From positions 5,742,861 to 5,806,860 of the forward strand of contig OX422190.1 of assembly GCA_949130485.1 (NCBI GenBank): 64,000 nt of DNA, in the 5' to 3' direction. Under the pieces are notes generated by a model, which saw nothing but the letters and a program-made list of their open reading frames with translations, made no database searches and was not told where the DNA came from. The position numbers and the translations under genes were made by a program. Below are positions 1 to 64,000 of this stretch, one piece after another; positions within the stretch are counted from its first letter, which is position 1, and every line of letters begins with the position of its first letter. Source of the stretch: Agelas oroides. Its lineage: Eukaryota; Porifera; Demospongiae; Agelasida; Agelasidae.

Positions 1-302
1 CCTGGAGGACATTGGTGAAGATGATGATGCTCTGTTCTGTATAACTAACCTGACTGCTTGTTGCCGAGGTGAAGATGGTTTTCTCTCAGGGAATTGGTTC
101 TTCCCTAATAAAACTAGAGTTCCCAGCGAGTATGCTAATGAAACATTAAGAATAGAGTGGGATTTCTATAGAACCAGAGAGAAGATGATGGTACTTCTGC
201 ATCGTAGAAGAGGTGGAGTGGATGGGATCTACCGCTGTGAGATACCTGATTCAATGAATGTTACCCAGAACTTATACATTGGAGTGTACACAGCAAGCCC
301 TG
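1..302 (+). CDS. RTK-A, Ig-like domain exon (3' part of exon)
   Basis: Extracellular Ig-like exon of a receptor tyrosine kinase, cut by the left edge of the window. Reading from base 2 the frame is open to a consensus 5' splice site (CTG|GTAAGT) after base 302, and the exon ends in phase 1. It contains the motifs LTACC, GNWFFPN, HRRRGG and DGIYRCEIPDS; the last is the usual tyrosine-x-cysteine end of an Ig fold. Several N-x-T/S glycosylation sites are present. It aligns closely with the RTK-B exon at 36727-37083. The exon's own 3' splice site and the signal-peptide exon must lie outside the window. The next exon I can see is 7002-8686, also phase 1, so the frame continues across the intron. 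That these two exons belong to one transcript is inferred from order, strand, phase and the RTK-B parallel. Confidence 0.85.
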
Positions 303-995
303 GTAAGTGACATTGTACACTTATTGTAGCCTCGTTCCCAGGCCTACCCCGTTTTTTGTTAGGTTCTCGTAAAGTGCAGACAGAATGTCGCTAATAAATT
401 ATTCATAAGTCGTTATTTTAACCCCGTAGATCCTTGTATACTTGCAACAACCTGACAGCGCTGACGGCTAAGTGTTCTACTGAACGCTCTCACATATCCA
501 AAGGAGGTCGAGGCAAGCTCTTTCTCTCTGTGGAGGTACAGAATCTACATACATTACTGTTATAGTGGATGTTGATCCGTTTGGAAGTGTTGGTTGTGTG
601 GCACGAGTTCCAAGTATGGCCCGGGCCGTCTTTGATAGCTCAGTCCTCCACTAATCAACTAGCCTTGTCCCCAGGCTCTCCTGTACGACCATCAGATTCT
701 GGTGACGAGGTTAGATTTGTCTTGCATGGGAGTAGTCTTGCCTGATAGACTTTTGAGTGCTACAGTGTTGTGTGTGTAGAAGCAAAAGCAGTTTTAGATG
801 ATACGACAAGTCTGCATGTAAGCATATCAGTGCTAGGAGAAGCCATGGTCTGGCAGGCAAGGCCAGTATTTAAGTAATGGCAAGGTTACGTTGAACTGAC
901 AAACGTGACATAACCATTACCAAGAGTGCCAGCATGAAGTCAATGGCGGCTTGATATGCCATTAGTAATGGTCATGTGATTGGCATATTCTGGTG

Positions 996-1292
996 TAGTC
1001 TTGCGCCCAGCCCGCACATGCCTCCCGGCGAGAAACGGTCTGGTGAACAAAATTGAATTTCTTGGGCTTATTCAGTGGTGAGGACCAATGAGATTGCAAG
1101 GTCGATTTATTACGTAGCACTTCCCTTACAGCTTTTTATCTACTCGAGTATCCGTACCTTTTTTGAGCAGATTTGGCGTAAAATGTTGCTAGGTTACACT
1201 GTCGCAAAAGTGTGCGCTAGCCCAAGAAAATTGACTTGGTTCACCAGACCGCATTTCTCCTCGCGAGAGAGTGGGGTCTGGGGACGAGACTA
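996..1292. mobile_element. MITE, TAGTCT family, with 9-bp target duplication
   Basis: 297-bp element with ends TAGTCTTGCGCCCAG and GTCTGGGGACGAGACTA. It is flanked by exact copies of ATTCTGGTG (987-995 and 1293-1301). It is closely related to the elements at 2560-2910 and 24378-24672 (shared internal text such as GGTCTGGTGAACAAA and ATTACGTAGCACTTCCCTTA). No coding capacity. Confidence 0.88.
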
Positions 1293-2559
1293 ATTCTGGT
1301 GATGCTCGGTTAGAACTAAACCTACCAACTATTTGCTGGATTTAAGTTGTACTTAAGTTCAGAAGTGTGAGCAAGTTGCAGCTTCTTGAGGGGGCATTTC
1401 TGAACTGCTATAGGAATACCAAAACCCAATTCTATATGCAGTGGTCCGCCTAGCGTAGCATAAGTGCCTTATATGGAAGGTTTTATTTGCAAGCTGAGAA
1501 GTTGTACATTGCAGGTGGAAGGACTGGAGATAAAATTTACACATTTTTTTGCAAGAAATTCTTCTCACTGTAATACCCAAAATGAATGTGGTTTTCACCA
1601 AACAAAGCACACATCTTTTCTCAAACAGAAAATGCATTTAGCGTAGACAGTGGGCATACGAATCTAACGCTATACAACAGGATATACACTTGGTACAAAT
1701 GTCTGTATGCACAGGGTAATATAAGTCGGACCACTGGATGAACAACAGTCAGTGATTCTAAGGATGAATAGTAGATGGTGACCCAGACATTATAGCATAA
1801 TTATACATTCAGGACATTGTTGCGTGCTCCTACCCTATTAGTTGCACACAGCTGTTTAACATCAGGCTAAAGAAATGTGGTTTGGAACTGCTCATGCTTG
1901 TAGAACTAGAGCATTAATATTATCCTTTTTTCATGGTCTGTTGCCTTGTGACACACAATCTTACATAATGAACTGAGTCTTACAGTATTGTAGCAAAGCA
2001 ACAAAACTTCAATCCACAACATACTCTGAGGTGGAAGCAAGCTCTTTAGAGGTGCATATGCCATAGTGTGTTTGAAGTGTTAGTATACTTCCAAGTTGAC
2101 TTAGTTGAGCATAAATAAAGTGTCTGAGTTACTCTGCCATGAAACCATCAGCTTCAGAGGAACCAGTAAGCCTTTCAAAACTATTTCAATGCACATCTCT
2201 TTCGTTTAGAATGGGGCCATCCTCAATGTCAACAGTGCTAGCTGTAGATGCTATGGCTAATTCAACTGCTAAATTACACATCATGTTATCAGTAATAGCA
2301 TGTGGAATGTATTATCGAGGTCACGAGAAAATACTCATCAGGTTGCAGACTGATAGCACTTAAACCTTTTAGTATTTTGCTACTGCTCAAGTCATCATTT
2401 CTGACTCGAAGTCATCATTTCTGACTCGAAGTCTACTGTGGCATAGAAACACAGCAGAATAAGTAACTGAGCAATTTACTTCAGCGAAATGTATCTGGTA
2501 TTATCAATCTGACTGGCCACATTCAACTTCTAACATACCTCACAAAACATACCAAGCAC
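1293..2559. other. No recognised gene
   Basis: Interior of the large TIR element. Short open frames only, none with a recognisable domain. A 21-bp direct duplication (gtcatcatttctgactcgaa) occurs near 2391-2432. Nothing else can be supported. Confidence 0.5.
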
Positions 2560-2910
2560 TAGTCTTGTGCCCAACCCGCAATTGCCTCCCATGCAGTGAG
2601 AAGTGGTCTGGTGAACAAAGACGAATTTCTTGGGCCTATTCCCAAATTGTAGTAAGAACATGAGATTGTGAGATCTTTAACTATTACATAGCACTTCCCT
2701 TACTGCAGTAACATTTTTGAGTGGGTGTTGTGCAAAATGTTTTGATTGTTGCTAGGTTACCCTAGTTGTGTTGTGGTTCACCAGACCATCTTCCTTGTGT
2801 GAGGGTAGTCTCACGAGCTAGCCGTATTTTTCTTTCCTCCCACCGGAAATAAAGAAAAATACGGCTGGCTCGCAAGACTAGTGTGAGGGTGGGATCTGGG
2901 CATGAGTCTG
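2560..2910. mobile_element. MITE, TAGTCT family, interrupted by a smaller relative
   Basis: Starts TAGTCTTGTGCCCAACCCGC and ends GATCTGGGCATGAGTCTG. It has the same internal sequence as 996-1292, but is more diverged and lacks a clear flanking duplication. A 75-bp palindromic element is inserted at 2807-2881. Confidence 0.75.
2807..2881. mobile_element. 75-bp palindromic MITE nested in the 2560-2910 element
   Basis: TAGTCTCACGAG to CTCGCAAGACTA, nearly a perfect hairpin (arms include GCCGTATTTTTCTTT). It is flanked by exact GTGTGAGGG copies at 2798-2806 and 2882-2890. It uses the same TAG...CTA ends and 9-bp duplication as its host, so it is probably mobilised by the same transposase. Confidence 0.85.
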
Positions 2911-2974
2911 AGGATCACCAGTGACTCCCATGAACATGAAACAAAACTTAATGCATCGATAACGTACCGATCAT

Positions 2975-3215
2975 CAAGAGCGCATATAAGAACGGGCGGC
3001 TAGAGTAAGAGCGTGTAACTCCAATAGAAGCCCACAATCCGGTCAAAATTATTGCTAAAAATAGAACACCGACACGTGCTTAGCAACAACGGCTTATGTT
3101 TATGCTCAGCTGCGCAATACGTGTTACTATTTTTAGTACGGTTCAATAATTCCAACTGGTTTCAAATTTACGGAGTTACACTCTTACTCTAGCAGCCCGT
3201 TCTTATGTGCTCTTG
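2975..3215. repeat. Palindromic MITE-like repeat
   Basis: Terminal inverted sequence of about 45 bp: CAAGAGCGCATATAAGAACG at the left matches the reverse of the right end (GTTCTTATGTGCTCTTG). Short interior, no ORF. The target duplication is unclear. Confidence 0.65.
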
Positions 3216-3834
3216 AATCATATAAGGGCATATCAAGCCGCCATTGACTTCATGCTGGCACTCTTGGTAATGGTTATGTCACGTTTGTCAGTTCAACGTA
3301 ACCTTGCCATTACTTAAATACTGGCCTTGCCTGCCAGACCATGGCTTCTCCTAGCACTGATATGCTTACATGCAGACTTGTCGTATCATCTAAAACTGCT
3401 TTTGCTTCTACACACACAACACTGTAGCACTCAAAAGTCTATCAGGCAAGACTACTCCCATGCAAGACAAATCTAACCTCGTCACCAGAATTTGATGGTC
3501 GTACAGGAGAGCCTGGGGACAAGGCTAGTTGATTAGTGGAGGACTGAGCTATCAAAGACGGCCCGGGCCATACTTGGAACTCGTGCCACACAACCAACAC
3601 TTCCAAACGGATCAACATCCACTATAACAGTAATGTATGTAGATTCTGTACCTCCACAGAGAGAAAGAGCTTGCCTCGACCTCCTTTGGATATGTGAGAG
3701 CGTTCAGTAGAACACTTAGCCGTCAGCGCTGTCAGGTTGTTGCAAGTATACAAGGATCTACGGGGTTAAAATAACGACTTATGAATAATTTATTAGCGAC
3801 ATTCTGTCTGCACTTTACGAGAACCTTTTTGTTA

Positions 3835-4221
3835 TTCGGTTTGCGTTCAATATAATACACGGAGGCGGAAGAGCGCGAAAAACGGGGAAGGCCTGGGAAC
3901 ACTTGTCACGTGAATGACGTCTGGTGGACGCGAGGTGGACGTAGGGGGGGCGGTGCCCAACTACAAATTTCGTGTGCAATAAACCGTAGAGCGAGTTTCT
4001 TACCGGTGAAGTCAAGTACTGTCGATCTCATGAACGTCTGGGGTCCGTGCTATCGTTAGAGTGCTCGATGATGAAGTCTAGTACGGTATTTGTAGTTGGG
4101 CACCGCCCCCCCTACGTCCACCTCGCATCCACCAGACGTCATTCACGTGACAAGTGTTCCCAGGCCTTCCCCGTTTTTCGCGCTCTTCCGCCTCCGTGTA
4201 TTATACTGAACGCAAACCGAA
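3835..4221. repeat. Foldback segment at right end of the large TIR element
   Basis: About 135-bp arms (from ttcggtttgcgttca at 3835 and its complement ending near 4221) surround a centre of about 110 bp. It contains further copies of the gcctgggaac motif typical of the family. The short open frames here on both strands are mirror images of one another and not genes. Confidence 0.7.
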
Positions 4222-4891
4222 GAACAAAAAACGGGGTAGGCCTGGGAACGAGGCTACACTTATTGTGTTTCAGCTCTACTGCTATGCTTATGATGCAACA
4301 AAGAAGAGATTGAATTGGCAAAAGTAAAGGTGATGTAATATGTAAGGCATATTTTTTTAATGTTACACACATGCAAGGGGCATCTACACCATCCTTACAT
4401 GAAGTCCACTAGCGTCAGTGGTTACTGAGTTGCAAGACATGCAGTAATGCACTACTGTACAGTTGATTTGCTAATGGGGAAGTTTATTGGTGTGTCAGTA
4501 CTGACAGGTCATGTCCAACAACACTACTGGTACCGTATAGTGGGAAAGTGTGGTAGGGGCATCATTCATCTTAATCCTTAAAAATAGTTGTCACTCTTTT
4601 ATTTATGTGTATGTATACTGTTGTATTGCCACATTCCCGAACATCTATGTCCTTTGCAACAGTGTAGAATTATTTTCTGTCAAAGCAATAAGGCTACCAT
4701 GCCCATAGGGATATTGACTCTTGTTGACAGTGTGAGGATTGATCCTTTCACTGTGTCTGTGATGTGAGGTGACACTATAGCTTGGTAATTTCTCGTGTGG
4801 CAGACTTCAGATGTTTTTCTAAGGGATTCAGCACAAGAGTGACTTCATGCAAATGTTTCAGCTTCCACTTTACTTTAGTAGTAGCCATTAA

Positions 4892-5700
4892 CCCTGGATT
4901 TGTGGAAGCAGTTATTAGTTACGGTTTATTAATGCGGAAGTTGTTCAATATTAGCATTATCAATCTGAAGGCATTTTAACCAAGTATTTTTTGCAGTGAA
5001 TCTGAAGATCAAAGTGGCAAGCGTTGCTAGATAGCCTTGGGCAGTAACAGTGGTGTGATTTGTGTAAATAGAGTGTAACTAGGCTGGAATAGTTTATCTA
5101 CGTACTCGACCACCTCTAACTAAGTGATTTTCATTTCAGAAGCTTGATGTTATTAAAAAAGGTTGCAAAGTTCAGCCCAGGTTCCAGTTCTGTGCAGCTC
5201 TGAGAGAGTGAGAATCACTTGGAATTTGGCTGAGGCCTCTAGGCAATGCCGCTTATGTAGCTTGTCTTCCGCTCCTCTGCCAGGGGTCCAAGTGGCCTAA
5301 TGGTAAGAGAGTCTGACTAGTATTCAGAAGGCCTTGGGTTCGAATCCCAGCTGGATCCCGGATTTTTTTATGTGGATTTATTTCTCGCTCTCTCAGCAAC
5401 AACATCGATTTTCTACTTGTTTGAAGCCATTTTTTGCTGCCATACATTGTAGCTTCTAGCGAATGGAAAAAGTACCAATTATCCCACTTGATACTTCCAG
5501 CCTTGACAAATTGAGCTGATCGATTTTCAAGTTGTTTGAAGGTAACACTTCCATTGTAAGCGACAACTGGAGGCCATTTGCTTCCTCTGTTCGAGAAAAA
5601 GCTTCGTGTTTGGCAGCCTTGCCAAAATCCATTAGTAGTACGGCCCCACGTACAGCGTGCCCACGTGTGTTGCAAATATGTGACAATCACAGTTCAGGGG
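4892..5700. mobile_element. TTAA-flanked TIR element (piggyBac/Kolobok-like duplication) carrying a tRNA-Thr-like gene
   Basis: TTAA lies at 4888-4891 and 5701-5704. The inner ends are CCCTGGATT... and ...CAGTTCAGGGG. Large parts match the element at 9688-10712, for example TTTCTACTTGTTTGAAGCCA, the GCGGAAGTTGTTC segment and GAGAAAAAGCTT. Compared with that copy, about 5130-5400 is extra and holds the tRNA-like gene. No transposase is recognised, so it is probably non-autonomous. Confidence 0.75.
5285..5358 (+). tRNA. tRNA-Thr(AGT)-like gene or tRNA-derived repeat
   Basis: A cloverleaf can be drawn. Acceptor GGTCCAA pairs with CTGGATC (one A-C mismatch and one wobble). The D arm is GTGGCCTAATGGTAAGAG. 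The anticodon stem TCTGA/TCAGA is perfect, with loop CTAGTAT and anticodon AGT (Thr). The T arm is TTGGG/CCCAG with loop TTCGAAT. Seven T residues follow 6 bases downstream, a good Pol III terminator. The body matches animal tRNA-Thr(AGT) in the A and B boxes. It sits inside a TTAA transposon-like repeat, so it may be a SINE head or a pseudo-tRNA rather than a working gene. Confidence 0.7.
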
Positions 5701-5704
5701 TTAA

Positions 5705-6489
5705 CTTGGTAACACATTTATCTTCCTCAATAATGAGACTCATAGAGGCTCTAGGAGCTCATTGGTTGGTTAATGAGGACAGGAACAATGGCTACTAAGT
5801 ATGATGGATCTTTTTTTGATTTGTAAAGCAGAAACTCAAGCACAAAAAGTTGGCATAAGTATGGTGAGATGGGATGTCCAGAATGCAAATAAACGCGTTC
5901 ATTTGGCTCTTGGTGTCGAACATACAGCCTGGGACGATGGTGAAATTCACTGACCATCCATGTTTCCCTGCTACGTAGATCTAGTACTGCCAAGTCTCAC
6001 GTGACTAAAGTCAAGCGAATGCTGTAAAGCTTGCCACAAGAGTTTGTTACTTGCTCATTGAAGTCGACATGAGGCATTAGTGCAACTGAAATCTCATGCA
6101 AAGGGTAAGTTATGCAACATGTGGTATCTCAGTAACTTGCAGCTCATTTAGTGTACAGATGTGTATACATAGATAGAAGCTAAGGCTACTTGCTACTAGC
6201 CTATTGTACACTAGCTAGCTACCTGAGGGTAGATATGCTATGTAATGACAAAGTCATGGTGAAACTAAATTGCACAGGAATGCAAGCAAACTTTTCTATA
6301 AACTTGGTGAAAGCAGAGTACATGCACAGACTGTTCCCCCCTACTTGATCGCTGGTTATTGAATACACTTGGTTATTGGTTATTGATCTCTGGATAGGAA
6401 AGCAATTATCTTTATATATCATTTCGTGCTGAACTTCACTATTTCAAGAGTACGGGTGACATCACATGCAGTTATATGCATGCATGGAT
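5705..6489. other. RTK-A intron, no recognised feature
   Basis: AT-rich intronic sequence between the TTAA element and the duplicated intron segment. No domain, RNA or inverted repeat was recognised. Confidence 0.5.
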
Positions 6490-7001
6490 GATTATTAACA
6501 CATCTCAGCCCGTCAGGAGGGATGGGTCAACATAAATTGCATATAAATTTTTGCATGGTAAAGAGTTAAATGAGGACCCTGTAAAAGTATGGACTATCAA
6601 ATTTGGAGGGGTTGCCATCGCACAAGCTGCCTGCTTGGAACATAATCTGGTATCTGTAATAGCTCTCTATTACTGTGTGAAGAAAATGTCTGATGTGTCT
6701 TAGTACTGTTGAAAGATAAACCGTAAGGTTTGTGAGGGAAAACCTATCTCAACAAGTCAACATGCAGTCATTGCTCAAACTTTATACCAGTCACTGAACC
6801 TCAACTGTGTTGAACTACACAGCTTTTGTCGGACCATGCAGGCAATGCACAACAATTCAATGTTTCCAATCAGTGTAAGACTGTATGAGACAGCTAATCA
6901 TGGTTACATCTAGTTTGTGTTTCATGGTAGCATGAATCTAAAGATGTGTTATCTCCTTTGTTGTCGCCATTTATGTGATGATGTATGTTTCCTGTCCACA
7001 G
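6490..7001 (+). repeat. Intron segment duplicated with the RTK last exon (copy in RTK-A)
   Basis: About 500 bp directly upstream of the last exon aligns with 48200-48751 in RTK-B, including GGTATCTGTAATAGCTCTC, CATGCAGTCATTGCTCAAAC and CATGGTAGCATGAATCTAAA. Intron and exon were therefore duplicated together as genomic DNA, not by retroposition. A G run of 4 here is 18 in the RTK-B copy. Confidence 0.88.
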
Positions 7002-8686
7002 CACCAATACCCACCCCTTCCCAGACTGATGGAACAATCACCACACCTGTCAGCAGCACACAACCCACCAATAATCCCCCAAGTGATGGAGCAACTACCA
7101 GATCAGTCATCATAGTAGTAGCTGTTGTGATCATACTTGTTGTCATTGTAGTTGGAGTCGTCATTCTTGTGGTCCTCCTCAGGGCCAAGAAGAGGAAGCA
7201 GAGGTTAGTAATCAACAAGCTTCAGAATGTCATGACAGAAAAGGAAGACTTTGAAATGAAACTGAAACAAGGAGATACCACTGAGGTAGAGGCCAGTTCA
7301 AATGATAACCAGCCACCATATGCAGAAATACAAACAGAGGCACCACCACAGGTACCTAGCAAGTCTAAAGAACTAGTGGAGCACTTGACTGGTTGGTATA
7401 GTGAAATTGAACCAGAAAAAGCTGATATTGAACATACCCTCCCTGCAAAGCCCCCCAGACGTGTTAGTCTCTCAGGTCCCATGTCTGAAGAAATGGAGTC
7501 CAGTCCTGTGTATCAAAATAGGAACCAACACCATGTTCTTACAAATACCACAAATGTCCCACAAGGAAATGACATCTACACTGTACCAGACACCACCAGC
7601 TCACATACAGTTGACAGTGGAAACTATGAGACAGTGTATAGTGAGCCAATCCAGCCTTCACTCTTCACAGATGCAGTTGAAACTCTCAGTGACTCTGAAG
7701 ATTTGCATCCATATGCCAGGGACTCTGAAGATTTGCATCCATATGCCCCCATTTACACCGTCCCTATCAACCTGCCCGAGAGTAAAAAGTTGCTTTTAAA
7801 AGTCTTTGGTAGCAACATTCAGGAGATCCATGAGCTTGGAACGGGGCAGTTTGGCGAGGTGATTCTAGCTGAGACAGTTGGACTGAGTGCAAAAGATCTG
7901 AGGTGGAGTGAATCAGATGATGACAAGAGCAAGTCAATGCTAGTCGCTGTGAAGAAACTCAAATCAGGTGCTCCAAGTACAACAAAAGAAGCCTTTGAGA
8001 AAGAGGTCAGTTTCATGTCAAGATTGAGTGATAGAAATGTCATTCGTATACTTGGAGTCTGCTATGAGGACACTCCTTTCATTATGATGGAGTACATGGA
8101 TAAAGGAGACCTCAACCAGTACCTTCAAAAGTTCAAAGTAGTGAACACAACTGATTCGGAACCACAAGATCTGATTACAACCAGCACCCTGGTTCATATG
8201 TCCACACAGATTGCTAGTGCTATGAAGTACCTCGCATCACACAACTTTGTCCACAGAGACCTGGCAACACGCAACTGCCTGGTGGGCCCAAACTACCTGG
8301 TGAAGATATCAGATTTTGGCATGAGTAGGAGTCTGTATGACTCTCACTACTATCGCATTCATGGACGCTTTGTCCTTCCTGTTCGTTGGATGGCATTTGA
8401 ATGCTTTTATGGTAAATTCTCACAAAAGTCTGATGTGTGGGCATTTGGTGTTACCATGTGGGAAATCTTCACTCTTGCAAAGGAACAACCATACAGTAAC
8501 ATGTCTGACAAGCAGGTCATTGAGGATGCACTCAAAGGTAAAAGTCGCAAGACATTGGCTAGACCAGACATGTGCCCACACAAAGTGTACAAAATCATGC
8601 TGGAATGCTGGGCACACAACTCTGAGCAGCGAGCAACATTTGAGCAACTCTTTCAACTCCTGACCTCCGTTCACCATAATGTCTAG
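7002..8686 (+). CDS. RTK-A last exon: stalk, transmembrane, juxtamembrane and tyrosine kinase domain
   Basis: Membrane receptor tyrosine kinase, C-terminal exon. The 3' splice site is tgtccacag before 7002 and the exon enters in phase 1. Order: a short Thr/Pro/Ser stalk with one QPTNNPPSDG unit, one transmembrane helix (about 7106-7180, almost all V/I/L), a basic stop-transfer AKKRKQR, a long juxtamembrane region with candidate SH2 docking tyrosines (YSEI, VYQN, VYSEP, IYTVP), then the kinase. Catalytic parts are all present: glycine loop GTGQFG, VAVKK lysine (codon 7952), HRDLATRN aspartate (8258), DFG (8312), activation loop YDSHYYR, and WMAFE. The kinase resembles discoidin-domain-receptor kinases most closely, but no discoidin domain is visible. 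Stop TAG at 8684-8686. A 30-bp in-frame direct duplication (7691-7750) doubles a DLHPYA tyrosine motif that is single in RTK-B. No second Ig exon was seen between 303 and 7001. Confidence 0.93.
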
Positions 8687-9275
8687 TTTTCTATCACAAC
8701 ATGAATGTTACTGTAGTACACTCTTAATTTATACAGATGTTGTCTGAGTTTACCCACTTCATACTCGGTGTCCAAGCCTGCCACCTTGTTGTATAGACAG
8801 ACGGAATGGCAAATGAGTAATCAGCTACCGTACACGAATGAACAGGCAGGCATGCAGTCTCGGCATGCTGTCACTTACTGAATGTGTTCTGTGTGTTATA
8901 CTGTATAGTGTTGACTGCTTTTTGGTTGGTGAGGTAGTGTGCATTTCTTTGATTACCAGTGTACATTGTTCAATTTTGTACAAGTTGAAATATTTTCTAG
9001 CCATGAAGCTTTCTACATACAAGTTGTATTTTTAACTTCTCTAGATCTTGTTAGCCCAAAATCTGTCCCTTACTCTTGATCTACAAGCTGAGACACAAGC
9101 AAAAAGCAAGGCTAGCTCACCACTGGAGGATTGTATGATCAACACACAATTTGGAATGAAGACTTGAGATTGAAAGTAGAAGTGTCTATGGACATGCAGA
9201 AGGCTATCTGAAGCAAATCTTTTGCCAATTAATTAGTGAGTCACATTACATAACCTCATCAACTAGTGACAAACA
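8687..9275. other. RTK-A 3' flank
   Basis: Probable 3' UTR and downstream spacer. I saw no convincing AATAAA close to the stop codon. No other features. Confidence 0.4.
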
Positions 9276-9464
9276 CAGTGGTCCTCCCACTACCACGAAT
9301 ATGCCCCAAGAAACTGACATCTACACAATACCAGCTCACATACAGTTGAGACTGAAAGTGAAATTTATGAGACAGTGTATAGTGAGCCAATCCAACCTTC
9401 ACTCTTCACAGAAGTAGCTGGAAACTCCAGTGACTTTGAGATTTGCAGCCATATTATGCCTTAG
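9276..9464 (+). pseudogene. Juxtamembrane fragment of a third RTK of the same family
   Basis: The sequence matches the juxtamembrane part of RTK-B and RTK-A: GTCCTCCCACTACCAC, GACATCTACAC, then GAGACAGTGTATAGTGAGCC and CCTTCACTCTTCACAGA. Relative to RTK-B there is a deletion of about 10 bp after ATACCAG that shifts the frame. The later segment ends in an in-frame TAG soon after the DLHPYA equivalent. No kinase follows. This is a truncated duplicate of the host gene lying 0.6 kb downstream of RTK-A, evidence that the locus has undergone more than one duplication. Confidence 0.85.
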
Positions 9465-9687
9465 TATGGTAAGCAAAACTAGCCATGTTGTTGGAATAAG
9501 AATGTTACATGTGTTCACTAATTGCAGCTGCTCCATTGTGCGAAGTTGTGTGCAGTATTGTAAAGTCTAGAGAATGACTTATAATTAATGAAACCTGTCA
9601 ATCTGTAAGCTAACACCACACCATTACCTTCTTACTAGATCATGCACATCAGAGTCAAGTAGACCACAGATATATACTTTTCATTAA

Positions 9688-10712
9688 CCCTTTGAACGCG
9701 GAAGTGATCTTATTCATGACAGTTTATTAACGCGGAAGTTGTTCCATATCAACGTTATTGACTCGAACGGTTTTAGTGACAAGCGTGCTAACAAGTCTTT
9801 GGCTGTTCTAGTGACTTGATTTGTATAGATAGGGTGCAAATAGGCTGGACAAGTTTATCTAAATGACTGATAAGTGCGTAGTAAGTCATTTCTACTTGTT
9901 TGAAGCCATTTTGTGCTGACTATACATTGTAGCTTCGAGCGGTTGGAAACGGTGCCGATTTTCTCACCTGATACCCCTAGCCACGGTAAAATCAGCCGAT
10001 TTACAAGTTATTTGAAGCTATTACTCCTACCTGAAGTCAAATGTGGAGAACGCTTGCTCCCTGTGGGCGAGAAAAAGCTTTGTGTTTGGCAGCCCTCGGC
10101 TCATTGACGATACCCCGCGAATAAGTACCGCCTCTTCCTGTCTTTCTAGCCGATGATGTCAGTCAAAAGGTGTGGCCTAGCCTCATTAGCACTTATCATG
10201 GAGGGGCCTACTCTCAAATCTCGTTAAGCTTCTTAGCTTCGTGCGGAAAGCGCACGAACTTATCGTGTTTTTTCACAGCTGTTCATGTTGCATTACGTCA
10301 TCATTACGCCTTCTGTTGAATATTCATAAGTAATTCGTTTCACAGCGGTTCGTGCGTGTTGAATATTCATAATCAATTCGTTTCACAGCATACATTAGAC
10401 CGAACAGTGTGTTGGTCGTCTGTTGTGGCTTGTTGGCTAAATGATTAAAGGTTAGGGTTAGGGTTAGGGTTAGGGTTAGGGTTAGGGCTGGGGCCAGGGA
10501 TTGCACTAGGTGTGTTTCTTTTTTTTTTCCTGTAGTGTTATAAGTGTGGTGAACACATTTGTCTTCGTTGGTACGGTAAGTGCGCGGCGGGGTGCGCGCG
10601 ACGGAGTGCGCACGACGGGTTACTTATGAATATTCAATAGGTGACGTAACCGCCACATGAACCGCTGTAAGTTTAATGTGACCATATATATATGGTCACC
10701 GCGTTCAGGGGG
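9688..10712. mobile_element. TTAA-flanked TIR element with internal telomere-like repeats
   Basis: TTAA lies at 9684-9687 and 10713-10716. Left end CCCTTTGAACGCGG, right end CCGCGTTCAGGGG. The right end also contains the palindrome ACCATATATATATGGT. It is a relative of 4892-5700. The interior has inverted TGAATATTCATAAGTAA segments and a (TTAGGG)n run. No transposase frame is recognised. The 4-bp TTAA duplication is typical of piggyBac and Kolobok superfamilies. Confidence 0.8.
10450..10487 (+). repeat. Interstitial telomere-like (TTAGGG)n
   Basis: 38 bp of uninterrupted GGTTAG/TTAGGG repeats inside the TTAA element. TTAGGG is the usual animal telomere unit. Confidence 0.95.
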
Positions 10713-10716
10713 TTAA

Positions 10717-11290
10717 ATTCTTACAGAACTGGATGTGCTCTGTACAGAGAATACTTACCCCATGCAGGTCCATGCAACAACAAATGTTAGTGTTGTAGTT
10801 GAATGTAGCTACAATATACATTCACTACTTGTTGGTCAAGTGTAAAAGATCATGTTCACCATAGCCTTCCAAAGTTTATGTCAAGATGAGGACTGTCTGT
10901 ATGTACACGTGTGTGTGTGGCCCCGTGCAGAGCCGACTAATAGGGGATTTGAGCAAAAGTGGCAGTCCCTATAGTCAGAAATCTGAAACATTTGAAGACG
11001 GCAATCTTCTCTGTATACTTTACAGTTACACTATATGTGTCAAATCCCCCCAACTTCTGCAAGGGGATTGAACTATAGAGGATGCCCCGTCTACTGGGGC
11101 AATTGATGTTTTAAGGACAGCTGTAGTCAAAAGACCTCATCTTTATCCATCTCCACATATGTACACATGTATAAAGCCCTTATCCTAGGGAGTTCAAAGG
11201 GACTGAAACCTGTGGTCATGTGATGACCGGAAAGGGTACTCCCCTGAAGACCAGTGTTTATAATGTCTCCCAAAAAAATAATAATAATTC
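10717..11290. other. Intergenic, no gene recognised
   Basis: Contains the start (from about 11199, GGTACTCCCCTGAAGACCAG) of a repeat also present at 33160-33380. Otherwise nothing supported. Confidence 0.45.
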
Positions 11291-11925
11291 CAGTGGCGGA
11301 TCCAGAGGGGGTTCCATGGGTTCCATGGAACCCCTCTTTTGAAGGGCTGCCTTCGAAAATACTATGCGCAAACGTACTACGTACACTACACCCACACTGG
11401 AGCTACACACTTCAGCTTCAACAGTAGCACTAACGCACGTGTGTCTACTCTTGTATCAAGAATTCGACGCGCGCATGGCCTATGTGCACGTATATACTAC
11501 TACGGTTTATATTATCTACCAGAAGCACGTGGCAACCATAGAGACAATGAGCAAAGCGAGCGAGTGAATTAAAGCTTATTCATGCATTCCTCCCTCTGCA
11601 GCTAGGGATGGCAATATGCTATCAGGATGAGAGCGCTTATTTTCCCGTGCCTTACGCGGATAACCAACTGCTTTGCAGCCTCTGCGGCCCGAAGCGGAGT
11701 CAAGCCTTTAATTCTGCGGGCTTCAAACACAACAACCACTTTAGCAGTAGGTCATCCAACTTTTGCAATTTCACCCCAAGAATACACTAGAAACGATCTC
11801 AGAAGATCAGAAATTACAAATTTTCCTGGGGGGGGGGCATGCCCCCAGACCCCCCTACCAGGCACCCTAGCGCGCTTTAATCACATACTGGAACCCCCCT
11901 TTTCAAAATTCTAGATCTGCCACTG
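11291..11925. mobile_element. TIR DNA transposon remnant with CAGTGGCGGATCCAG ends
   Basis: Left end CAGTGGCGGATCCAG, right end CTAGATCTGCCACTG. It is flanked by AATTC on both sides (11286-11290 and 11926-11930). The related unoccupied repeat at about 33205-33220 has continuous sequence across the insertion point. Short open frames inside have no recognised domain. Ends of this type occur in DNA transposons of many invertebrates; I do not assign a superfamily. Confidence 0.8.
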
Positions 11926-12110
11926 AATTCACTTTGCCATAACTGCCCCACTCATTTCAGTCATAAATGCCTCACCCATTTCAGTCATAAATGCCCCATC
12001 CCCATATCCCATTATGTTTTAACTTCACGCTTTATGTATGTGTGGAAACTTTCACATTATATAATGAACATCGATGTGCCAGCTGGTGTTGGTACTCCCT
12101 CACTCGACAC
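11926..12110. repeat. Dispersed repeat shared with 33205-33380
   Basis: Short repeated phrases CATTTCAGTCATAAATGCC, then text matching the 33.2-kb copy (TTTATGTATGTG, GTGCCAGC, GTGTTGGT, CTCGAC). A related phrase, GGGGCATTTATGACTTAAA, is tandemly repeated at 51457-51545. Confidence 0.7.
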
Positions 12111-13028
12111 ACAAAATCCCTACCTTGCCCCACTATATCATGTACTGGGGGTAGCTATATGGTGGGGGGTAACAATAAAAGTCACATTAAGCCATTCTTT
12201 GAAGTCCCACTACTCGCTCATTTACAAACAGCCACTGTTTGTAGTTTGAAAATCAAATACTGAAGGAATCAAATACTAGCACACAAGGACATGCATATTG
12301 CACACACATTGACTACCTGTTGACATGAAAGGAGACAAGTGACTATTTATGTCACTAGCCTCACACTCAGGCTCTTGTGCAGGTCTTGGGAACAAGGCTG
12401 TACTGATTAGTATTCACTTCCATGGCCTGCAGGCCCACCCACCCATGTGTAGTTTCTGTTTGGGGGGATGAAAAACAGTGAATTGATTTGGAGAGACCTT
12501 CCAGTAACTGGAAGGGAAGGCCTGGGAACAAGGCTATAGTTTGCATGTATGCTGGCAGTGCACTCTGGTAGGTCAAAGGCTACACAGCTCACTATGCATG
12601 ATGAATTTGCCCAAAAACACTTGAACAACAAAACTCTGTAGTCAGATGGAAATGCACATCAATAACCAGGGTACCATTCAAGTGGGACATATCTTGCTAC
12701 TAAAAAGGACAAGAATTCAGGCCTTAAAATGGACTGTACTTTAACATTTAACTTACTGTATGGAGGTCTCTGACCTATACAGCTTATTCTCCCTCCAATG
12801 CCTCTATTAGCTATCAGCATACGTACCTTATCCATTATTTTATACTGAATACCATGCTGATCTCATGCTTACTTCTTCCCTTGACACTGCGTTGAGTAAA
12901 ATTACCTAGAGCTAGAGAGGGGGTAATATATTTTCTGTTGCCTAGCAATGCAATATCATGCACTTAACGCAATTCATTAATGGCATATATGATGTCACTT
13001 CCTTTCTGAATACCAAAACAAAAGAAAA
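12111..13028. other. Intergenic, no gene recognised
   Basis: Short TAGCCT-family fragments occur (around 12356-12402 and ending 12535). No supported gene. Confidence 0.45.
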
Positions 13029-13112
13029 CACTTCTTTTATCATTCGTGAGACACAGTGCAAAAAAAGAAACACTTCTTTTGTCATTCGTGAGACACAGTG
13101 CAAAAAAGCAAC
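13029..13112 (+). repeat. 42-bp direct tandem duplication
   Basis: Two adjacent copies of a 42-bp unit beginning cacttcttttatcattcgtg, differing at a few bases. Confidence 0.85.
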
Positions 13113-13219
13113 ACTACTTTTTTATTTTATTATTTCTTTGTTTACACATTTCTGTATAGCTACTTCCTAGCTCTCAGCAGGAAAAACATGCACACACAGG
13201 CCACATTTTTGGGAAGTCA

Positions 13220-13400
13220 TATGTCATGCCACATTTATATATGTCACTCCACATTTATAAATGTGGTGTCACATGTACAAATGGGGATCACATAATATTA
13301 TCATACAAAATGTGGGATCACATTTACAAATGTGGGATCACATTTACAAATGGGGTCACACCTACGTAAATATGTCACATTTACAAACATTGCACTACAC
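13220..13400. repeat. Degenerate short tandem repeats (ACATTTACAAATGTGG type)
   Basis: Several imperfect repeats built on CACATTTACAAATG with intervening GGGATCA or GTCACA. Simple-sequence-like, non-coding. Confidence 0.7.
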
Positions 13401-13584
13401 TGATTTTTGGCACAAATGGTGCCCCATATTTCCATGACATAAGGTCAGTATTGGAGGTCAAGCACCAAGTGTGCAGGTCAGTACTGATCTGTTAGTGTGT
13501 TGACATGAGTGACATGAACACATACAGTGACACTTTGAATAGACATTTCTCACTAAACTTTTTATCGATTTCAAACTTACGGTG

Positions 13585-13704
13585 ATTACACCCCAAGATG
13601 CGACCCGTATAATATAAATTACACCCCAAGACGCAACTTTTAAAGGACCCGAGTAATTACACCCCAAGATGCAACTTAAAGGACCCGCGTAATATTACAC
13701 CCCA
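13585..13704 (+). repeat. 33-38-bp tandem motif, upstream side of LINE insertion
   Basis: ATTACACCCCAAGATGC-type units start at 13585, 13618, 13656 and 13694. They are followed by AACTTAAAGGACCCGCGTAA in the complete units. The last copy stops after ATTACACCCCA at 13704, exactly where the retrotransposon begins. The rest of the unit resumes after the poly(A) at 17164. Confidence 0.9.
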
Positions 13705-16700
13705 CACGCTAGGTCGATAGTCCAAGAGGGAAAGACGTGCCCTGCCTACACCATGCCCTCATGCTGCCCGTGTAACGGCAGCGGCCGGTGTAAGAACTGT
13801 TCCTGTGTGAAAGAAGGAAGACTATGCACTAGCTGCCTACCAGGACGAAAGGAAACTTGCTCAAACATAACACAAGTACATGCACATGGTAGGACAACCA
13901 CACCACATCCGAACCAAACGAACCAAACTCGGAGAGAAACCGTCGAACCCGAGGGGACAGTTAACACTAGTGACCACACTACCACGGACTGTCATGGTGT
14001 CATCCCACCTGCTGGAGATGTGAACCCACCGTACCCAACCCCTGCTCCATTGGGTAGCCCAATGCATGCTGCTAATTCAGGAAATCAGAGAGAAACAGCT
14101 ACACTTCATGCAAGAAGCATGAATAGCAACGACTCTGTTACATCTCTTCCTTACAAACTACCATCCTACATCACACTGCCCTCCTCAGCGTTTGTCTGGA
14201 GTGAGAGTGTGGATGGAGCTGACTTTACTCAGATGATTTCAGCGGCCTATGCAGAAGTGGTGCATTGGCGACATAATCTCTTTCTCACACCCTCAGGCAA
14301 GGCTGGCAAACTGTTCACCTCAGAACTTGCAAGGCTGTTTCGCGCATATGGCGAAGGATCTGGCCTCGAACCCATCGCCCTGAAGGCAGCCATGGTCATG
14401 CCTGCACTGCTCCTTCAAAAACCACACTCTTCATCAAAAGCCCGTGAGCATGTGGTGTGCCTACAACGACGACTCGATTCTTGGCAAATAGGTGACATCA
14501 ACAATCTCGTTATTGAGGGACGCACCATACAACACCGCCTCAAACAGAATCACAGGCACGCACGCAGTAGTAAGGAGGAACAAACTACACGCCTTTTCAC
14601 CAAACTGATGCTGCAGGGAAAGGTCAGGGCTGCCCTTCGAATCCTCACAAACGAATCAAAAGGAGGACCACTCCCCATTGACACAAGGCTGAGTACACAT
14701 CCAGATCAACCGATTACTACTGTCCGTGACGAGTTGCTAAAAAAACATCCACCAGGACAGCCAGCACACCCTGACGCCCTTATCTCCTCAACAACCCCCA
14801 GACCAGTGACTCACCGAGTTGTTTTTGACTGCCTAGATGGTGCAAGCATCCGTACTGCTGCCCTCCACACCAATGGCTCCGCTGGTCCTTCGGGGATTGA
14901 TTCAACTGGGTGGAGACGCCTATGCACTTCTTTTCAAAATGCATCGGCAGACCTGTGCAACAGTTTAGCTTCAGTTGCAAGGAAGTTATGCACTAACTAT
15001 GTTGATCCTCGAGGTATAGCTCCACTTACTGCTAGCCGTTTGATAGCCCTTGACAAATGCCCAGGTGTACGACCAATTGGGATTGGAGAAACCTCCCGCA
15101 GAATTATTGGCAAAGCCATTCTTGCAGTTATTAAGTACGACATCCTAGAAGCTGCAGGCTCTCTCCAACTTTGTGCGGGTCAGGAGGCTGGTAGTGAAGC
15201 TGCCATCCATGCAATGCGTAGTGTCTTCCAAGATGAGCAATCCGAAGCCGTATTACTTGTTGACGCTACCAACGCATTCAACAGCCTGAATCGTCAAGCT
15301 GCCCTACAGAATATCCACCATCTCTGTCCTTCACTTGCTACTGTCATAACGAACACATACAGAGAGGATATACAGCTGTTCATTGATGGTGAAACCCTTC
15401 TCTCATGTGAGGGGACGACACAAGGAGATCCCCTGGCCATGGCCATGTATGCCATAGGCATCCTACCCCTCATTAACCAACTACAGTCCACTGATGCAAA
15501 GCAAGTGTGGTTTGCTGACGACGCCACGGCTAGTGGCCGCCTTGAACAGCTTCATGAGTGGTGGGTGAAGTTGAACAACCTTGGCCCCGCATTTGGATAC
15601 TTTGCCAATCCCAGCAAAACATGGCTGATCGTGAAAGAGAAACACCTGTCAACAGCAACAGAGAGATTTCTGAATACCGGAGTGAACATCACCACCGAAG
15701 GAAAGAGACACCTTGGGGCTGCTCTTGGCTCGAGGTCCTTTGTTGTAAGCTACATACAGGACAAGGTGAAGGAATGGACATCTTCCATCCAGAAGCTTGC
15801 ATCCATTGCCACGACCCAACCACATGCTGCCTACTCCGCTTTCACACATGGCTTAGCAAGCAAGTGGACATACTTCCTCCGTACCATCCCTGAAATCTCA
15901 GACTTACTGCAGCCCCTCGAAGAAGCAATCAACCTCCACTTCATCCCTGCTCTGACTGGAAAAGGCTGTGTTACCACCGCTGAGAGAGACCTCTTTGCTC
16001 TTCCTACCCGACTCGGTAGCCTAGGCCTTACGAAGCCAACGGATACAGCTGCCCACGAATTTTCCTCTTCTCAGAAAGTCACTGCTCCTCTTGCCACTCT
16101 CATTCTCCTGCAACAACATGAGATCACCTTCGACACCATCCGAGAACAACAATGTGCAAAGGCTGAAATCAAGCGACTCAGACAACAAAAACAGGCTGTA
16201 ACAGCCACACAGCTACGGACTACACTACCAACGCACCTCCAGCGTGCAATGGAACTGGGTAGTGAGAAAGGTGCCTCTTCCTGGTTGTCCGTCTTACCCA
16301 TTGAGGAGCATGGATTTGCACTGCATAAAGGAGCATTCAGAGATGCCCTGTGCCTTCGGTATAACTGGCAGCCGGCCAACCTACCCAACGATTGTGTCTG
16401 TGGTCATTCCTTCTCGGTTGATCATGCTCTCAGTTGCTCCACTGGAGGCTTCCCAAGCATCAGACATAATGAGCTGAGGGATTTCACAGCAAAGGTCATG
16501 ACCGAAGTGTGCCATGACGTGTGTTTAGAGCCAACACTGCAGCCCCTCACAGGTGAAACACTCAGATATGCCACAGCCAACACGGAAGACGGTGCCCACC
16601 TTGATATCAGTGCTCAAGGCTTCTGGGACAACCGGTATCAGCGAGCATTTTTCGATGTAAGGGTCTTTAACCCCAACGCTCAGACTCACCGGAAGCTCCA

Positions 16701-17163
16701 GCTAGCCTCAGTCTACCGAAAACAGGAGAGAGAGAAGCAGAGAACGTACGAACAGCGGATTCGCGAGGTTGAACTGGGTACATTCACTCCCCTTGTGTTC
16801 TCGACTTCTGGTGGAATGGCGAAATCCGCCTCCGTGGCCTACAAACGGCTTGCATCCCTGCTGGCAAGGAAGCGAGACCAACCGTACAGCCTTGTTATAG
16901 CGTGGCTACGTTGCCATCTGAGTTTTTCACTCTTGAGGTCAGCCATCACCTGTCTGCGAGGGGCCCGTTCGTCTTCCGGACACGCCGCACACAATGGGCC
17001 GATTGACCTAGTAGTCAGCGAAGGTCAAGTGCCCCTTGAAAAGCTATGAACTAAGTTGTCATTTTTCACACAGTTGTTTTCTATATATTTTTTATTTCTC
17101 CTTTGTAGTTTGCTCTATATACGTATTATCATAGGATATTATGTACGGGGAAAAAAAAAAAAA
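13705..17163 (+). mobile_element. Non-LTR retrotransposon (RLE type), apparently full length
   Basis: Short 5' leader (48 bp), one long ORF (13753-17049), a 3' UTR of about 100 bp and a 13-A tail (17151-17163). The 5' junction is inside the tandem motif (…ATTACACCCCA) and the 3' junction resumes with ATGCAACTTAAAG. The element thus sits within one repeat unit, with only about two target bases (AG) unaccounted for. No long direct repeats or LTRs are seen. The intact ORF and clean tail indicate a young copy. Confidence 0.88.
13753..17049 (+). CDS. LINE polyprotein: Cys-rich N-terminus, reverse transcriptase, zinc knuckle, restriction-like endonuclease
   Basis: 1098 residues, uninterrupted, starting at an ATG 48 bp inside the element. 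Residues 4-38 form a cysteine-rich cluster (CCPCNGSGRCKNCSC...) that could bind nucleic acid. The reverse transcriptase occupies roughly residues 370-700. It has motif A LLVDATNAFNS (Asp504), the TTQGDPLAMAMYA motif (QGDP 557-560) and the catalytic FADD at 587-590, in place of the common YADD. The C-terminus has CVCGHSFSVDHALSC (881-895) and RHN (904-906). Then LDIS (Asp951) and FFDVRVFNP (Asp968) fit a PD-(D/E)xK-type endonuclease as in R2/R4/NeSL-like LINEs. Similar C-termini are widespread in cnidarian and sponge predicted proteins, as far as I recall. It would nick the target and copy its own RNA there. Clade assignment is uncertain. Confidence 0.88.
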   Translation: MPSCCPCNGSGRCKNCSCVKEGRLCTSCLPGRKETCSNITQVHAHGRTTTPHPNQTNQTRRETVEPEGTVNTSDHTTTDCHGVIPPAGDVNPPYPTPAPLGSPMHAANSGNQRETATLHARSMNSNDSVTSLPYKLPSYITLPSSAFVWSESVDGADFTQMISAAYAEVVHWRHNLFLTPSGKAGKLFTSELARLFRAYGEGSGLEPIALKAAMVMPALLLQKPHSSSKAREHVVCLQRRLDSWQIGDINNLVIEGRTIQHRLKQNHRHARSSKEEQTTRLFTKLMLQGKVRAALRILTNESKGGPLPIDTRLSTHPDQPITTVRDELLKKHPPGQPAHPDALISSTTPRPVTHRVVFDCLDGASIRTAALHTNGSAGPSGIDSTGWRRLCTSFQNASADLCNSLASVARKLCTNYVDPRGIAPLTASRLIALDKCPGVRPIGIGETSRRIIGKAILAVIKYDILEAAGSLQLCAGQEAGSEAAIHAMRSVFQDEQSEAVLLVDATNAFNSLNRQAALQNIHHLCPSLATVITNTYREDIQLFIDGETLLSCEGTTQGDPLAMAMYAIGILPLINQLQSTDAKQVWFADDATASGRLEQLHEWWVKLNNLGPAFGYFANPSKTWLIVKEKHLSTATERFLNTGVNITTEGKRHLGAALGSRSFVVSYIQDKVKEWTSSIQKLASIATTQPHAAYSAFTHGLASKWTYFLRTIPEISDLLQPLEEAINLHFIPALTGKGCVTTAERDLFALPTRLGSLGLTKPTDTAAHEFSSSQKVTAPLATLILLQQHEITFDTIREQQCAKAEIKRLRQQKQAVTATQLRTTLPTHLQRAMELGSEKGASSWLSVLPIEEHGFALHKGAFRDALCLRYNWQPANLPNDCVCGHSFSVDHALSCSTGGFPSIRHNELRDFTAKVMTEVCHDVCLEPTLQPLTGETLRYATANTEDGAHLDISAQGFWDNRYQRAFFDVRVFNPNAQTHRKLQLASVYRKQEREKQRTYEQRIREVELGTFTPLVFSTSGGMAKSASVAYKRLASLLARKRDQPYSLVIAWLRCHLSFSLLRSAITCLRGARSSSGHAAHNGPIDLVVSEGQVPLEKL

Positions 17164-17206
17164 TGCAACTTAAAGAACCCGCGTAATATAATATACCTAA
17201 TTAACA
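17164..17206 (+). repeat. Remainder of the tandem motif after the LINE
   Basis: ATGCAACTTAAAGAACCCGC follows the poly(A) directly, completing the unit that was interrupted at 13704 and leading into the first ~530-bp unit. Confidence 0.85.
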
Positions 17207-20200
17207 CACAGGCCAGAGGAAGCGTTGGACATCCAATCTGAGTTGATATTCGTAAATGGCAGGTGCACTTACCCCAGGAATGAAACTTTGGTACACCAAC
17301 AACTCTCCCTTCACCAGCTACACCATCACAGTGACTCCCGAAGCGATTTTTCGCATACGTGACGTCACACGTTCAATATATACCTACGTATAAAATCATT
17401 GCGTGTACCATGCTTCGGGCTGATATTACGCGCGTAATGCGCGAGTATAAAGCCGGTGAAGGGGTGCCTCGCTATTCACGATTGATAAACTGATGTCTGG
17501 CTCCTCCCTTGAGGGTAAAGTTTTTTTAAGAAGCCACAAAACTTGAAACTCTGAGGCTTTCGACTTTAGGTAATAAATCCTGATCTCTAAAGCCTAGCAG
17601 TGAACTTTGCTTTTCCTAAAACCTACTAACAAAGATTTTACCTACGTATAGCACTGAACTCTAAAGTGTTCGAGCCAGGGTAAACCTGCAGCACTAACCT
17701 CTTATGAGCATCTTGGGGTGCGGTTACTTTGCTCGATAAATAATATAACTAACCCAATATAATACACAGGCCAGAGGAAGCGTTGGACATCCAATCTGAG
17801 TTGATATTCGTTAATGGCATGATGCACTTACCCCAGGAATGAAACTTTGGTACACCAACAACTCTCCCTTCACCACTGTCACCCCTCACAGCGACTCCCC
17901 GAAGCGATTTTTCCGCTTACGTGACGTCACACGTTCAATATACCTACGTATAAAATCATTGCTACGTGTATTGAAGCGCTACCATGCTTCAGGCTAATAT
18001 TATGCGCGTAATGCGCGTATAAAGCAGGTTAAGGCGTGCCTTGCTATTCACGATTGATAAACTAATGTCTGGCTCCTTCCTTGAGAGTAAAGCTTTTTTT
18101 TAAGAAACCACCAAACTCTGAACTGTAAGGCTTTCTATTTCAGGTCTAGTAGCAGTCAACTTTGTTTTCCTAAAGCCTACTAACAAAGATTTCACCTATG
18201 TATAGGCACAGTATAGCACTGAACTCCAAAGTGTTCGAGCCAAGGTAAACCTGCAGCACTAACCTCCTATGAGCATCTTGGGGTGCGGTTACTTTGCTCG
18301 TAATATAACCAATATAATTACACCCTAAGATGCAACTTAAAGGGCCCGCGTAAATAACTAATATCATACACAGGCCGGAGGAAGCGTTGAACATCCCATC
18401 TGAGTTGATATTCGTTAATGGCATGGTGCACTTACCCCATGAATGAAACTTTGGTACACCAACAACTCTCCCTTCACCAGCTACACCACTGTCACCCCTC
18501 ACAGCGACTCCCGAAGCGATTTTTCCGCTTACGTAACGTCCACGTTCAATATACTACGTATAAAATCATTGCGTGTATTGAGCGCGCTTCGGGCTGATAT
18601 TACGCGCGTAATGCGCGCGAGTATAAAGGAGGTGAAGGCGTGCCTTGCTATTCACAATTGATAAACTGATGTCTGGCTCCTCCCTTGAGGGTAAAGCTTT
18701 TTTAAGAAACCACAAAACTCTGAACTCTAAGGCTTTCCACTTCAGGAAAATTTGCAGCACAAAATCCTGATCTCTAAAACCTACTTCAGGTCTTGTAGCT
18801 AAGTAGCAGTGGCCTACCAGCAAAATTACCTCTTACAAGCATTAACCATCTTGGGGTGCGGTTACTTTGCTCGTAATACAATATAATATAATCAGAGAGT
18901 CGGTAGACTCTCTATGTATAGGGATGGTGCCGACGCGCAACATACTTAAGCAAAAGCCGTATAACTTCCCCACAAACACGCTAAAAGCTTATTTAAGAGC
19001 CCAGACATCCTCTTTGAGTGCCTTTGTGATCAGCAAGACTCATATAAGTGGCCAAAAGCCACGCGGAAGACAGCTAAACGCAAAAGTGTGCGGTATCAAA
19101 AGTACCATTTTTCGTATTCTTTCTTTGTTCAGACCACTTGTCAAACGACGATAACTCGAAAACGGCTCAAGTACTCACCTTGATTTTAGCGCGAAACAGA
19201 TGCTCATCACAGCGCTCAGCTTCCCAATCACTCAGCGTCTTCATAGCTTCAAATTCACCCTGGTCAACAAAAGCCATTCACAACACTCCGAGGCTGCTGT
19301 CCGTTGCTTAGGACGCCATTTTATAATTTTGTACGCATGCGCACACGAAGTCTCGTTCCCAGACCAAAGACCACAGTCATTGGTCTGGAAGCGAGACTAG
19401 TACACAGGCGAAATGGCCAGCTGGCAGTACGCATGGCTGGCACGGTCTTTTCCCCACGCGGCTTTGGGCAAGGCTTATGAACACCACGTAGGTAAGGCGC
19501 TACCTACTTGTAGCTACACTAAAAATAGCCTACTGACAGCTTTAGTGAACTGTAAAGCTAGGATGGTCAGTTGTCAGTATGATAGTTTTCTGTGCTGACA
19601 ACTGAACATGAAATTGGTTTCATACAGTTTGGTAGGGAGAGCAGTTGGCCCTTCATCAGGTTCTAGCTGGCTATATTACACATTATTATTATATGCCTGG
19701 AACTACCTCTAAACTGTCAATGCCTTTTCAAGTTCTGGTGTTGTGGTTACACTTGAAATATTCTTCTTAGGCTTAGGTCTAACAGTAACTGAGATTAACC
19801 TCAAATAAAGTACAGAAACAAGACTTTAAAAACATTAAAAATGTGAAAAGATGTAGGGATGGCATGCCAAAAAGTATGCAAACAAGGTAGGGATAATGCA
19901 TGAAAGCAAAGGTCAACATATTGGCAAAGCCCCACCCCTACATCTTTTTCACACTACAGTTAGAGGGTCTTCCTAAAACGTACCACAAGTTCACAACCTT
20001 TACTGGCAGTTCATGCCTGTAGCCTCGTTCTCAGGCCACTTCCTTCTCCCACGTCGCCTGGGAACGAGGCTAGTATGACCCTCTTGGTAGCATTATGTTA
20101 TACGGAACCTCTTCAATGCAACAACTTAAGCAGTGAGTTGGAGTAGACTGCAAACTTGTGATAGTAAGTGTCATTAAAATACATGGCATGGTTTTAGCCT

Positions 20201-21520
20201 CGTCCCCAGGCCACATCCTTCTCCCACATGCCGGCTCAGCAACGAGGCTAATATGATCTAGCAGCATTGCATCAGCTGTAGTGTGAAAAAGATGTAGGGA
20301 TGGGGCTTTGCCAATATGTTGACCTTTGCTTTCATGCATTATCCCTACCTTGTTTGCATACTTTTTGGCATGCCATCCCTACATATTTTCACATTTTTAA
20401 TGTTTTTTAAGTCTTGTATAATATATTATAATACGCAGGCCAGAGGAAGCGTTGGACATCCAATCTGAGTTGATATTCGGTAATGGCATGGTGCACTTAC
20501 CCCAGGAATGAAACTTCGGTACACCAACAACTCTCCCTTCACCAGCTACATCACTGTCACCCCTCACAGCGACTTATTTCCGCTTACGTGACGTCACACG
20601 TTCAATATACCTACGTATAAAACCATTGCGTGTATTGAGCACGCTATGGTGCTCTGGGCTGATATTACGCGCGTAATGCGCGAGTATAAAGCACGTGAAG
20701 GGGTGCCGCGCTATTCACGATTTGATAAACTGATGTCTGGCTCCTCCCTTGACGGTAAAGCTTTTTTTTACAAAGCCACAAAATCTGAACTCTAAGTCTT
20801 CCTACTTCAGCTAAATTTGCAGCACAAAACCCTGATCTCTACTTCAGGTCTTGTAGCTAAGTAGCAGTGAACTTTTTTTTACCTACGTATAGCACTGAAC
20901 TCTAAAGTGTTCGAGCCAAGGTAAACCTGCAGCACTAACCTTCCATGAGCATCTTGGGGTGCGGTTACTTTGCTCGTAATATAACTAACTAATATAATGC
21001 ACAGGCCAGAGGAAGCGTTGGACATCCAATCTGAGTTGATATTCGTTAATGGCATGATGCACTTACCCCAGGAATGAAACTTTGGTACACCAACAACTCT
21101 CCCTTCACCAGCTACACCACTGTCACCCCTCACAGCGACTCCCGAAGCGATTTTTCCCCTTACGTGACGTCACACGTTCATACGTATAAAATCATTGCTA
21201 CGTGTATTGAGCTAGCCAGGTAGGTGAAGGGGTGCCTCGCTATTCACGATTTGATAAACTGATGTCTAGCTCCTCCCTTGAGGGTAAAGCTTTTTTAAGA
21301 AACCACAAGACTCTGAACTCTAAGTCTTCCTACTTCAGCTAAATTTAACCCCAGCCTTCTCTTTCAGGTCTTGTAGCTAAGTAGCAGTGAACTTTTTTTC
21401 CTAAAGCCTACTAGCTAAGATTTTACCTACGTACAGCACTGAACACTAAAGTGTTCAAGCCAAGGTAAACCTGCAGCACTAACCTTCCGTGAGCATGTTG
21501 GGGTGCGGTTACTTTGCTCG
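17207..21520. repeat. Five tandem units of about 505-543 bp, interrupted by a foldback element
   Basis: Units start with (C)ACAGGCCAGAGGAAGCG at 17207, 17765, 18369, 20434 and 21000. They end with ATCTTGGGGTGCGGTTACTT...GCTCG at 17735, 18300, 18873, 20976 and 21520. Each contains TGACGTCA-like and TATAAA-like sequences, an alternating GCGCGTAATGCGCG stretch and an A/T-rich run. Between units 2 and 3 (18317-18355) lies a copy of the ATTACACC-type motif. The end motif GCATCTTGGGGTG is the reverse complement of the motif core CACCCCAAGATGC, so each unit plus spacer looks like a TIR element in tandem. Minus-strand open frames of up to 110 codons recur but have no recognised domain. Confidence 0.88.
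18891..20417. mobile_element. Foldback-family element, copy 1 (left arm plus centre)
   Basis: Begins ATC then the perfect hairpin AGAGAGTCGGTAGACTCTCT (18894-18913). An arm to about 19815 is followed by a centre with its own inverted ends (GATGTAGGGATGGCATGCC at about 19846 and its complement near 20385). It ends AAGTCTTGT at 20417. The arm matches, in reverse complement, 30085-30920 and 32510-32663 of copy 2. The right arm is missing here. It splits the ~530-bp array between units 3 and 4. No transposase is recognised. Confidence 0.82.
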
Positions 21521-24377
21521 AAATAATAATAGTATTATCTTGCAAACAGTCCGCTGCAAAATTACACTATTAAACAGCTTTCTAAAAAGTAATCCAATCT
21601 ACAGTTCAGCAAATTTGATTTTTTTCAGGCCCTATTTTAGTCAGCATGCTTGTAATTATCCAAACAGAAGACGATGCTATCCTGACAAATTCAGCTTGCA
21701 GATTTACACAGAGCAGTAGCTACCACCGTTTTATACGAGGCGGATGCGGTTCAAGTTCAAAGTTCAAAGTTCAGGGTTAGTCAGTCTTGTGAGAGCTTGA
21801 GTCCATGGATGCGCGCGTACGAACCTGCATATAAAGGTGAAAGTTTAATTAACTCGCGGCGCCACATGAGCGTAAAAAGCGAGCCTGACTAAGACGGCGA
21901 GGTGGAGACGTAGCAGAAAAAAGCCATGGTTGCTCCTGCTAGGCTTAGGGTGAGTTGGTTTCTCATTGAGTTCAGCATCACGACGCGTATACTCGAGTAT
22001 TCTTGAGGAGCTCAGAAGGAGGCTCCTTGTTGTGGTAGTGTGCTATCAAGCGTTGTAGTTGGTTGCTCTAGGGTAATTCTGAATCAGAACGTACAAAAAA
22101 TCGTCTACAATAACAGAACTGAACTAGTGGTCAGAATTAGTCGGCTGGAATGGTGAACTGGCATTTTCCCCCTTTTTCGCTGTGTGTAGAGTACTGGCAT
22201 AAATGAACATTGAATTTCAGCAGCTATACACAGTAATTACAAGTTCCAATGAGGATAAAGCATAGACAAATCGGTTGAGACTCACAAGATGCATTATATA
22301 TCTCGTGAGACCCTTCTTGGTGTAGAATGAATGGTAGTAGATCTAGGGGTCATGATACACTGGTACCCATACATTAAGCCTTTGTATTTGTTTTTCAACA
22401 ATATAAGACACAGCCTAGGAAATTGTGTAGCTCTATCTACTCATACTAGTTGCATCTGAATTACAGTTTGCTACTAAACGTTATTGTCCCTAGAATTCAA
22501 TGTTTACTACTCTAGACACACCATTTTTTCCCTTAAAATTCTAGTGTAAAATGTATGCACGTAAGGATGCAAGATGCAAGCTCTAAACAGCACCATTTCC
22601 TCACACAACATGAATTTTAGCAAGCTAAATAACTTTAGATAATGCATAACGCTATCATGTGAGAGTCTAGCTAGACTCACATAAGATATTCAGTATTGGC
22701 AATGTAGATGTTGCTCGAGTCATGCTGCATGTTACTTGGTTATATGTACTGATTACTGGGATACACAAGTATGACAGTGTAACAAGGCTAGCAGCTACAA
22801 CTAGCTAAGCAGTTTCAGTGAGTTCACCAGACTGAAAAACTTCAACTGTAGTGACTAGGGGCTTGGAAGTGTGGTTTTCTATACTAAAATAAGGGAGGAG
22901 AAGGCCATTGCACACTGGTTATAAAGATCCCTATTGTTGCCATCATTTTGCTCTGTATGGCTGTTCATGATAGTCTAGCCTGTTACCCGGTGCACCTTAT
23001 GTGCACTGATGTGCTTCCAGTTAACCATTTAACCACCAATGATGCCTTTTGGCATTGTCTGACTTTGGCTGCATGTTATCAGTTGGCGCAATCCGTTTTG
23101 AAGATAGATTTTGCACTAGCAAAAAACAGTGGGATAGGGGGAGGTGGGCAGGCATATTCAAGACATACCATGCACATGGTGGCTGCCTTGGATGGCTATA
23201 GAACAGCCTCAGTTGGCACTGGCTGGACAATTTCTCACCTTGTTAGCACAAATGGGCCAGAAACCACTCCTCTCCCCTTGTAGGGGCACCATTCCAGATC
23301 CGTAGGCAGTTTTTAGTCAGGTGGAGCGCTCGCTGGTCGGGGAACCCTGACCATTGAAAGCTTGCTAATGAGTGGGTGTGGTTAGGATCATGAACCTACA
23401 GAGAATGTGTCAAAGAAGCTTTGACTCAAGTTTCCAGTGCTATGTAGCTCCAAGCGGAAGTGGAAATATGGAATCATGAGACATGGAGGATCATATTTAT
23501 TGATGACTACAGTTGCCTCCCTGGCTGGTGTATGCAATTTAGTAGCCTTTTTGTCAGTCTGCATGTTTATGTACAAGTGTCACTTAAATTAATACTCATA
23601 ACTCTCAACACTGTTGAGCCAACTTCCACTTGTATCTTACATGGGCTAGTGCTTTTTAGTCCAGTCTACCTGTAGGGGTCTCCCACAACTAGCATGGCTA
23701 TCTTGCTGGATGTCAATTGGTACCTGCCATGTCAGATAGGTGTCAGAGTCTCCCGTGAGGCTTCCATTATGCCATCTGTTGTAAAAGCATAACACAATCT
23801 GTAGTGTTTACACAGCTTATCTGCTGATCAACTTTCCCACATGGTGGTTGTACTGGGAACTAACACCACAGCTAACACCTTAGTGGAGAAATACTGTTTC
23901 CAAATCAGGACAGGTGGGGTGGGTGCAGAAACAACAATTACTTTGTAAGTTCCGTTAGGCTCTGGAATGCCAGTATAGTTAATTGTAACGGCATTAAACT
24001 CTCTTGTAAAGAGTTCTTGTATCGTAATGATTAATTTCTCTTTCGAGTTCCTTTTATATTAGCTTTATGCTATTAGGAACCTGCACATGATATTGTTCAT
24101 GATGTTTATTATAAAAATAAAATTTAAAAAAGCGCAAGTTGCAGCTGTTTATACAAAGACACAGCCAAGTTGCTACTGTGTTTTCCAAAGGTTTCTATAA
24201 CAATATTCAGTGTAGATGTGGTACATATATTATGTTTTTAGAGGTATAACTATCAGAACGTCTGTTCTGGTGGTAGATGTGAAAGGATATTTCTATGTTC
24301 CTATCAGCCCATCTGGAACCTGTAAGGTTATGTTACTACGGAAGTATTTTGATGTTATTGGGTAGGTTGGTGAAGAC
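21521..24377. other. Intergenic, no gene recognised
   Basis: 2.9 kb without a gene I can support. The longest open frame (22948-23283, 111 codons) shows no domain, no splice context and no relative in the window. Some short direct repeats (AAGTTCAAAGTTCA near 21755). Confidence 0.5.
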
Positions 24378-24672
24378 TAGTCTCGTGCCCAGCCCGCGTG
24401 CGCCTCCCGGCGAGAAACAGTCTGGTGAACAAAGTCAAATTCCTTGGGGGTAATGACCAATGAAATTGAGAGATCGGTAATTATTACGTAGCACTTCTCT
24501 TACAACAGTAAAATTTGTTCATCTCCATTTGAATATCCATACCTTTCTTGAGCTGGTTGGCCACAAAGTGTTTTCATCATTGCTACGTTACATTGTCGCA
24601 AAAGTGTGCACTAGCCTAAGAAATTCGACTTGGTTCACCAGACCGTTTCTCCTTGGTCTGGGGACGAGGGTA
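24378..24672. mobile_element. MITE, TAGTCTCG family
   Basis: TAGTCTCGTGCCCAGCCCGC to TCTGGGGACGAGGGTA, 295 bp, with the same interior as 996-1292. The flanks (ggtgaagac / gttgaaaaa) are only partly alike, so the target duplication has decayed or is absent. Confidence 0.8.
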
Positions 24673-24993
24673 GTTGAAAAAATGGTGTCCTCCTTATCTA
24701 TGTAGCAGTTAATCACATTTTCCGTGTACCCAAAAGAGCCCACTAGTTGAGTAGATGCAACACTAGCTTATGATTTGCAGCTTCAATAACACTACAGTAA
24801 AACCTCTAATAACGGACCCTCTGAAAAGCGGGCTACCTCTCTACAGCAGACAGATCACTTGCCCCCGATTGATTTTACCATAGAACTGATACATTTCGAA
24901 CCTCCAAGAAGCTGACACCTCTCAACTCTGTACAACGGACACTGATGAGCCCCAGACTAACCTTAGCCAATACAAAATTACCTCTGCTATTAG

Positions 24994-25049
24994 CTATTGG
25001 TGGGTGTAGTTTCACTGTCCGTTTACAGTGAAACTACACCCACCAATAG
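24994..25049. repeat. Perfect hairpin, 25-bp arms and 6-nt loop
   Basis: CTATTGGTGGGTGTAGTTTC... (24994-25018) is exactly complementary to 25025-25049, with loop CCGTTT. It lies inside the pogo-like remnant and may be a tiny foldback insertion. Confidence 0.9.
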
Positions 25050-26091
25050 CGGTTTTGTACATAATGCAAACACTAGTCAACCGCTTTCGTAAGACTGTGC
25101 GCCACCGTCGCTGGATTCAAAGACCAGGCATTATATTAGCACTGTTGCTCATTGTGCTAGCCTTTCTTGCCATGGGACAGCAACGGAAAGGTCAGAAAAT
25201 GCGACCTCATCATGATCAACAGCCCGAGTGCATGTTTCCGCCTCTACCAGAAGTATACTGAATGCCTATGCATAACGGATACCTCCGTATTCCGGATATG
25301 CTGCGGTGGTCCTTTCTACTGCACTCGTAAATATGAAAAATTTCGGTTACTAACTGAAATTTTTTAAATTGTTACAAATAACAAATCGAGTGTTTATTTT
25401 GTTACTTGTATAAATGTATCATGATTGCAATCATTCTACATTTTTTTATGCAAGTAGTATTGCTCTTGCCATCTTGCAATTGAAAAAACCATCGCATAGA
25501 AACCATGAGACATTATGAGACGAAAAACAATAGTTGTACAAAATACAGAATTAAAATTTAAATATGAAAAAGCTTATAGAAACGTGTCAGTGTCCAATTA
25601 TTGTTCCCAGCACTGATGCTGCATTTCCTCTCTGCACATCCACATTCAAATAACGTATAATATATTATAATAATACATTTTAAAGATTTAGGCGTTAGTT
25701 TTTTGTCTTTAAAGACCCTAAGTCTAAACTTAGCCCTAACCCTGGTTTGCCTTAACCCTAAAATTCTTAACGCTAATCTCACTAACCCGAATCTCCCTAA
25801 CCCGAATTGAGACTATGAATCTAATTAAAGCTGGACAGAGCTCTAAAATCTGAAGTGCTTCTGTCAATGTCATGAATATTAATGAGTTGACTTTAACTAG
25901 ACCTCAGCATTGCCCATGAACATCCCTGGATTCAGTCAGCTGTCCAATGGGAGGGTTAGGGTATGCTGACTCTCATGAACCTCATTATTGACCTTCAGTT
26001 AAAACATTGGCAGCTTGGCTTGGGGTTGAAAGGAATGGGTAAATGATGTTGAATATTTATGAGTATGCCCTGAGCCTTTAATGGACTCAAA

Positions 26092-26119
26092 CCCCCCCCC
26101 CCCCCCCCCCCCCCCCCCC
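26092..26119 (+). repeat. Poly-C run of 28
   Basis: An uninterrupted run of C residues. The true length is likely to vary between individuals or by sequencing error. Confidence 0.9.
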
Positions 26120-26944
26120 GAACAAAACAGGGCTATGAATCTCATTAGCCCTCATTGGATACTTGTGAACAATGTTGATGTCCCAATTGGGGTCAATGAA
26201 TCTCATTAAAGGGTTGTAATTCTGGCTTGAAGTCAGGCAATCTCTCCCCTCATCCATATTAATAGGGTTGAATTTAGCTAGCTCTGTGTGGCACCCCTAG
26301 GGAACATTCCGTTCATTGCTCCTCAAGAACATGATTAGTGGTGTCATGTTTGTTTTGTTATAGCACTGGATTGGGTTGACTTGATGAATGTAACATGTCG
26401 AATATTCAGAGGTTCAGTTTATGTGCAGCATCTTAAGGACTTTCCAATAGGTTTAAAAGAAAACCTCTGAGAAGAGGACAACCTCTCTACAAGGGAAAAA
26501 TGGCCCATCCCCAATGTGTCCTTTGTTCGGAGGTTTTACTGTATTTAGTGCTAAAGTGGTGGATAATCACAATCTCCATGCTCACAAAAGAGCTCACTAG
26601 AGCCTCGTTCCCAGACCCGTTCGAAAAATCGGAGAAAATGCCTGGTATGTACTAACTGTACTATGAGAAAATTGTTTCTATAGACAATGTGCAATGTTAG
26701 GCACTGTATATGTATATTCACACTGATTATGATAGCGTACTGGTATCTTTGCTGAAGCAGATTGCTAATAAGCCACAACAGTTGTGTACTTCCAACTGAA
26801 GGAGTAGACTTATCCTGGTTTAGCGCATCACAAATTGTGACTGAACATCAATCAACCACCATCTTTTCCCATACCATCATACAACTGCAGCCTGTTGTGC
26901 CATTAAATTCTTGGTGTTAGTTGTCAATGGCTCTTCCTTTCAAT

Positions 26945-27062
26945 TTGCTTTAGAAATAGTGTTGTTCCAGAAACTTTAATACAGCAATACAACTGGACAA
27001 TCTCAGCGACGTTTCGATCCGATGTGGACCATCGTCAGGCTTGACGAAATCCATATAGCAAT
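26945..27062 (-). mobile_element. Possible Penelope-like element 3' tail fragment
   Basis: In reverse complement it reads ...CCTGACGATGGTCCACATC... followed by GGATCGAAACGTCGCTGAG. Pairs of this kind (CCTGA-G/C-GA...TCGAAACG) are common at the ends of GIY-YIG-type Penelope-like elements. Only the tail is present. It ends about 140 bp upstream of the RTK-B first exon. Confidence 0.5.
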
Positions 27063-27202
27063 AAGTATAACCAGAGGACATCCAGTGGAATAATGATGTT
27101 AATTTTCTTGCTTAAATGTATATACTCTACATGTATACTGGACCTTTCACAATGGCATGTGGCTGGAAAAGATTTTGTTATAAGCTTTTTCTCTTGAACT
27201 TG

Positions 27203-27275
27203 ATGCAGATATTGTACTTTGTGGGAGTGGGTCTGCTCCTGACCTTTGACCTTCTAGCCTGTGTTGACTCACAAG
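27203..27275 (+). CDS. RTK-B exon 1: signal peptide
   Basis: ATG at 27203 opens MQILYFVGVGLLLTFDLLAC, a classic signal peptide with a hydrophobic core and small residues at a likely cleavage site near ACVDS. The exon ends CAAG|GTATGC at 27275 in phase 1, which matches the phase-1 acceptor of the Ig exon at 36727 (the joined codon is Gly). An in-frame ATG at 27152 (MACGWKRF...) would lengthen the N-terminus, but the shorter form is the better signal peptide. Assignment to RTK-B rests on strand, order, phase and the need of this receptor for a leader. The 9.45-kb intron that follows makes the link an inference. Confidence 0.68.
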
Positions 27276-29375
27276 GTATGCTTTACTATTACCATAGCTC
27301 TGTCACATTTTAGTGTCAAGGTATAGTGGTACCTATATACATGTACTGCATATGAGCTTGCATGTTTAGGGGAGTCTTGTACCCGGGGTAAAAGGTTACA
27401 TCATATATTCTGCTGAATAACCTCCGCCTCACCTTTGTAGTTAGTTGACAAGCATGCTAGTGAGCCCCGAGAGTACCATTGGCTTCAATAGTGTGGCTGA
27501 ACTAGTTATGGCAAGCCTGAGCAAGCCCTACACTATGTGTAGTGAATGGAATTATTTTAATATGTATGTTGGCCATAATGTAATTCCCTACCTACTGGGT
27601 TAATTGTAGATTTCACATGCACCAGATAGGTGGTGACAAAGTTTATGCATACTGGGCAAAATAAGTTGATGTATTTTGCAATGCCATGTGGACAAGCTGC
27701 AAGATCTTCCTGCTGCTGTACACTGTCTGTCCCTTTTGTTTACACTGTGTGGTTCTTGAAACACAATCGTTCTCGATTCATGCATTTCTGAAATTGGTAG
27801 CACTGTGTTTCCTTAACTAGGCCTGCACAAAGGCAAGAAAACAACCACTCAAGAACCACATAACACATAAAGATGAGACTGTACCAAAACATTGGTGCAT
27901 TCCAAGATCACTCGTGTCATTGACCTGGTGAGTAGCTGAGGGAGGGTGTTCACAGCAAAAAAAAAAAAAAACGAAAAAAATGTACTGAATGTACTATTGT
28001 ACAAATCATTGGGGGGGCGACCCACTCAAGACATCAGTGTCAGGACATGCGGCAGGAGGGTTTTGCTCACCAATTGTGTAGAAATCTTGTCAAGAATTGC
28101 TTTAGAGTAGGGAGTAGGAATGGAAAATACATCTGAAATTAAATGACCCTGGCTGATTATCGGATGTTGGTAGTGTTGTTAATTGCATCTAGGACAAGCA
28201 GAGAAAATTGATCCTCAAGCTCCATTTTTCATTTGTCAGATATGATCGATTCTTTCTTCATTTATTGCCGAGCGCATTAGTGCGAGGCTCTGAATGAGGG
28301 ATCTATTCTCAGGATGTGCATATGTACGTACGTACGTGGCGGTCACGCTTGGAATGTCAATTTGCACTCATGCTCAGGAATTGGGCGTCACTGAAACATG
28401 CATTACACGAGGATGTTGATGGAGGACGGAGTTGGGGGGGGACAACGTTTCTTGGCGATGGAGGACGGGGAGGACAGCGCAGCTTGGCAGAGTCAAGTGC
28501 AGAAATGAGTGCTGAATGCAGCCGACAGCTAGTGACTCTGAGAAAGAAAAAGCGAAGAGGTCAATCCACCGTAGAAGCAAAGAGAGCAAGAAGAGAACAT
28601 GAAACAGTTCAAAAGTAGAAAGCACAAACCAGGTATTGTTCTTTTGGCTCCCACGAAACCAGCAGTGCAAATTTTCTGACACTTGCTCCGCACACCCTAT
28701 CTGCATGCGCAATGTGACACTGGTGCATGCTGCGGCATGAGGCATCATGCGCATGCGTACTCCTAGTAAGGTATAATTAAGTATTTGCATGGCATAGTTA
28801 CTTAATTATACAAAGCCAAATTAGCATGGAGAAAATGGGGAATGGATGGGCTAAAAAGAGGGTATTAATTGGCCTACAGGATTTAGAGGCTCTCCTAAAC
28901 CATTCATTGACACCCTTGTGCTTTGCATGCAGGCTTTATACAAGGCTCTAAGTCCTATAGCACCCTTGGTTTCATTGTATGACCTACATAATTATATGGA
29001 CTTTACCTTTTTTTTGTTGATTTTGGTGTATTTAATACATTTTGTTAAAAACTCTGAGCACAATTGGCACATTAAATTTTACTTCGGTCTGAAAACATTT
29101 ACTAGCAACAAGACTCACTAGATGATAGTCTATGGACAGAGCAAGACGTGCTTTCTTGTCAGGAGTGGAGGCAAATAATTGTACAGCGTGCAGTGTTTCT
29201 TTACTTGAACTGCACTATTGACTTAATGGAAGTTCTGAACTTTAAAACTTTGAATGTGCGGTAACACGATTGAAATACACAACGGATTAATGTTTGATTT
29301 CTACCTGGGACTGCCACTACTTACTTTAATACTAAACTGCACTCCAAGATGTCTAAACATAGTACAAGACTTTAA
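27276..29375. other. RTK-B intron 1, first part
   Basis: No gene recognised. It contains an A-rich run (about 27957-27980) and ACGT repeats near 28326. An open frame at 28316-28618 (100 codons, Arg/Lys-rich at its end) has no recognised domain. Confidence 0.5.
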
Positions 29376-29701
29376 AAAAGATGTAGGGATGGCATGCCAA
29401 AAAGTATGCAAACAAGGTGGGGATAATGCATGAAAGCAAAGGTCAACATACGTATTGGCAGAGCCCCATCCCTACATCTTTTTCACACTACAGTTAGGCA
29501 GTGCATGGGGGTCTTCCTAAAACGTACCACAAGTTCACAACCTTTACTGGCAATTCATGGCTGTAGCCTCGTTCTCAGGCCACTTCCTTCTCCCATGTGG
29601 ACTGGGAACGAGGCTAGTACACTCTCTTGGTAGCATTATGTTATATGGACTTCAACAACTTACGTAAGCAGTGAGTTGGAGTAGACTGCAGACTTATGAT
29701 A

Positions 29702-29853
29702 CCGTATAGCGGGAAACTTTCGAGAATTTCGAGGTTTTGTAGCTATTCACGAAATTGGGGGGCGTGGTGTCTTTTGGCGGCGACACTAGCGAGCAATCCG
29801 CGAAAGTTTTCTCCGCGCAAATCTTATTTTTCGCCAAAATTCCCGCTATACAG
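29702..29853. mobile_element. 152-bp MITE with TA target duplication
   Basis: Ends CCGTATAGCGGGAA and TTCCCGCTATACAG with TA on both sides (29700-29701, 29854-29855). The corresponding position in copy 1 of the host element (20162-20163) is an empty TA site (gtgaTAgtaagtg), which proves the insertion. Tc1/mariner-type duplication; no coding capacity. Confidence 0.92.
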
Positions 29854-30979
29854 TAGTAAGTGTCGTTAAAGTACATGGCATGGTTTTAGCCTCGTCCCCA
29901 GGCCACTTTCCTTCTCCCACATGTTGGCTCAGGAACGAGGCTAATATGATCTAGCAGCATTGCATCAGTGTGAAAAAGATATAGGGATGGGGCTTTGCCA
30001 ATATGTTGACCTTTGCTTTCATGCATTGTCCCTACCTTGTTTGCATACTTTTTGGCATGCCATCCCTACATCTTTTTACGTTTTTTAAGTCTTGTTTCTG
30101 TACTTTTATGATGTTAATCTCAGTTACAGTTAGACCTAAGCCTAAGAAGAATATTTCTTTCAAGTGTAACCACAACACCAGAACTTGAAATGGCGTTAAC
30201 AGTTTAGTAGTGGTTCCAGGCATGTAATGATTGTGTAATATAGCCCAGCTAGAACCTGTTGAAGGGCCAACCACTCTCCGTACCAAACATTGTGAAACCA
30301 ATAATTTCATAATTCAGTTGTCAATCACATGACGACTGACCAGCTGCAGCACAGAAAACTATCATACTGACAACCGACCATCCTAGCTTTACAATTCACT
30401 AAAGCTGTGAGTAGGCTATTTTATACTACAAGTAGGTAGCTGAATGCAGCGCATTACCTCTATGTGGTGTTCATAAGCCTTGCCCAATGGAAAAGACCAT
30501 GCGTACTGCCCGCTGGCGATTTGAAGGATTTCACTTGTGTACTAATCTCGCTTCCAGACCAATGACCGTGGTCTTTGGTCTGGGAACGAGACTTCGTGCG
30601 CGCATGCGTACAAAATTAGAAAATGGCATCCTAAGCAATGGACAGCAGCCTCAGAGTGTTGTGAATGGCTTTTACTGACCAGGGTGAATTTGAAGTTATG
30701 AAGACGCTGATTGGTCGTAGAGCTCCGTGCTGTGATAAGCATCAGTTTCGTGCTAAAATGACCGTAAGCACTTAAGCCGTTTTCGAGTTATTATTGTTTG
30801 AACAAAGTGGTCGTAACGAAGAAAGAAAGAAAGAAAGAATACGAAAAGTGGCACTTTGGCTATCGCACACTTTTGCATTTAGCTGTCTTCCGCGTGGCTT
30901 TTGGCCACTTATATGAGTCTTGCCAGGAGCTTATGAGCGGCGAAGCCGCGAAGGAGCGTGTAACTACCGCATATAAAAG

Positions 30980-31905
30980 ATCTGAATGCTGTGCAAGCAT
31001 GGATGAATGCCAACAAGCTAAAGTTGAACCTTGCCAAAACATTTGTAATGCTGATCGGCACAAGGCAAAGAGTGCGTGCTCAGAGGGTCAAAATGGTTGT
31101 TGATGACAGGTTAATCGAACAAGTTTCCACTACCAAATACCTCGGAGTTAAGATCGACAGCTATCTGTCCTGGGAACAACGTATTGACTTCATAGTGTCT
31201 AAAGCCCGCAGCAAATTATTTGCTATCAGGCGAATGATGCCACTCCCCAAAAATGTAACGGAAACACTTTATAAATCCCTTGTTCAACCTCTCCTTGATT
31301 ACTGTGACGTGGCATGGTCCCCAGGAGCTCTCAAACAGGTTGACAAACTCGAGAGAGTTCAAAAGCTTGCAGCAAGAATTGTACTAGGTGCACCAAGCAC
31401 CGCAAGATCAGTTGAACTTTATAAGACTCTAAACTGGTCAACACTTGACCAGCGCAGGAGGTATCACACTGCTACTTATGTTTTTAAGGTTTTGAATGGT
31501 TTATCCCCTCCTTACTTACAGAATACATTTGAATTATCTGTACAGTCATAAGACTAAACGTTGCCTGCGTAATAGCTACCGCATTTACATTCCTTTTGTA
31601 AGAACTACCATGGCCAAAACTAGTTTTTACTACCAAGGTGCTGTTTTATGGAACTCATTAGATCAGTCTTTGTACTCATCTACTACTTTAGCTACTTTTA
31701 AGTCTAGATATTCTAGCCTTTATTTTCCTTAACTAGTTCACATGAACTACCTCTTCTGCATGTTACCTCTACATTTTTGTTAACTGTTGTTCTTTTGGTT
31801 ATTGTTGTTCGTTGTAACCTTGTTGTTTTGTATGTATGCAGGACGTTACTGAAGACCAGCTTATATGTAGCTGATGTAACATTCCTGTCTAAAGAACATT
31901 TCTGA
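30980..31905 (+). pseudogene. LINE reverse transcriptase C-terminal fragment
   Basis: The fragment starts within the RT domain (WMNANKLKLNLAKTFVM...), then TTKYLGVKIDSYLSWEQR and the thumb/C-terminal region (LVQPLLDYCDVAW, LERVQKLAARIVLG), as in CR1/L2/Jockey-type LINEs. The frame breaks near 31548. The last part (GAVLWNSLDQSL..., to the stop at 31730-31732) continues in another frame. A 3' stretch ending ATTTCTGAATCTGAAT follows to about 31905. There is no endonuclease or N-terminus: this is a 5'-truncated copy now enclosed between the TIRs of the element at 30924-32509. Confidence 0.85.
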
Positions 31906-32083
31906 ATCTGAATACACCCGAGTGCCACCCAAATCCAAATTATTAGCGAACGAACTTCCAAATAAGGAAACCACGCTTCAAATCAAGCATCATAGTGACG
32001 ACATAAAACCCCACGTGTTCCGTAATAGCGATGTGAGAAATTTTACACTCACTCAGAACGCCCTTTGACCTAGCCGCGGAGGA

Positions 32084-32251
32084 ATGGGCAAGCGAACAGG
32101 TGACGGCGAAAGCGATCTGCCTCAGAAACGCGTAAGATTCGAAGATGCCGGGACCCCTCACCATTCTGAGGTGGCTTCGTTTGCGAAGTGGAGTCTACAG
32201 TTGCAGCAGGTATCTCCGATGGCTCGATCGACTTTTATAGAACGCCGATAA
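32084..32251 (+). CDS. Small hypothetical frame inside TIR element (55 aa)
   Basis: ATG to TAA gives a hydrophilic peptide starting MGKRTGDGESDLPQKRVRF, with a nuclear-localisation-like basic patch and the phrase SFAKWSLQLQQ. A GTATCT donor-like site follows CAGCAG at about 32206, so it could be the first exon of a longer, now lost, protein. No family is recognised. It lies between the LINE fragment and the right TIR, where an element's own gene would be expected. Low confidence that it is expressed. Confidence 0.3.
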   Translation: MGKRTGDGESDLPQKRVRFEDAGTPHHSEVASFAKWSLQLQQVSPMARSTFIERR

Positions 32252-32663
32252 CAGCAGCTTCCGTGTCTTTCAGTGTGTTTCTGCCTGATATTCAAAGTTC
32301 AAGAAGTATTCTTGTTCGTTGTCTTGTGGAGTCTAGAGTCACTATTTCTTGTACTTGCAATTCTTCCATCGTTTATTTTCTCACGTAGCCGCTCAAGTAG
32401 GTGATAGACCGCATGACGCGCATTGCGCCTCACCAAAACGGAGTAATCCGGATTTGAATGGAACCAGAGTTACACGCTCCTTCGCGGCTTCGCCGTTCAT
32501 AAGCTCCTGGTCTTGCTAATCATAAAGGCACTCAAAGGAGACGTCTGGGTGCTTAAATAAGCTTTTAGCGTATTTGTGGTGAAGTTATACGACTTTTGCT
32601 TAAGTATTGCATATATTGCGCGTCGGCGCCATCCTTACATAGAGAGTCTACCGACTCTCTGAT

Positions 32664-33159
32664 ACCACATACTAGTCTAGACCACAAGGCAATAATCATG
32701 TGGGTTATAGATCATGCAATAGTGAGCTAGCCTATTGTTATAAAGCAGTCTGACATGAGTGCAAGTGAATGACATACACACATTATAGCGCAGTTTTTAT
32801 ATGAGCATATGGAGGGTGGGATGTCACAAACGGGAAATTTTTCTGGAGGCACTGTGAATGGTAAGGGTGGAAATGCTTATGAAGTAGTAAGGCTCTTTGA
32901 TTGGCAACATTTTCATTCCTGGGAAGATACACCATGACACTAATCATTGTGTGCTCAGATTGGATGTTAACATTTTTTGTTTTTCAATTTGAAAGGTGGT
33001 CAAAACTAATTGGGAAGCTCTCCTTAAGTAAATGAACACATAGCTTGCTGTAGTCTAACATCTGTATGGAGATCGACTAATACACAAAGTTTATGACTCT
33101 GCCTTATCAACAAATTGAACACAGCCCTATTTTGGTTCTTCCCACAGAGCCAACTACTC
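32664..33159. other. RTK-B intron 1, no recognised feature
   Basis: No domain, RNA or repeat recognised in this stretch. Confidence 0.45.
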
Positions 33160-33380
33160 TTTGGTACTCCCCTGAAGACCAGCGTTCTTCGAGCATATCT
33201 CCCAAAAACAATTACTCACTTTGTCATAAATGCCCCAACCATTTAATCCATAAAAGCCCCATCCCCTTATCCCTTTATGTTATAACTTCACATTTTATGT
33301 ATGTGCGGAAAATTTGCACTTAATGAACATTGACGTGCCAGCAAGTGTTGGTGCTCCCCCACTCGACTGCAGGTACAGAT
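33160..33380. repeat. Dispersed repeat, unoccupied relative of 11199-12110
   Basis: GGTACTCCCCTGAAGACCAG at 33166 and CATAAATGCCCC at about 33225 follow the same order as in the 11.2-12.1-kb copy, without the CAGTGGCGGATCC element. This is a paralogous empty site. Confidence 0.75.
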
Positions 33381-33479
33381 AAAGTCTGTCGGCCTTGCCA
33401 AATGGGGAACCCGCAGCATTCTTCAAGGGATCCACCCGAAGATACACATGTTCGAACAACCATAAAACCTTAGGCATGG

Positions 33480-33790
33480 CCTAGGCCTAACCCTAACCCT
33501 AAACTTGAAGGGTTTGAGGTAGTATTCATGTATGTAGTATCCCAGTCAACAAGATGACCACAGTTCCAAGCGTGTTCTGCCAGCACTGAGACATTGAAAT
33601 CTGCAGTCCTGACTGCTTTCTTATGTTTGCAACCAGTCCGGCCAACATATAGGATGCTAACCTGTTGCACACAGGATCCACTACATGACATTAGATAGTT
33701 GAAGGTCTGGCATTTGGTCCTTTGGTCTGGACAGCTGCTATCTGAAAGTGGTGGAAGGTTTGATCCATACTTGTATTTGGAGTGTGGCCA
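33480..33790 (-). mobile_element. GIY-YIG endonuclease fragment of a Penelope-like retroelement
   Basis: On the minus strand it reads CQTFNYLMSCSGSC, then ILYVGRTG, FNVSVLAEHAW and CGHLVDWDTTYM. These are hallmarks of the GIY-YIG nuclease domain carried at the C-terminus of Penelope-like elements. Only this part is present and it is an old, broken fragment. The TTAGGG-like run CCTAACCCTAACCCTAAAC lies at its end (33487-33505). Confidence 0.7.
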
Positions 33791-33915
33791 GGATGCATCT
33801 TACTGACTCAGAAATGTCTTGTATATAGGACAGACCACTGTCGATTGCCATTCAGGAGCCATTTATGGTAAGGTAGGTCTAAGAGGTGGTGCCGTGTGTC
33901 AGGTAATCAATTGTT
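33675..33915. repeat. Segment duplicated at 42665-42905
   Basis: Matching text includes ACATTAGATAGTTGAAGGTC, TTGGTCTGGACAGCTG and TATAGGACAGACCACTGTCG in the same order and orientation. It is part of a larger intron duplication (see 35520-36200 and 43440-43730). Confidence 0.85.
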
Positions 33916-34409
33916 GAGAGTACGTACCCATTCATTTCCAGCACACGGGAAATATTCTCCCCTTTGTTTGTTCTTTCTGTTACGGGTCAATATCCTGCTA
34001 GACAAGGTCCAGACAACAGCTGCCTTGTGTGAGAGGGGGTGACGGGAATCAAAACTCAGGTACTTGTCAGTGTGAGAAAACTTTTGGAATATGCTAGTAG
34101 AGCCATGGACCCATCTGGCTTATGTTGAAGTTGGATGTCAAGGAAGGGTAGAAACCCTTTGGACTCGCCCTCCACCATCAATTGTATGCTGGGCTCTATG
34201 CCGTTCAAATGCTGTGCACATCTTCAAATCTGTTCTCTGGACATACATCAACATACCTTTCCACAAAATGGATGTTGCATATGCTTGACTTGGCTTTATG
34301 CTGGTGCTTGTTTTGATCTTGTAGACACTACATAATACAGGATATGTTTCCTGCTCTGCTGATCCCATAGCTGGCTATTTCCAAGCTTGACGTCTGGCAT
34401 GGTTCTCTG

Positions 34410-35448
34410 TAGCCTCGTTCCCAGGCTTGTTCCAAAACTTGGAGAAAAGGGATTCGTATTCACTGATTGCACATGAGCTTAATTAGATATACTGCACTAT
34501 TGTCACATGAAATTATGCCAGCCTGACAGCAAGATTCCCTCATATGAACACTTAACAGATGCTTTCCGTTTCTGGAAGGTGTATGAATACAGCAATATAC
34601 ATCACAGCACACTGAGATTACACAGTATTACCGTATACTTTCTAATACGTAATTCGTACAAATTTTACTTTTAGCTGAACAATTTGATTAGAGTACAAAA
34701 ATTACTGAATATTCCGAGAAACGGGGGTGTGCGAATAAATAGAGTATTTGTACAAAGTGAATAGAAGAAAAATGCGTGCAAGTTCTCAACACCAAGGAAA
34801 CCGATCAGCAGGTACTTTTCTAACTTTGGTTAGCTGCCATCATGTATAACAACTAGTAACAAATAACTTTGGCTTCGATCTATGACTATGTGCATACATA
34901 TATATCTGCCTACGCTGGGTGAGCAAGTTTACGAGGCTCCACAACTTACACTTTACATAAAGATGTCAGTCGCACAAAGACTTCTTAGCCCACATCGAAG
35001 AATGAACTTACAGCATGTTGTACAGCATTCGCTGAACACTAGTCTCGCAAGGCTTCACACGAATAAACCTGCGGGAACATGCGGACTGACCCCCACTCGG
35101 CTTATTTCAACATTGTCCCTGCCCGTACGATCAGAACTAAGAGCCAAAAGAACGTGTTTATTCGCATTTGTGGACGTTAAAAACGCTCTCATCATATTTG
35201 CGTCAACTCAGAATGCTCAAACGTGCTTCCGCTGTATGAACAATAGAATAATAATTTCATTTTTACGTGTACAAATAAATTAGAGTATGTAAATTGCCGT
35301 TTTTTTCCCAGAAAAGGGGGGTGTACGAATTATTAGAAATTCTACGGTATGGGGAGTTCCCAAAATGTTGGGAAATTAAGCACATGGGCTTACAGTAGAT
35401 ACCATGCCGTTTTCTCCAATTTTATAAACAGGGCTGAGAACAAGGTTA
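34410..35448. mobile_element. TAGCCTCG-family TIR element with 9-bp duplication
   Basis: Left end TAGCCTCGTTCCCAGGCTTG, right end GGGCTGAGAACAAGGTTA. Exact GGTTCTCTG flanks lie at 34401-34409 and 35449-35457. More than two thirds of the element is a nested TA-flanked element (34631-35347). No transposase of its own. Confidence 0.87.
34631..35347. mobile_element. TA-flanked TIR element nested in 34410-35448
   Basis: Ends CCGTATACTTTCTAATACG and TTATTAGAAATTCTACGG are imperfect inverted repeats with TA at 34629-34630 and 35348-35349 (Tc1/mariner-type). GAGAAACGGGGGTGTGCG on the left and GAAAAGGGGGGTGTACGA on the right are further inverted subterminal parts. An open frame at 34882-35283 has no recognised domain. 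Confidence 0.75.
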
Positions 35449-35519
35449 GGTTCTCTGCTGGTGCTTGTCCCATGTGGCCAGTACAGAACGTGAGATCACA
35501 GTCCTCTGTACAATGAATT

Positions 35520-36200
35520 TATTGCTAACTTGCAACCATTGTGTCCAGCATCTATACTTACACTATGCATCAAATACTCCAATTCTGTTTCGAACCTGTT
35601 ATATATCTTTCCATAGTTAAGTGTGTCCTGCTATTCATATGGTACGCATTCTATGTAAATTCATGTCTGCCTTCTTGTGAGTGTTTGAGGACTTTTGCTA
35701 CTAAAAACTCGTAATTAAGTTGGTGTTAAATCATGCCTTGTTAAAACACAAATACTGGTACAAAGCAAGTTACCAGTCTTCTGTTTCAACTATTTTGGAG
35801 TCAAGAAGGAGGGCCTTGGTACATAGCAAAGCTGCAGCGACAACAGGCTCTTCTGAAGCCCAAGTAAGAAATTTATTAGCCTTGTACCCAGGCCGTCCAA
35901 AAAAAAACAAAAACACAGCCTGGTAACTTACCCAGGTTCAAAGTGTTGACTTCCGCTGCCCTAGAGTTGGCAGTACCAATCAAATTTCAGAACGTTACAC
36001 GTGACAGTTGAATTTAATTGCGTCATAAATGCATCACAGTATAACAAATGTATACCGCTAAGTGCTTGAAGCATCATTCCAAACGACATTTTCTTTCTGC
36101 TGACTTGTGTGCAACTACTACAGTACCTACAGACAAAGCAGTTTTCCTTACAGGAAGAACCTGTTCAAGAATAGTAGTTTGATACTAGTTAGCACACAGG
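35520..36200. repeat. Intron segment duplicated at 43440-43730
   Basis: Shares TGTGTCCAGCATCTA, GCATCAAATACTCCAATTCT, CTGCTGACTTGTGTGCAACT and AGTAGTTTGATACTAGTTAG in the same order. The 35.5-kb copy is longer because of insertions. It lies just upstream of the Ig exon at 36727. Confidence 0.85.
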
Positions 36201-36726
36201 TTTCTTTACATGCTTCACTATGTTTAACTTTCACGAAGTATGTTTGACTTCTCGCTCGCACTTTGGCTCAAAATATGTTTATATAAAGCTAAAAGACATC
36301 ATTGACCATATGTAAGTCAAACACATCATCCGTCAATAACAAGTTCACAAAATGGAATTGGGGAGTTGATGGACTGCACATTGGAATGGTGTACACATGT
36401 ACATATAAAAACCTACAGGATGAAGCTTTGCATATTAACTTCCAATTCGTTACTTTGATCACAGTCCTTGTGGCAACTTAGGTAGGCAGAAGGGGGGAGG
36501 TGACCCCGGCCTAAAGCTTTAGAATGCATTTTAGTCCTTTTGCAGATTTGTCATTCACAATTGTGCAGGAGTTGCATCAGCTCTATGGCAATTGTTCACC
36601 TTTACAACTTTCCAGACATTAGTGTCTTTTCCTTTCTGTATGCACATGATGTGTTGCTCACATCATTTACTACCTCAACACCACAACCCTTATTTTTCTT
36701 GAGTACTCATACTTCTTCTTTCCCAG

Positions 36727-37083
36727 GTTTAGCTGATGTCTGGTTCTCACTCAGTGGTACAACTTACCAGAACAACAGTATCGTGACCCTGGAGAACATT
36801 GGTGATAACAGTGATAATGCCTTGCTCTGCGAAACTAACCTCACTGCTTGTTGTAAACCTCCTTTTAGCAAGACTGCCTTGGGGAACTGGTTCTTTCCCA
36901 ATGGAACTAGAGTTCCTAGTAAGATGGATAATGTTAATGGAACATTCTCTAGAACCAGAAAGAAGATGGGGGTACGTATGCATCATAGAAGAGGTGGAGA
37001 GGATGGGATCTACCGGTGTGAGATACCTGATTCAACAAATATTACCCAGACCATATACATTGGAGTGTACAACACAAGCACTG
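36727..37083 (+). CDS. RTK-B exon 2: first Ig-like domain
   Basis: Exact 119-codon, phase 1-1 exon between tttcccag and GTGAGT. It encodes an extracellular Ig-like domain: GLADVWFSLSGTTYQN at the start, cysteines in ALLCETNLTACC, GNWFFPNGT, and DGIYRCEIPDS before IYIGVYNTSTG at the end. There are several N-x-S/T sites. It is closely related to the RTK-A exon ending at 302. A symmetrical phase-1 exon holding one Ig domain is the usual arrangement in animal Ig receptors and allows exon duplication without breaking the frame. Ligand unknown. Confidence 0.92.
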
Positions 37084-38099
37084 GTGAGTAACATTGTTGT
37101 TTACACTTCTGTGAGGTATAGTTTGAGTATGAGTTTCAAGTTCAAGTTTGAGATTTGAGTTCTAGTTGGCACGTGCTGTGTACTTGCACCATACAGTTGT
37201 GCACTTGCAACTGTGAGTTTCTAGTTCTAGTTGACATGTGCTGCATACTTGTACTGTACTAACATGTACCTGTGACTGCGCCAGTGAGAGTGTAGTCAGG
37301 TTGTTTTGTAGACCTCTGATCTTGACCTAAGGAGAAGGAAGCAAACTATGGTAGCCATATCTGTACAAGTGAGAGGAGCAAACCATATAGGGGACTCACG
37401 AGTCATGGCTTGTGTTATGGGTGTATTGGTTGTGGCATTATGAGCTGGAGCAGATTAATTAACACCCTTGAACTGCGGTTGTTGCATATTAGCGACGCGC
37501 GCGGGCATGCACTAAGTGCGACTGTCACAAGTAGCCAAGTTACCTACCGCACAAAGCTAAGAGTAGCCTAGCAAAACTTTGGGGTAAACCAGAACTAGAT
37601 CTCGAGTGGATTAGTTGGGAAATAAATAGTGCAAGGCAATAGGGAGGCAGATAGTAGTGTCTGAACTTTAAATCTTCGCATTTAGTAGTCTTGCATGCTT
37701 CTTGCAAATGCAGTAACTCACAAAAAAAAAACAGTATGGCTATGGCCATACCAGTATTCTGGCTCCTATGGTCTTGTGAGGCTACCATTGGTGGCATTGC
37801 ATTAATTATTTGCACGCAAAGTGCAGATTTATATGCATAAGGGAATTGCGGGTAATTCAGAACCGGTGGTATTTCAGAACACTTGCTGTTACTTCTACTT
37901 CTAAGTCTTCTTAGTACAAAGCACTTAATTGACCAGGTGTGAATCCACTGGGAGTCTTGAGCAAATTTAATAGTATCTACACCCAGATTGCATTCAATAT
38001 AAGGCTAACATTACGCAGAATGCCTACAACTGCAACAAGTTTTTTACAACACAGATAATACAATATTATACAAGACAGAAAAATCATTGAAAATGAAAA
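37084..38099. other. RTK-B intron 2, first part
   Basis: The start resembles the RTK-A intron start (AACATTGT.. ACACTT). Repeats of GAGTTCTAGTTGACATGTGC type near 37150-37260. No gene. Confidence 0.5.
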
Positions 38100-38545
38100 G
38101 AGATGTAGGAATGGCGTGCCAAAAAGTACACACACAAGGAAGGATATAAAAGTGAAGGTAAATACACAAAGCCTCATCCATCCCTACATCTTTTCACAAT
38201 AGAGTGAAGATGTAGGGACGGGGCTTTGCTGAGATAAGCAGCAGTTTTGTGCTAAAAACACGGTGAGTACTCGAACCATTCTCGAATTATTGTTGTTGAA
38301 CTAAGAAGAATGAATAACAAAAATGGCATTTTTGCTACTGCACACTTTTGCGTTGAGCTGTTTTCTGCAAGGCTTTTTGGCAACTTGAAGAGTCTTGCTG
38401 GTCATAAAAGCCCTGAAAGAGGAAGGTTGGGTGCTTAAATAAGCTTTTAGCGTATTTGTGGTGAAGTTATACGGCTTTTGCTTAAGTATTGCATATATTG
38501 CGCGTCCGCGCCAATCCTACATAGAGAGTCTACCGACTCTCTGAT
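38100..38545. mobile_element. Foldback-family element, truncated copy 3
   Basis: GATGTAGGAATGGCGTGCC at 38102 is the centre. It is followed by an arm matching 32510-32663 and ending with the hairpin AGAGAGTCTACCGACTCTCT (38523-38542) and GAT. More diverged than copies 1 and 2, with a large internal deletion. Confidence 0.78.
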
Positions 38546-39930
38546 ATGTTTCTAAATAGCATGGACTATATACTGCAGGGGGGTCAATAGCAGGTAAGCT
38601 GAAGTGTCCAGGTGATGGCTATAGCTGTAGAGGAATTAAAAGTAATACTGTGTATGTGGCAAGACAAAATTTAAAGTTTGTATTAGTACCTAGATAACGT
38701 TCAGTTATTCGTGTCTTTACGACTAAGTCAAACTCTAAAATGACTATAACCTAAATCTTCTGTTGAATTTGGCGCCTTCAAAACCTGCCTTATAAGATAG
38801 TTGTATGTTCGCACCTACTTTGTTAAGCAGCCAAGAAGGTGGCTATTGCAGCAGGCAACCAGCCCGGTTCTTGAGAATCCATAGTAGTCACAGTAGTAAA
38901 CTCAAAGCTCCTTAACACATGTTAAAATCCATATAAGGCAAGTGTGATCTGACACAAGATGGGTACACTAGTTAGACGCTCCATCGGGATCCACTAAGTT
39001 CACCCAACTTGATGTGGTGACGTCATAATTGTGTTGTGCGCATTGCACGTGCAGAGCGAAGATGGAACTGGATCCAGACATGCCGTTGGACATGTAGCTA
39101 GTACTGGGACTTGTTTGCATACCCAAAGTGTTTCAGCATGTTCTTACTTTGTGAGCTAAACTTTTACCTACAGGTAGCTATAATTTTATGGATTGTAGTG
39201 TTACAAGTATTTATTACAGGCAGCATAATTTCTGAAGAACTGTTCAGACTTTTCTAGTTTGTGAGCTAAAACCTCAGTGGTAGCTCTGAGTACTTGTATG
39301 GGGTACAAGTCTAGTCTTTACGCTTCAGTCTAGCTTCACCAGTCTACTTAGCTACATGCAGAATTTTCATCTGGACCCATGCAAGAGGTTTAAGTAAGTT
39401 TGTAGCTTGCATGTGAGCATCTTGGGGTACAGTGGTACTTGACCATATTAGCTGAAAGCAAGCTATGACCGGAAACTTGTCCCTCAGTTAACAACTTGTA
39501 CAAAACCATCGCTAGAAGGCTTGAAGCAAAACAATACACCAAGAAATGCCATAGTCACCATTGTATGCTAGATATAATATATATTGTGCAATCTTGCATA
39601 GATAAAACAGATTGCACTTAGACTGTGATGACTCCATTTGAAAGAGCAGTTGCACTCAGCAATTGATCACATTAATTGCTTACCAGTGGCAAGGTCTGGT
39701 GTTATCAGTGACTTTGTCACACGGGGCTGTGCTTACAGCACAAAGAATGTCGTCATTGTCTTTTAAATCTGGATCTCATGATGCTGATGACATGCTGATC
39801 AGTTTACAAAAGTTTCTTGGGTCAGCAAAGACTCGTTTTTTGTTTGGCTCAAAATTTGACAATTTTGCTTACACAATGTAATTACAATCATGCTTTCTTC
39901 AATCTTCAAAATTGAAGAAAGTGAAAATGC
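38546..39930. other. RTK-B intron 2, no gene recognised
   Basis: Contains the isolated phrase GAGCATCTTGGGGTACAGTG (about 39416), resembling the end motif of the ~530-bp array units. Otherwise nothing supported. Confidence 0.45.
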
Positions 39931-39932
39931 CG

Positions 39933-40005
39933 GCAGTTACCGAGAGTCGAACCCAGGACACCTCTGGCTTGAGCTGCCAGTGCTCTGCCACTGAGCCACA
40001 ACAGC
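39933..40005 (-). tRNA. tRNA-like sequence (SINE head or pseudo-tRNA)
   Basis: On the minus strand it has A-box-like GTGGCTCAGTGGCAGAGCAC, a strong stem CTGGC/GCCAG with loop AGCTCAA, and B-box GGGTTCGACTC. The acceptor arms pair poorly and U33 is absent, so it is not a convincing functional tRNA. The formal anticodon would be CTC. A second copy lies in opposite orientation at 40435-40508 with shared upstream sequence. Confidence 0.5.
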
Positions 40006-40434
40006 CAGACAACCACCAACCCTCACAATCCTCTGTATGTACTGTACTTTCCTCTTTTTTCACCTCATAACATCAAAATTCCTTTATTTCCAGCATGAGA
40101 GCACATGTCAGTGCAAGATTATCCTGAAATCACTATGATAGGTGATCGACTTTGTGGAATGTGACATACATTAGAGTACACATGCTAGTTTTTGTGCCCG
40201 TCGTACCTCAGTGTTGATACTACCAAATGATAAGAGAATGGAGGCAAGATACTCTGAGCATTTAGAGTGAGAAAATCACTCAGCGTGGGTTCTTTCCTGG
40301 TGGAGAGAATTTTCTGGTTGACCCCTAACGGAGGTCTGATGGCACATACCGAGTGGCTGCCAGGTGTGCAACTGAGGCATTCAGTACCACCTGTGCAGTA
40401 CATATAGAGCATTGTGAGGGCTGGTGGTTGTCCA

Positions 40435-40508
40435 GCTGTCGTGGCTCAGTGGCAGAGCACTGGCGGCTCAAGCCAGAGGTGTCCTGGGTTCGACGCCCGG
40501 CAACTGCC
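40435..40508 (+). tRNA. tRNA-like sequence, inverted partner of 39933-40005
   Basis: GTGGCTCAGTGGCAGAGCAC, stem CTGGC/GCCAG with loop GGCTCAA (formal anticodon CTC), B-box GGGTTCGACGC, then CTTTTC as a weak terminator. The acceptor pairs at 5 of 7 positions. The shared flank GGTGGTTGTC before both copies suggests a tRNA-derived dispersed repeat. Confidence 0.5.
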
Positions 40509-40559
40509 GGCCTTTTCACTTTCCTCTATTTTCGCCTCATAATATCTAAATTCATTTCC

Positions 40560-41930
40560 AGCATGAGGCAAGATGCTCTGAGCAACATACATGTTCCGTA
40601 CATGTTAACACAGTTAGGTCATCACGATCAGATCTATCTGATTCTTGGGACACAGGTGGTATGGTAAAAAGAGGAAGTATTCCAACACTGAGATATGTAT
40701 GTTCCATTCCTTACCCGTATGTTAGGTTTGTTTAGGAGTTACTACTGAGACCCGTGACTTGTATCAGTTGCGTATGTGTGAATACCATAGCTCACAGCAG
40801 ACTTGAAGCCCACTGTATATGGTATACATACCCGTGCAAGTGCAAGTATGCATACGTATGTTTGTACTTTGGTATGTTCACATTGACATACCTGTCCCAG
40901 TACGTTTGAAATCGTACCTGTCAAGTATGGTAACCCTGTGGTACAGTACAGCAATGGTCGTATGCAGCTATGACCAAGTCCCTACAGCTACAGTTTCTAG
41001 TCAGTTTTTAGCAGTTACTGTCAAGTTAGCTACACGACAAGCTGTGATGCCTCAACTGAGTAGGCAGCCTAATGTCTGGTCACAACATCAGAGTGAGAGA
41101 TTGGCAGTAAAGAGGAAGTCTCTGCTGTACATTCTTTACTTGTAGAGAACTGATAGATAGTGTCCTTGTTCTCTGGCCATTTTACAATACACCTGTTCAG
41201 TCTTACTCTTCTACATTGCTCATTTTATATCCCTCCTTATACTATAGCTAAATGAAATACTGCAATCTGATTGGTCATTGCAGGTAGTATAAATCACTTA
41301 TACCACCTGTAAATTGAACTTATACCACTTGTAACTGAAATGTGATATCTATAGATAGTAGAGTAGAGATAATAACTGAAATTGCAGTTTAATACCATGA
41401 AGCGCTACAAATATAGCCACCAGTTCTCATACGGTTTCCGTACGCAAAGCGCTAAGCTCGTTAGCGGTTATATGACAATGGCTGCCGAGTCTGAAGACAT
41501 AGCTTCGGATAGAAAGCGCTTGGCTCGACAGCGATGGTCTCGAACTTAACCTGTTCACACAGAGTTTGCCTACAGTTTCAATGGGAGCCATAGGTAGCTA
41601 CTATTCAAGAAAGCGCTAGTACTCGCTCAACACAACACTCACCAGAAAGTTCACGATGTCATGGGGCGGGACATTTCGGTCTCATTCTCAGGCGCTCTGA
41701 ATTTGAATTCGGGTTTTGATTTCCAATCCCTAGCGAGCGTTGCCGAGCAAGTACAAAGTTGAATCGTTGCAAGGTAAACGGTCAACGAACAGCTTGAAAG
41801 AGAGCTCATTCATTCAGAATTTGAACTGTAGCTGTTGCTAGGCAGTTTTGGTGCTAAGGAGAGAAATGCACACAGTTTTGTTGCCAAGGAGAGAAACGAT
41901 TTGATTGGCTATAGTATAAATACCTTATAC
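40560..41930. other. RTK-B intron 2, no gene recognised
   Basis: AT-rich with short direct repeats (ACTTATACCACCTGTAA / ACTTATACCACTTGTAA near 41290-41340; GGAGAGAAA repeats near 41860-41900). Nothing else. Confidence 0.45.
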
Positions 41931-41933
41931 GAT

Positions 41934-42063
41934 GAAACCCTCGGGGCCTACGGGATCTAGATCCCCTTGGAAACCATAAACACCCTTGCTCTTTGCACGT
42001 GGGTGTTTATATAGGTTTCAGCGGGTATCTAAATCCTGTAGACCCCTCGGTTTCATCGTATAA
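41934..42063. repeat. Imperfect hairpin repeat (TTATACGATGAAACC)
   Basis: TTATACGATGAAACC at 41934 pairs with GGTTTCATCGTATAA ending at 42063. Inner arms ATAAACACCC / GGGTGTTTAT also pair. A small foldback or MITE. Confidence 0.8.
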
Positions 42064-42275
42064 CCTATATTCATAGAGAGGGTCATCTCACACATTGGTG
42101 GGGGCAGGAACCAACAACTGCTATTACACACACACTGTACTTAAGTCTTATGCCTAGATCTAGTGTAAAGAGCTTTTATGCATGTCGATTTTGTACTTTT
42201 GCCACTACCCTATCACGCTTTAAGAGCATGCCAGTTATACATTTCATCTTGCCACACTTAACTCTATCCATGCAG

Positions 42276-42563
42276 GTTCACCCAATGTAACTGGTTTAAC
42301 TTTTCATGACCAGTCCAGGACCCTCACCTGCAACTCTACTGGTGGACCTGCTACCACTGTCACCTGGAGGAGAGATGGGGTTGTGATAACTCTCAATGAT
42401 ACCCACCAGCAGACCAAGAGATTAGTTGATGATGTTAATGGTACCTACCAGACAGTGCTCACCATTGACCCATCTGTGGGTTGGAGTGACATTGTGGGAA
42501 CATACAACTGCACGGTGGAGAATGTCAGGGGAGAGTCTTCAAAGACAGTGGTTGTACCACCAG
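42276..42563 (+). CDS. RTK-B exon 3: second Ig-like (C2-type) domain
   Basis: Phase 1-1 exon of 96 codons between atgcag and GTGAGA. The domain is a canonical Ig fold: TLTCNSTGG (first Cys), TVTWRRDG (core Trp), then GTYNCTVENVRG (Tyr-x-Cys) and the closing strand KTVVVPP. Several glycosylation sites. It joins exon 2 and exon 4 in frame. No counterpart was found between the RTK-A exons, so RTK-A either lost this domain or never had it. Confidence 0.92.
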
Positions 42564-42659
42564 GTGAGACTTAAACCCTCATACATTCCTACTCTTCGTC
42601 TATACCACTGTTTTAGATGCATATACACCACCATACTGTAGAAAAACATATTGTTTGCT

Positions 42660-43330
42660 GCTAAACATGTTGTGGACTGGATCCAATGTATGACATTAGA
42701 TAGTTGAAGGTCTGGGATTTGGTTCTTTGGTCTGGACAGCTGTTATCTGAAAGTGGTGGAAGGTTTGATACATACTACTATTTGGAGTGGGGCGAGGATT
42801 CGTCTTACTGACTCAGAAACTTCTTGTATATAGGACAGACCACTGTCGATTGTGATTCAGGAGCCATTTGTGGTAAGGTAGGTGTAAGAGGTGGTGCGGT
42901 ATGTCAGGTTAATCAATCGTTCAGGATACCCATTCTTCTCTACAATGAATTTATTAGTAATTTGCAACTGTACAAGTCTCATTTGGTAGGGACTGTGGCT
43001 TCTATTGTTTCTTCTCTTTCTGTGGTTCTTCCGCTTGTCCGAGCAAGGGCGGGTGCCAGCGGCAGTGAAGAGATTGTAGAGCTTCCTCTGTTTCCTTCTG
43101 GCACATCTCTCGCTCAGTCGGGCGGTCGAATTGGAGATGGTAGTGAAGGTAGCCTTGAAGTCAGAGCATTCTCGGAGCTATAGCGTACGTTGTTTATACT
43201 ACGCTACTGTTTGCATTTTGTGACTATAAGTTGCTAGCATGTGTTCATTTCATATTGTACCTGAGGAAGACCCAGTTGGGTCGAAACGTTGTACAAAAAT
43301 GCAACACCTGGCCCATCGTGGTTCACTCTC
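42660..43330 (+). mobile_element. Penelope-like retroelement 3' fragment (tentative)
   Basis: A stretch duplicated at 33675-33915, then a region reading YNEFISNLQLYKSHL..., and a tail CCTGAGGAAGACCCAGTTGG followed by GTCGAAACGTTG. Tails of this form are common at the end of GIY-YIG-type Penelope-like elements. Old and broken. The boundaries are approximate. Confidence 0.45.
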
Positions 43331-43439
43331 CTAACTTCATGTACTAGAGCCCCCAGTGGACCCGAAAACCCGTAAGTCTGTTGTTGTAGCGGGTACTTGA
43401 CTCCTATCACATTAATTATATTTAGGAATACACAAATGA

Positions 43440-43730
43440 CATACTACTACAGCAACCAATGTGTCCAGCATCTACACTTACATTATGCATCAAATACTCC
43501 AATTCTGTTTCACATGACAGTTACAGAATTTACTTGCATCATAAATGAATCACAATATGAATGAATATACCGCTAGTGCTTGGAGCATGTGTTCCAAACA
43601 ACGGTTTTGTTCAAAGTCCTTCTGCTGACTTGTGTGCAACTACTACAGTACCTTCAGACAAAGTGGTTTTCTTTACAAGCAAGAACCTGTTTAAGAGTAG
43701 TAGTTTGATACTAGTTAGTACTTACTGTTA
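43440..43730. repeat. Intron segment, partner of 35520-36200
   Basis: The same ordered phrases (TGTGTCCAGCATCTACAC, GCATCAAATACTCCAATTCT, CTGCTGACTTGTGTGCAACT) in the same orientation. It lies downstream of the second Ig exon. Confidence 0.82.
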
Positions 43731-44029
43731 GTCGGACAGATCGACATCGGTGAACAAGAGTGAGTCTACTGCAAGTGGTGTGTCGACAGATGACAAGTAA
43801 GACAGCAACCATCCAATATAAGCCTGTAACGAGTCTTACTGCCTCTACGCCCTTGCTCCAGTCTTACCTGTAGTTCATTCAATAAGCCAAACCAAGTTGC
43901 CTAAAATCACCATCTCAAAGCACAGTTAAACCCTCATTCACTGTCATCCTGTCTCCATTCCATATGCACATTGGTCCTGTCCACAGCCCCCAAATGTATA
44001 TGCGGTATCCAATCCAATATAAATCAGTC

Positions 44030-47000
44030 TTCTCACCTAAAACATTGATGAAATTGAAATTTCAGTGGGGAAGGTGGGAGGCCGAGCATGAAGCGCGAGG
44101 CGGAGAGATGCTCCCGACACTACTGGTAGGCTGGTGAGCTTCAGTGTTGAGGGGCGAGGAAGCAGGGCGCTTCCGCAAAGTAGCTGGCATGTCCATCGTT
44201 GCTGCGGGGGGTCCGCATTCGCGGTAGACACTTTAACAGTAGACAGCCGAATGGCTTAAATTCGACTGCGGGATGAGTCTTCTTCAGGAGATGACTGGTG
44301 ACTGTCAGGTGAGTCTTTATATACCATGGCTGTCTGACAAGAGATGATACATGAAAGAGGAAAGAGTGCTTTGATACAGGAATAAATATGGGACAAGAGT
44401 ACCGGAAGGGAAGAGTGGAGGAAATGCAATATGTTGTTGGTACATAGAGGTATTGGTGGAAGCAAGGGATCAATCAGGCCAGGGACTTGGTTTCTAGCCT
44501 AGATGCTCATGTTACTCAGGGAGGCCTATGTGATAGAGTATTGGGAATTAAGACCAAAGGAGAGGACTGTGTTAAGTGCCCTGATCCAATGTATCTCACG
44601 AGATAGGAGCTGGTTTCGGGGGCAATGTTCAAGGGGCAGGATTCTCACGTGTGTCTCGAAGCTGTGTCCTCTGGAGCTGAAGTGGCGGTAGATGGGCCAG
44701 GTGCTCTTCCTCTTCTCCTTTGCTGCAGATCTATGGTGGCCAAAGCGATTAAGTAGAGATTTAGAAGTTTGTCCTACATACATTTTGGAACATTTAGAAC
44801 AGATGATGCAGTAGATAAGACTGGTACTTTTACAGGTGAAGGTATCAGTGAGGTAGAAGGGTTGATGTGTAGTGCTGGAATGGATGACGTTGTAGGAAAG
44901 TAGTTTAGGGCAGGTGAGACAAAGTGGGTGATTACATGTTTTTACTCTTTTAGCGGTTGTACTTATCTGCGTGGAACGTCGGCTGTAGGGGGAGGGGGTC
45001 TTCCAAGTGTCTTAGCAGAGACTAGGTGGTTGGAGACTGCTTTTTCTCGTCTGAAGCACAGCTGTGGAGTAGAGAAGAGTTGTGTGAGGTGCACTTCATC
45101 TGTTTATATTGATATTGACATTGGTTGTGAATTTATTGTGATAAACATTCAATTAACATTCCATTAACACTTTTAGACACTCTGGGATTAGAAATTTGAC
45201 ATTAGACATTCTGGGAATGATTCCGCTTGAGTTGGACCTAAGGAACCGAATGGCCTCACCCTTCACCAAGCCCTTAAACACTTCCTTAGGGTGAGAAGAG
45301 GAGAAGTGAAGATACTGGAATGTGCTAGTGGGTTTAAAATAGGTTTAAACATCAAGGATACCAGTTTCTCTAAATCTGCTTCCCTTGTAGATCCGTATGT
45401 CTAGGAACTCAACACTCTCCATGGAGATGGTCCATGTGAAGTGTATGGTTGGGTGGCAGGAATTGAGTCTGCGCAGGAAAGCCTCTAGGGACTCCCTCAA
45501 ACCTGACCATACACAGAGGATGTCGTTGATGTAACGCTTCCAGAGGGCCAGTTGAAGGGGCTCGCTCTCGAGGAACCGTCTCTCCAGGGAGTCCATGAAG
45601 ATGTTTGCGTAGGAGGGGGCCATCTAGGTGCCCATTGCTGTTCCCTGTATTTGTTGGTAGATATGTGTGTGGAAAGAGAAAACATTGCACTTGAGAACTA
45701 TGTCAAAGAGTGTTTGCATAATATCTCGGGGCAATGGGAGAAGATCCCTGTCCTCCAAAGAGCGAAGGCACTCAGAAGTGCCTTCGTCCTGTGGGATATT
45801 AAGGTAGAGGGAGGAGACGTCTATGGTAGCTAAGATGCAGTTCAGAGGGAAAGGGGTAGTTTCTAGGGTAGAGATGATATGGCCTGAGTCTCTAGTGTAA
45901 GAGAGCATTAAGGGTACTAGGGGCTTGAGGTAGTGGTCTAGGAAAGCAGAGATCTTCTCCGTAGGTCCACTACAGCCGCTTACTATAGGTCAGATGCTGG
46001 GGGGATTTTTGTGTATTTTCTTTAGAAAATATATTCTTTGGGTCCTAGGGGTGTTTGGAGGTTTCAAAAATGAATAGGTGTGTTTGTCTACGTAGTTCTG
46101 GGAATATAGGTCGTCTATAAAACGGCCTATATTCTCAGACATATGCTCAGTAGGGTCTCCCAGTAGCCGCCTATATATAGAAGCATCCTGTAAGTGGGAA
46201 AGCCCATTGTCTATGTAGTTTGTGGTATCTTCTACTACGATACACTTCCCTTTGTCTGCCTTCTTGATGGTGAGGTCCGTGTTCCTGCTAAGGGAGTGGA
46301 GGCTCTTGAGTTCCTGTTTGGAGAGGTTAGGGTATGTGGGTGTCATGGGGAAGTTTTAGTGAGACTGATGTATTGCTCAAGTGTAGGATTGGAGGATAAG
46401 GGTGGGATCCAATCCGATTTAACTTTGAACGAGTGTTTGGGTGGGAGTGTTTTATTTTTGAAAAAATGTTTGATTCTGAGGGACCTAGAGAATCTCTCAA
46501 AATCTGACAATAGGTTTTTTATGCTTCGTTGTCTAGGGGTAGGTATGAAGCCAAGCCCTTTGGAGAGAAATCGTTCAGAGGTATGGTCTAAGGGGTGGCT
46601 ACTTAAAATTATGTATCTACTGTTAACCCTATTGGATGTAGAACCTAGGATGTTGAAGTAGCATGTCTGTCTCATGGATTGTCTTATGGCTACCTCATGG
46701 CTGTCTGATGGCCTGCCTTGTGGCTATCTCACGGCCTGTCTTATGGCTGTCACATGGTCTGTCTTATGGCGGTCTCAGGGCCTGCCTTATGGCAGTCTCA
46801 AGGCCTGCCTTATGGCTGTCTCATGGCTGCTGTTGGGGGTTCTCTGTTGCGTGGGGCAGAGCCTCTGGTTGTGGCCATGAGCTGTTGGAGTGTCTGTGTT
46901 AGGTTGAGAAGGAGAGGGGCAAGAGCTGTTGGTGAGGATGGTGGAGTTGGTGGAAGGTGATGTGGTGAGACAGGTAGATGGTGATGGGGTAGGTGTGGAA

Positions 47001-47800
47001 CAGGGAGATGAGAATGGGGAAGGTATGGTGGTGGAGTAGGGAGATGAGGGTGAGATGGGGGTGTTGGAGGGACAGGGAGATGATGAGGTGAGTGTGGTGG
47101 GACTGAGAAAGGGCAAGGAGGATATACCGGTGTGGGGAGGATTCCTCGGATCTGAGCGGCTGTCTGGGCCGTGTCCAGAATCTGTTCTGCTGGTGGGTCC
47201 GGTTCCTGGTGCCTGTCCCCTGAAAATCCCTCACAGAATCAGCATAGGACCTGGGTTGGAGGTTGGAAGATAGAGGGAGGTGGTTAGTGTCAGCACTCAG
47301 CAGGCGGTACAGGATTGAGAGGAGCGGGGACGTGGGAGTTCCGACTTCTTCCTTTCCTGTTCTTGTTTGGCTTTATAGATCTGGGTTTAGATTTAGGTTT
47401 GGTAGTAGTAGTGGTGGGTGGAAGGGGGTTACGAAGTTTTTCCAGTTTCTTCTCGGACTTCGTCATCAGGGCTTCTTCGTGCTTCTGCAGGTTCTCCTCA
47501 GTCTTCTCCATGGACTGCTCATGATGGCAGAGTTCCTGTGGAGTGGGGAGAAAGGGGAAGTCAAGTAGATCATCTTTCACTGCTTCTGTCTGGGGAGTAA
47601 GTTCAGTGAGTAACTTCTCATAGTAATCGACTAACGTCTGGGTGAGCATTTTCGACATTAGACGGAGGGTTTTGGTCCATGTCTCTCAAAAGTTGGTTTG
47701 GGATGACATGAAGGCCTGAGATTCAATCTTGGTCTGCAAGCCTTCCTGGGTGAGATCTTTGTCCAGGCACTTCTCAAGGACACAACAGGTAGGGGGGTCT
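44030..47800 (-). mobile_element. Penelope-like retroelement, antisense in RTK-B intron 3
   Basis: Minus-strand order of parts: an N-terminal Glu/Lys- and Pro/Ser-rich region (about 47660 to 46790), a region with LSKGLGFIPTP (about 46675-46343), KKADKGKCIVV (about 46270), the RT core with TIDVSSLY and GTAMG / MAPSYANIFMDSLERR (about 45900-45345), and a C-terminal GIY-YIG nuclease (MYVGQTSKSLLNRFGHHRS, about 44785-44526). This set and order are diagnostic of Penelope-like elements. The 3' end has a CTGAAGAAGACTC hairpin-type tail near 44270. The copy is broken by a small number of changes and is moderately old. Ends are approximate. Confidence 0.85.
46676..46830. repeat. Imperfect ~30-bp minisatellite inside the Penelope-like element
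   Basis: Five or six degenerate repeats of the type CTTATGGCTGTCTCATGGCC. Not present in typical family members as far as I know. Confidence 0.75.
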
Positions 47801-48199
47801 GGGGGCATGTTCCCCCAGGAGTTTTTTGGAGTCAGATGCTCTGAAATCGCTTCTGAGGCACTGTTAGGTCAAAAGTTGCCACTATAAAATTTTCAGTTAT
47901 ACCTGTAGTTCCCAGGCCAGGTGGCGGGTGCACTAAATGCAGTCCAGGAATGCAGAGCTGGAGACGAAACTACAAACGAGTAAGCTCTAAACAGAAAACG
48001 AGGCCCGCATGCCTAACCTGCGCACTCCAACACGCTTCGACTGCAAGAAATTGGTTGCTTCTCTGTAATGATCAGATTTTTGTTGTATGACTAATACAGC
48101 AGTTCAATGTGTGATGTCAGACTTGCCAAAGTGGGGGGAGCAAGAGCCCTCCCTGTTCTGCCGCCACTGCAATGGCACACACCCTGCAGTTGTGCTTGC
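47801..48199. other. RTK-B intron 3, end part
   Basis: No gene recognised. It separates the retroelement from the duplicated intron segment. Confidence 0.4.
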
Positions 48200-48751
48200 A
48201 GATGCACAGATTAGCATATCTCAGCCCCATCAAGAGGAATGGTTCAACATATATTACACATCAAATTTGCATGGTGAATAGTTGCATGAGAACCCTGTGA
48301 AAGCACAGAACTATCGAATTTGGACAAAGTGGGGGGGGGGGGGGGGGGGTTGGCATTGCACAAGTTGCCGGCTTGGAACAAAATGGTACCTGTAATAGCT
48401 CTCTATTACTGTGCGAAGAGAATTTCTGATGTGTCTTATAATGTTGAAAGATAAACCATAAAGTTTTTGAGGGAAAACCTATCTCTACAAGTGAACATGC
48501 AGTCATTGCTCAAACTTTATACCAGTCACTGAACCTCAACTGTGTTGAACTACACAGCTTTTGTTAGACCATGCAGGCAATGCAAAAAATTCTAAATATT
48601 TCCAATCAGTGTAAGACTGTATGAGACAGCTAATCATGGTTACACCTAGTTTGTGTTTCATGGTAGCATGAATCTAAAGATGTTCCTATCTCCTTTGTGC
48701 CTTTTGTTGCAATTTATGTGAAATGACATGATGTGTGTTTTCTGTCCACAG
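48200..48751 (+). repeat. Intron segment duplicated with the RTK last exon (copy in RTK-B)
   Basis: Paralogue of 6490-7001. It contains an 18-G run (48332-48349) where RTK-A has four G. It ends in the 3' splice site ctgtccacag. Confidence 0.88.
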
Positions 48752-50724
48752 CATCAAAGCTTGATCCTTCCCAAACAGTCAGAGTAACCTCTCCACCCCA
48801 GACTGATGGAGCAATTACCACAACTGGAACTGTCCTAGTCAGCAGCAGCATACAACCAACCAATAATCCCCCAAGCGATGGAGCAATTATCACAACTGTC
48901 CCAGTCAGCAGCAACACACAACCCACCAATAATCCCCCAAGCGATGGAGCAATTATCACAACTGGAACTGCCCCAGTCAGCAGCAACACACAACCCACCA
49001 GTAATCCCCCAAGTGATGGAGCAATTATCACAACTGTCCCAGTCAGCAGCAACACACAACCCACCAATAATCCCCCAAGCGATGGAGCAATTATCACAAC
49101 TGTCCCAGTCAGCAGCAATACACAACCCACCAATAATCCCCCAAGTGATGGAGCAACTACCACAACAGTCATCATAGTAGTAGCTGTTGTGATCATACTT
49201 GTTGTCATTGTAGTTGGAGTTGTCATGCTTGTGGTCCTCATCAGGGCCAAGAAGAGGAAGCAACAGTTAGTAATCAACAAGCTTCAGAGTGTCACGACAG
49301 AGAATGAAGATATTGAAATGAAATTGAAACACAAAGAAACCAGTAATATAGAGGCCAGTTCAAGTGCTGACCAGCCACCACATGCAGAAATACAATCAGA
49401 GGTACCACCACGTGTACCTAGTAAGTCAGAAGAACACTTGGAGTATTTTAATCAAAACAACACTGAGTATAGTGAAATTAAACTGGAACAAGCTGATAGT
49501 AAGCATGCCCTCCCTATTAAACCACCCAGACAAGTTAAGCTATTAAATTCCTTGTCAGAAGAAATGGAGCCTGTATATCAAAATATGGACCAACACTGTG
49601 ATCCTCCCACTACCACAAATATACTACAAGAAAATAACGTCTACACTGTGCCAGACACTACCAACTCACATATAGCTGAAATGCAGAGCATAATCTGTGA
49701 GACAGTGTATAGTGAGCCAACTCAGCCTTCACTCTTCACAGATGCAGTTGAAACTCTCAGTGACTGTGAGGATTTGCATCCGTATGCTCCCATTTACACC
49801 ATCCCCATTAACTTGCCAAGCAGTAAAGAAGTGCTTTTAAAAGTTTTTGGTAGCAACATTCGAGAGATTCGTGAGCTTGGAATGGGGGTTTTTGGCAAGG
49901 TGATTTTAGCCGAAACAGTTGGTCTGAGTGCAAAAGATCTGAGGTTGAATGAATCAGAAGATGACAAGAGCAAGTCAACACTAGTCGCTGTGAAGAAACT
50001 CAAATCAGATGCTCCAAATGCCACAAAAGAAGCCTTTGAGAAAGAGGTCAATTTCATGTCAAGATTGACTCACAGAAACGTCATTCGTATACTTGGAGTC
50101 TGCTATGAGGACACCCCTTTCATTATGATGGAGTACATGGAGAAAGGAGACCTCAACCAGTACCTTCAAAAGTTCAAAATACACACAACTGAATCAGAAC
50201 CACAAGGTCAGATTACAACCAGCACCTTGGTTCATATAGCCACACAGATTACTAACGCTATGAAGTACCTTGCATCACACAACTTTGTCCACAGAGATCT
50301 GGCAACACGAAACTGTCTGGTGGGTCCAAACTACCTGGTGAAAATATCAGATTTTGGCATGAGTAGGAGTCTGTACGACTCTCACTACTACCGCATTCAT
50401 GGACGTGCTGTTCTCCCAGTTCGTTGGATGGCATTTGAATGCTTTTATGGTAAATTCTCACAGAAGTCTGATGTGTGGGCATTTGGTGTTACCGTGTGGG
50501 AAATCTTCGCCCTCGCAAAGGAACAACCATACAATGACATGTCAGATAAGCAGGTCGTTGAGAATGCACTCAAGGGTAAGAATCTCAAGATACTGGCAAA
50601 ACCAGACATGTGCCCACTCGAAGTGTATAAAATCATGCTTGAATGCTGGGCACACAACTCTGAGCGGCGAGCAACATTTGAGAAACTCTTTCAGCTGCTC
50701 ACCTCCATTCAAATTGATTGGTAG
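48752..50724 (+). CDS. RTK-B exon 4: stalk repeats, transmembrane, juxtamembrane and tyrosine kinase
   Basis: Enters in phase 1 after tccacag. In the four-exon model it carries residues 240-896. Stalk residues 258-371 are five tandem units ending QPTNNPPS. The transmembrane helix is about 379-403, followed by AKKRKQQ. The juxtamembrane region has SH2-type tyrosines (EYSEI, VYQNM with a Grb2-like YxN, VYSEP, IYTIP). Kinase from about 604: GMGVFG (616-621), VAVK Lys654, HRDLATRN Asp755, DFG 773-775, activation tyrosines 781, 785 and 786, then LPVRWMAFE. All catalytic residues are present, so it should be active. The whole kinase is in one exon, as reported for the Geodia sponge RTK. It would sit at the cell surface and signal by trans-phosphorylation. 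The kinase resembles discoidin domain receptors. Stop TAG at 50722-50724. Confidence 0.95.
48805..49146 (+). repeat. Five in-frame stalk repeats of 72/66/72/66/66 bp
   Basis: Units begin at 48805, 48877, 48943, 49015 and 49081, each starting GATGGAGCAATTA and ending AATCCCCCAAGC/T. They encode DGAIITTVPVSSNTQ followed by PTNNPPS. The two longer units carry an extra Gly-Thr pair (TTGT). RTK-A has a single short unit. Expansion lengthens the extracellular mucin-like stalk. Confidence 0.95.
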
Positions 50725-51456
50725 TGCCTAGTTTTGTATGACACCATGATGTTTTGTGTATTACCCAGTTGATAGTTTGTATCCTTGCAAGTGTTGATAT
50801 CTTTCTATACTTTGCCAGTTTGCAATAGCGGACTGTTTTTATTTTTGTAAATCAATTGATGAACACACAAGACTAGCCACCTTGCAGGACTGGAATGAAT
50901 TACAAGTATCCAGCTATCTCTTAGGTACACTGTGCACAAGGACGCTCTTGCAATTGCATACATTCATTTGTTCTGTTGTGTAGTGCTCACTGCCTTTAGT
51001 TTGAGAGACTAAATGTGTAGCTTGTACTGCAGATATTGACTAAGTGTACTACTGTATTGTCCCGGGAAAGCGCCCAACCCCCAACTTTGACAGTTTTGTG
51101 GGTGGTTTAAGGTTCTCCGTGTAACCGCCCATCATGCTAAGTTCTTGAGTAGTGAACCGAAAGTAGGTCCGCTGAGCTCACGTTAATTCTGACATAGCGA
51201 TCATTCTGAGCCAGAGCCATTCAGGCGCCACGACATATCCGGCGGCAAAGTTTTGGACACACCCGTCCATGCAGCCTCGTTTGCAGCGTTTCTCACTTGG
51301 ACTACGAAATTCGCGTCGAAAGTTGTCCATGCAGCATGCTGTGTGGAACCAATTATGCGCATGCGCATGTGCTTGATTTCATGCACGTGGTTCAGATTTG
51401 TTGGTGGCTGGAATTGTGGGCCGAACAGTGCGCGATTTAAAACATGAAGGGAGATG
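50725..51456. other. RTK-B 3' flank
   Basis: Probable 3' UTR followed by spacer. No convincing polyadenylation signal or gene. Confidence 0.4.
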
Positions 51457-51545
51457 GGGATGGGGCATTTTATGGCTTAAATGGGTGGGGCATTTATGAC
51501 TTAAATGGGTGCGGCATTTATGACTTAGCTCGGCATTTATGACTC
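51457..51545. repeat. Short tandem repeat GGGGCATTTATGACTTAAAT
   Basis: Three to four imperfect copies of about 28 bp. The same phrase occurs inverted near 11960-12000 and 33225-33250. Confidence 0.8.
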
Positions 51546-51788
51546 GGCACAACCAAGAAATCGCTCAATGGTCACCAGACCCTTTTCCTCGTGAGTGGGT
51601 GGGGTCTGGGCACGAGACTACGCTGGCTTTGCACGACTGTTGTACTTTGACCTCGACTGCTAAATTTTGCTTGCTTGGCAAGGCACATAGCCAATTCTAC
51701 AGCTCTTCCCAACGTATTCAGTAGAGATTTACAAGTGTACCATAATGCATCAGAACTCATAAGTTGACATAAAACTCAGCAGGAGTCC

Positions 51789-53120
51789 ATTTGGGTTGCA
51801 TATTAAAATTATGGCCTACTCTGGTACATGTACACATAGCTACTGAAGTTCTTGAGACTCTCCATCCTGGAGCGACAGGTCTGTGTTTCATGATAAACAT
51901 TATTTGGTTAGTGAGATTGACAGGATTAACTATTCACTTAGTACTTCCAACTTCTCAGGGATGATAAAACGTGCATGTATTCCTGGTCAAGACAGTAAAT
52001 AGTCTTGTGTCGAATAATGGAGAAATTGTCATTCTTACTAGTTTTTATACCTACATGTATTATTAAATCAAAGTTCTCATGTGCATGTTTGGTCTGCATA
52101 AAATTGCTCAGGCCTAAACCTGACCTGCCTGACTGCTTGTTATGGCCATGTAAGGCTCCAATTCATTGATTTATTAGTTTCTCATCAGCCGCCTGCATGG
52201 ATTTCTGAGATAGAATTTATCACCGTTATTTTATTTTCACTGATATTTTTATTTTCATATAAGATACTTACTAACGATGTAGGAACAAACCGGATAAGTG
52301 TAGCGATGAACGCAATGCCAACAAATGTGTCTCTCTACTGCACAGGATCCAAAAGAACCCTTCTACAACGGCGTATAATGAGCGTTGATCCTCCTGACAT
52401 CATGTTTGAGTTCTTCTGTGAGAAATATCTGTCAGCTTGGTAATACCCGCCCGCCCGCATTGGGTGCAGATAAAACACCTGATGAGAAACTAAAAATCAA
52501 CGAATTGGGGCCTAATGTTTGCATCTTAACAACCATGTGACTGTGCATTTCTTAGAGGTGTTGCGGAGAAATGGGTATGATTTACAGCTGTCACTGAAAG
52601 CAGAAGGCTTGAGCATCAATTTCAGCAATGTGGCTACAAGTAGTGATGTCAGTCCCCAGATTTACGCTTATCCACAATCTCTGATGTCTGGTGGTTTGAT
52701 TCATTATTCTTGTCACTAGGATGCTTCCCAACCGGAATGGCCAACAAAATCAAATAGTGTATAATCAATAGTGACAAAGAGTGAACTGTATCAGTGTATG
52801 CATCAGTGCTCCATTCTTAATTTGCTGGACATACCTTCTTGACAAGGAATTTGAGTCAAACCACCAGACATTCTTCGTTGGGAGGCCTGGATGGCTCAAC
52901 ATAAGATTATTTACTGCCTTGACCAGGAATACATGCACATTTTTTATCATCTATGAGAAGTTGGAAGTACTAAGTGAATTAGATAATCCTGTTAATGTCA
53001 CTAACCAAACCTTTATCATGAAACACAGGACTGTCACTCCAGGATGGAGAGTCTCAAGAACTTCAGTAGCTATGTGTACATGTACCAGAGTAGGCCATAA
53101 TTTTAATATGCAACCCAAAT
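51789..53120. mobile_element. Foldback element with ~215-bp inverted arms
   Basis: Arm 51789-52003 (starts ATTTGGGTTGCATATTAAAA) is repeated in inverse orientation at 52907-53120. The centre contains a smaller inverted-repeat element (about 52148-52513) with ends AGGCTCCAATTCATTGATT and AATCAACGAATTGGGGCCT. No coding region recognised. Confidence 0.82.
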
Positions 53121-53427
53121 TAGTGCTACATGATGACGTAATCATACTTGACTGCCATAGAGACCCATAGTGAAAGGTCAACACAAGCAGCTTTCGTTTG
53201 TTTGGGACGAAACTCACTCAGTGGATACTACTATAGCTCTTCCTTACGCGCGAAGCATTTGAGTGTTTCCTTGGGAATCCCCACGGAAAATTCTGCGTAT
53301 CATAAAATGCCATAGAGGTTGATCTACAGCTCACCTAGCAGTATCCACTGAGTGAGTTTCGTCCCAAACAAACAAAAGCTGTTTGTGTACTTTCACTATG
53401 TGCCTACGTCATCACGTAGCACTAATT
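53118..53427. mobile_element. Palindromic MITE
   Basis: AATTAGTGCTACATGATGAC at the left pairs with GTCATCACGTAGCACTAATT at the right. Inner arms GGACGAAACTCACTCAGTGG and complement follow. About 310 bp, abutting the end of the previous foldback element. Confidence 0.82.
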
Positions 53428-53450
53428 ACCATCTCGTGCCTCCTCTGTAT

Positions 53451-53821
53451 TAGTCTCGTCCCCAGACCAAATTTTTCGCGCGCGCCCTGCGGACTCGTCG
53501 AAAAATAGGGTCTGGACACTTTCACTACGAAAACTGGGGCATGTTTACATACGGCGGTCAGTAAATTGGGTAATTGTAGGTGTTAATCACATTATCAGCT
53601 ACCAGCAGCGTTTGCTTTGGCGCCAAAAAATTTGCAAGCTGGCTATTTGTGATGACGCATAACGCAATTTACTTTACCTGAGCAATCTGATTGGTGCGAC
53701 AACATGCCAATACGCTTGTATGATTACGCCCCAGTTTTACCAGTGAACGTGTCCAGACCCTATTTTTCGACAAGGCCGCAGGGCGCGCGCGCGAAAAATT
53801 TGGTGTCTGGGGACAAGACTA
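53451..53821. mobile_element. TAGTCTCG-family MITE with 9-bp duplication
   Basis: TAGTCTCGTCCCCAGACC to GGTGTCTGGGGACAAGACTA, with long inverted subterminal GCGCGCGCCCTGCGG parts. Exact CCTCTGTAT duplication at 53442-53450 and 53822-53830. Confidence 0.92.
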
Positions 53822-54230
53822 CCTCTGTATCCCCTTCACATGTTATCATGACATATTCACGCCCATAGCTCCACCCACCGGATGCGGCATTCAATCGGCC
53901 TGGTCGGCATAAACGTCAATATTTTCACGTCGTTTGATGTGGCCCCTCACATGACGTGTGGGTGGAGCATGCATACTATAGGTTCAAAGGGTAATTCGGC
54001 ATGACATCTGTCTTCGCACCTCGTGTCTACTCACTCTTGATCTGTCAATGGTTCAAAGGAGGCAGATGGAAGTTCTGTCTAGAGGTAAAAGTATGATACT
54101 GTCATGAATGTGTGGACCGTGTGGCATAGCTCCAAGTTTAAAAGTCATGGTTTCGCCAGACCAGCTTCAAATATTGCTCTATTAGTGTATATAGGGGACT
54201 CGATAAAAAATCAAAGATTGAATAACTTAA

Positions 54231-55254
54231 GGTGGCACAGTACCCTGGATTTTTAAGGTCAACAAACCTGGAATCCAAGCTGATAGACTTCTTTGTCTTG
54301 TTATAATTTTAGCGCACAGTCCGTTTTGAGAGTCTCAAACCGTTCACGGTCTGTAAAATTGGGGATTTTCCCCGTTTCCTGTCGGCATTGCCATCCAATA
54401 ATCAGTTTATAATTAAGTTAGTTAAGATGTGGCCTGGCGGCACCCTTCATGTGGTGGTCGGAACTTTGAAAATAAGCTTAGATCGACTTAAAAATAAAAA
54501 AATAAATAAATAAAAATAAAAAAAAGAAGGAGTTTAGTAGAGTGCTGTAGTGTCAGTAGCTGTGAGTAGTGCGTAATGTCTGCTTGTGAAAGCAAGCTTG
54601 CGTCTAGAAGAAGCAGAAAGGCCACAGTGGCCAAGACTGTGTTTGTTGAGTAGGCCCAGGTCTCGCGGCCGTATGCCTAGCCTAGTTGGTGACCGTGGCA
54701 AGGTGCTTCAAGTGCTGGGCTGGGCTTTAACTAGAATACGCAATTTATCGTTGGTGCTACAGTCTGACAGCCAAGGGAGCTGAACGGTGGCTGTGTGTGG
54801 AACAGAGCCGTGAGTTGTTTAGCGACATAAGGGAGAGAGGTGGGGCTAGTAATGCTTGCTTCCACTCGTGAATGAGCCCCTCCTGTAGACAAGCTGTGAA
54901 TTTTTTAAAATGTGCATTCATTTTGGTGCAGTCAAAGTTGTCCATTCCAAGAGTAGTGACAAACATGAGTCTAGCCTGACTTTGAGAGTAGCTTTGAACA
55001 AAAGCTGGCATAGATTGTTTTGAGATACATTGGTGGTTGGGACGCTACCTACAGTGAGCGTGTAGATGCGTCCATCGAGTGGCAATTTGGGGTTCATGAA
55101 TATATTAATGAGCTACTAAAACCCTTTTTAAAATTAGGCAAAGCAAGATTGCCCTAAAGCAAACCCTAATCCTGGAACTAGGAGTAACCCTGGTCCTGAC
55201 TGTAACCCAGGTTTATGTTTTCGTTAACCTCCGCCGAGTGACGACCGTGCCACC
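54231..55254. mobile_element. TTAA-flanked TIR element
   Basis: GGTGGCACAGTAC at the left and ACGACCGTGCCACC at the right, with TTAA at 54227-54230 and 55255-55258. 1024 bp, non-coding as far as seen, with an AAATAAATAAATAAA-type A-rich run near 54490-54525. piggyBac/Kolobok-like duplication. Confidence 0.8.
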
Positions 55255-55258
55255 TTAA

Positions 55259-57192
55259 ACTCAAGTATGCTGAAATCCAAGAACCAATTGACCTTGTTTG
55301 CAAACTACAGTTACACTAGTTTCTATGACTTTCGTTCTGCCGAAAATATATAATGCAAACAGAAGGTTATGTGCCAAAATATGGCCATTATGGAATTTTT
55401 GTTTTATATGGGGGATTATATATTAACACACCTTTAACAGATATCCACGCGAGTGGTCCACCTATTTGTATACTCTACCAATGGAAAATAGTAAATTGCA
55501 CTGGTGCTTGCTAAGTTTACTTGTCAAAAGTCACTTCAAACTATCAATTATTCTTCTATGTGAAAAATGTATTGCAACATAAAATAACAGCTAATATAGT
55601 CTCTTGACAGCTATAAACTTGGCATTTATGCACAAGATACATCAAGTGAAATCCATTAGTACCACTAGTTTCATACGAAGCTTCAAAAATCACTTGAACC
55701 AAATTGCGCCCAATTTTTGGCACTTAACCCTTTCAAGTCCAAGGCAAATTGGCTAAAAATAGCTAGACCGTTTTTTATATATCTCAGGTAGATACTTAGT
55801 TCTAGCACAACAGATTTGAAATTGGAGCACCTTTGATTTTTCCGTTGGGAGCCCTAGTGTATATCATCATTTTCCTGGAATGGAATGTTTGAATGGCAGT
55901 GTCAATACAGCTCGTTTTTGGTGCACTCAAGCAAAGTGTGTCTACCCTCTGATGTCATTACATGTGATTAGATCTCCCAGGCCTTTCCTTGCCATTTTGG
56001 AATACTGCAAGCAATCAAAATCTGAAGCCGTAGAAGGCCTGGGACCAGGCTGTGCATTTTGTTTGCAGTGTACACTTCCAACCCAGCCTGTTGCCAAGAC
56101 CCTGCTTTTCAATTTTTAGATGGCCTGGTTCCAAGACAATGCCGTTTGCCACTTCCTCAGACTCCTACAGTCGTTCCAATCCCTGGTAATCTCCTCTTGC
56201 TGCTGGAGTATTTGGACACTGCATCGCCTTAGATAGCCAAGCAGATCAAGACTTGAACCAGCAAAGACACAGTGCTGGCTCAAGTGCAAAGATTTGTGCT
56301 CCATGGTTGGCCCTAAAGGGAGGGGTGCAGCAGCATTGGAGGAGGAAAGAGTTGAATGTGCTGGATGGTCGTGTAGTTTGGGGTGCAAGAGTGGTTGTTT
56401 GACCACCAGGAAGAGAGTGAGTAATCCAGGAGCTGCACAAGATATATACACCTAGGCATTGCAAGGATGAAAAGCTTGGCAAGAAGCTGTGTGTGGTGGC
56501 CGAGCATGGATGCAGAGCTGGAAGCCACAGTGCGAACCTGTACCAAGTGTCAGTCAAGTCAACACCCAGAATGAGTGTGTTGATCTAAGTGAGGGGGAGA
56601 TGTGATATATTTGACCTTTGATTGATTGAACTTGTTGAATCTCTGTATCCGTTTTTGTAGATCTTCTGCTATTGTATACAAGTGGAAGTTATCGTATTTT
56701 TTGTGTGGCAGTCTACAGTCTCTAATAATGTTGGTCTGAATATGTAGCGACATGCAAACATGCACATATACTGTTGCAATCACTGGTAGCCTCTAGCAGG
56801 TTATACACCACAGAGTTTCACATGTAATCTCTGGAGTGCACACTGACAGCTAGGTTATCATCTTAAATGACGTTTATAGCCTCATTCCCAAAGCCCCACC
56901 CAGTTGACAAAAGCTGGGCCTGGAGGAGCCAGAGAACAAGGCTCTGGTTGCATGTATACTGATCAATACTTCAGTGACCTCCGAAATGAATACGAACAAC
57001 TGTACATGTGTACTACTGAAAGTTCTAAATCAGTGTTCGTCCTCAAATACACATTCACATATACTGTTGCAGGACTTATTGCACTTTCCATCTACATTAT
57101 CTTCACAGCCATGGCTGGTTGGCATCAAGGCAACGTCCATCAGGTTTGTTGCAAACTCATGAAATTCGGTTCAGTGCTGATCCCACAGTAGC
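55259..57192. other. Intergenic, no gene recognised
   Basis: A TAGCCTCA...-type fragment lies at about 56876-56945. Open frames at 55880-56119 and on the minus strand at 56116-56557 show no domain. Confidence 0.45.
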
Positions 57193-57360
57193 TACTGCGC
57201 TTTGCAGGTAGGTTGTCACAAGGAAACAGACAGCTGTCATCTGGTGGTTGATTAATGTCTTTTGAAGCCTATTAAGTCCCAGTGATAATTGATTGACCTG
57301 GTAAACCACAAGATGAACGCTGTCTATTTCCTTGTGACAACCTACCTGCAAAGCGCAGTA
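57193..57360. mobile_element. 168-bp palindromic MITE
   Basis: Terminal inverted repeats of about 35 bp: TACTGCGCTTTGCAGGTAGG at the left, CCTACCTGCAAAGCGCAGTA at the right. Confidence 0.85.
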
Positions 57361-57643
57361 CCTCAGTCCTCCAGCGCAAAGATAAATTTCACCGTCGTGT
57401 AGGTTGTCCCTGGCCGGAAATCAGACATTACTGGTTTTAGCTTCCAGGCAAAGTTTCAGGTTGGCTGCATCTTCATTTCTGTTTCGTGGCAGGTTTAGGC
57501 CATACCAGTTTGATCTTTTGACTCACGAGTAGGGTTCACAGAAAAAGTAGGTCGGTCGGTAGAAATATATTCATATATGTAACTATGAATCTCATTATTG
57601 GGGCGAGCGCAGCGAGCCCCACACTTGTGGGTAAAACGAAAAT

Positions 57644-58030
57644 CGAAGTGGCTAGAGAGCCGGTAGTGGAAATTCAATTCTAGGGTCGATAACTTCTAAT
57701 AGCAAACTCCAATTTTAATGAAACTAGTATCAGTAGATAGAGCTTTAAAAGAGCTACAAAATGATATCCTTTTTTCCAGCAAGCTGTCTAGTACAGCCGC
57801 CGTACCTAGTAAAATTCACTTCGCATAATTTTAAAGTACGGGTACCGGTTCTTTAAGCGTTTGTAGTTGTATTTACGACAATATAAGGCACAGCCTAACG
57901 AAAAGGATATCCTTTTGTAGCTCTTTAAAAGCTCTATCTACTGATACTAGTTTCATTAAAATTGGAGTTTGCTATCAGAAGTTATCGACCCTAGAATTGA
58001 ATTTCCACTACCGGCTCTCTAGCCACTTCG
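57644..58030. mobile_element. Foldback repeat with ~130-bp arms
   Basis: CGAAGTGGCTAGAGAGCCGG from 57644 is inverted at 57900-58030, with a centre of about 125 bp. Preceded by the small hairpin GGGGCGAGCGCAGCGAGCCC (about 57599). Confidence 0.85.
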
Positions 58031-58166
58031 AACGAAAATTTGTCTGTATAATGGTACGTGCATATTCCGTATATGCATTCTGCCCTATTTGTGCGTGATG
58101 CAATATTTCCACATGTTAGCTACATGTCGAAAGATATAGCTAAGCTAGCTACGTTTGAAAGCCAGA

Positions 58167-58262
58167 AAGATGTACATACTAATTGCACATACTAATTGTA
58201 CATACTAATTGTACATACTAATTGCACACACTAATGCACATACTAATTGCACATACTAATTG
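58167..58262 (+). repeat. 14-bp tandem repeat (CACATACTAATTGT)
   Basis: About seven imperfect units. One more copy appears inside the neighbouring LINE fragment (58425-58440). Confidence 0.9.
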
Positions 58263-58625
58263 AACATGACTAACTTGCCCTCTCTTGCAGACAGAAGATT
58301 GTACCTTAAACTATGTTCCTTGTACAAAATTGTGCACAACTTGTCTTATTTTCCACCTAATATTATTGTACCTAAAGTCACTAGATCGTACACAAGCACT
58401 CCTTTTACCTTGTACCAGCCCTTTGCACATACTAATTGTTTTTTAAACTCTTTTGTCCCTCATTGTGTATCACACTGGAACTCACTTCCAGAATCAGTTG
58501 TTTCATCTCCTTCCCTTGCAACTTTTAAACATTCACTTAAACAATATTATATCCACTAAGTAACTTTATTATCTTATACCTAGGGTACAATTAATATTAG
58601 CTAAGCTATTTTGTACCCATTGCTT
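58260..58625 (+). pseudogene. LINE reverse transcriptase extreme C-terminal fragment
   Basis: Reads LPSLADRRLYLKLCSLYKIV, then SHWNSLPESVVSSPSLATFK and a stop after QYYIH. This is the usual C-terminal end of CR1/L2/Jockey-type LINE ORFs, comparable with 31440-31730. Nothing upstream of it codes for RT, so it is a severely 5'-truncated copy. The 3' end fades into A/T-rich sequence by about 58645. Confidence 0.8.
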
Positions 58626-58648
58626 ACGCAAAAAATTTTATATAAAAA

Positions 58649-59275
58649 ATGTACGACTCTCAGCGCGACAGGGATCATCGCGCTGCTGAAAGCGCTCAAC
58701 AAAGGGAGGCACGGTTAGCAAGACGGAGAGTAAGGAATAAACACCATCGTGCTTCGCGGTCTGCTGCCCAGCGGGAGAGAGTTTTGGATTACAGGAGAGG
58801 GCTATTAGCGTCAGAGACTCCAGACCAGAGAACGAGTCGTCTCCAGCAAATGAGGTTTGCGTAACAAATGAGACTGACCCATGAGACTCCGGACCAGAGA
58901 GAGGCCAGTCTCGAGCAAATGAGCATTGCACAACAGGTGAGACTGACCCATGAGACTCCGGACCAGACAGAGGCCCGTCTCGAGCAAGTGAGCCTCGCAC
59001 AACAGGTGAGACTGACCCATGAGACTGCGGATCAGTGAGAGGCTCGTCTCGAGCAAGTGAGCCTCGCACAACAGATGAGACTGACCCATGAGACTCCGGA
59101 CCAGAGAGAGGCCCGTCTCCAGCAAGTGAGCCTTGCGCAACAGAGGAGACTGACCCATGAGACTCCTGAGGAAACAGCAACAAGATGTGAGCAGGACAGA
59201 GAGAGTCACAGGATACAAAGAGAGCAACAGTCTGTTCGTACTAAAATTGTTAACTTCCATTCTCATCTAGCATAA
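58649..59275 (+). pseudogene. Arg/Glu/Gln-rich repeat protein fragment with 69-bp units
   Basis: The frame starts at an ATG with SAQQREARLARRRVRNKHH-type basic repeats. It then has five in-phase 69-bp units beginning at 58870, 58939, 59008, 59077 and 59146 (GAGACTGACCCATGAGACTC), each giving RLTHETPDQREARLEQ plus VSLAQQ. In-frame stops lie before the first unit (58861 region, TAA) and in the third unit (TGA near 59036, where others have an Arg codon). It ends HSHLA and TAA near 59275. Similar repeats precede helicase-like proteins in some mobile elements and invertebrate genomes, as I recall; no helicase is visible here. Confidence 0.65.
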
Positions 59276-60126
59276 GTCACCTGTCCCTCCCTTGTCCCAT
59301 GTGTAACACATGGGGAACAATTAAGTCAGACTTAAACAGTCAGTGATTAACTTTCTCTATACTTTATATATTGGGGAACAGTTAAGTCACCTGTAATTAA
59401 TTCGTTCAAAATGAAGGGTTAGTCCAAAAGGTATGGGCACAATTAAAAAATTAAACTTTGCACAAGCAGAAACTACTATATAGTTCCCCATGAACCAAGT
59501 ATGGGTATCATTTAAATGTTAGCTCAGCAACTACTATGCAGTATGGATATGGTTATGCATCTCACACACTCAGTGTCATTACTGTCAGGTGACACTGTTC
59601 TGACATTCAGGCCAGGAAACTTCTCTAAGCATGTAATACATTTGGAGACAGGTGACCTGAATGTGTTATACATGGAAATTTTGCTGTTTTAAGTATTATC
59701 CCTGGACCAAGGTAGCTGATAATTGAATAGCTGCGACTTTTCAACAGCTTTCCTGATTGTGTATGAACCAGTAAACATGAGAAGCCTTGCAGTGTCTTCA
59801 GAGCCAATAGAGGTCAGCAGGAGGCCAGACTTGACTTGGCATACTGCTTGCTCAGGCTCGCCCCACAATGCTCTGCATTCGTCTAGTATGTTTCATTGTT
59901 AATTACCGTAGCCTTCGCAGAAACTACCGTAGAAGGAACCGGGGTTGTTTGTCCTCGTTTAACTTCCCCACCAACCCACAATTCTGAAGGGATACACGCG
60001 TCAGACATCTTGTATGCAGCAGTGCCTAGCATCTCACGTGATTAATTGGTGACGTCATCAAATAATTGGGGCGAGCGTGAGCGAGCCCCACACTATAGAA
60101 TTGCGGATTTTTCATATATGTGTAGC
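59276..60126. other. Intergenic, no gene recognised
   Basis: A short hairpin GGGGCGAGCGTGAGCGAGCC lies at about 60069. GGGGAACA-TTAAGTCA-type phrases repeat near 59310 and 59375. No gene. Confidence 0.45.
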
Positions 60127-60255
60127 CGTTAAGCCAGCGGTCCAGATAATTGGATTTTAAAGTCGAAGCAGGAAGTGCCCGGGAAGCTTCATTCCAACGT
60201 GTAGTTAGCATGTCTCTTACTTCCTGCCTTTTCCAACAGACAACTCTCTCCAACC

Positions 60256-60656
60256 ATGGCCGATTCAAGCCGGACTTGCGCTCGTTTCGGTACCTTAGCT
60301 TTACGGAAATCTACTTTCGGTCGGCGTCAGGCGAGGGTAGGCGGCGTACGAGCGGCTTGTGTCAGCATTGTCGCGCGCAACTCGATCGACACCCCCGCAC
60401 AAAAGTTTGGAACATTTTGTTCCGCCTGGACCGAGCTGCGCGATCTGTACATCGGCAGATAGCCCGAGAAAAACTGCACAAAATATGTGAAAATTGGCCT
60501 GTCATATCGTCAACTTTTTGCACTACCCAGGCTAAAAGCAAGCCAAAAATTTAGCGTACACGTGCATGTAGAGAGGCCTCGGGCACAGCTTAGGGAGCTG
60601 ACAGAAGCGAAGGACCGTCGATATAAGCTAAAAGAAGGTAACAGCATGTTGAAATA
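60256..60656 (+). pseudogene. Unrecognised frame, left arm copy
   Basis: ATG at 60256 opens MADSSRTCARFGTLALRKS, continues to DLYIGR and a TAG at about 60460. Beyond the stop the same frame resumes as PEKNCTKYV... to a Lys/Arg/Glu-rich end (ERPRAQLRELTEAKDRRYKL, possible coiled coil). The right arm carries Leu instead of the stop. A possible 5' splice site, GAAG|GTAACA, follows KLKEG. Family unknown; it could be a first exon of a host or element gene. Confidence 0.4.
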
Positions 60657-62091
60657 ATGTGGGAAATAGCATATTCTTACCATGTTATAAAGTACCTGCC
60701 AGTAATTCACTGAAGGGTTGTAAGTGTGCTGCTGGCATATAGCTACAGGGTGTGCATTTATGTCATTGTGCCATCGCTATGTCACCATCTTGAAAGACCA
60801 ACAGGATGGTGGTGGAGTTGGGGGAGAGTGTGGGGGGGGGTTGTTGTTGATTGAGTTCTCAAACGCTAGTCTTCAAAAGGAGAGTTTTTTTAGGACGCAT
60901 TTCTGTACAACAGGACTGTACAACAGGACTGTGCCAAACCAAAATGGCTTAGGCAGTTCACAAGTATTTCCCCCTTTGTGGTCTGGGTGGTGGCTTGACA
61001 TTTGAAGCTCAGGAACTTCATACTGCCAGTTGGCAAGCTCAGAAACACACACCACCCATTCACAGAAGTCCTGGCATTCCTTTGCTGGTCCGTTCTTTGG
61101 CTCTGCCTGGCCTCGTCTTCTGGTAGCGCTTCAATCGCCTTGCCTTCTTTGGTTGCCATTTGTTGCAGTATGTGACGTCACTTGCATGAAGCAATCTGAT
61201 TGGAGTGCCACCATCGTGGCACTTGGAACAAAAACGGAATAGGCCTCTGACCAGACTATTTTTCCCTCCACGTGCAGAAAAACAGTCTGGGCACGAGACT
61301 ACGGCACAGGTAGTGACCCCATCACATAGATTTAGATGCTATATTTTTATAGCCTCATAACCAGGTAAGATTGTTTTAGGGTCACTGTGAGGTTGACAGC
61401 GGTTTCATGTTTTGGGAATCTTTGTTTCTTGGCGTTCAGAAGCTCCGAAAAAGATTCCCCCTGCAACAAACTGTCTCCTTACAGCTTTATCGTAGTTTCA
61501 AGCTTTGTGTCACATAACACATTTTCAAAGACATTGCATCACCAATTTTTAAACCGCAAGGAACAAAAATGGAATAGGCTGTTGACCAGACTGTTTTTTC
61601 CCTCCACGTGCAGAAAATAGCCTGGGAACGAGACTACCTGGGCCCCATGTCTGTGTGCCAAGCAGTGCCATATCAATGCATTAAAGTGATGGCACAAATT
61701 GATACAATACTTCCGTGGTGGTATGTCGATAGGATAAATGCGATGCCAAACAATACTGGCATGGGAAACTAAAATCTGAGGTGTATTTTGTCATACCGAA
61801 AGTACTTTCAAGCATTAAACTGTTCTTTCTCCTTGCTCACGTCACATGTCTACTTTGTGGATAAAGATTGCGTATGCTTTGCTACTTGCCAGTTTACACA
61901 TTTGTCTCAGTGTATACTGGAATAAACTCGTACCTAGGCTCTTGGGTACGAGACTAGTCACCAGTGCATACAAGATACTTGTAGGGAGAATGCTGCAGTA
62001 TAACCAGGTATAGGTATACACATTTGTTCAGGGAATTACTGGCTGGTATACTTTATTGATGGCATTATCTTAGCTATATATGCTATTTCCC

Positions 62092-62502
62092 ACATTATTT
62101 CAACTTGCTGTTACCTTCTTTTAGCTTATATCGACGGTCCTTCGCTTCTTTCAGCTCCCTAAGCTGTGCCCGAGGCCTCTCTACATGCACGTGTACGCTA
62201 AATTTTTGGCTTGCTTTTAGCTCGGGTAGTGCAAAAAGTTGACGATATGACAGGCCAATTCTCACATATTTTGTGCAGTTTTTCTCGGGCAATCTGCCGA
62301 TATATAGATCGCGCAGCTCGGTCCAGGCGGAACAAAATGTTCCAAACTTTTGTGCGGGGGTGTCGATCGAGTTGCGCGCGACAATGCTGACACAAGCCGC
62401 TCGTACGCCGCCTACCCTCGCCTGACGCCGACCAAAAGTAGATTTCCGTAAAGCTAAGGTACCATTGTATAGAAACGAGCGCAAGTCCGGCTTGAATCGG
62501 CC
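62092..62502 (-). pseudogene. Unrecognised frame, right arm copy
   Basis: Minus-strand counterpart of 60256-60656. The frame is open from TLALRKSTFGRRQARVGG through RAQLRELKEAKDRRYKL. An 8-bp insertion (tatacaat) near 62467 puts the original start codon out of frame. The two arms thus carry different lesions, which suggests that an ancestral frame was open. No domain recognised. Confidence 0.4.
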
Positions 62503-62648
62503 ATGGTTGGAGAGAGCTGTCTATTGGAAAAGGCAGGAAGTAAGCGGCATGCTAATTACACGTTGGAATGAAGCTTCCCGGGCACTCCTGCTTCGACTTT
62601 AAAATCCAATTATCTGGACCGCTGGCTTAACGACTGTGTATATGTTAT

Positions 62649-62763
62649 AGATAAACCACAGTAGACAGGGATTTATGGTCCATAAACCACCCGAGCCCGA
62701 GGGCGCAGCCCGAGGGCAAGGGTTGTTTATGGACCATAAATCCCTGTCTACTGTGGTTTATCT
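62649..62763. repeat. Perfect-arm hairpin repeat
   Basis: AGATAAACCACAGTAGACAG... (arm of about 39 bp, perfect) with the GAGGGCGCAGCCCGAGGG centre and the complement ending ACTGTGGTTTATCT. Small foldback repeat. Confidence 0.92.
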
Positions 62764-63931
62764 GTTATATTCTCCACTCTGATTGGTCCTTGTTGTTATT
62801 AGTAAATACACATGGTAGTTTTCACTGTAAACAAGGTATGTTATTAGTAAACATGTAAAGTAATTTACACTCTAAACAAGGTAGCTTATAGGACACATCA
62901 TTTTACAACTTCCTGTGGTATATGGAACAGAATCTACAGAATCTACAACTTCCTGTCAGTATATGGAAAATAATACCCACCTGTTACCACAGAAACAAGG
63001 GTGAAGTGGAGTATATGTATATATATCTGTCATACGTATTCCGTATGTCTTAAATTATAATTTAACGCGACAGCCGCACGCCGCGTACGGACAAAAGTAA
63101 AATTTCCACTCAGCATGCAGCAAGCTAGAATTCTAGCGTGTCTGTGTGAGTGAAGACACAAGAGAAACATCTAGGAGGGAAAGCTAGAGCGTAAGCATAT
63201 ACTGTACGAGGGCAAGCAGTTGTGTAAACAAACCAGGCTACTTATAAAACGCAGAGATATCCGTCTGGTTACTTCACGGTGTAGCGTTTCAAGATTGTCT
63301 AGCTTTGTATTTAGCTTGTGTGGCGACTTTCCTCTGCTATTTGTAAGGAGTATGCATGACAAACCAGGCTGTGTGTTCACACAAAAACGGAGGTCAGCAG
63401 GAGTCAGTCTTTGCCTGTCAGTGTGTGAACACTAAAACCCAGCGACAGTAGCGGCTTAGGCAAGAGAAATGGCTCTATTGTGTGGTACTTCTCCATACAT
63501 GGCAAGCTATTTACGTAATGCATCCGGACGACAATTTCTCTGAACCCTCGTGTAAAACTCTTGTGACAGACTGTAGAGAGTGACAAGACCTTGTGATCTG
63601 GTAATACACTGATGAAGCATCAACTTGCCAACTAACTGCATTGCTTGCTCACGCTCGCCCCACAATGTTCTACATTCCCCTAGTTTGCGTTTATAAATCC
63701 TTTCTAAAAATAGAGTCGCCATACTCGTGAATCAAAAGATCAAATTGGTATGGCCTTATCCTCGGTTGCGCTCGTACCTGACCCCACCCCCTTGGTTAGT
63801 CATGTGACAGGGGGACATCAAACGACGTGAAAGTACTGAGACCCGTCTCGCTGCCGGACTTTAGGCCACTATTTGTGGAATATTAGTTTCTCATCAGAGA
63901 CGTCCTGTCAAGTCACGCGCCGGGCGGCCAT
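62764..63931. other. Intergenic, no gene recognised
   Basis: Contains CTCACGCTCGCCCCACAATG (63650), related to the GGGGCGAGC hairpins. GATCAAATTGGTATGGCC (63741-63758) is the inverse of 57493-57515. No gene supported. Confidence 0.45.
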
Positions 63932-64000
63932 TAGCCTCGTTCCCAGGCCACTCCCAGATTTTATATCTCGCAGCTGTGGAGAAAGGTCGGGACGAGGCTA
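63932..64000. mobile_element. TAGCCTCG-family MITE at window edge
   Basis: TAGCCTCGTTCCCAGGCC at 63932 and GGTCGGGACGAGGCTA ending at 64000 look like both ends of a 69-bp member. The right flank is outside the window, so the target duplication cannot be checked. Confidence 0.7.

Follow-up and report, generated by a model that had tools for sequence, protein, structure and literature searches.

An RLE-type LINE placed exactly within a copy of a repeated 38-bp motif beside a tandem array

Does a LINE that interrupts a short repeated motif owe its position to site-specific target recognition, or did it reach that point by chance? The question is raised by a locus in a 64-kb stretch of Agelas oroides DNA, hereafter the window, in which a full-length element at positions 13705–17162 divides a copy of a 38-bp motif in two. 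The non-LTR element lies on the + strand and measures 3458 bp, with a 5′ leader of 48 nt, roughly 100 untranslated nt on the 3′ side and a terminal poly(A); its ends are defined to within one A on each side. RNA folds computed for these ends offered no lead. Three motif copies precede it on the same strand (13585–13693): a shortened one at 13585, a second at 13618 and a third at 13656–13693. Another copy is found uninterrupted at 18317–18354 (+ strand; 35/38 identical), between units B and C of the neighbouring tandem array, and served as the empty-site reference.

Comparison with these copies defined both junctions. The left half of the interrupted motif, ATTACACCCCA (13694–13704, + strand), is identical to the neighbouring copy at all 11 positions, while the right half, ATGCAACTTAAAGAACCCGCGTAAT (17163–17187, + strand), agrees with that copy at 24 of 25. 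The initial annotation had placed the element exactly inside the motif, and the two halves bear this out. It had also proposed that the unit resumes after the poly(A), which holds for the right half as such, but AG of the intact motif is missing from the split copy, and the halves do not join into a perfect empty site. Target duplication is absent. The loss of target sequence amounts to 2–4 bp, given as a range because an A adjoins both sides; a run of 13 A occupies 17151–17163, and its final A is possibly derived from the target. As the uninterrupted copy at 18317 has no LINE adjoining it, the motif was not brought in by the LINE, and the element is ruled out as its carrier.

Tandem motifs and homopolymers are difficult to assemble, and LINE DNA could have been joined to motif DNA through the repeats or the poly(A) during assembly. 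We regard such an artefact as very improbable. Except for the 2–4 bp, a single motif results when the two halves are put together; furthermore, the left half continues the upstream motif array and the right half runs directly into unit A.

The element carries a single intact ORF of 1098 aa (13753–17049, + strand), which starts with the ATG at 13753, has no internal stop in its 1098 codons and closes with the stop codon ending at 17049. The encoded protein comprises a Cys-rich N-terminus, an RT, a CCHC-like knuckle and an RLE-like region. Pfam assigned RVT_1 to it with an E value of 2.5e-8, and no other family at E ≤ 1. The RT catalytic motifs DATNAF, TQGDP and FADD lie at 15250–15537 (+ strand). 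We assign the RT to the non-LTR subtype on the strength of the terminal poly(A) and the single junctions of the insertion, rather than from a tree. At the N-terminus, motif reading revealed a Cys-rich stretch with CxC and CxxC pairs (13762–13860, + strand), presumed to bind zinc, for which Pfam gives no zinc-finger or Myb family above its cut-off. A ZF/Myb region is described as present in all early-branching LINEs in the pertinent section of PMC5678591.

Downstream of the RT, the CCHC-like knuckle CX1CX7HX3C (16393–16437, + strand; residue 881) occupies the same place, with the same order of residues, as the consensus CX2-3CX7-8HX4C quoted from PMC5678591, but its spacing is one residue short at two points. 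The RLE-like core follows at 16462–16818 (+ strand). Set against the description excerpted from PMC5678591, its residues, assigned by eye from their order rather than with a profile, comprise RH at 904, LD in ANTEDGAHLDIS at 942, FFD at 966 and KQRTY at 995. In the same source, RH starts the first helix, the catalytic K of KX2KY lies in the second helix, the second K of that motif is less conserved, and GXW comes after the fourth strand. The element deviates by L for P in the PD-like motif and by T for the second K of KX2KY; instead of GXW, we found GGM in TPLVFSTSGGM at 1012, at a strand position that is itself inferred.

Comparison of the C-terminal part with Pfam listed no match even at E 10, and phmmer searches of PDB chains returned none for either the entire protein or its RT region. 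Two AlphaFold models, both built without relatives and of low confidence, were inspected for the fold of the RLE region. A 267-aa model showed the order H-E-E-E-H-E at a pLDDT of 37.1, and an 810-aa model showed four short strands and a helix at an overall pLDDT of 36.5. The predicted folds are compatible with an RLE, short of proof. The position of the RLE-like part at the C-terminus of a single ORF also counts for an RLE-type reading. Together with the RVT_1 match and despite the deviations listed above, the RLE-like residues and the CCHC-like knuckle support the earlier description of the element as an RLE-type LINE.

The junctions provide an indication of how the element was integrated. 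They display a short deletion (AG, 2–4 bp) without duplication, the pattern of R2/NeSL-type integration, and the target duplication of CRE and R4 elements was not found at the single junction examined. As reported in the relevant part of PMC3636483, every NeSL element described and the majority of the R2 clade show target deletions, and CRE and R4 elements duplicate their target in all known cases; in the R2 group, such deletions result if the second nick falls upstream of the first one. The R2 element of Blattella deletes 3 nt of its target, according to a statement in PMC7650587. The loss of 2–4 bp fits the R2/NeSL mode. Bottom-strand nicking by the RLE would take place at the junction before ATGC or a single base away, and this nick would prime copying of the poly(A) RNA. 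A cut of the top strand 2–4 bp further upstream would then lead to the loss of the intervening bases.

Insertion of an RLE-type LINE by R2-like target-primed reverse transcription is thus well supported. In its full form, our preferred explanation is that a recent, full-length and probably competent RLE-type LINE inserted once, by this R2-like route, into one copy of a minisatellite-like 38-bp motif next to a tandem array, and we consider this highly likely. Points against it are the single copy, the lack of a PDB match for the protein and of a Pfam match for its C-terminal part, the knuckle spacing, the GGM and the poor models.

To the right of the element, the array consists of five tandem units of about 530 bp (17207–21521, + strand), located at approximately 17207–17741, 17767–18300, 18361–18879, 20434–20979 and 21004–21521; other repeats fill the C–D linker at 18891–20417. 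Longer matches between units are 78–86% identical, and the first ~110 bp are strongly conserved across all five. The box TGACGTCA is present in four of the five units and TATAAAA in all of them, with a later TATAAA upstream of a T run in four. Judged from these sequence features, the units could act as promoters for an unnamed transcript. Known small-RNA genes were also considered for the units and rejected, with no Rfam match falling within them: a scan of 13400–21700 gave five matches at E ≤ 5, each well short of its gathering score, two of them in the element and three in the C–D filler. ARAGORN (bacterial code) found no tRNA in the units and placed three tRNAs elsewhere in the window.

The motif and the units are linked by a 13-bp core, CACCCCAAGATGC. 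An inverted core, with one or no mismatch, marks the right end of every unit (5/5), and the full 38-bp motif adjoins two of the five, on the left of unit A (the copy that the element splits) and on the left of unit C. The proposal that the motif also occurs at the ends of the tandem units therefore stands for the inverted core in all five units and for the full motif in only two. Across the 64-kb window, the core occurs ten times at up to one mismatch, compared with zero or one occurrence per run in 30 first-order Markov simulations (five in total), and is therefore a repeat rather than a chance occurrence. Of these, the occurrence at 39417 is not part of the array. The array itself holds nine uninterrupted cores and the split one, five of them on the + strand and five inverted. 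Only one of the ten array cores is occupied by the element, and none of the five inverted cores at unit ends.

These counts bear directly on the opening question. Under site-specific homing, the reading proposed in the initial annotation, the LINE would recognise CACCCCA/AG/ATGCAACTTAAAG, most of its copies would insert there, and satellite or MITE ends would be its home. Exact placement within a multicopy motif whose footprint makes up just 0.3% of the window argues for such homing, as does the tendency of the clades concerned: four of the five RLE clades, Dualen aside, are characterised as mostly target-specific in the cited part of PMC4640811. The occupancy of the array cores, however, speaks against it, and the comparison comprises a single insertion (n = 1). 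In addition, non-specific elements are known within the R2 group itself, the HERO, EhRLE3 and YURE families and cockroach R2-like elements being named in the sections cited from PMC3636483 and PMC7650587. On balance, we take homing to be a real possibility while leaning slightly against it. A related suggestion, that the N-terminal Cys-rich region reads the motif and thereby makes it a homing site, may be correct, and we advance it with similar reserve.

Alternatively, an RLE LINE with little or no specificity may have inserted by chance into repeat-rich DNA, the motif being noticed because it is repeated. Self-comparison showed that repeats account for 35% of the window once the element is excluded, so that any repeat would be noticeable and landing in one is weak evidence for homing. 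The unrelated repeats in the C–D linker (18891–20417) indicate that the array accepts other insertions as well. Against a chance event stand the smallness of the target and the prevailing specificity of most RLE clades as summarised in PMC4640811. We consider chance insertion an evenly balanced prospect.

Relatives of the element were sought inside and outside the window. A second copy was not found in the window, where tblastn returned, besides the element itself, one match of 22 residues at E 4.9. In viral contigs, pattern matches numbered 1 for the full protein, 1 for the RT core and 11 for the RLE part, none of which tblastn confirmed, and a degenerate GGFPSxRHN-type pattern yielded no confirmed relative there. 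The C-terminal part gave 25 pattern matches in prokaryotic genome contigs, with none confirmed, and tblastn against phages and plasmids at E 0.01 found no relative. Neither the motif and a unit sequence in the viral contig collection nor the motif in the prokaryotic genome contig collection was found. The sequences searched came from viruses, plasmids or prokaryotes, so blanks among them carry little weight for an animal LINE. Similar proteins, with an N-terminal CxC stretch, GGFPSIRHN and FFDVRVFNP, are presumably common in invertebrate databases, a point on which no conclusion here depends. Among the matches listed from the open-licence literature, none described the element or its target.

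With the R2 clade, whose target is 28S rDNA, the element shares a single ORF, the order RT, CCHC knuckle and RLE, and a short target deletion. It differs in its non-rDNA flanks, in which Rfam names no family, in its knuckle spacing and GXW position, in a Cys-rich CxC N-terminus in place of recognised C2H2/Myb motifs, and in the absence of a PDB match by phmmer. Tx1L of Xenopus, which has another transposon, Tx1D, as its fixed target, is a precedent for a LINE with a transposon target; its endonuclease is of the APE type, unlike the RLE here. NeSL, Utopia and YURE are likewise RLE LINEs, and NeSL elements also leave target deletions (as stated in part of PMC3636483), but at the present target Rfam recognises no snRNA, spliced leader or other RNA family. 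YURE LINEs occasionally reside in a U2-derived satellite, and some HERO families and Togen are microsatellite-specific, many HERO being non-specific, as outlined in the material drawn on from PMC4640811. HERO and Togen resemble the element as RLE LINEs; the repeat in our case is a 38-bp motif.

A LINE homing to the ends of a tandem MITE or satellite had been put forward as a new niche. This claim is weakened by published targets, which according to the part of PMC4640811 cited include transposons, microsatellites, telomeric repeats, tRNA genes and spliced leaders, besides the U2-derived satellite; other TEs are also mentioned among LINE targets in an extract from PMC8869645. Homing to satellite or MITE ends would therefore give an already known kind of element a new target. 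It appears rather unlikely that the element represents an RLE LINE lineage outside the named clades, with a divergent knuckle and a Cys-rich N-terminus, specialised on the 38-bp motif at satellite or MITE ends as a genomic safe harbour. Should the motif be the true target, the LINE homing sites would gain a short, non-genic member, and the element, being intact and compact and having a defined cut site, would be handy for studying target recognition. If not, the locus is an ordinary LINE insertion in the repeat-rich DNA of a probable animal.

Several other features were observed in the window. A fold-back element of ~600 bp at 19818–20417, in the C–D linker, has 142-bp inverted ends that are 98% alike, and stretches similar to it lie near 29376–30095 and 38055–38205. 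An ORF at 30964–31551 (+ strand) matches the end of RVT_1 weakly (7e-4, below the curated cut-off) and is probably a fragment of a different LINE. On the − strand, an ORF at 44526–45011 encodes a GIY-YIG domain (Pfam, 2.1e-8) and is possibly the tail of a Penelope-like element. Two related tyrosine-kinase ORFs, at 6914–8686 and 48727–50724, each have a membrane-like stretch as judged by eye and point to DNA of animal type; the latter includes about five internal 66-bp repeats (48828–49170). Finally, six telomere-like GGTTAG repeats lie at 10450–10487, inside the window.
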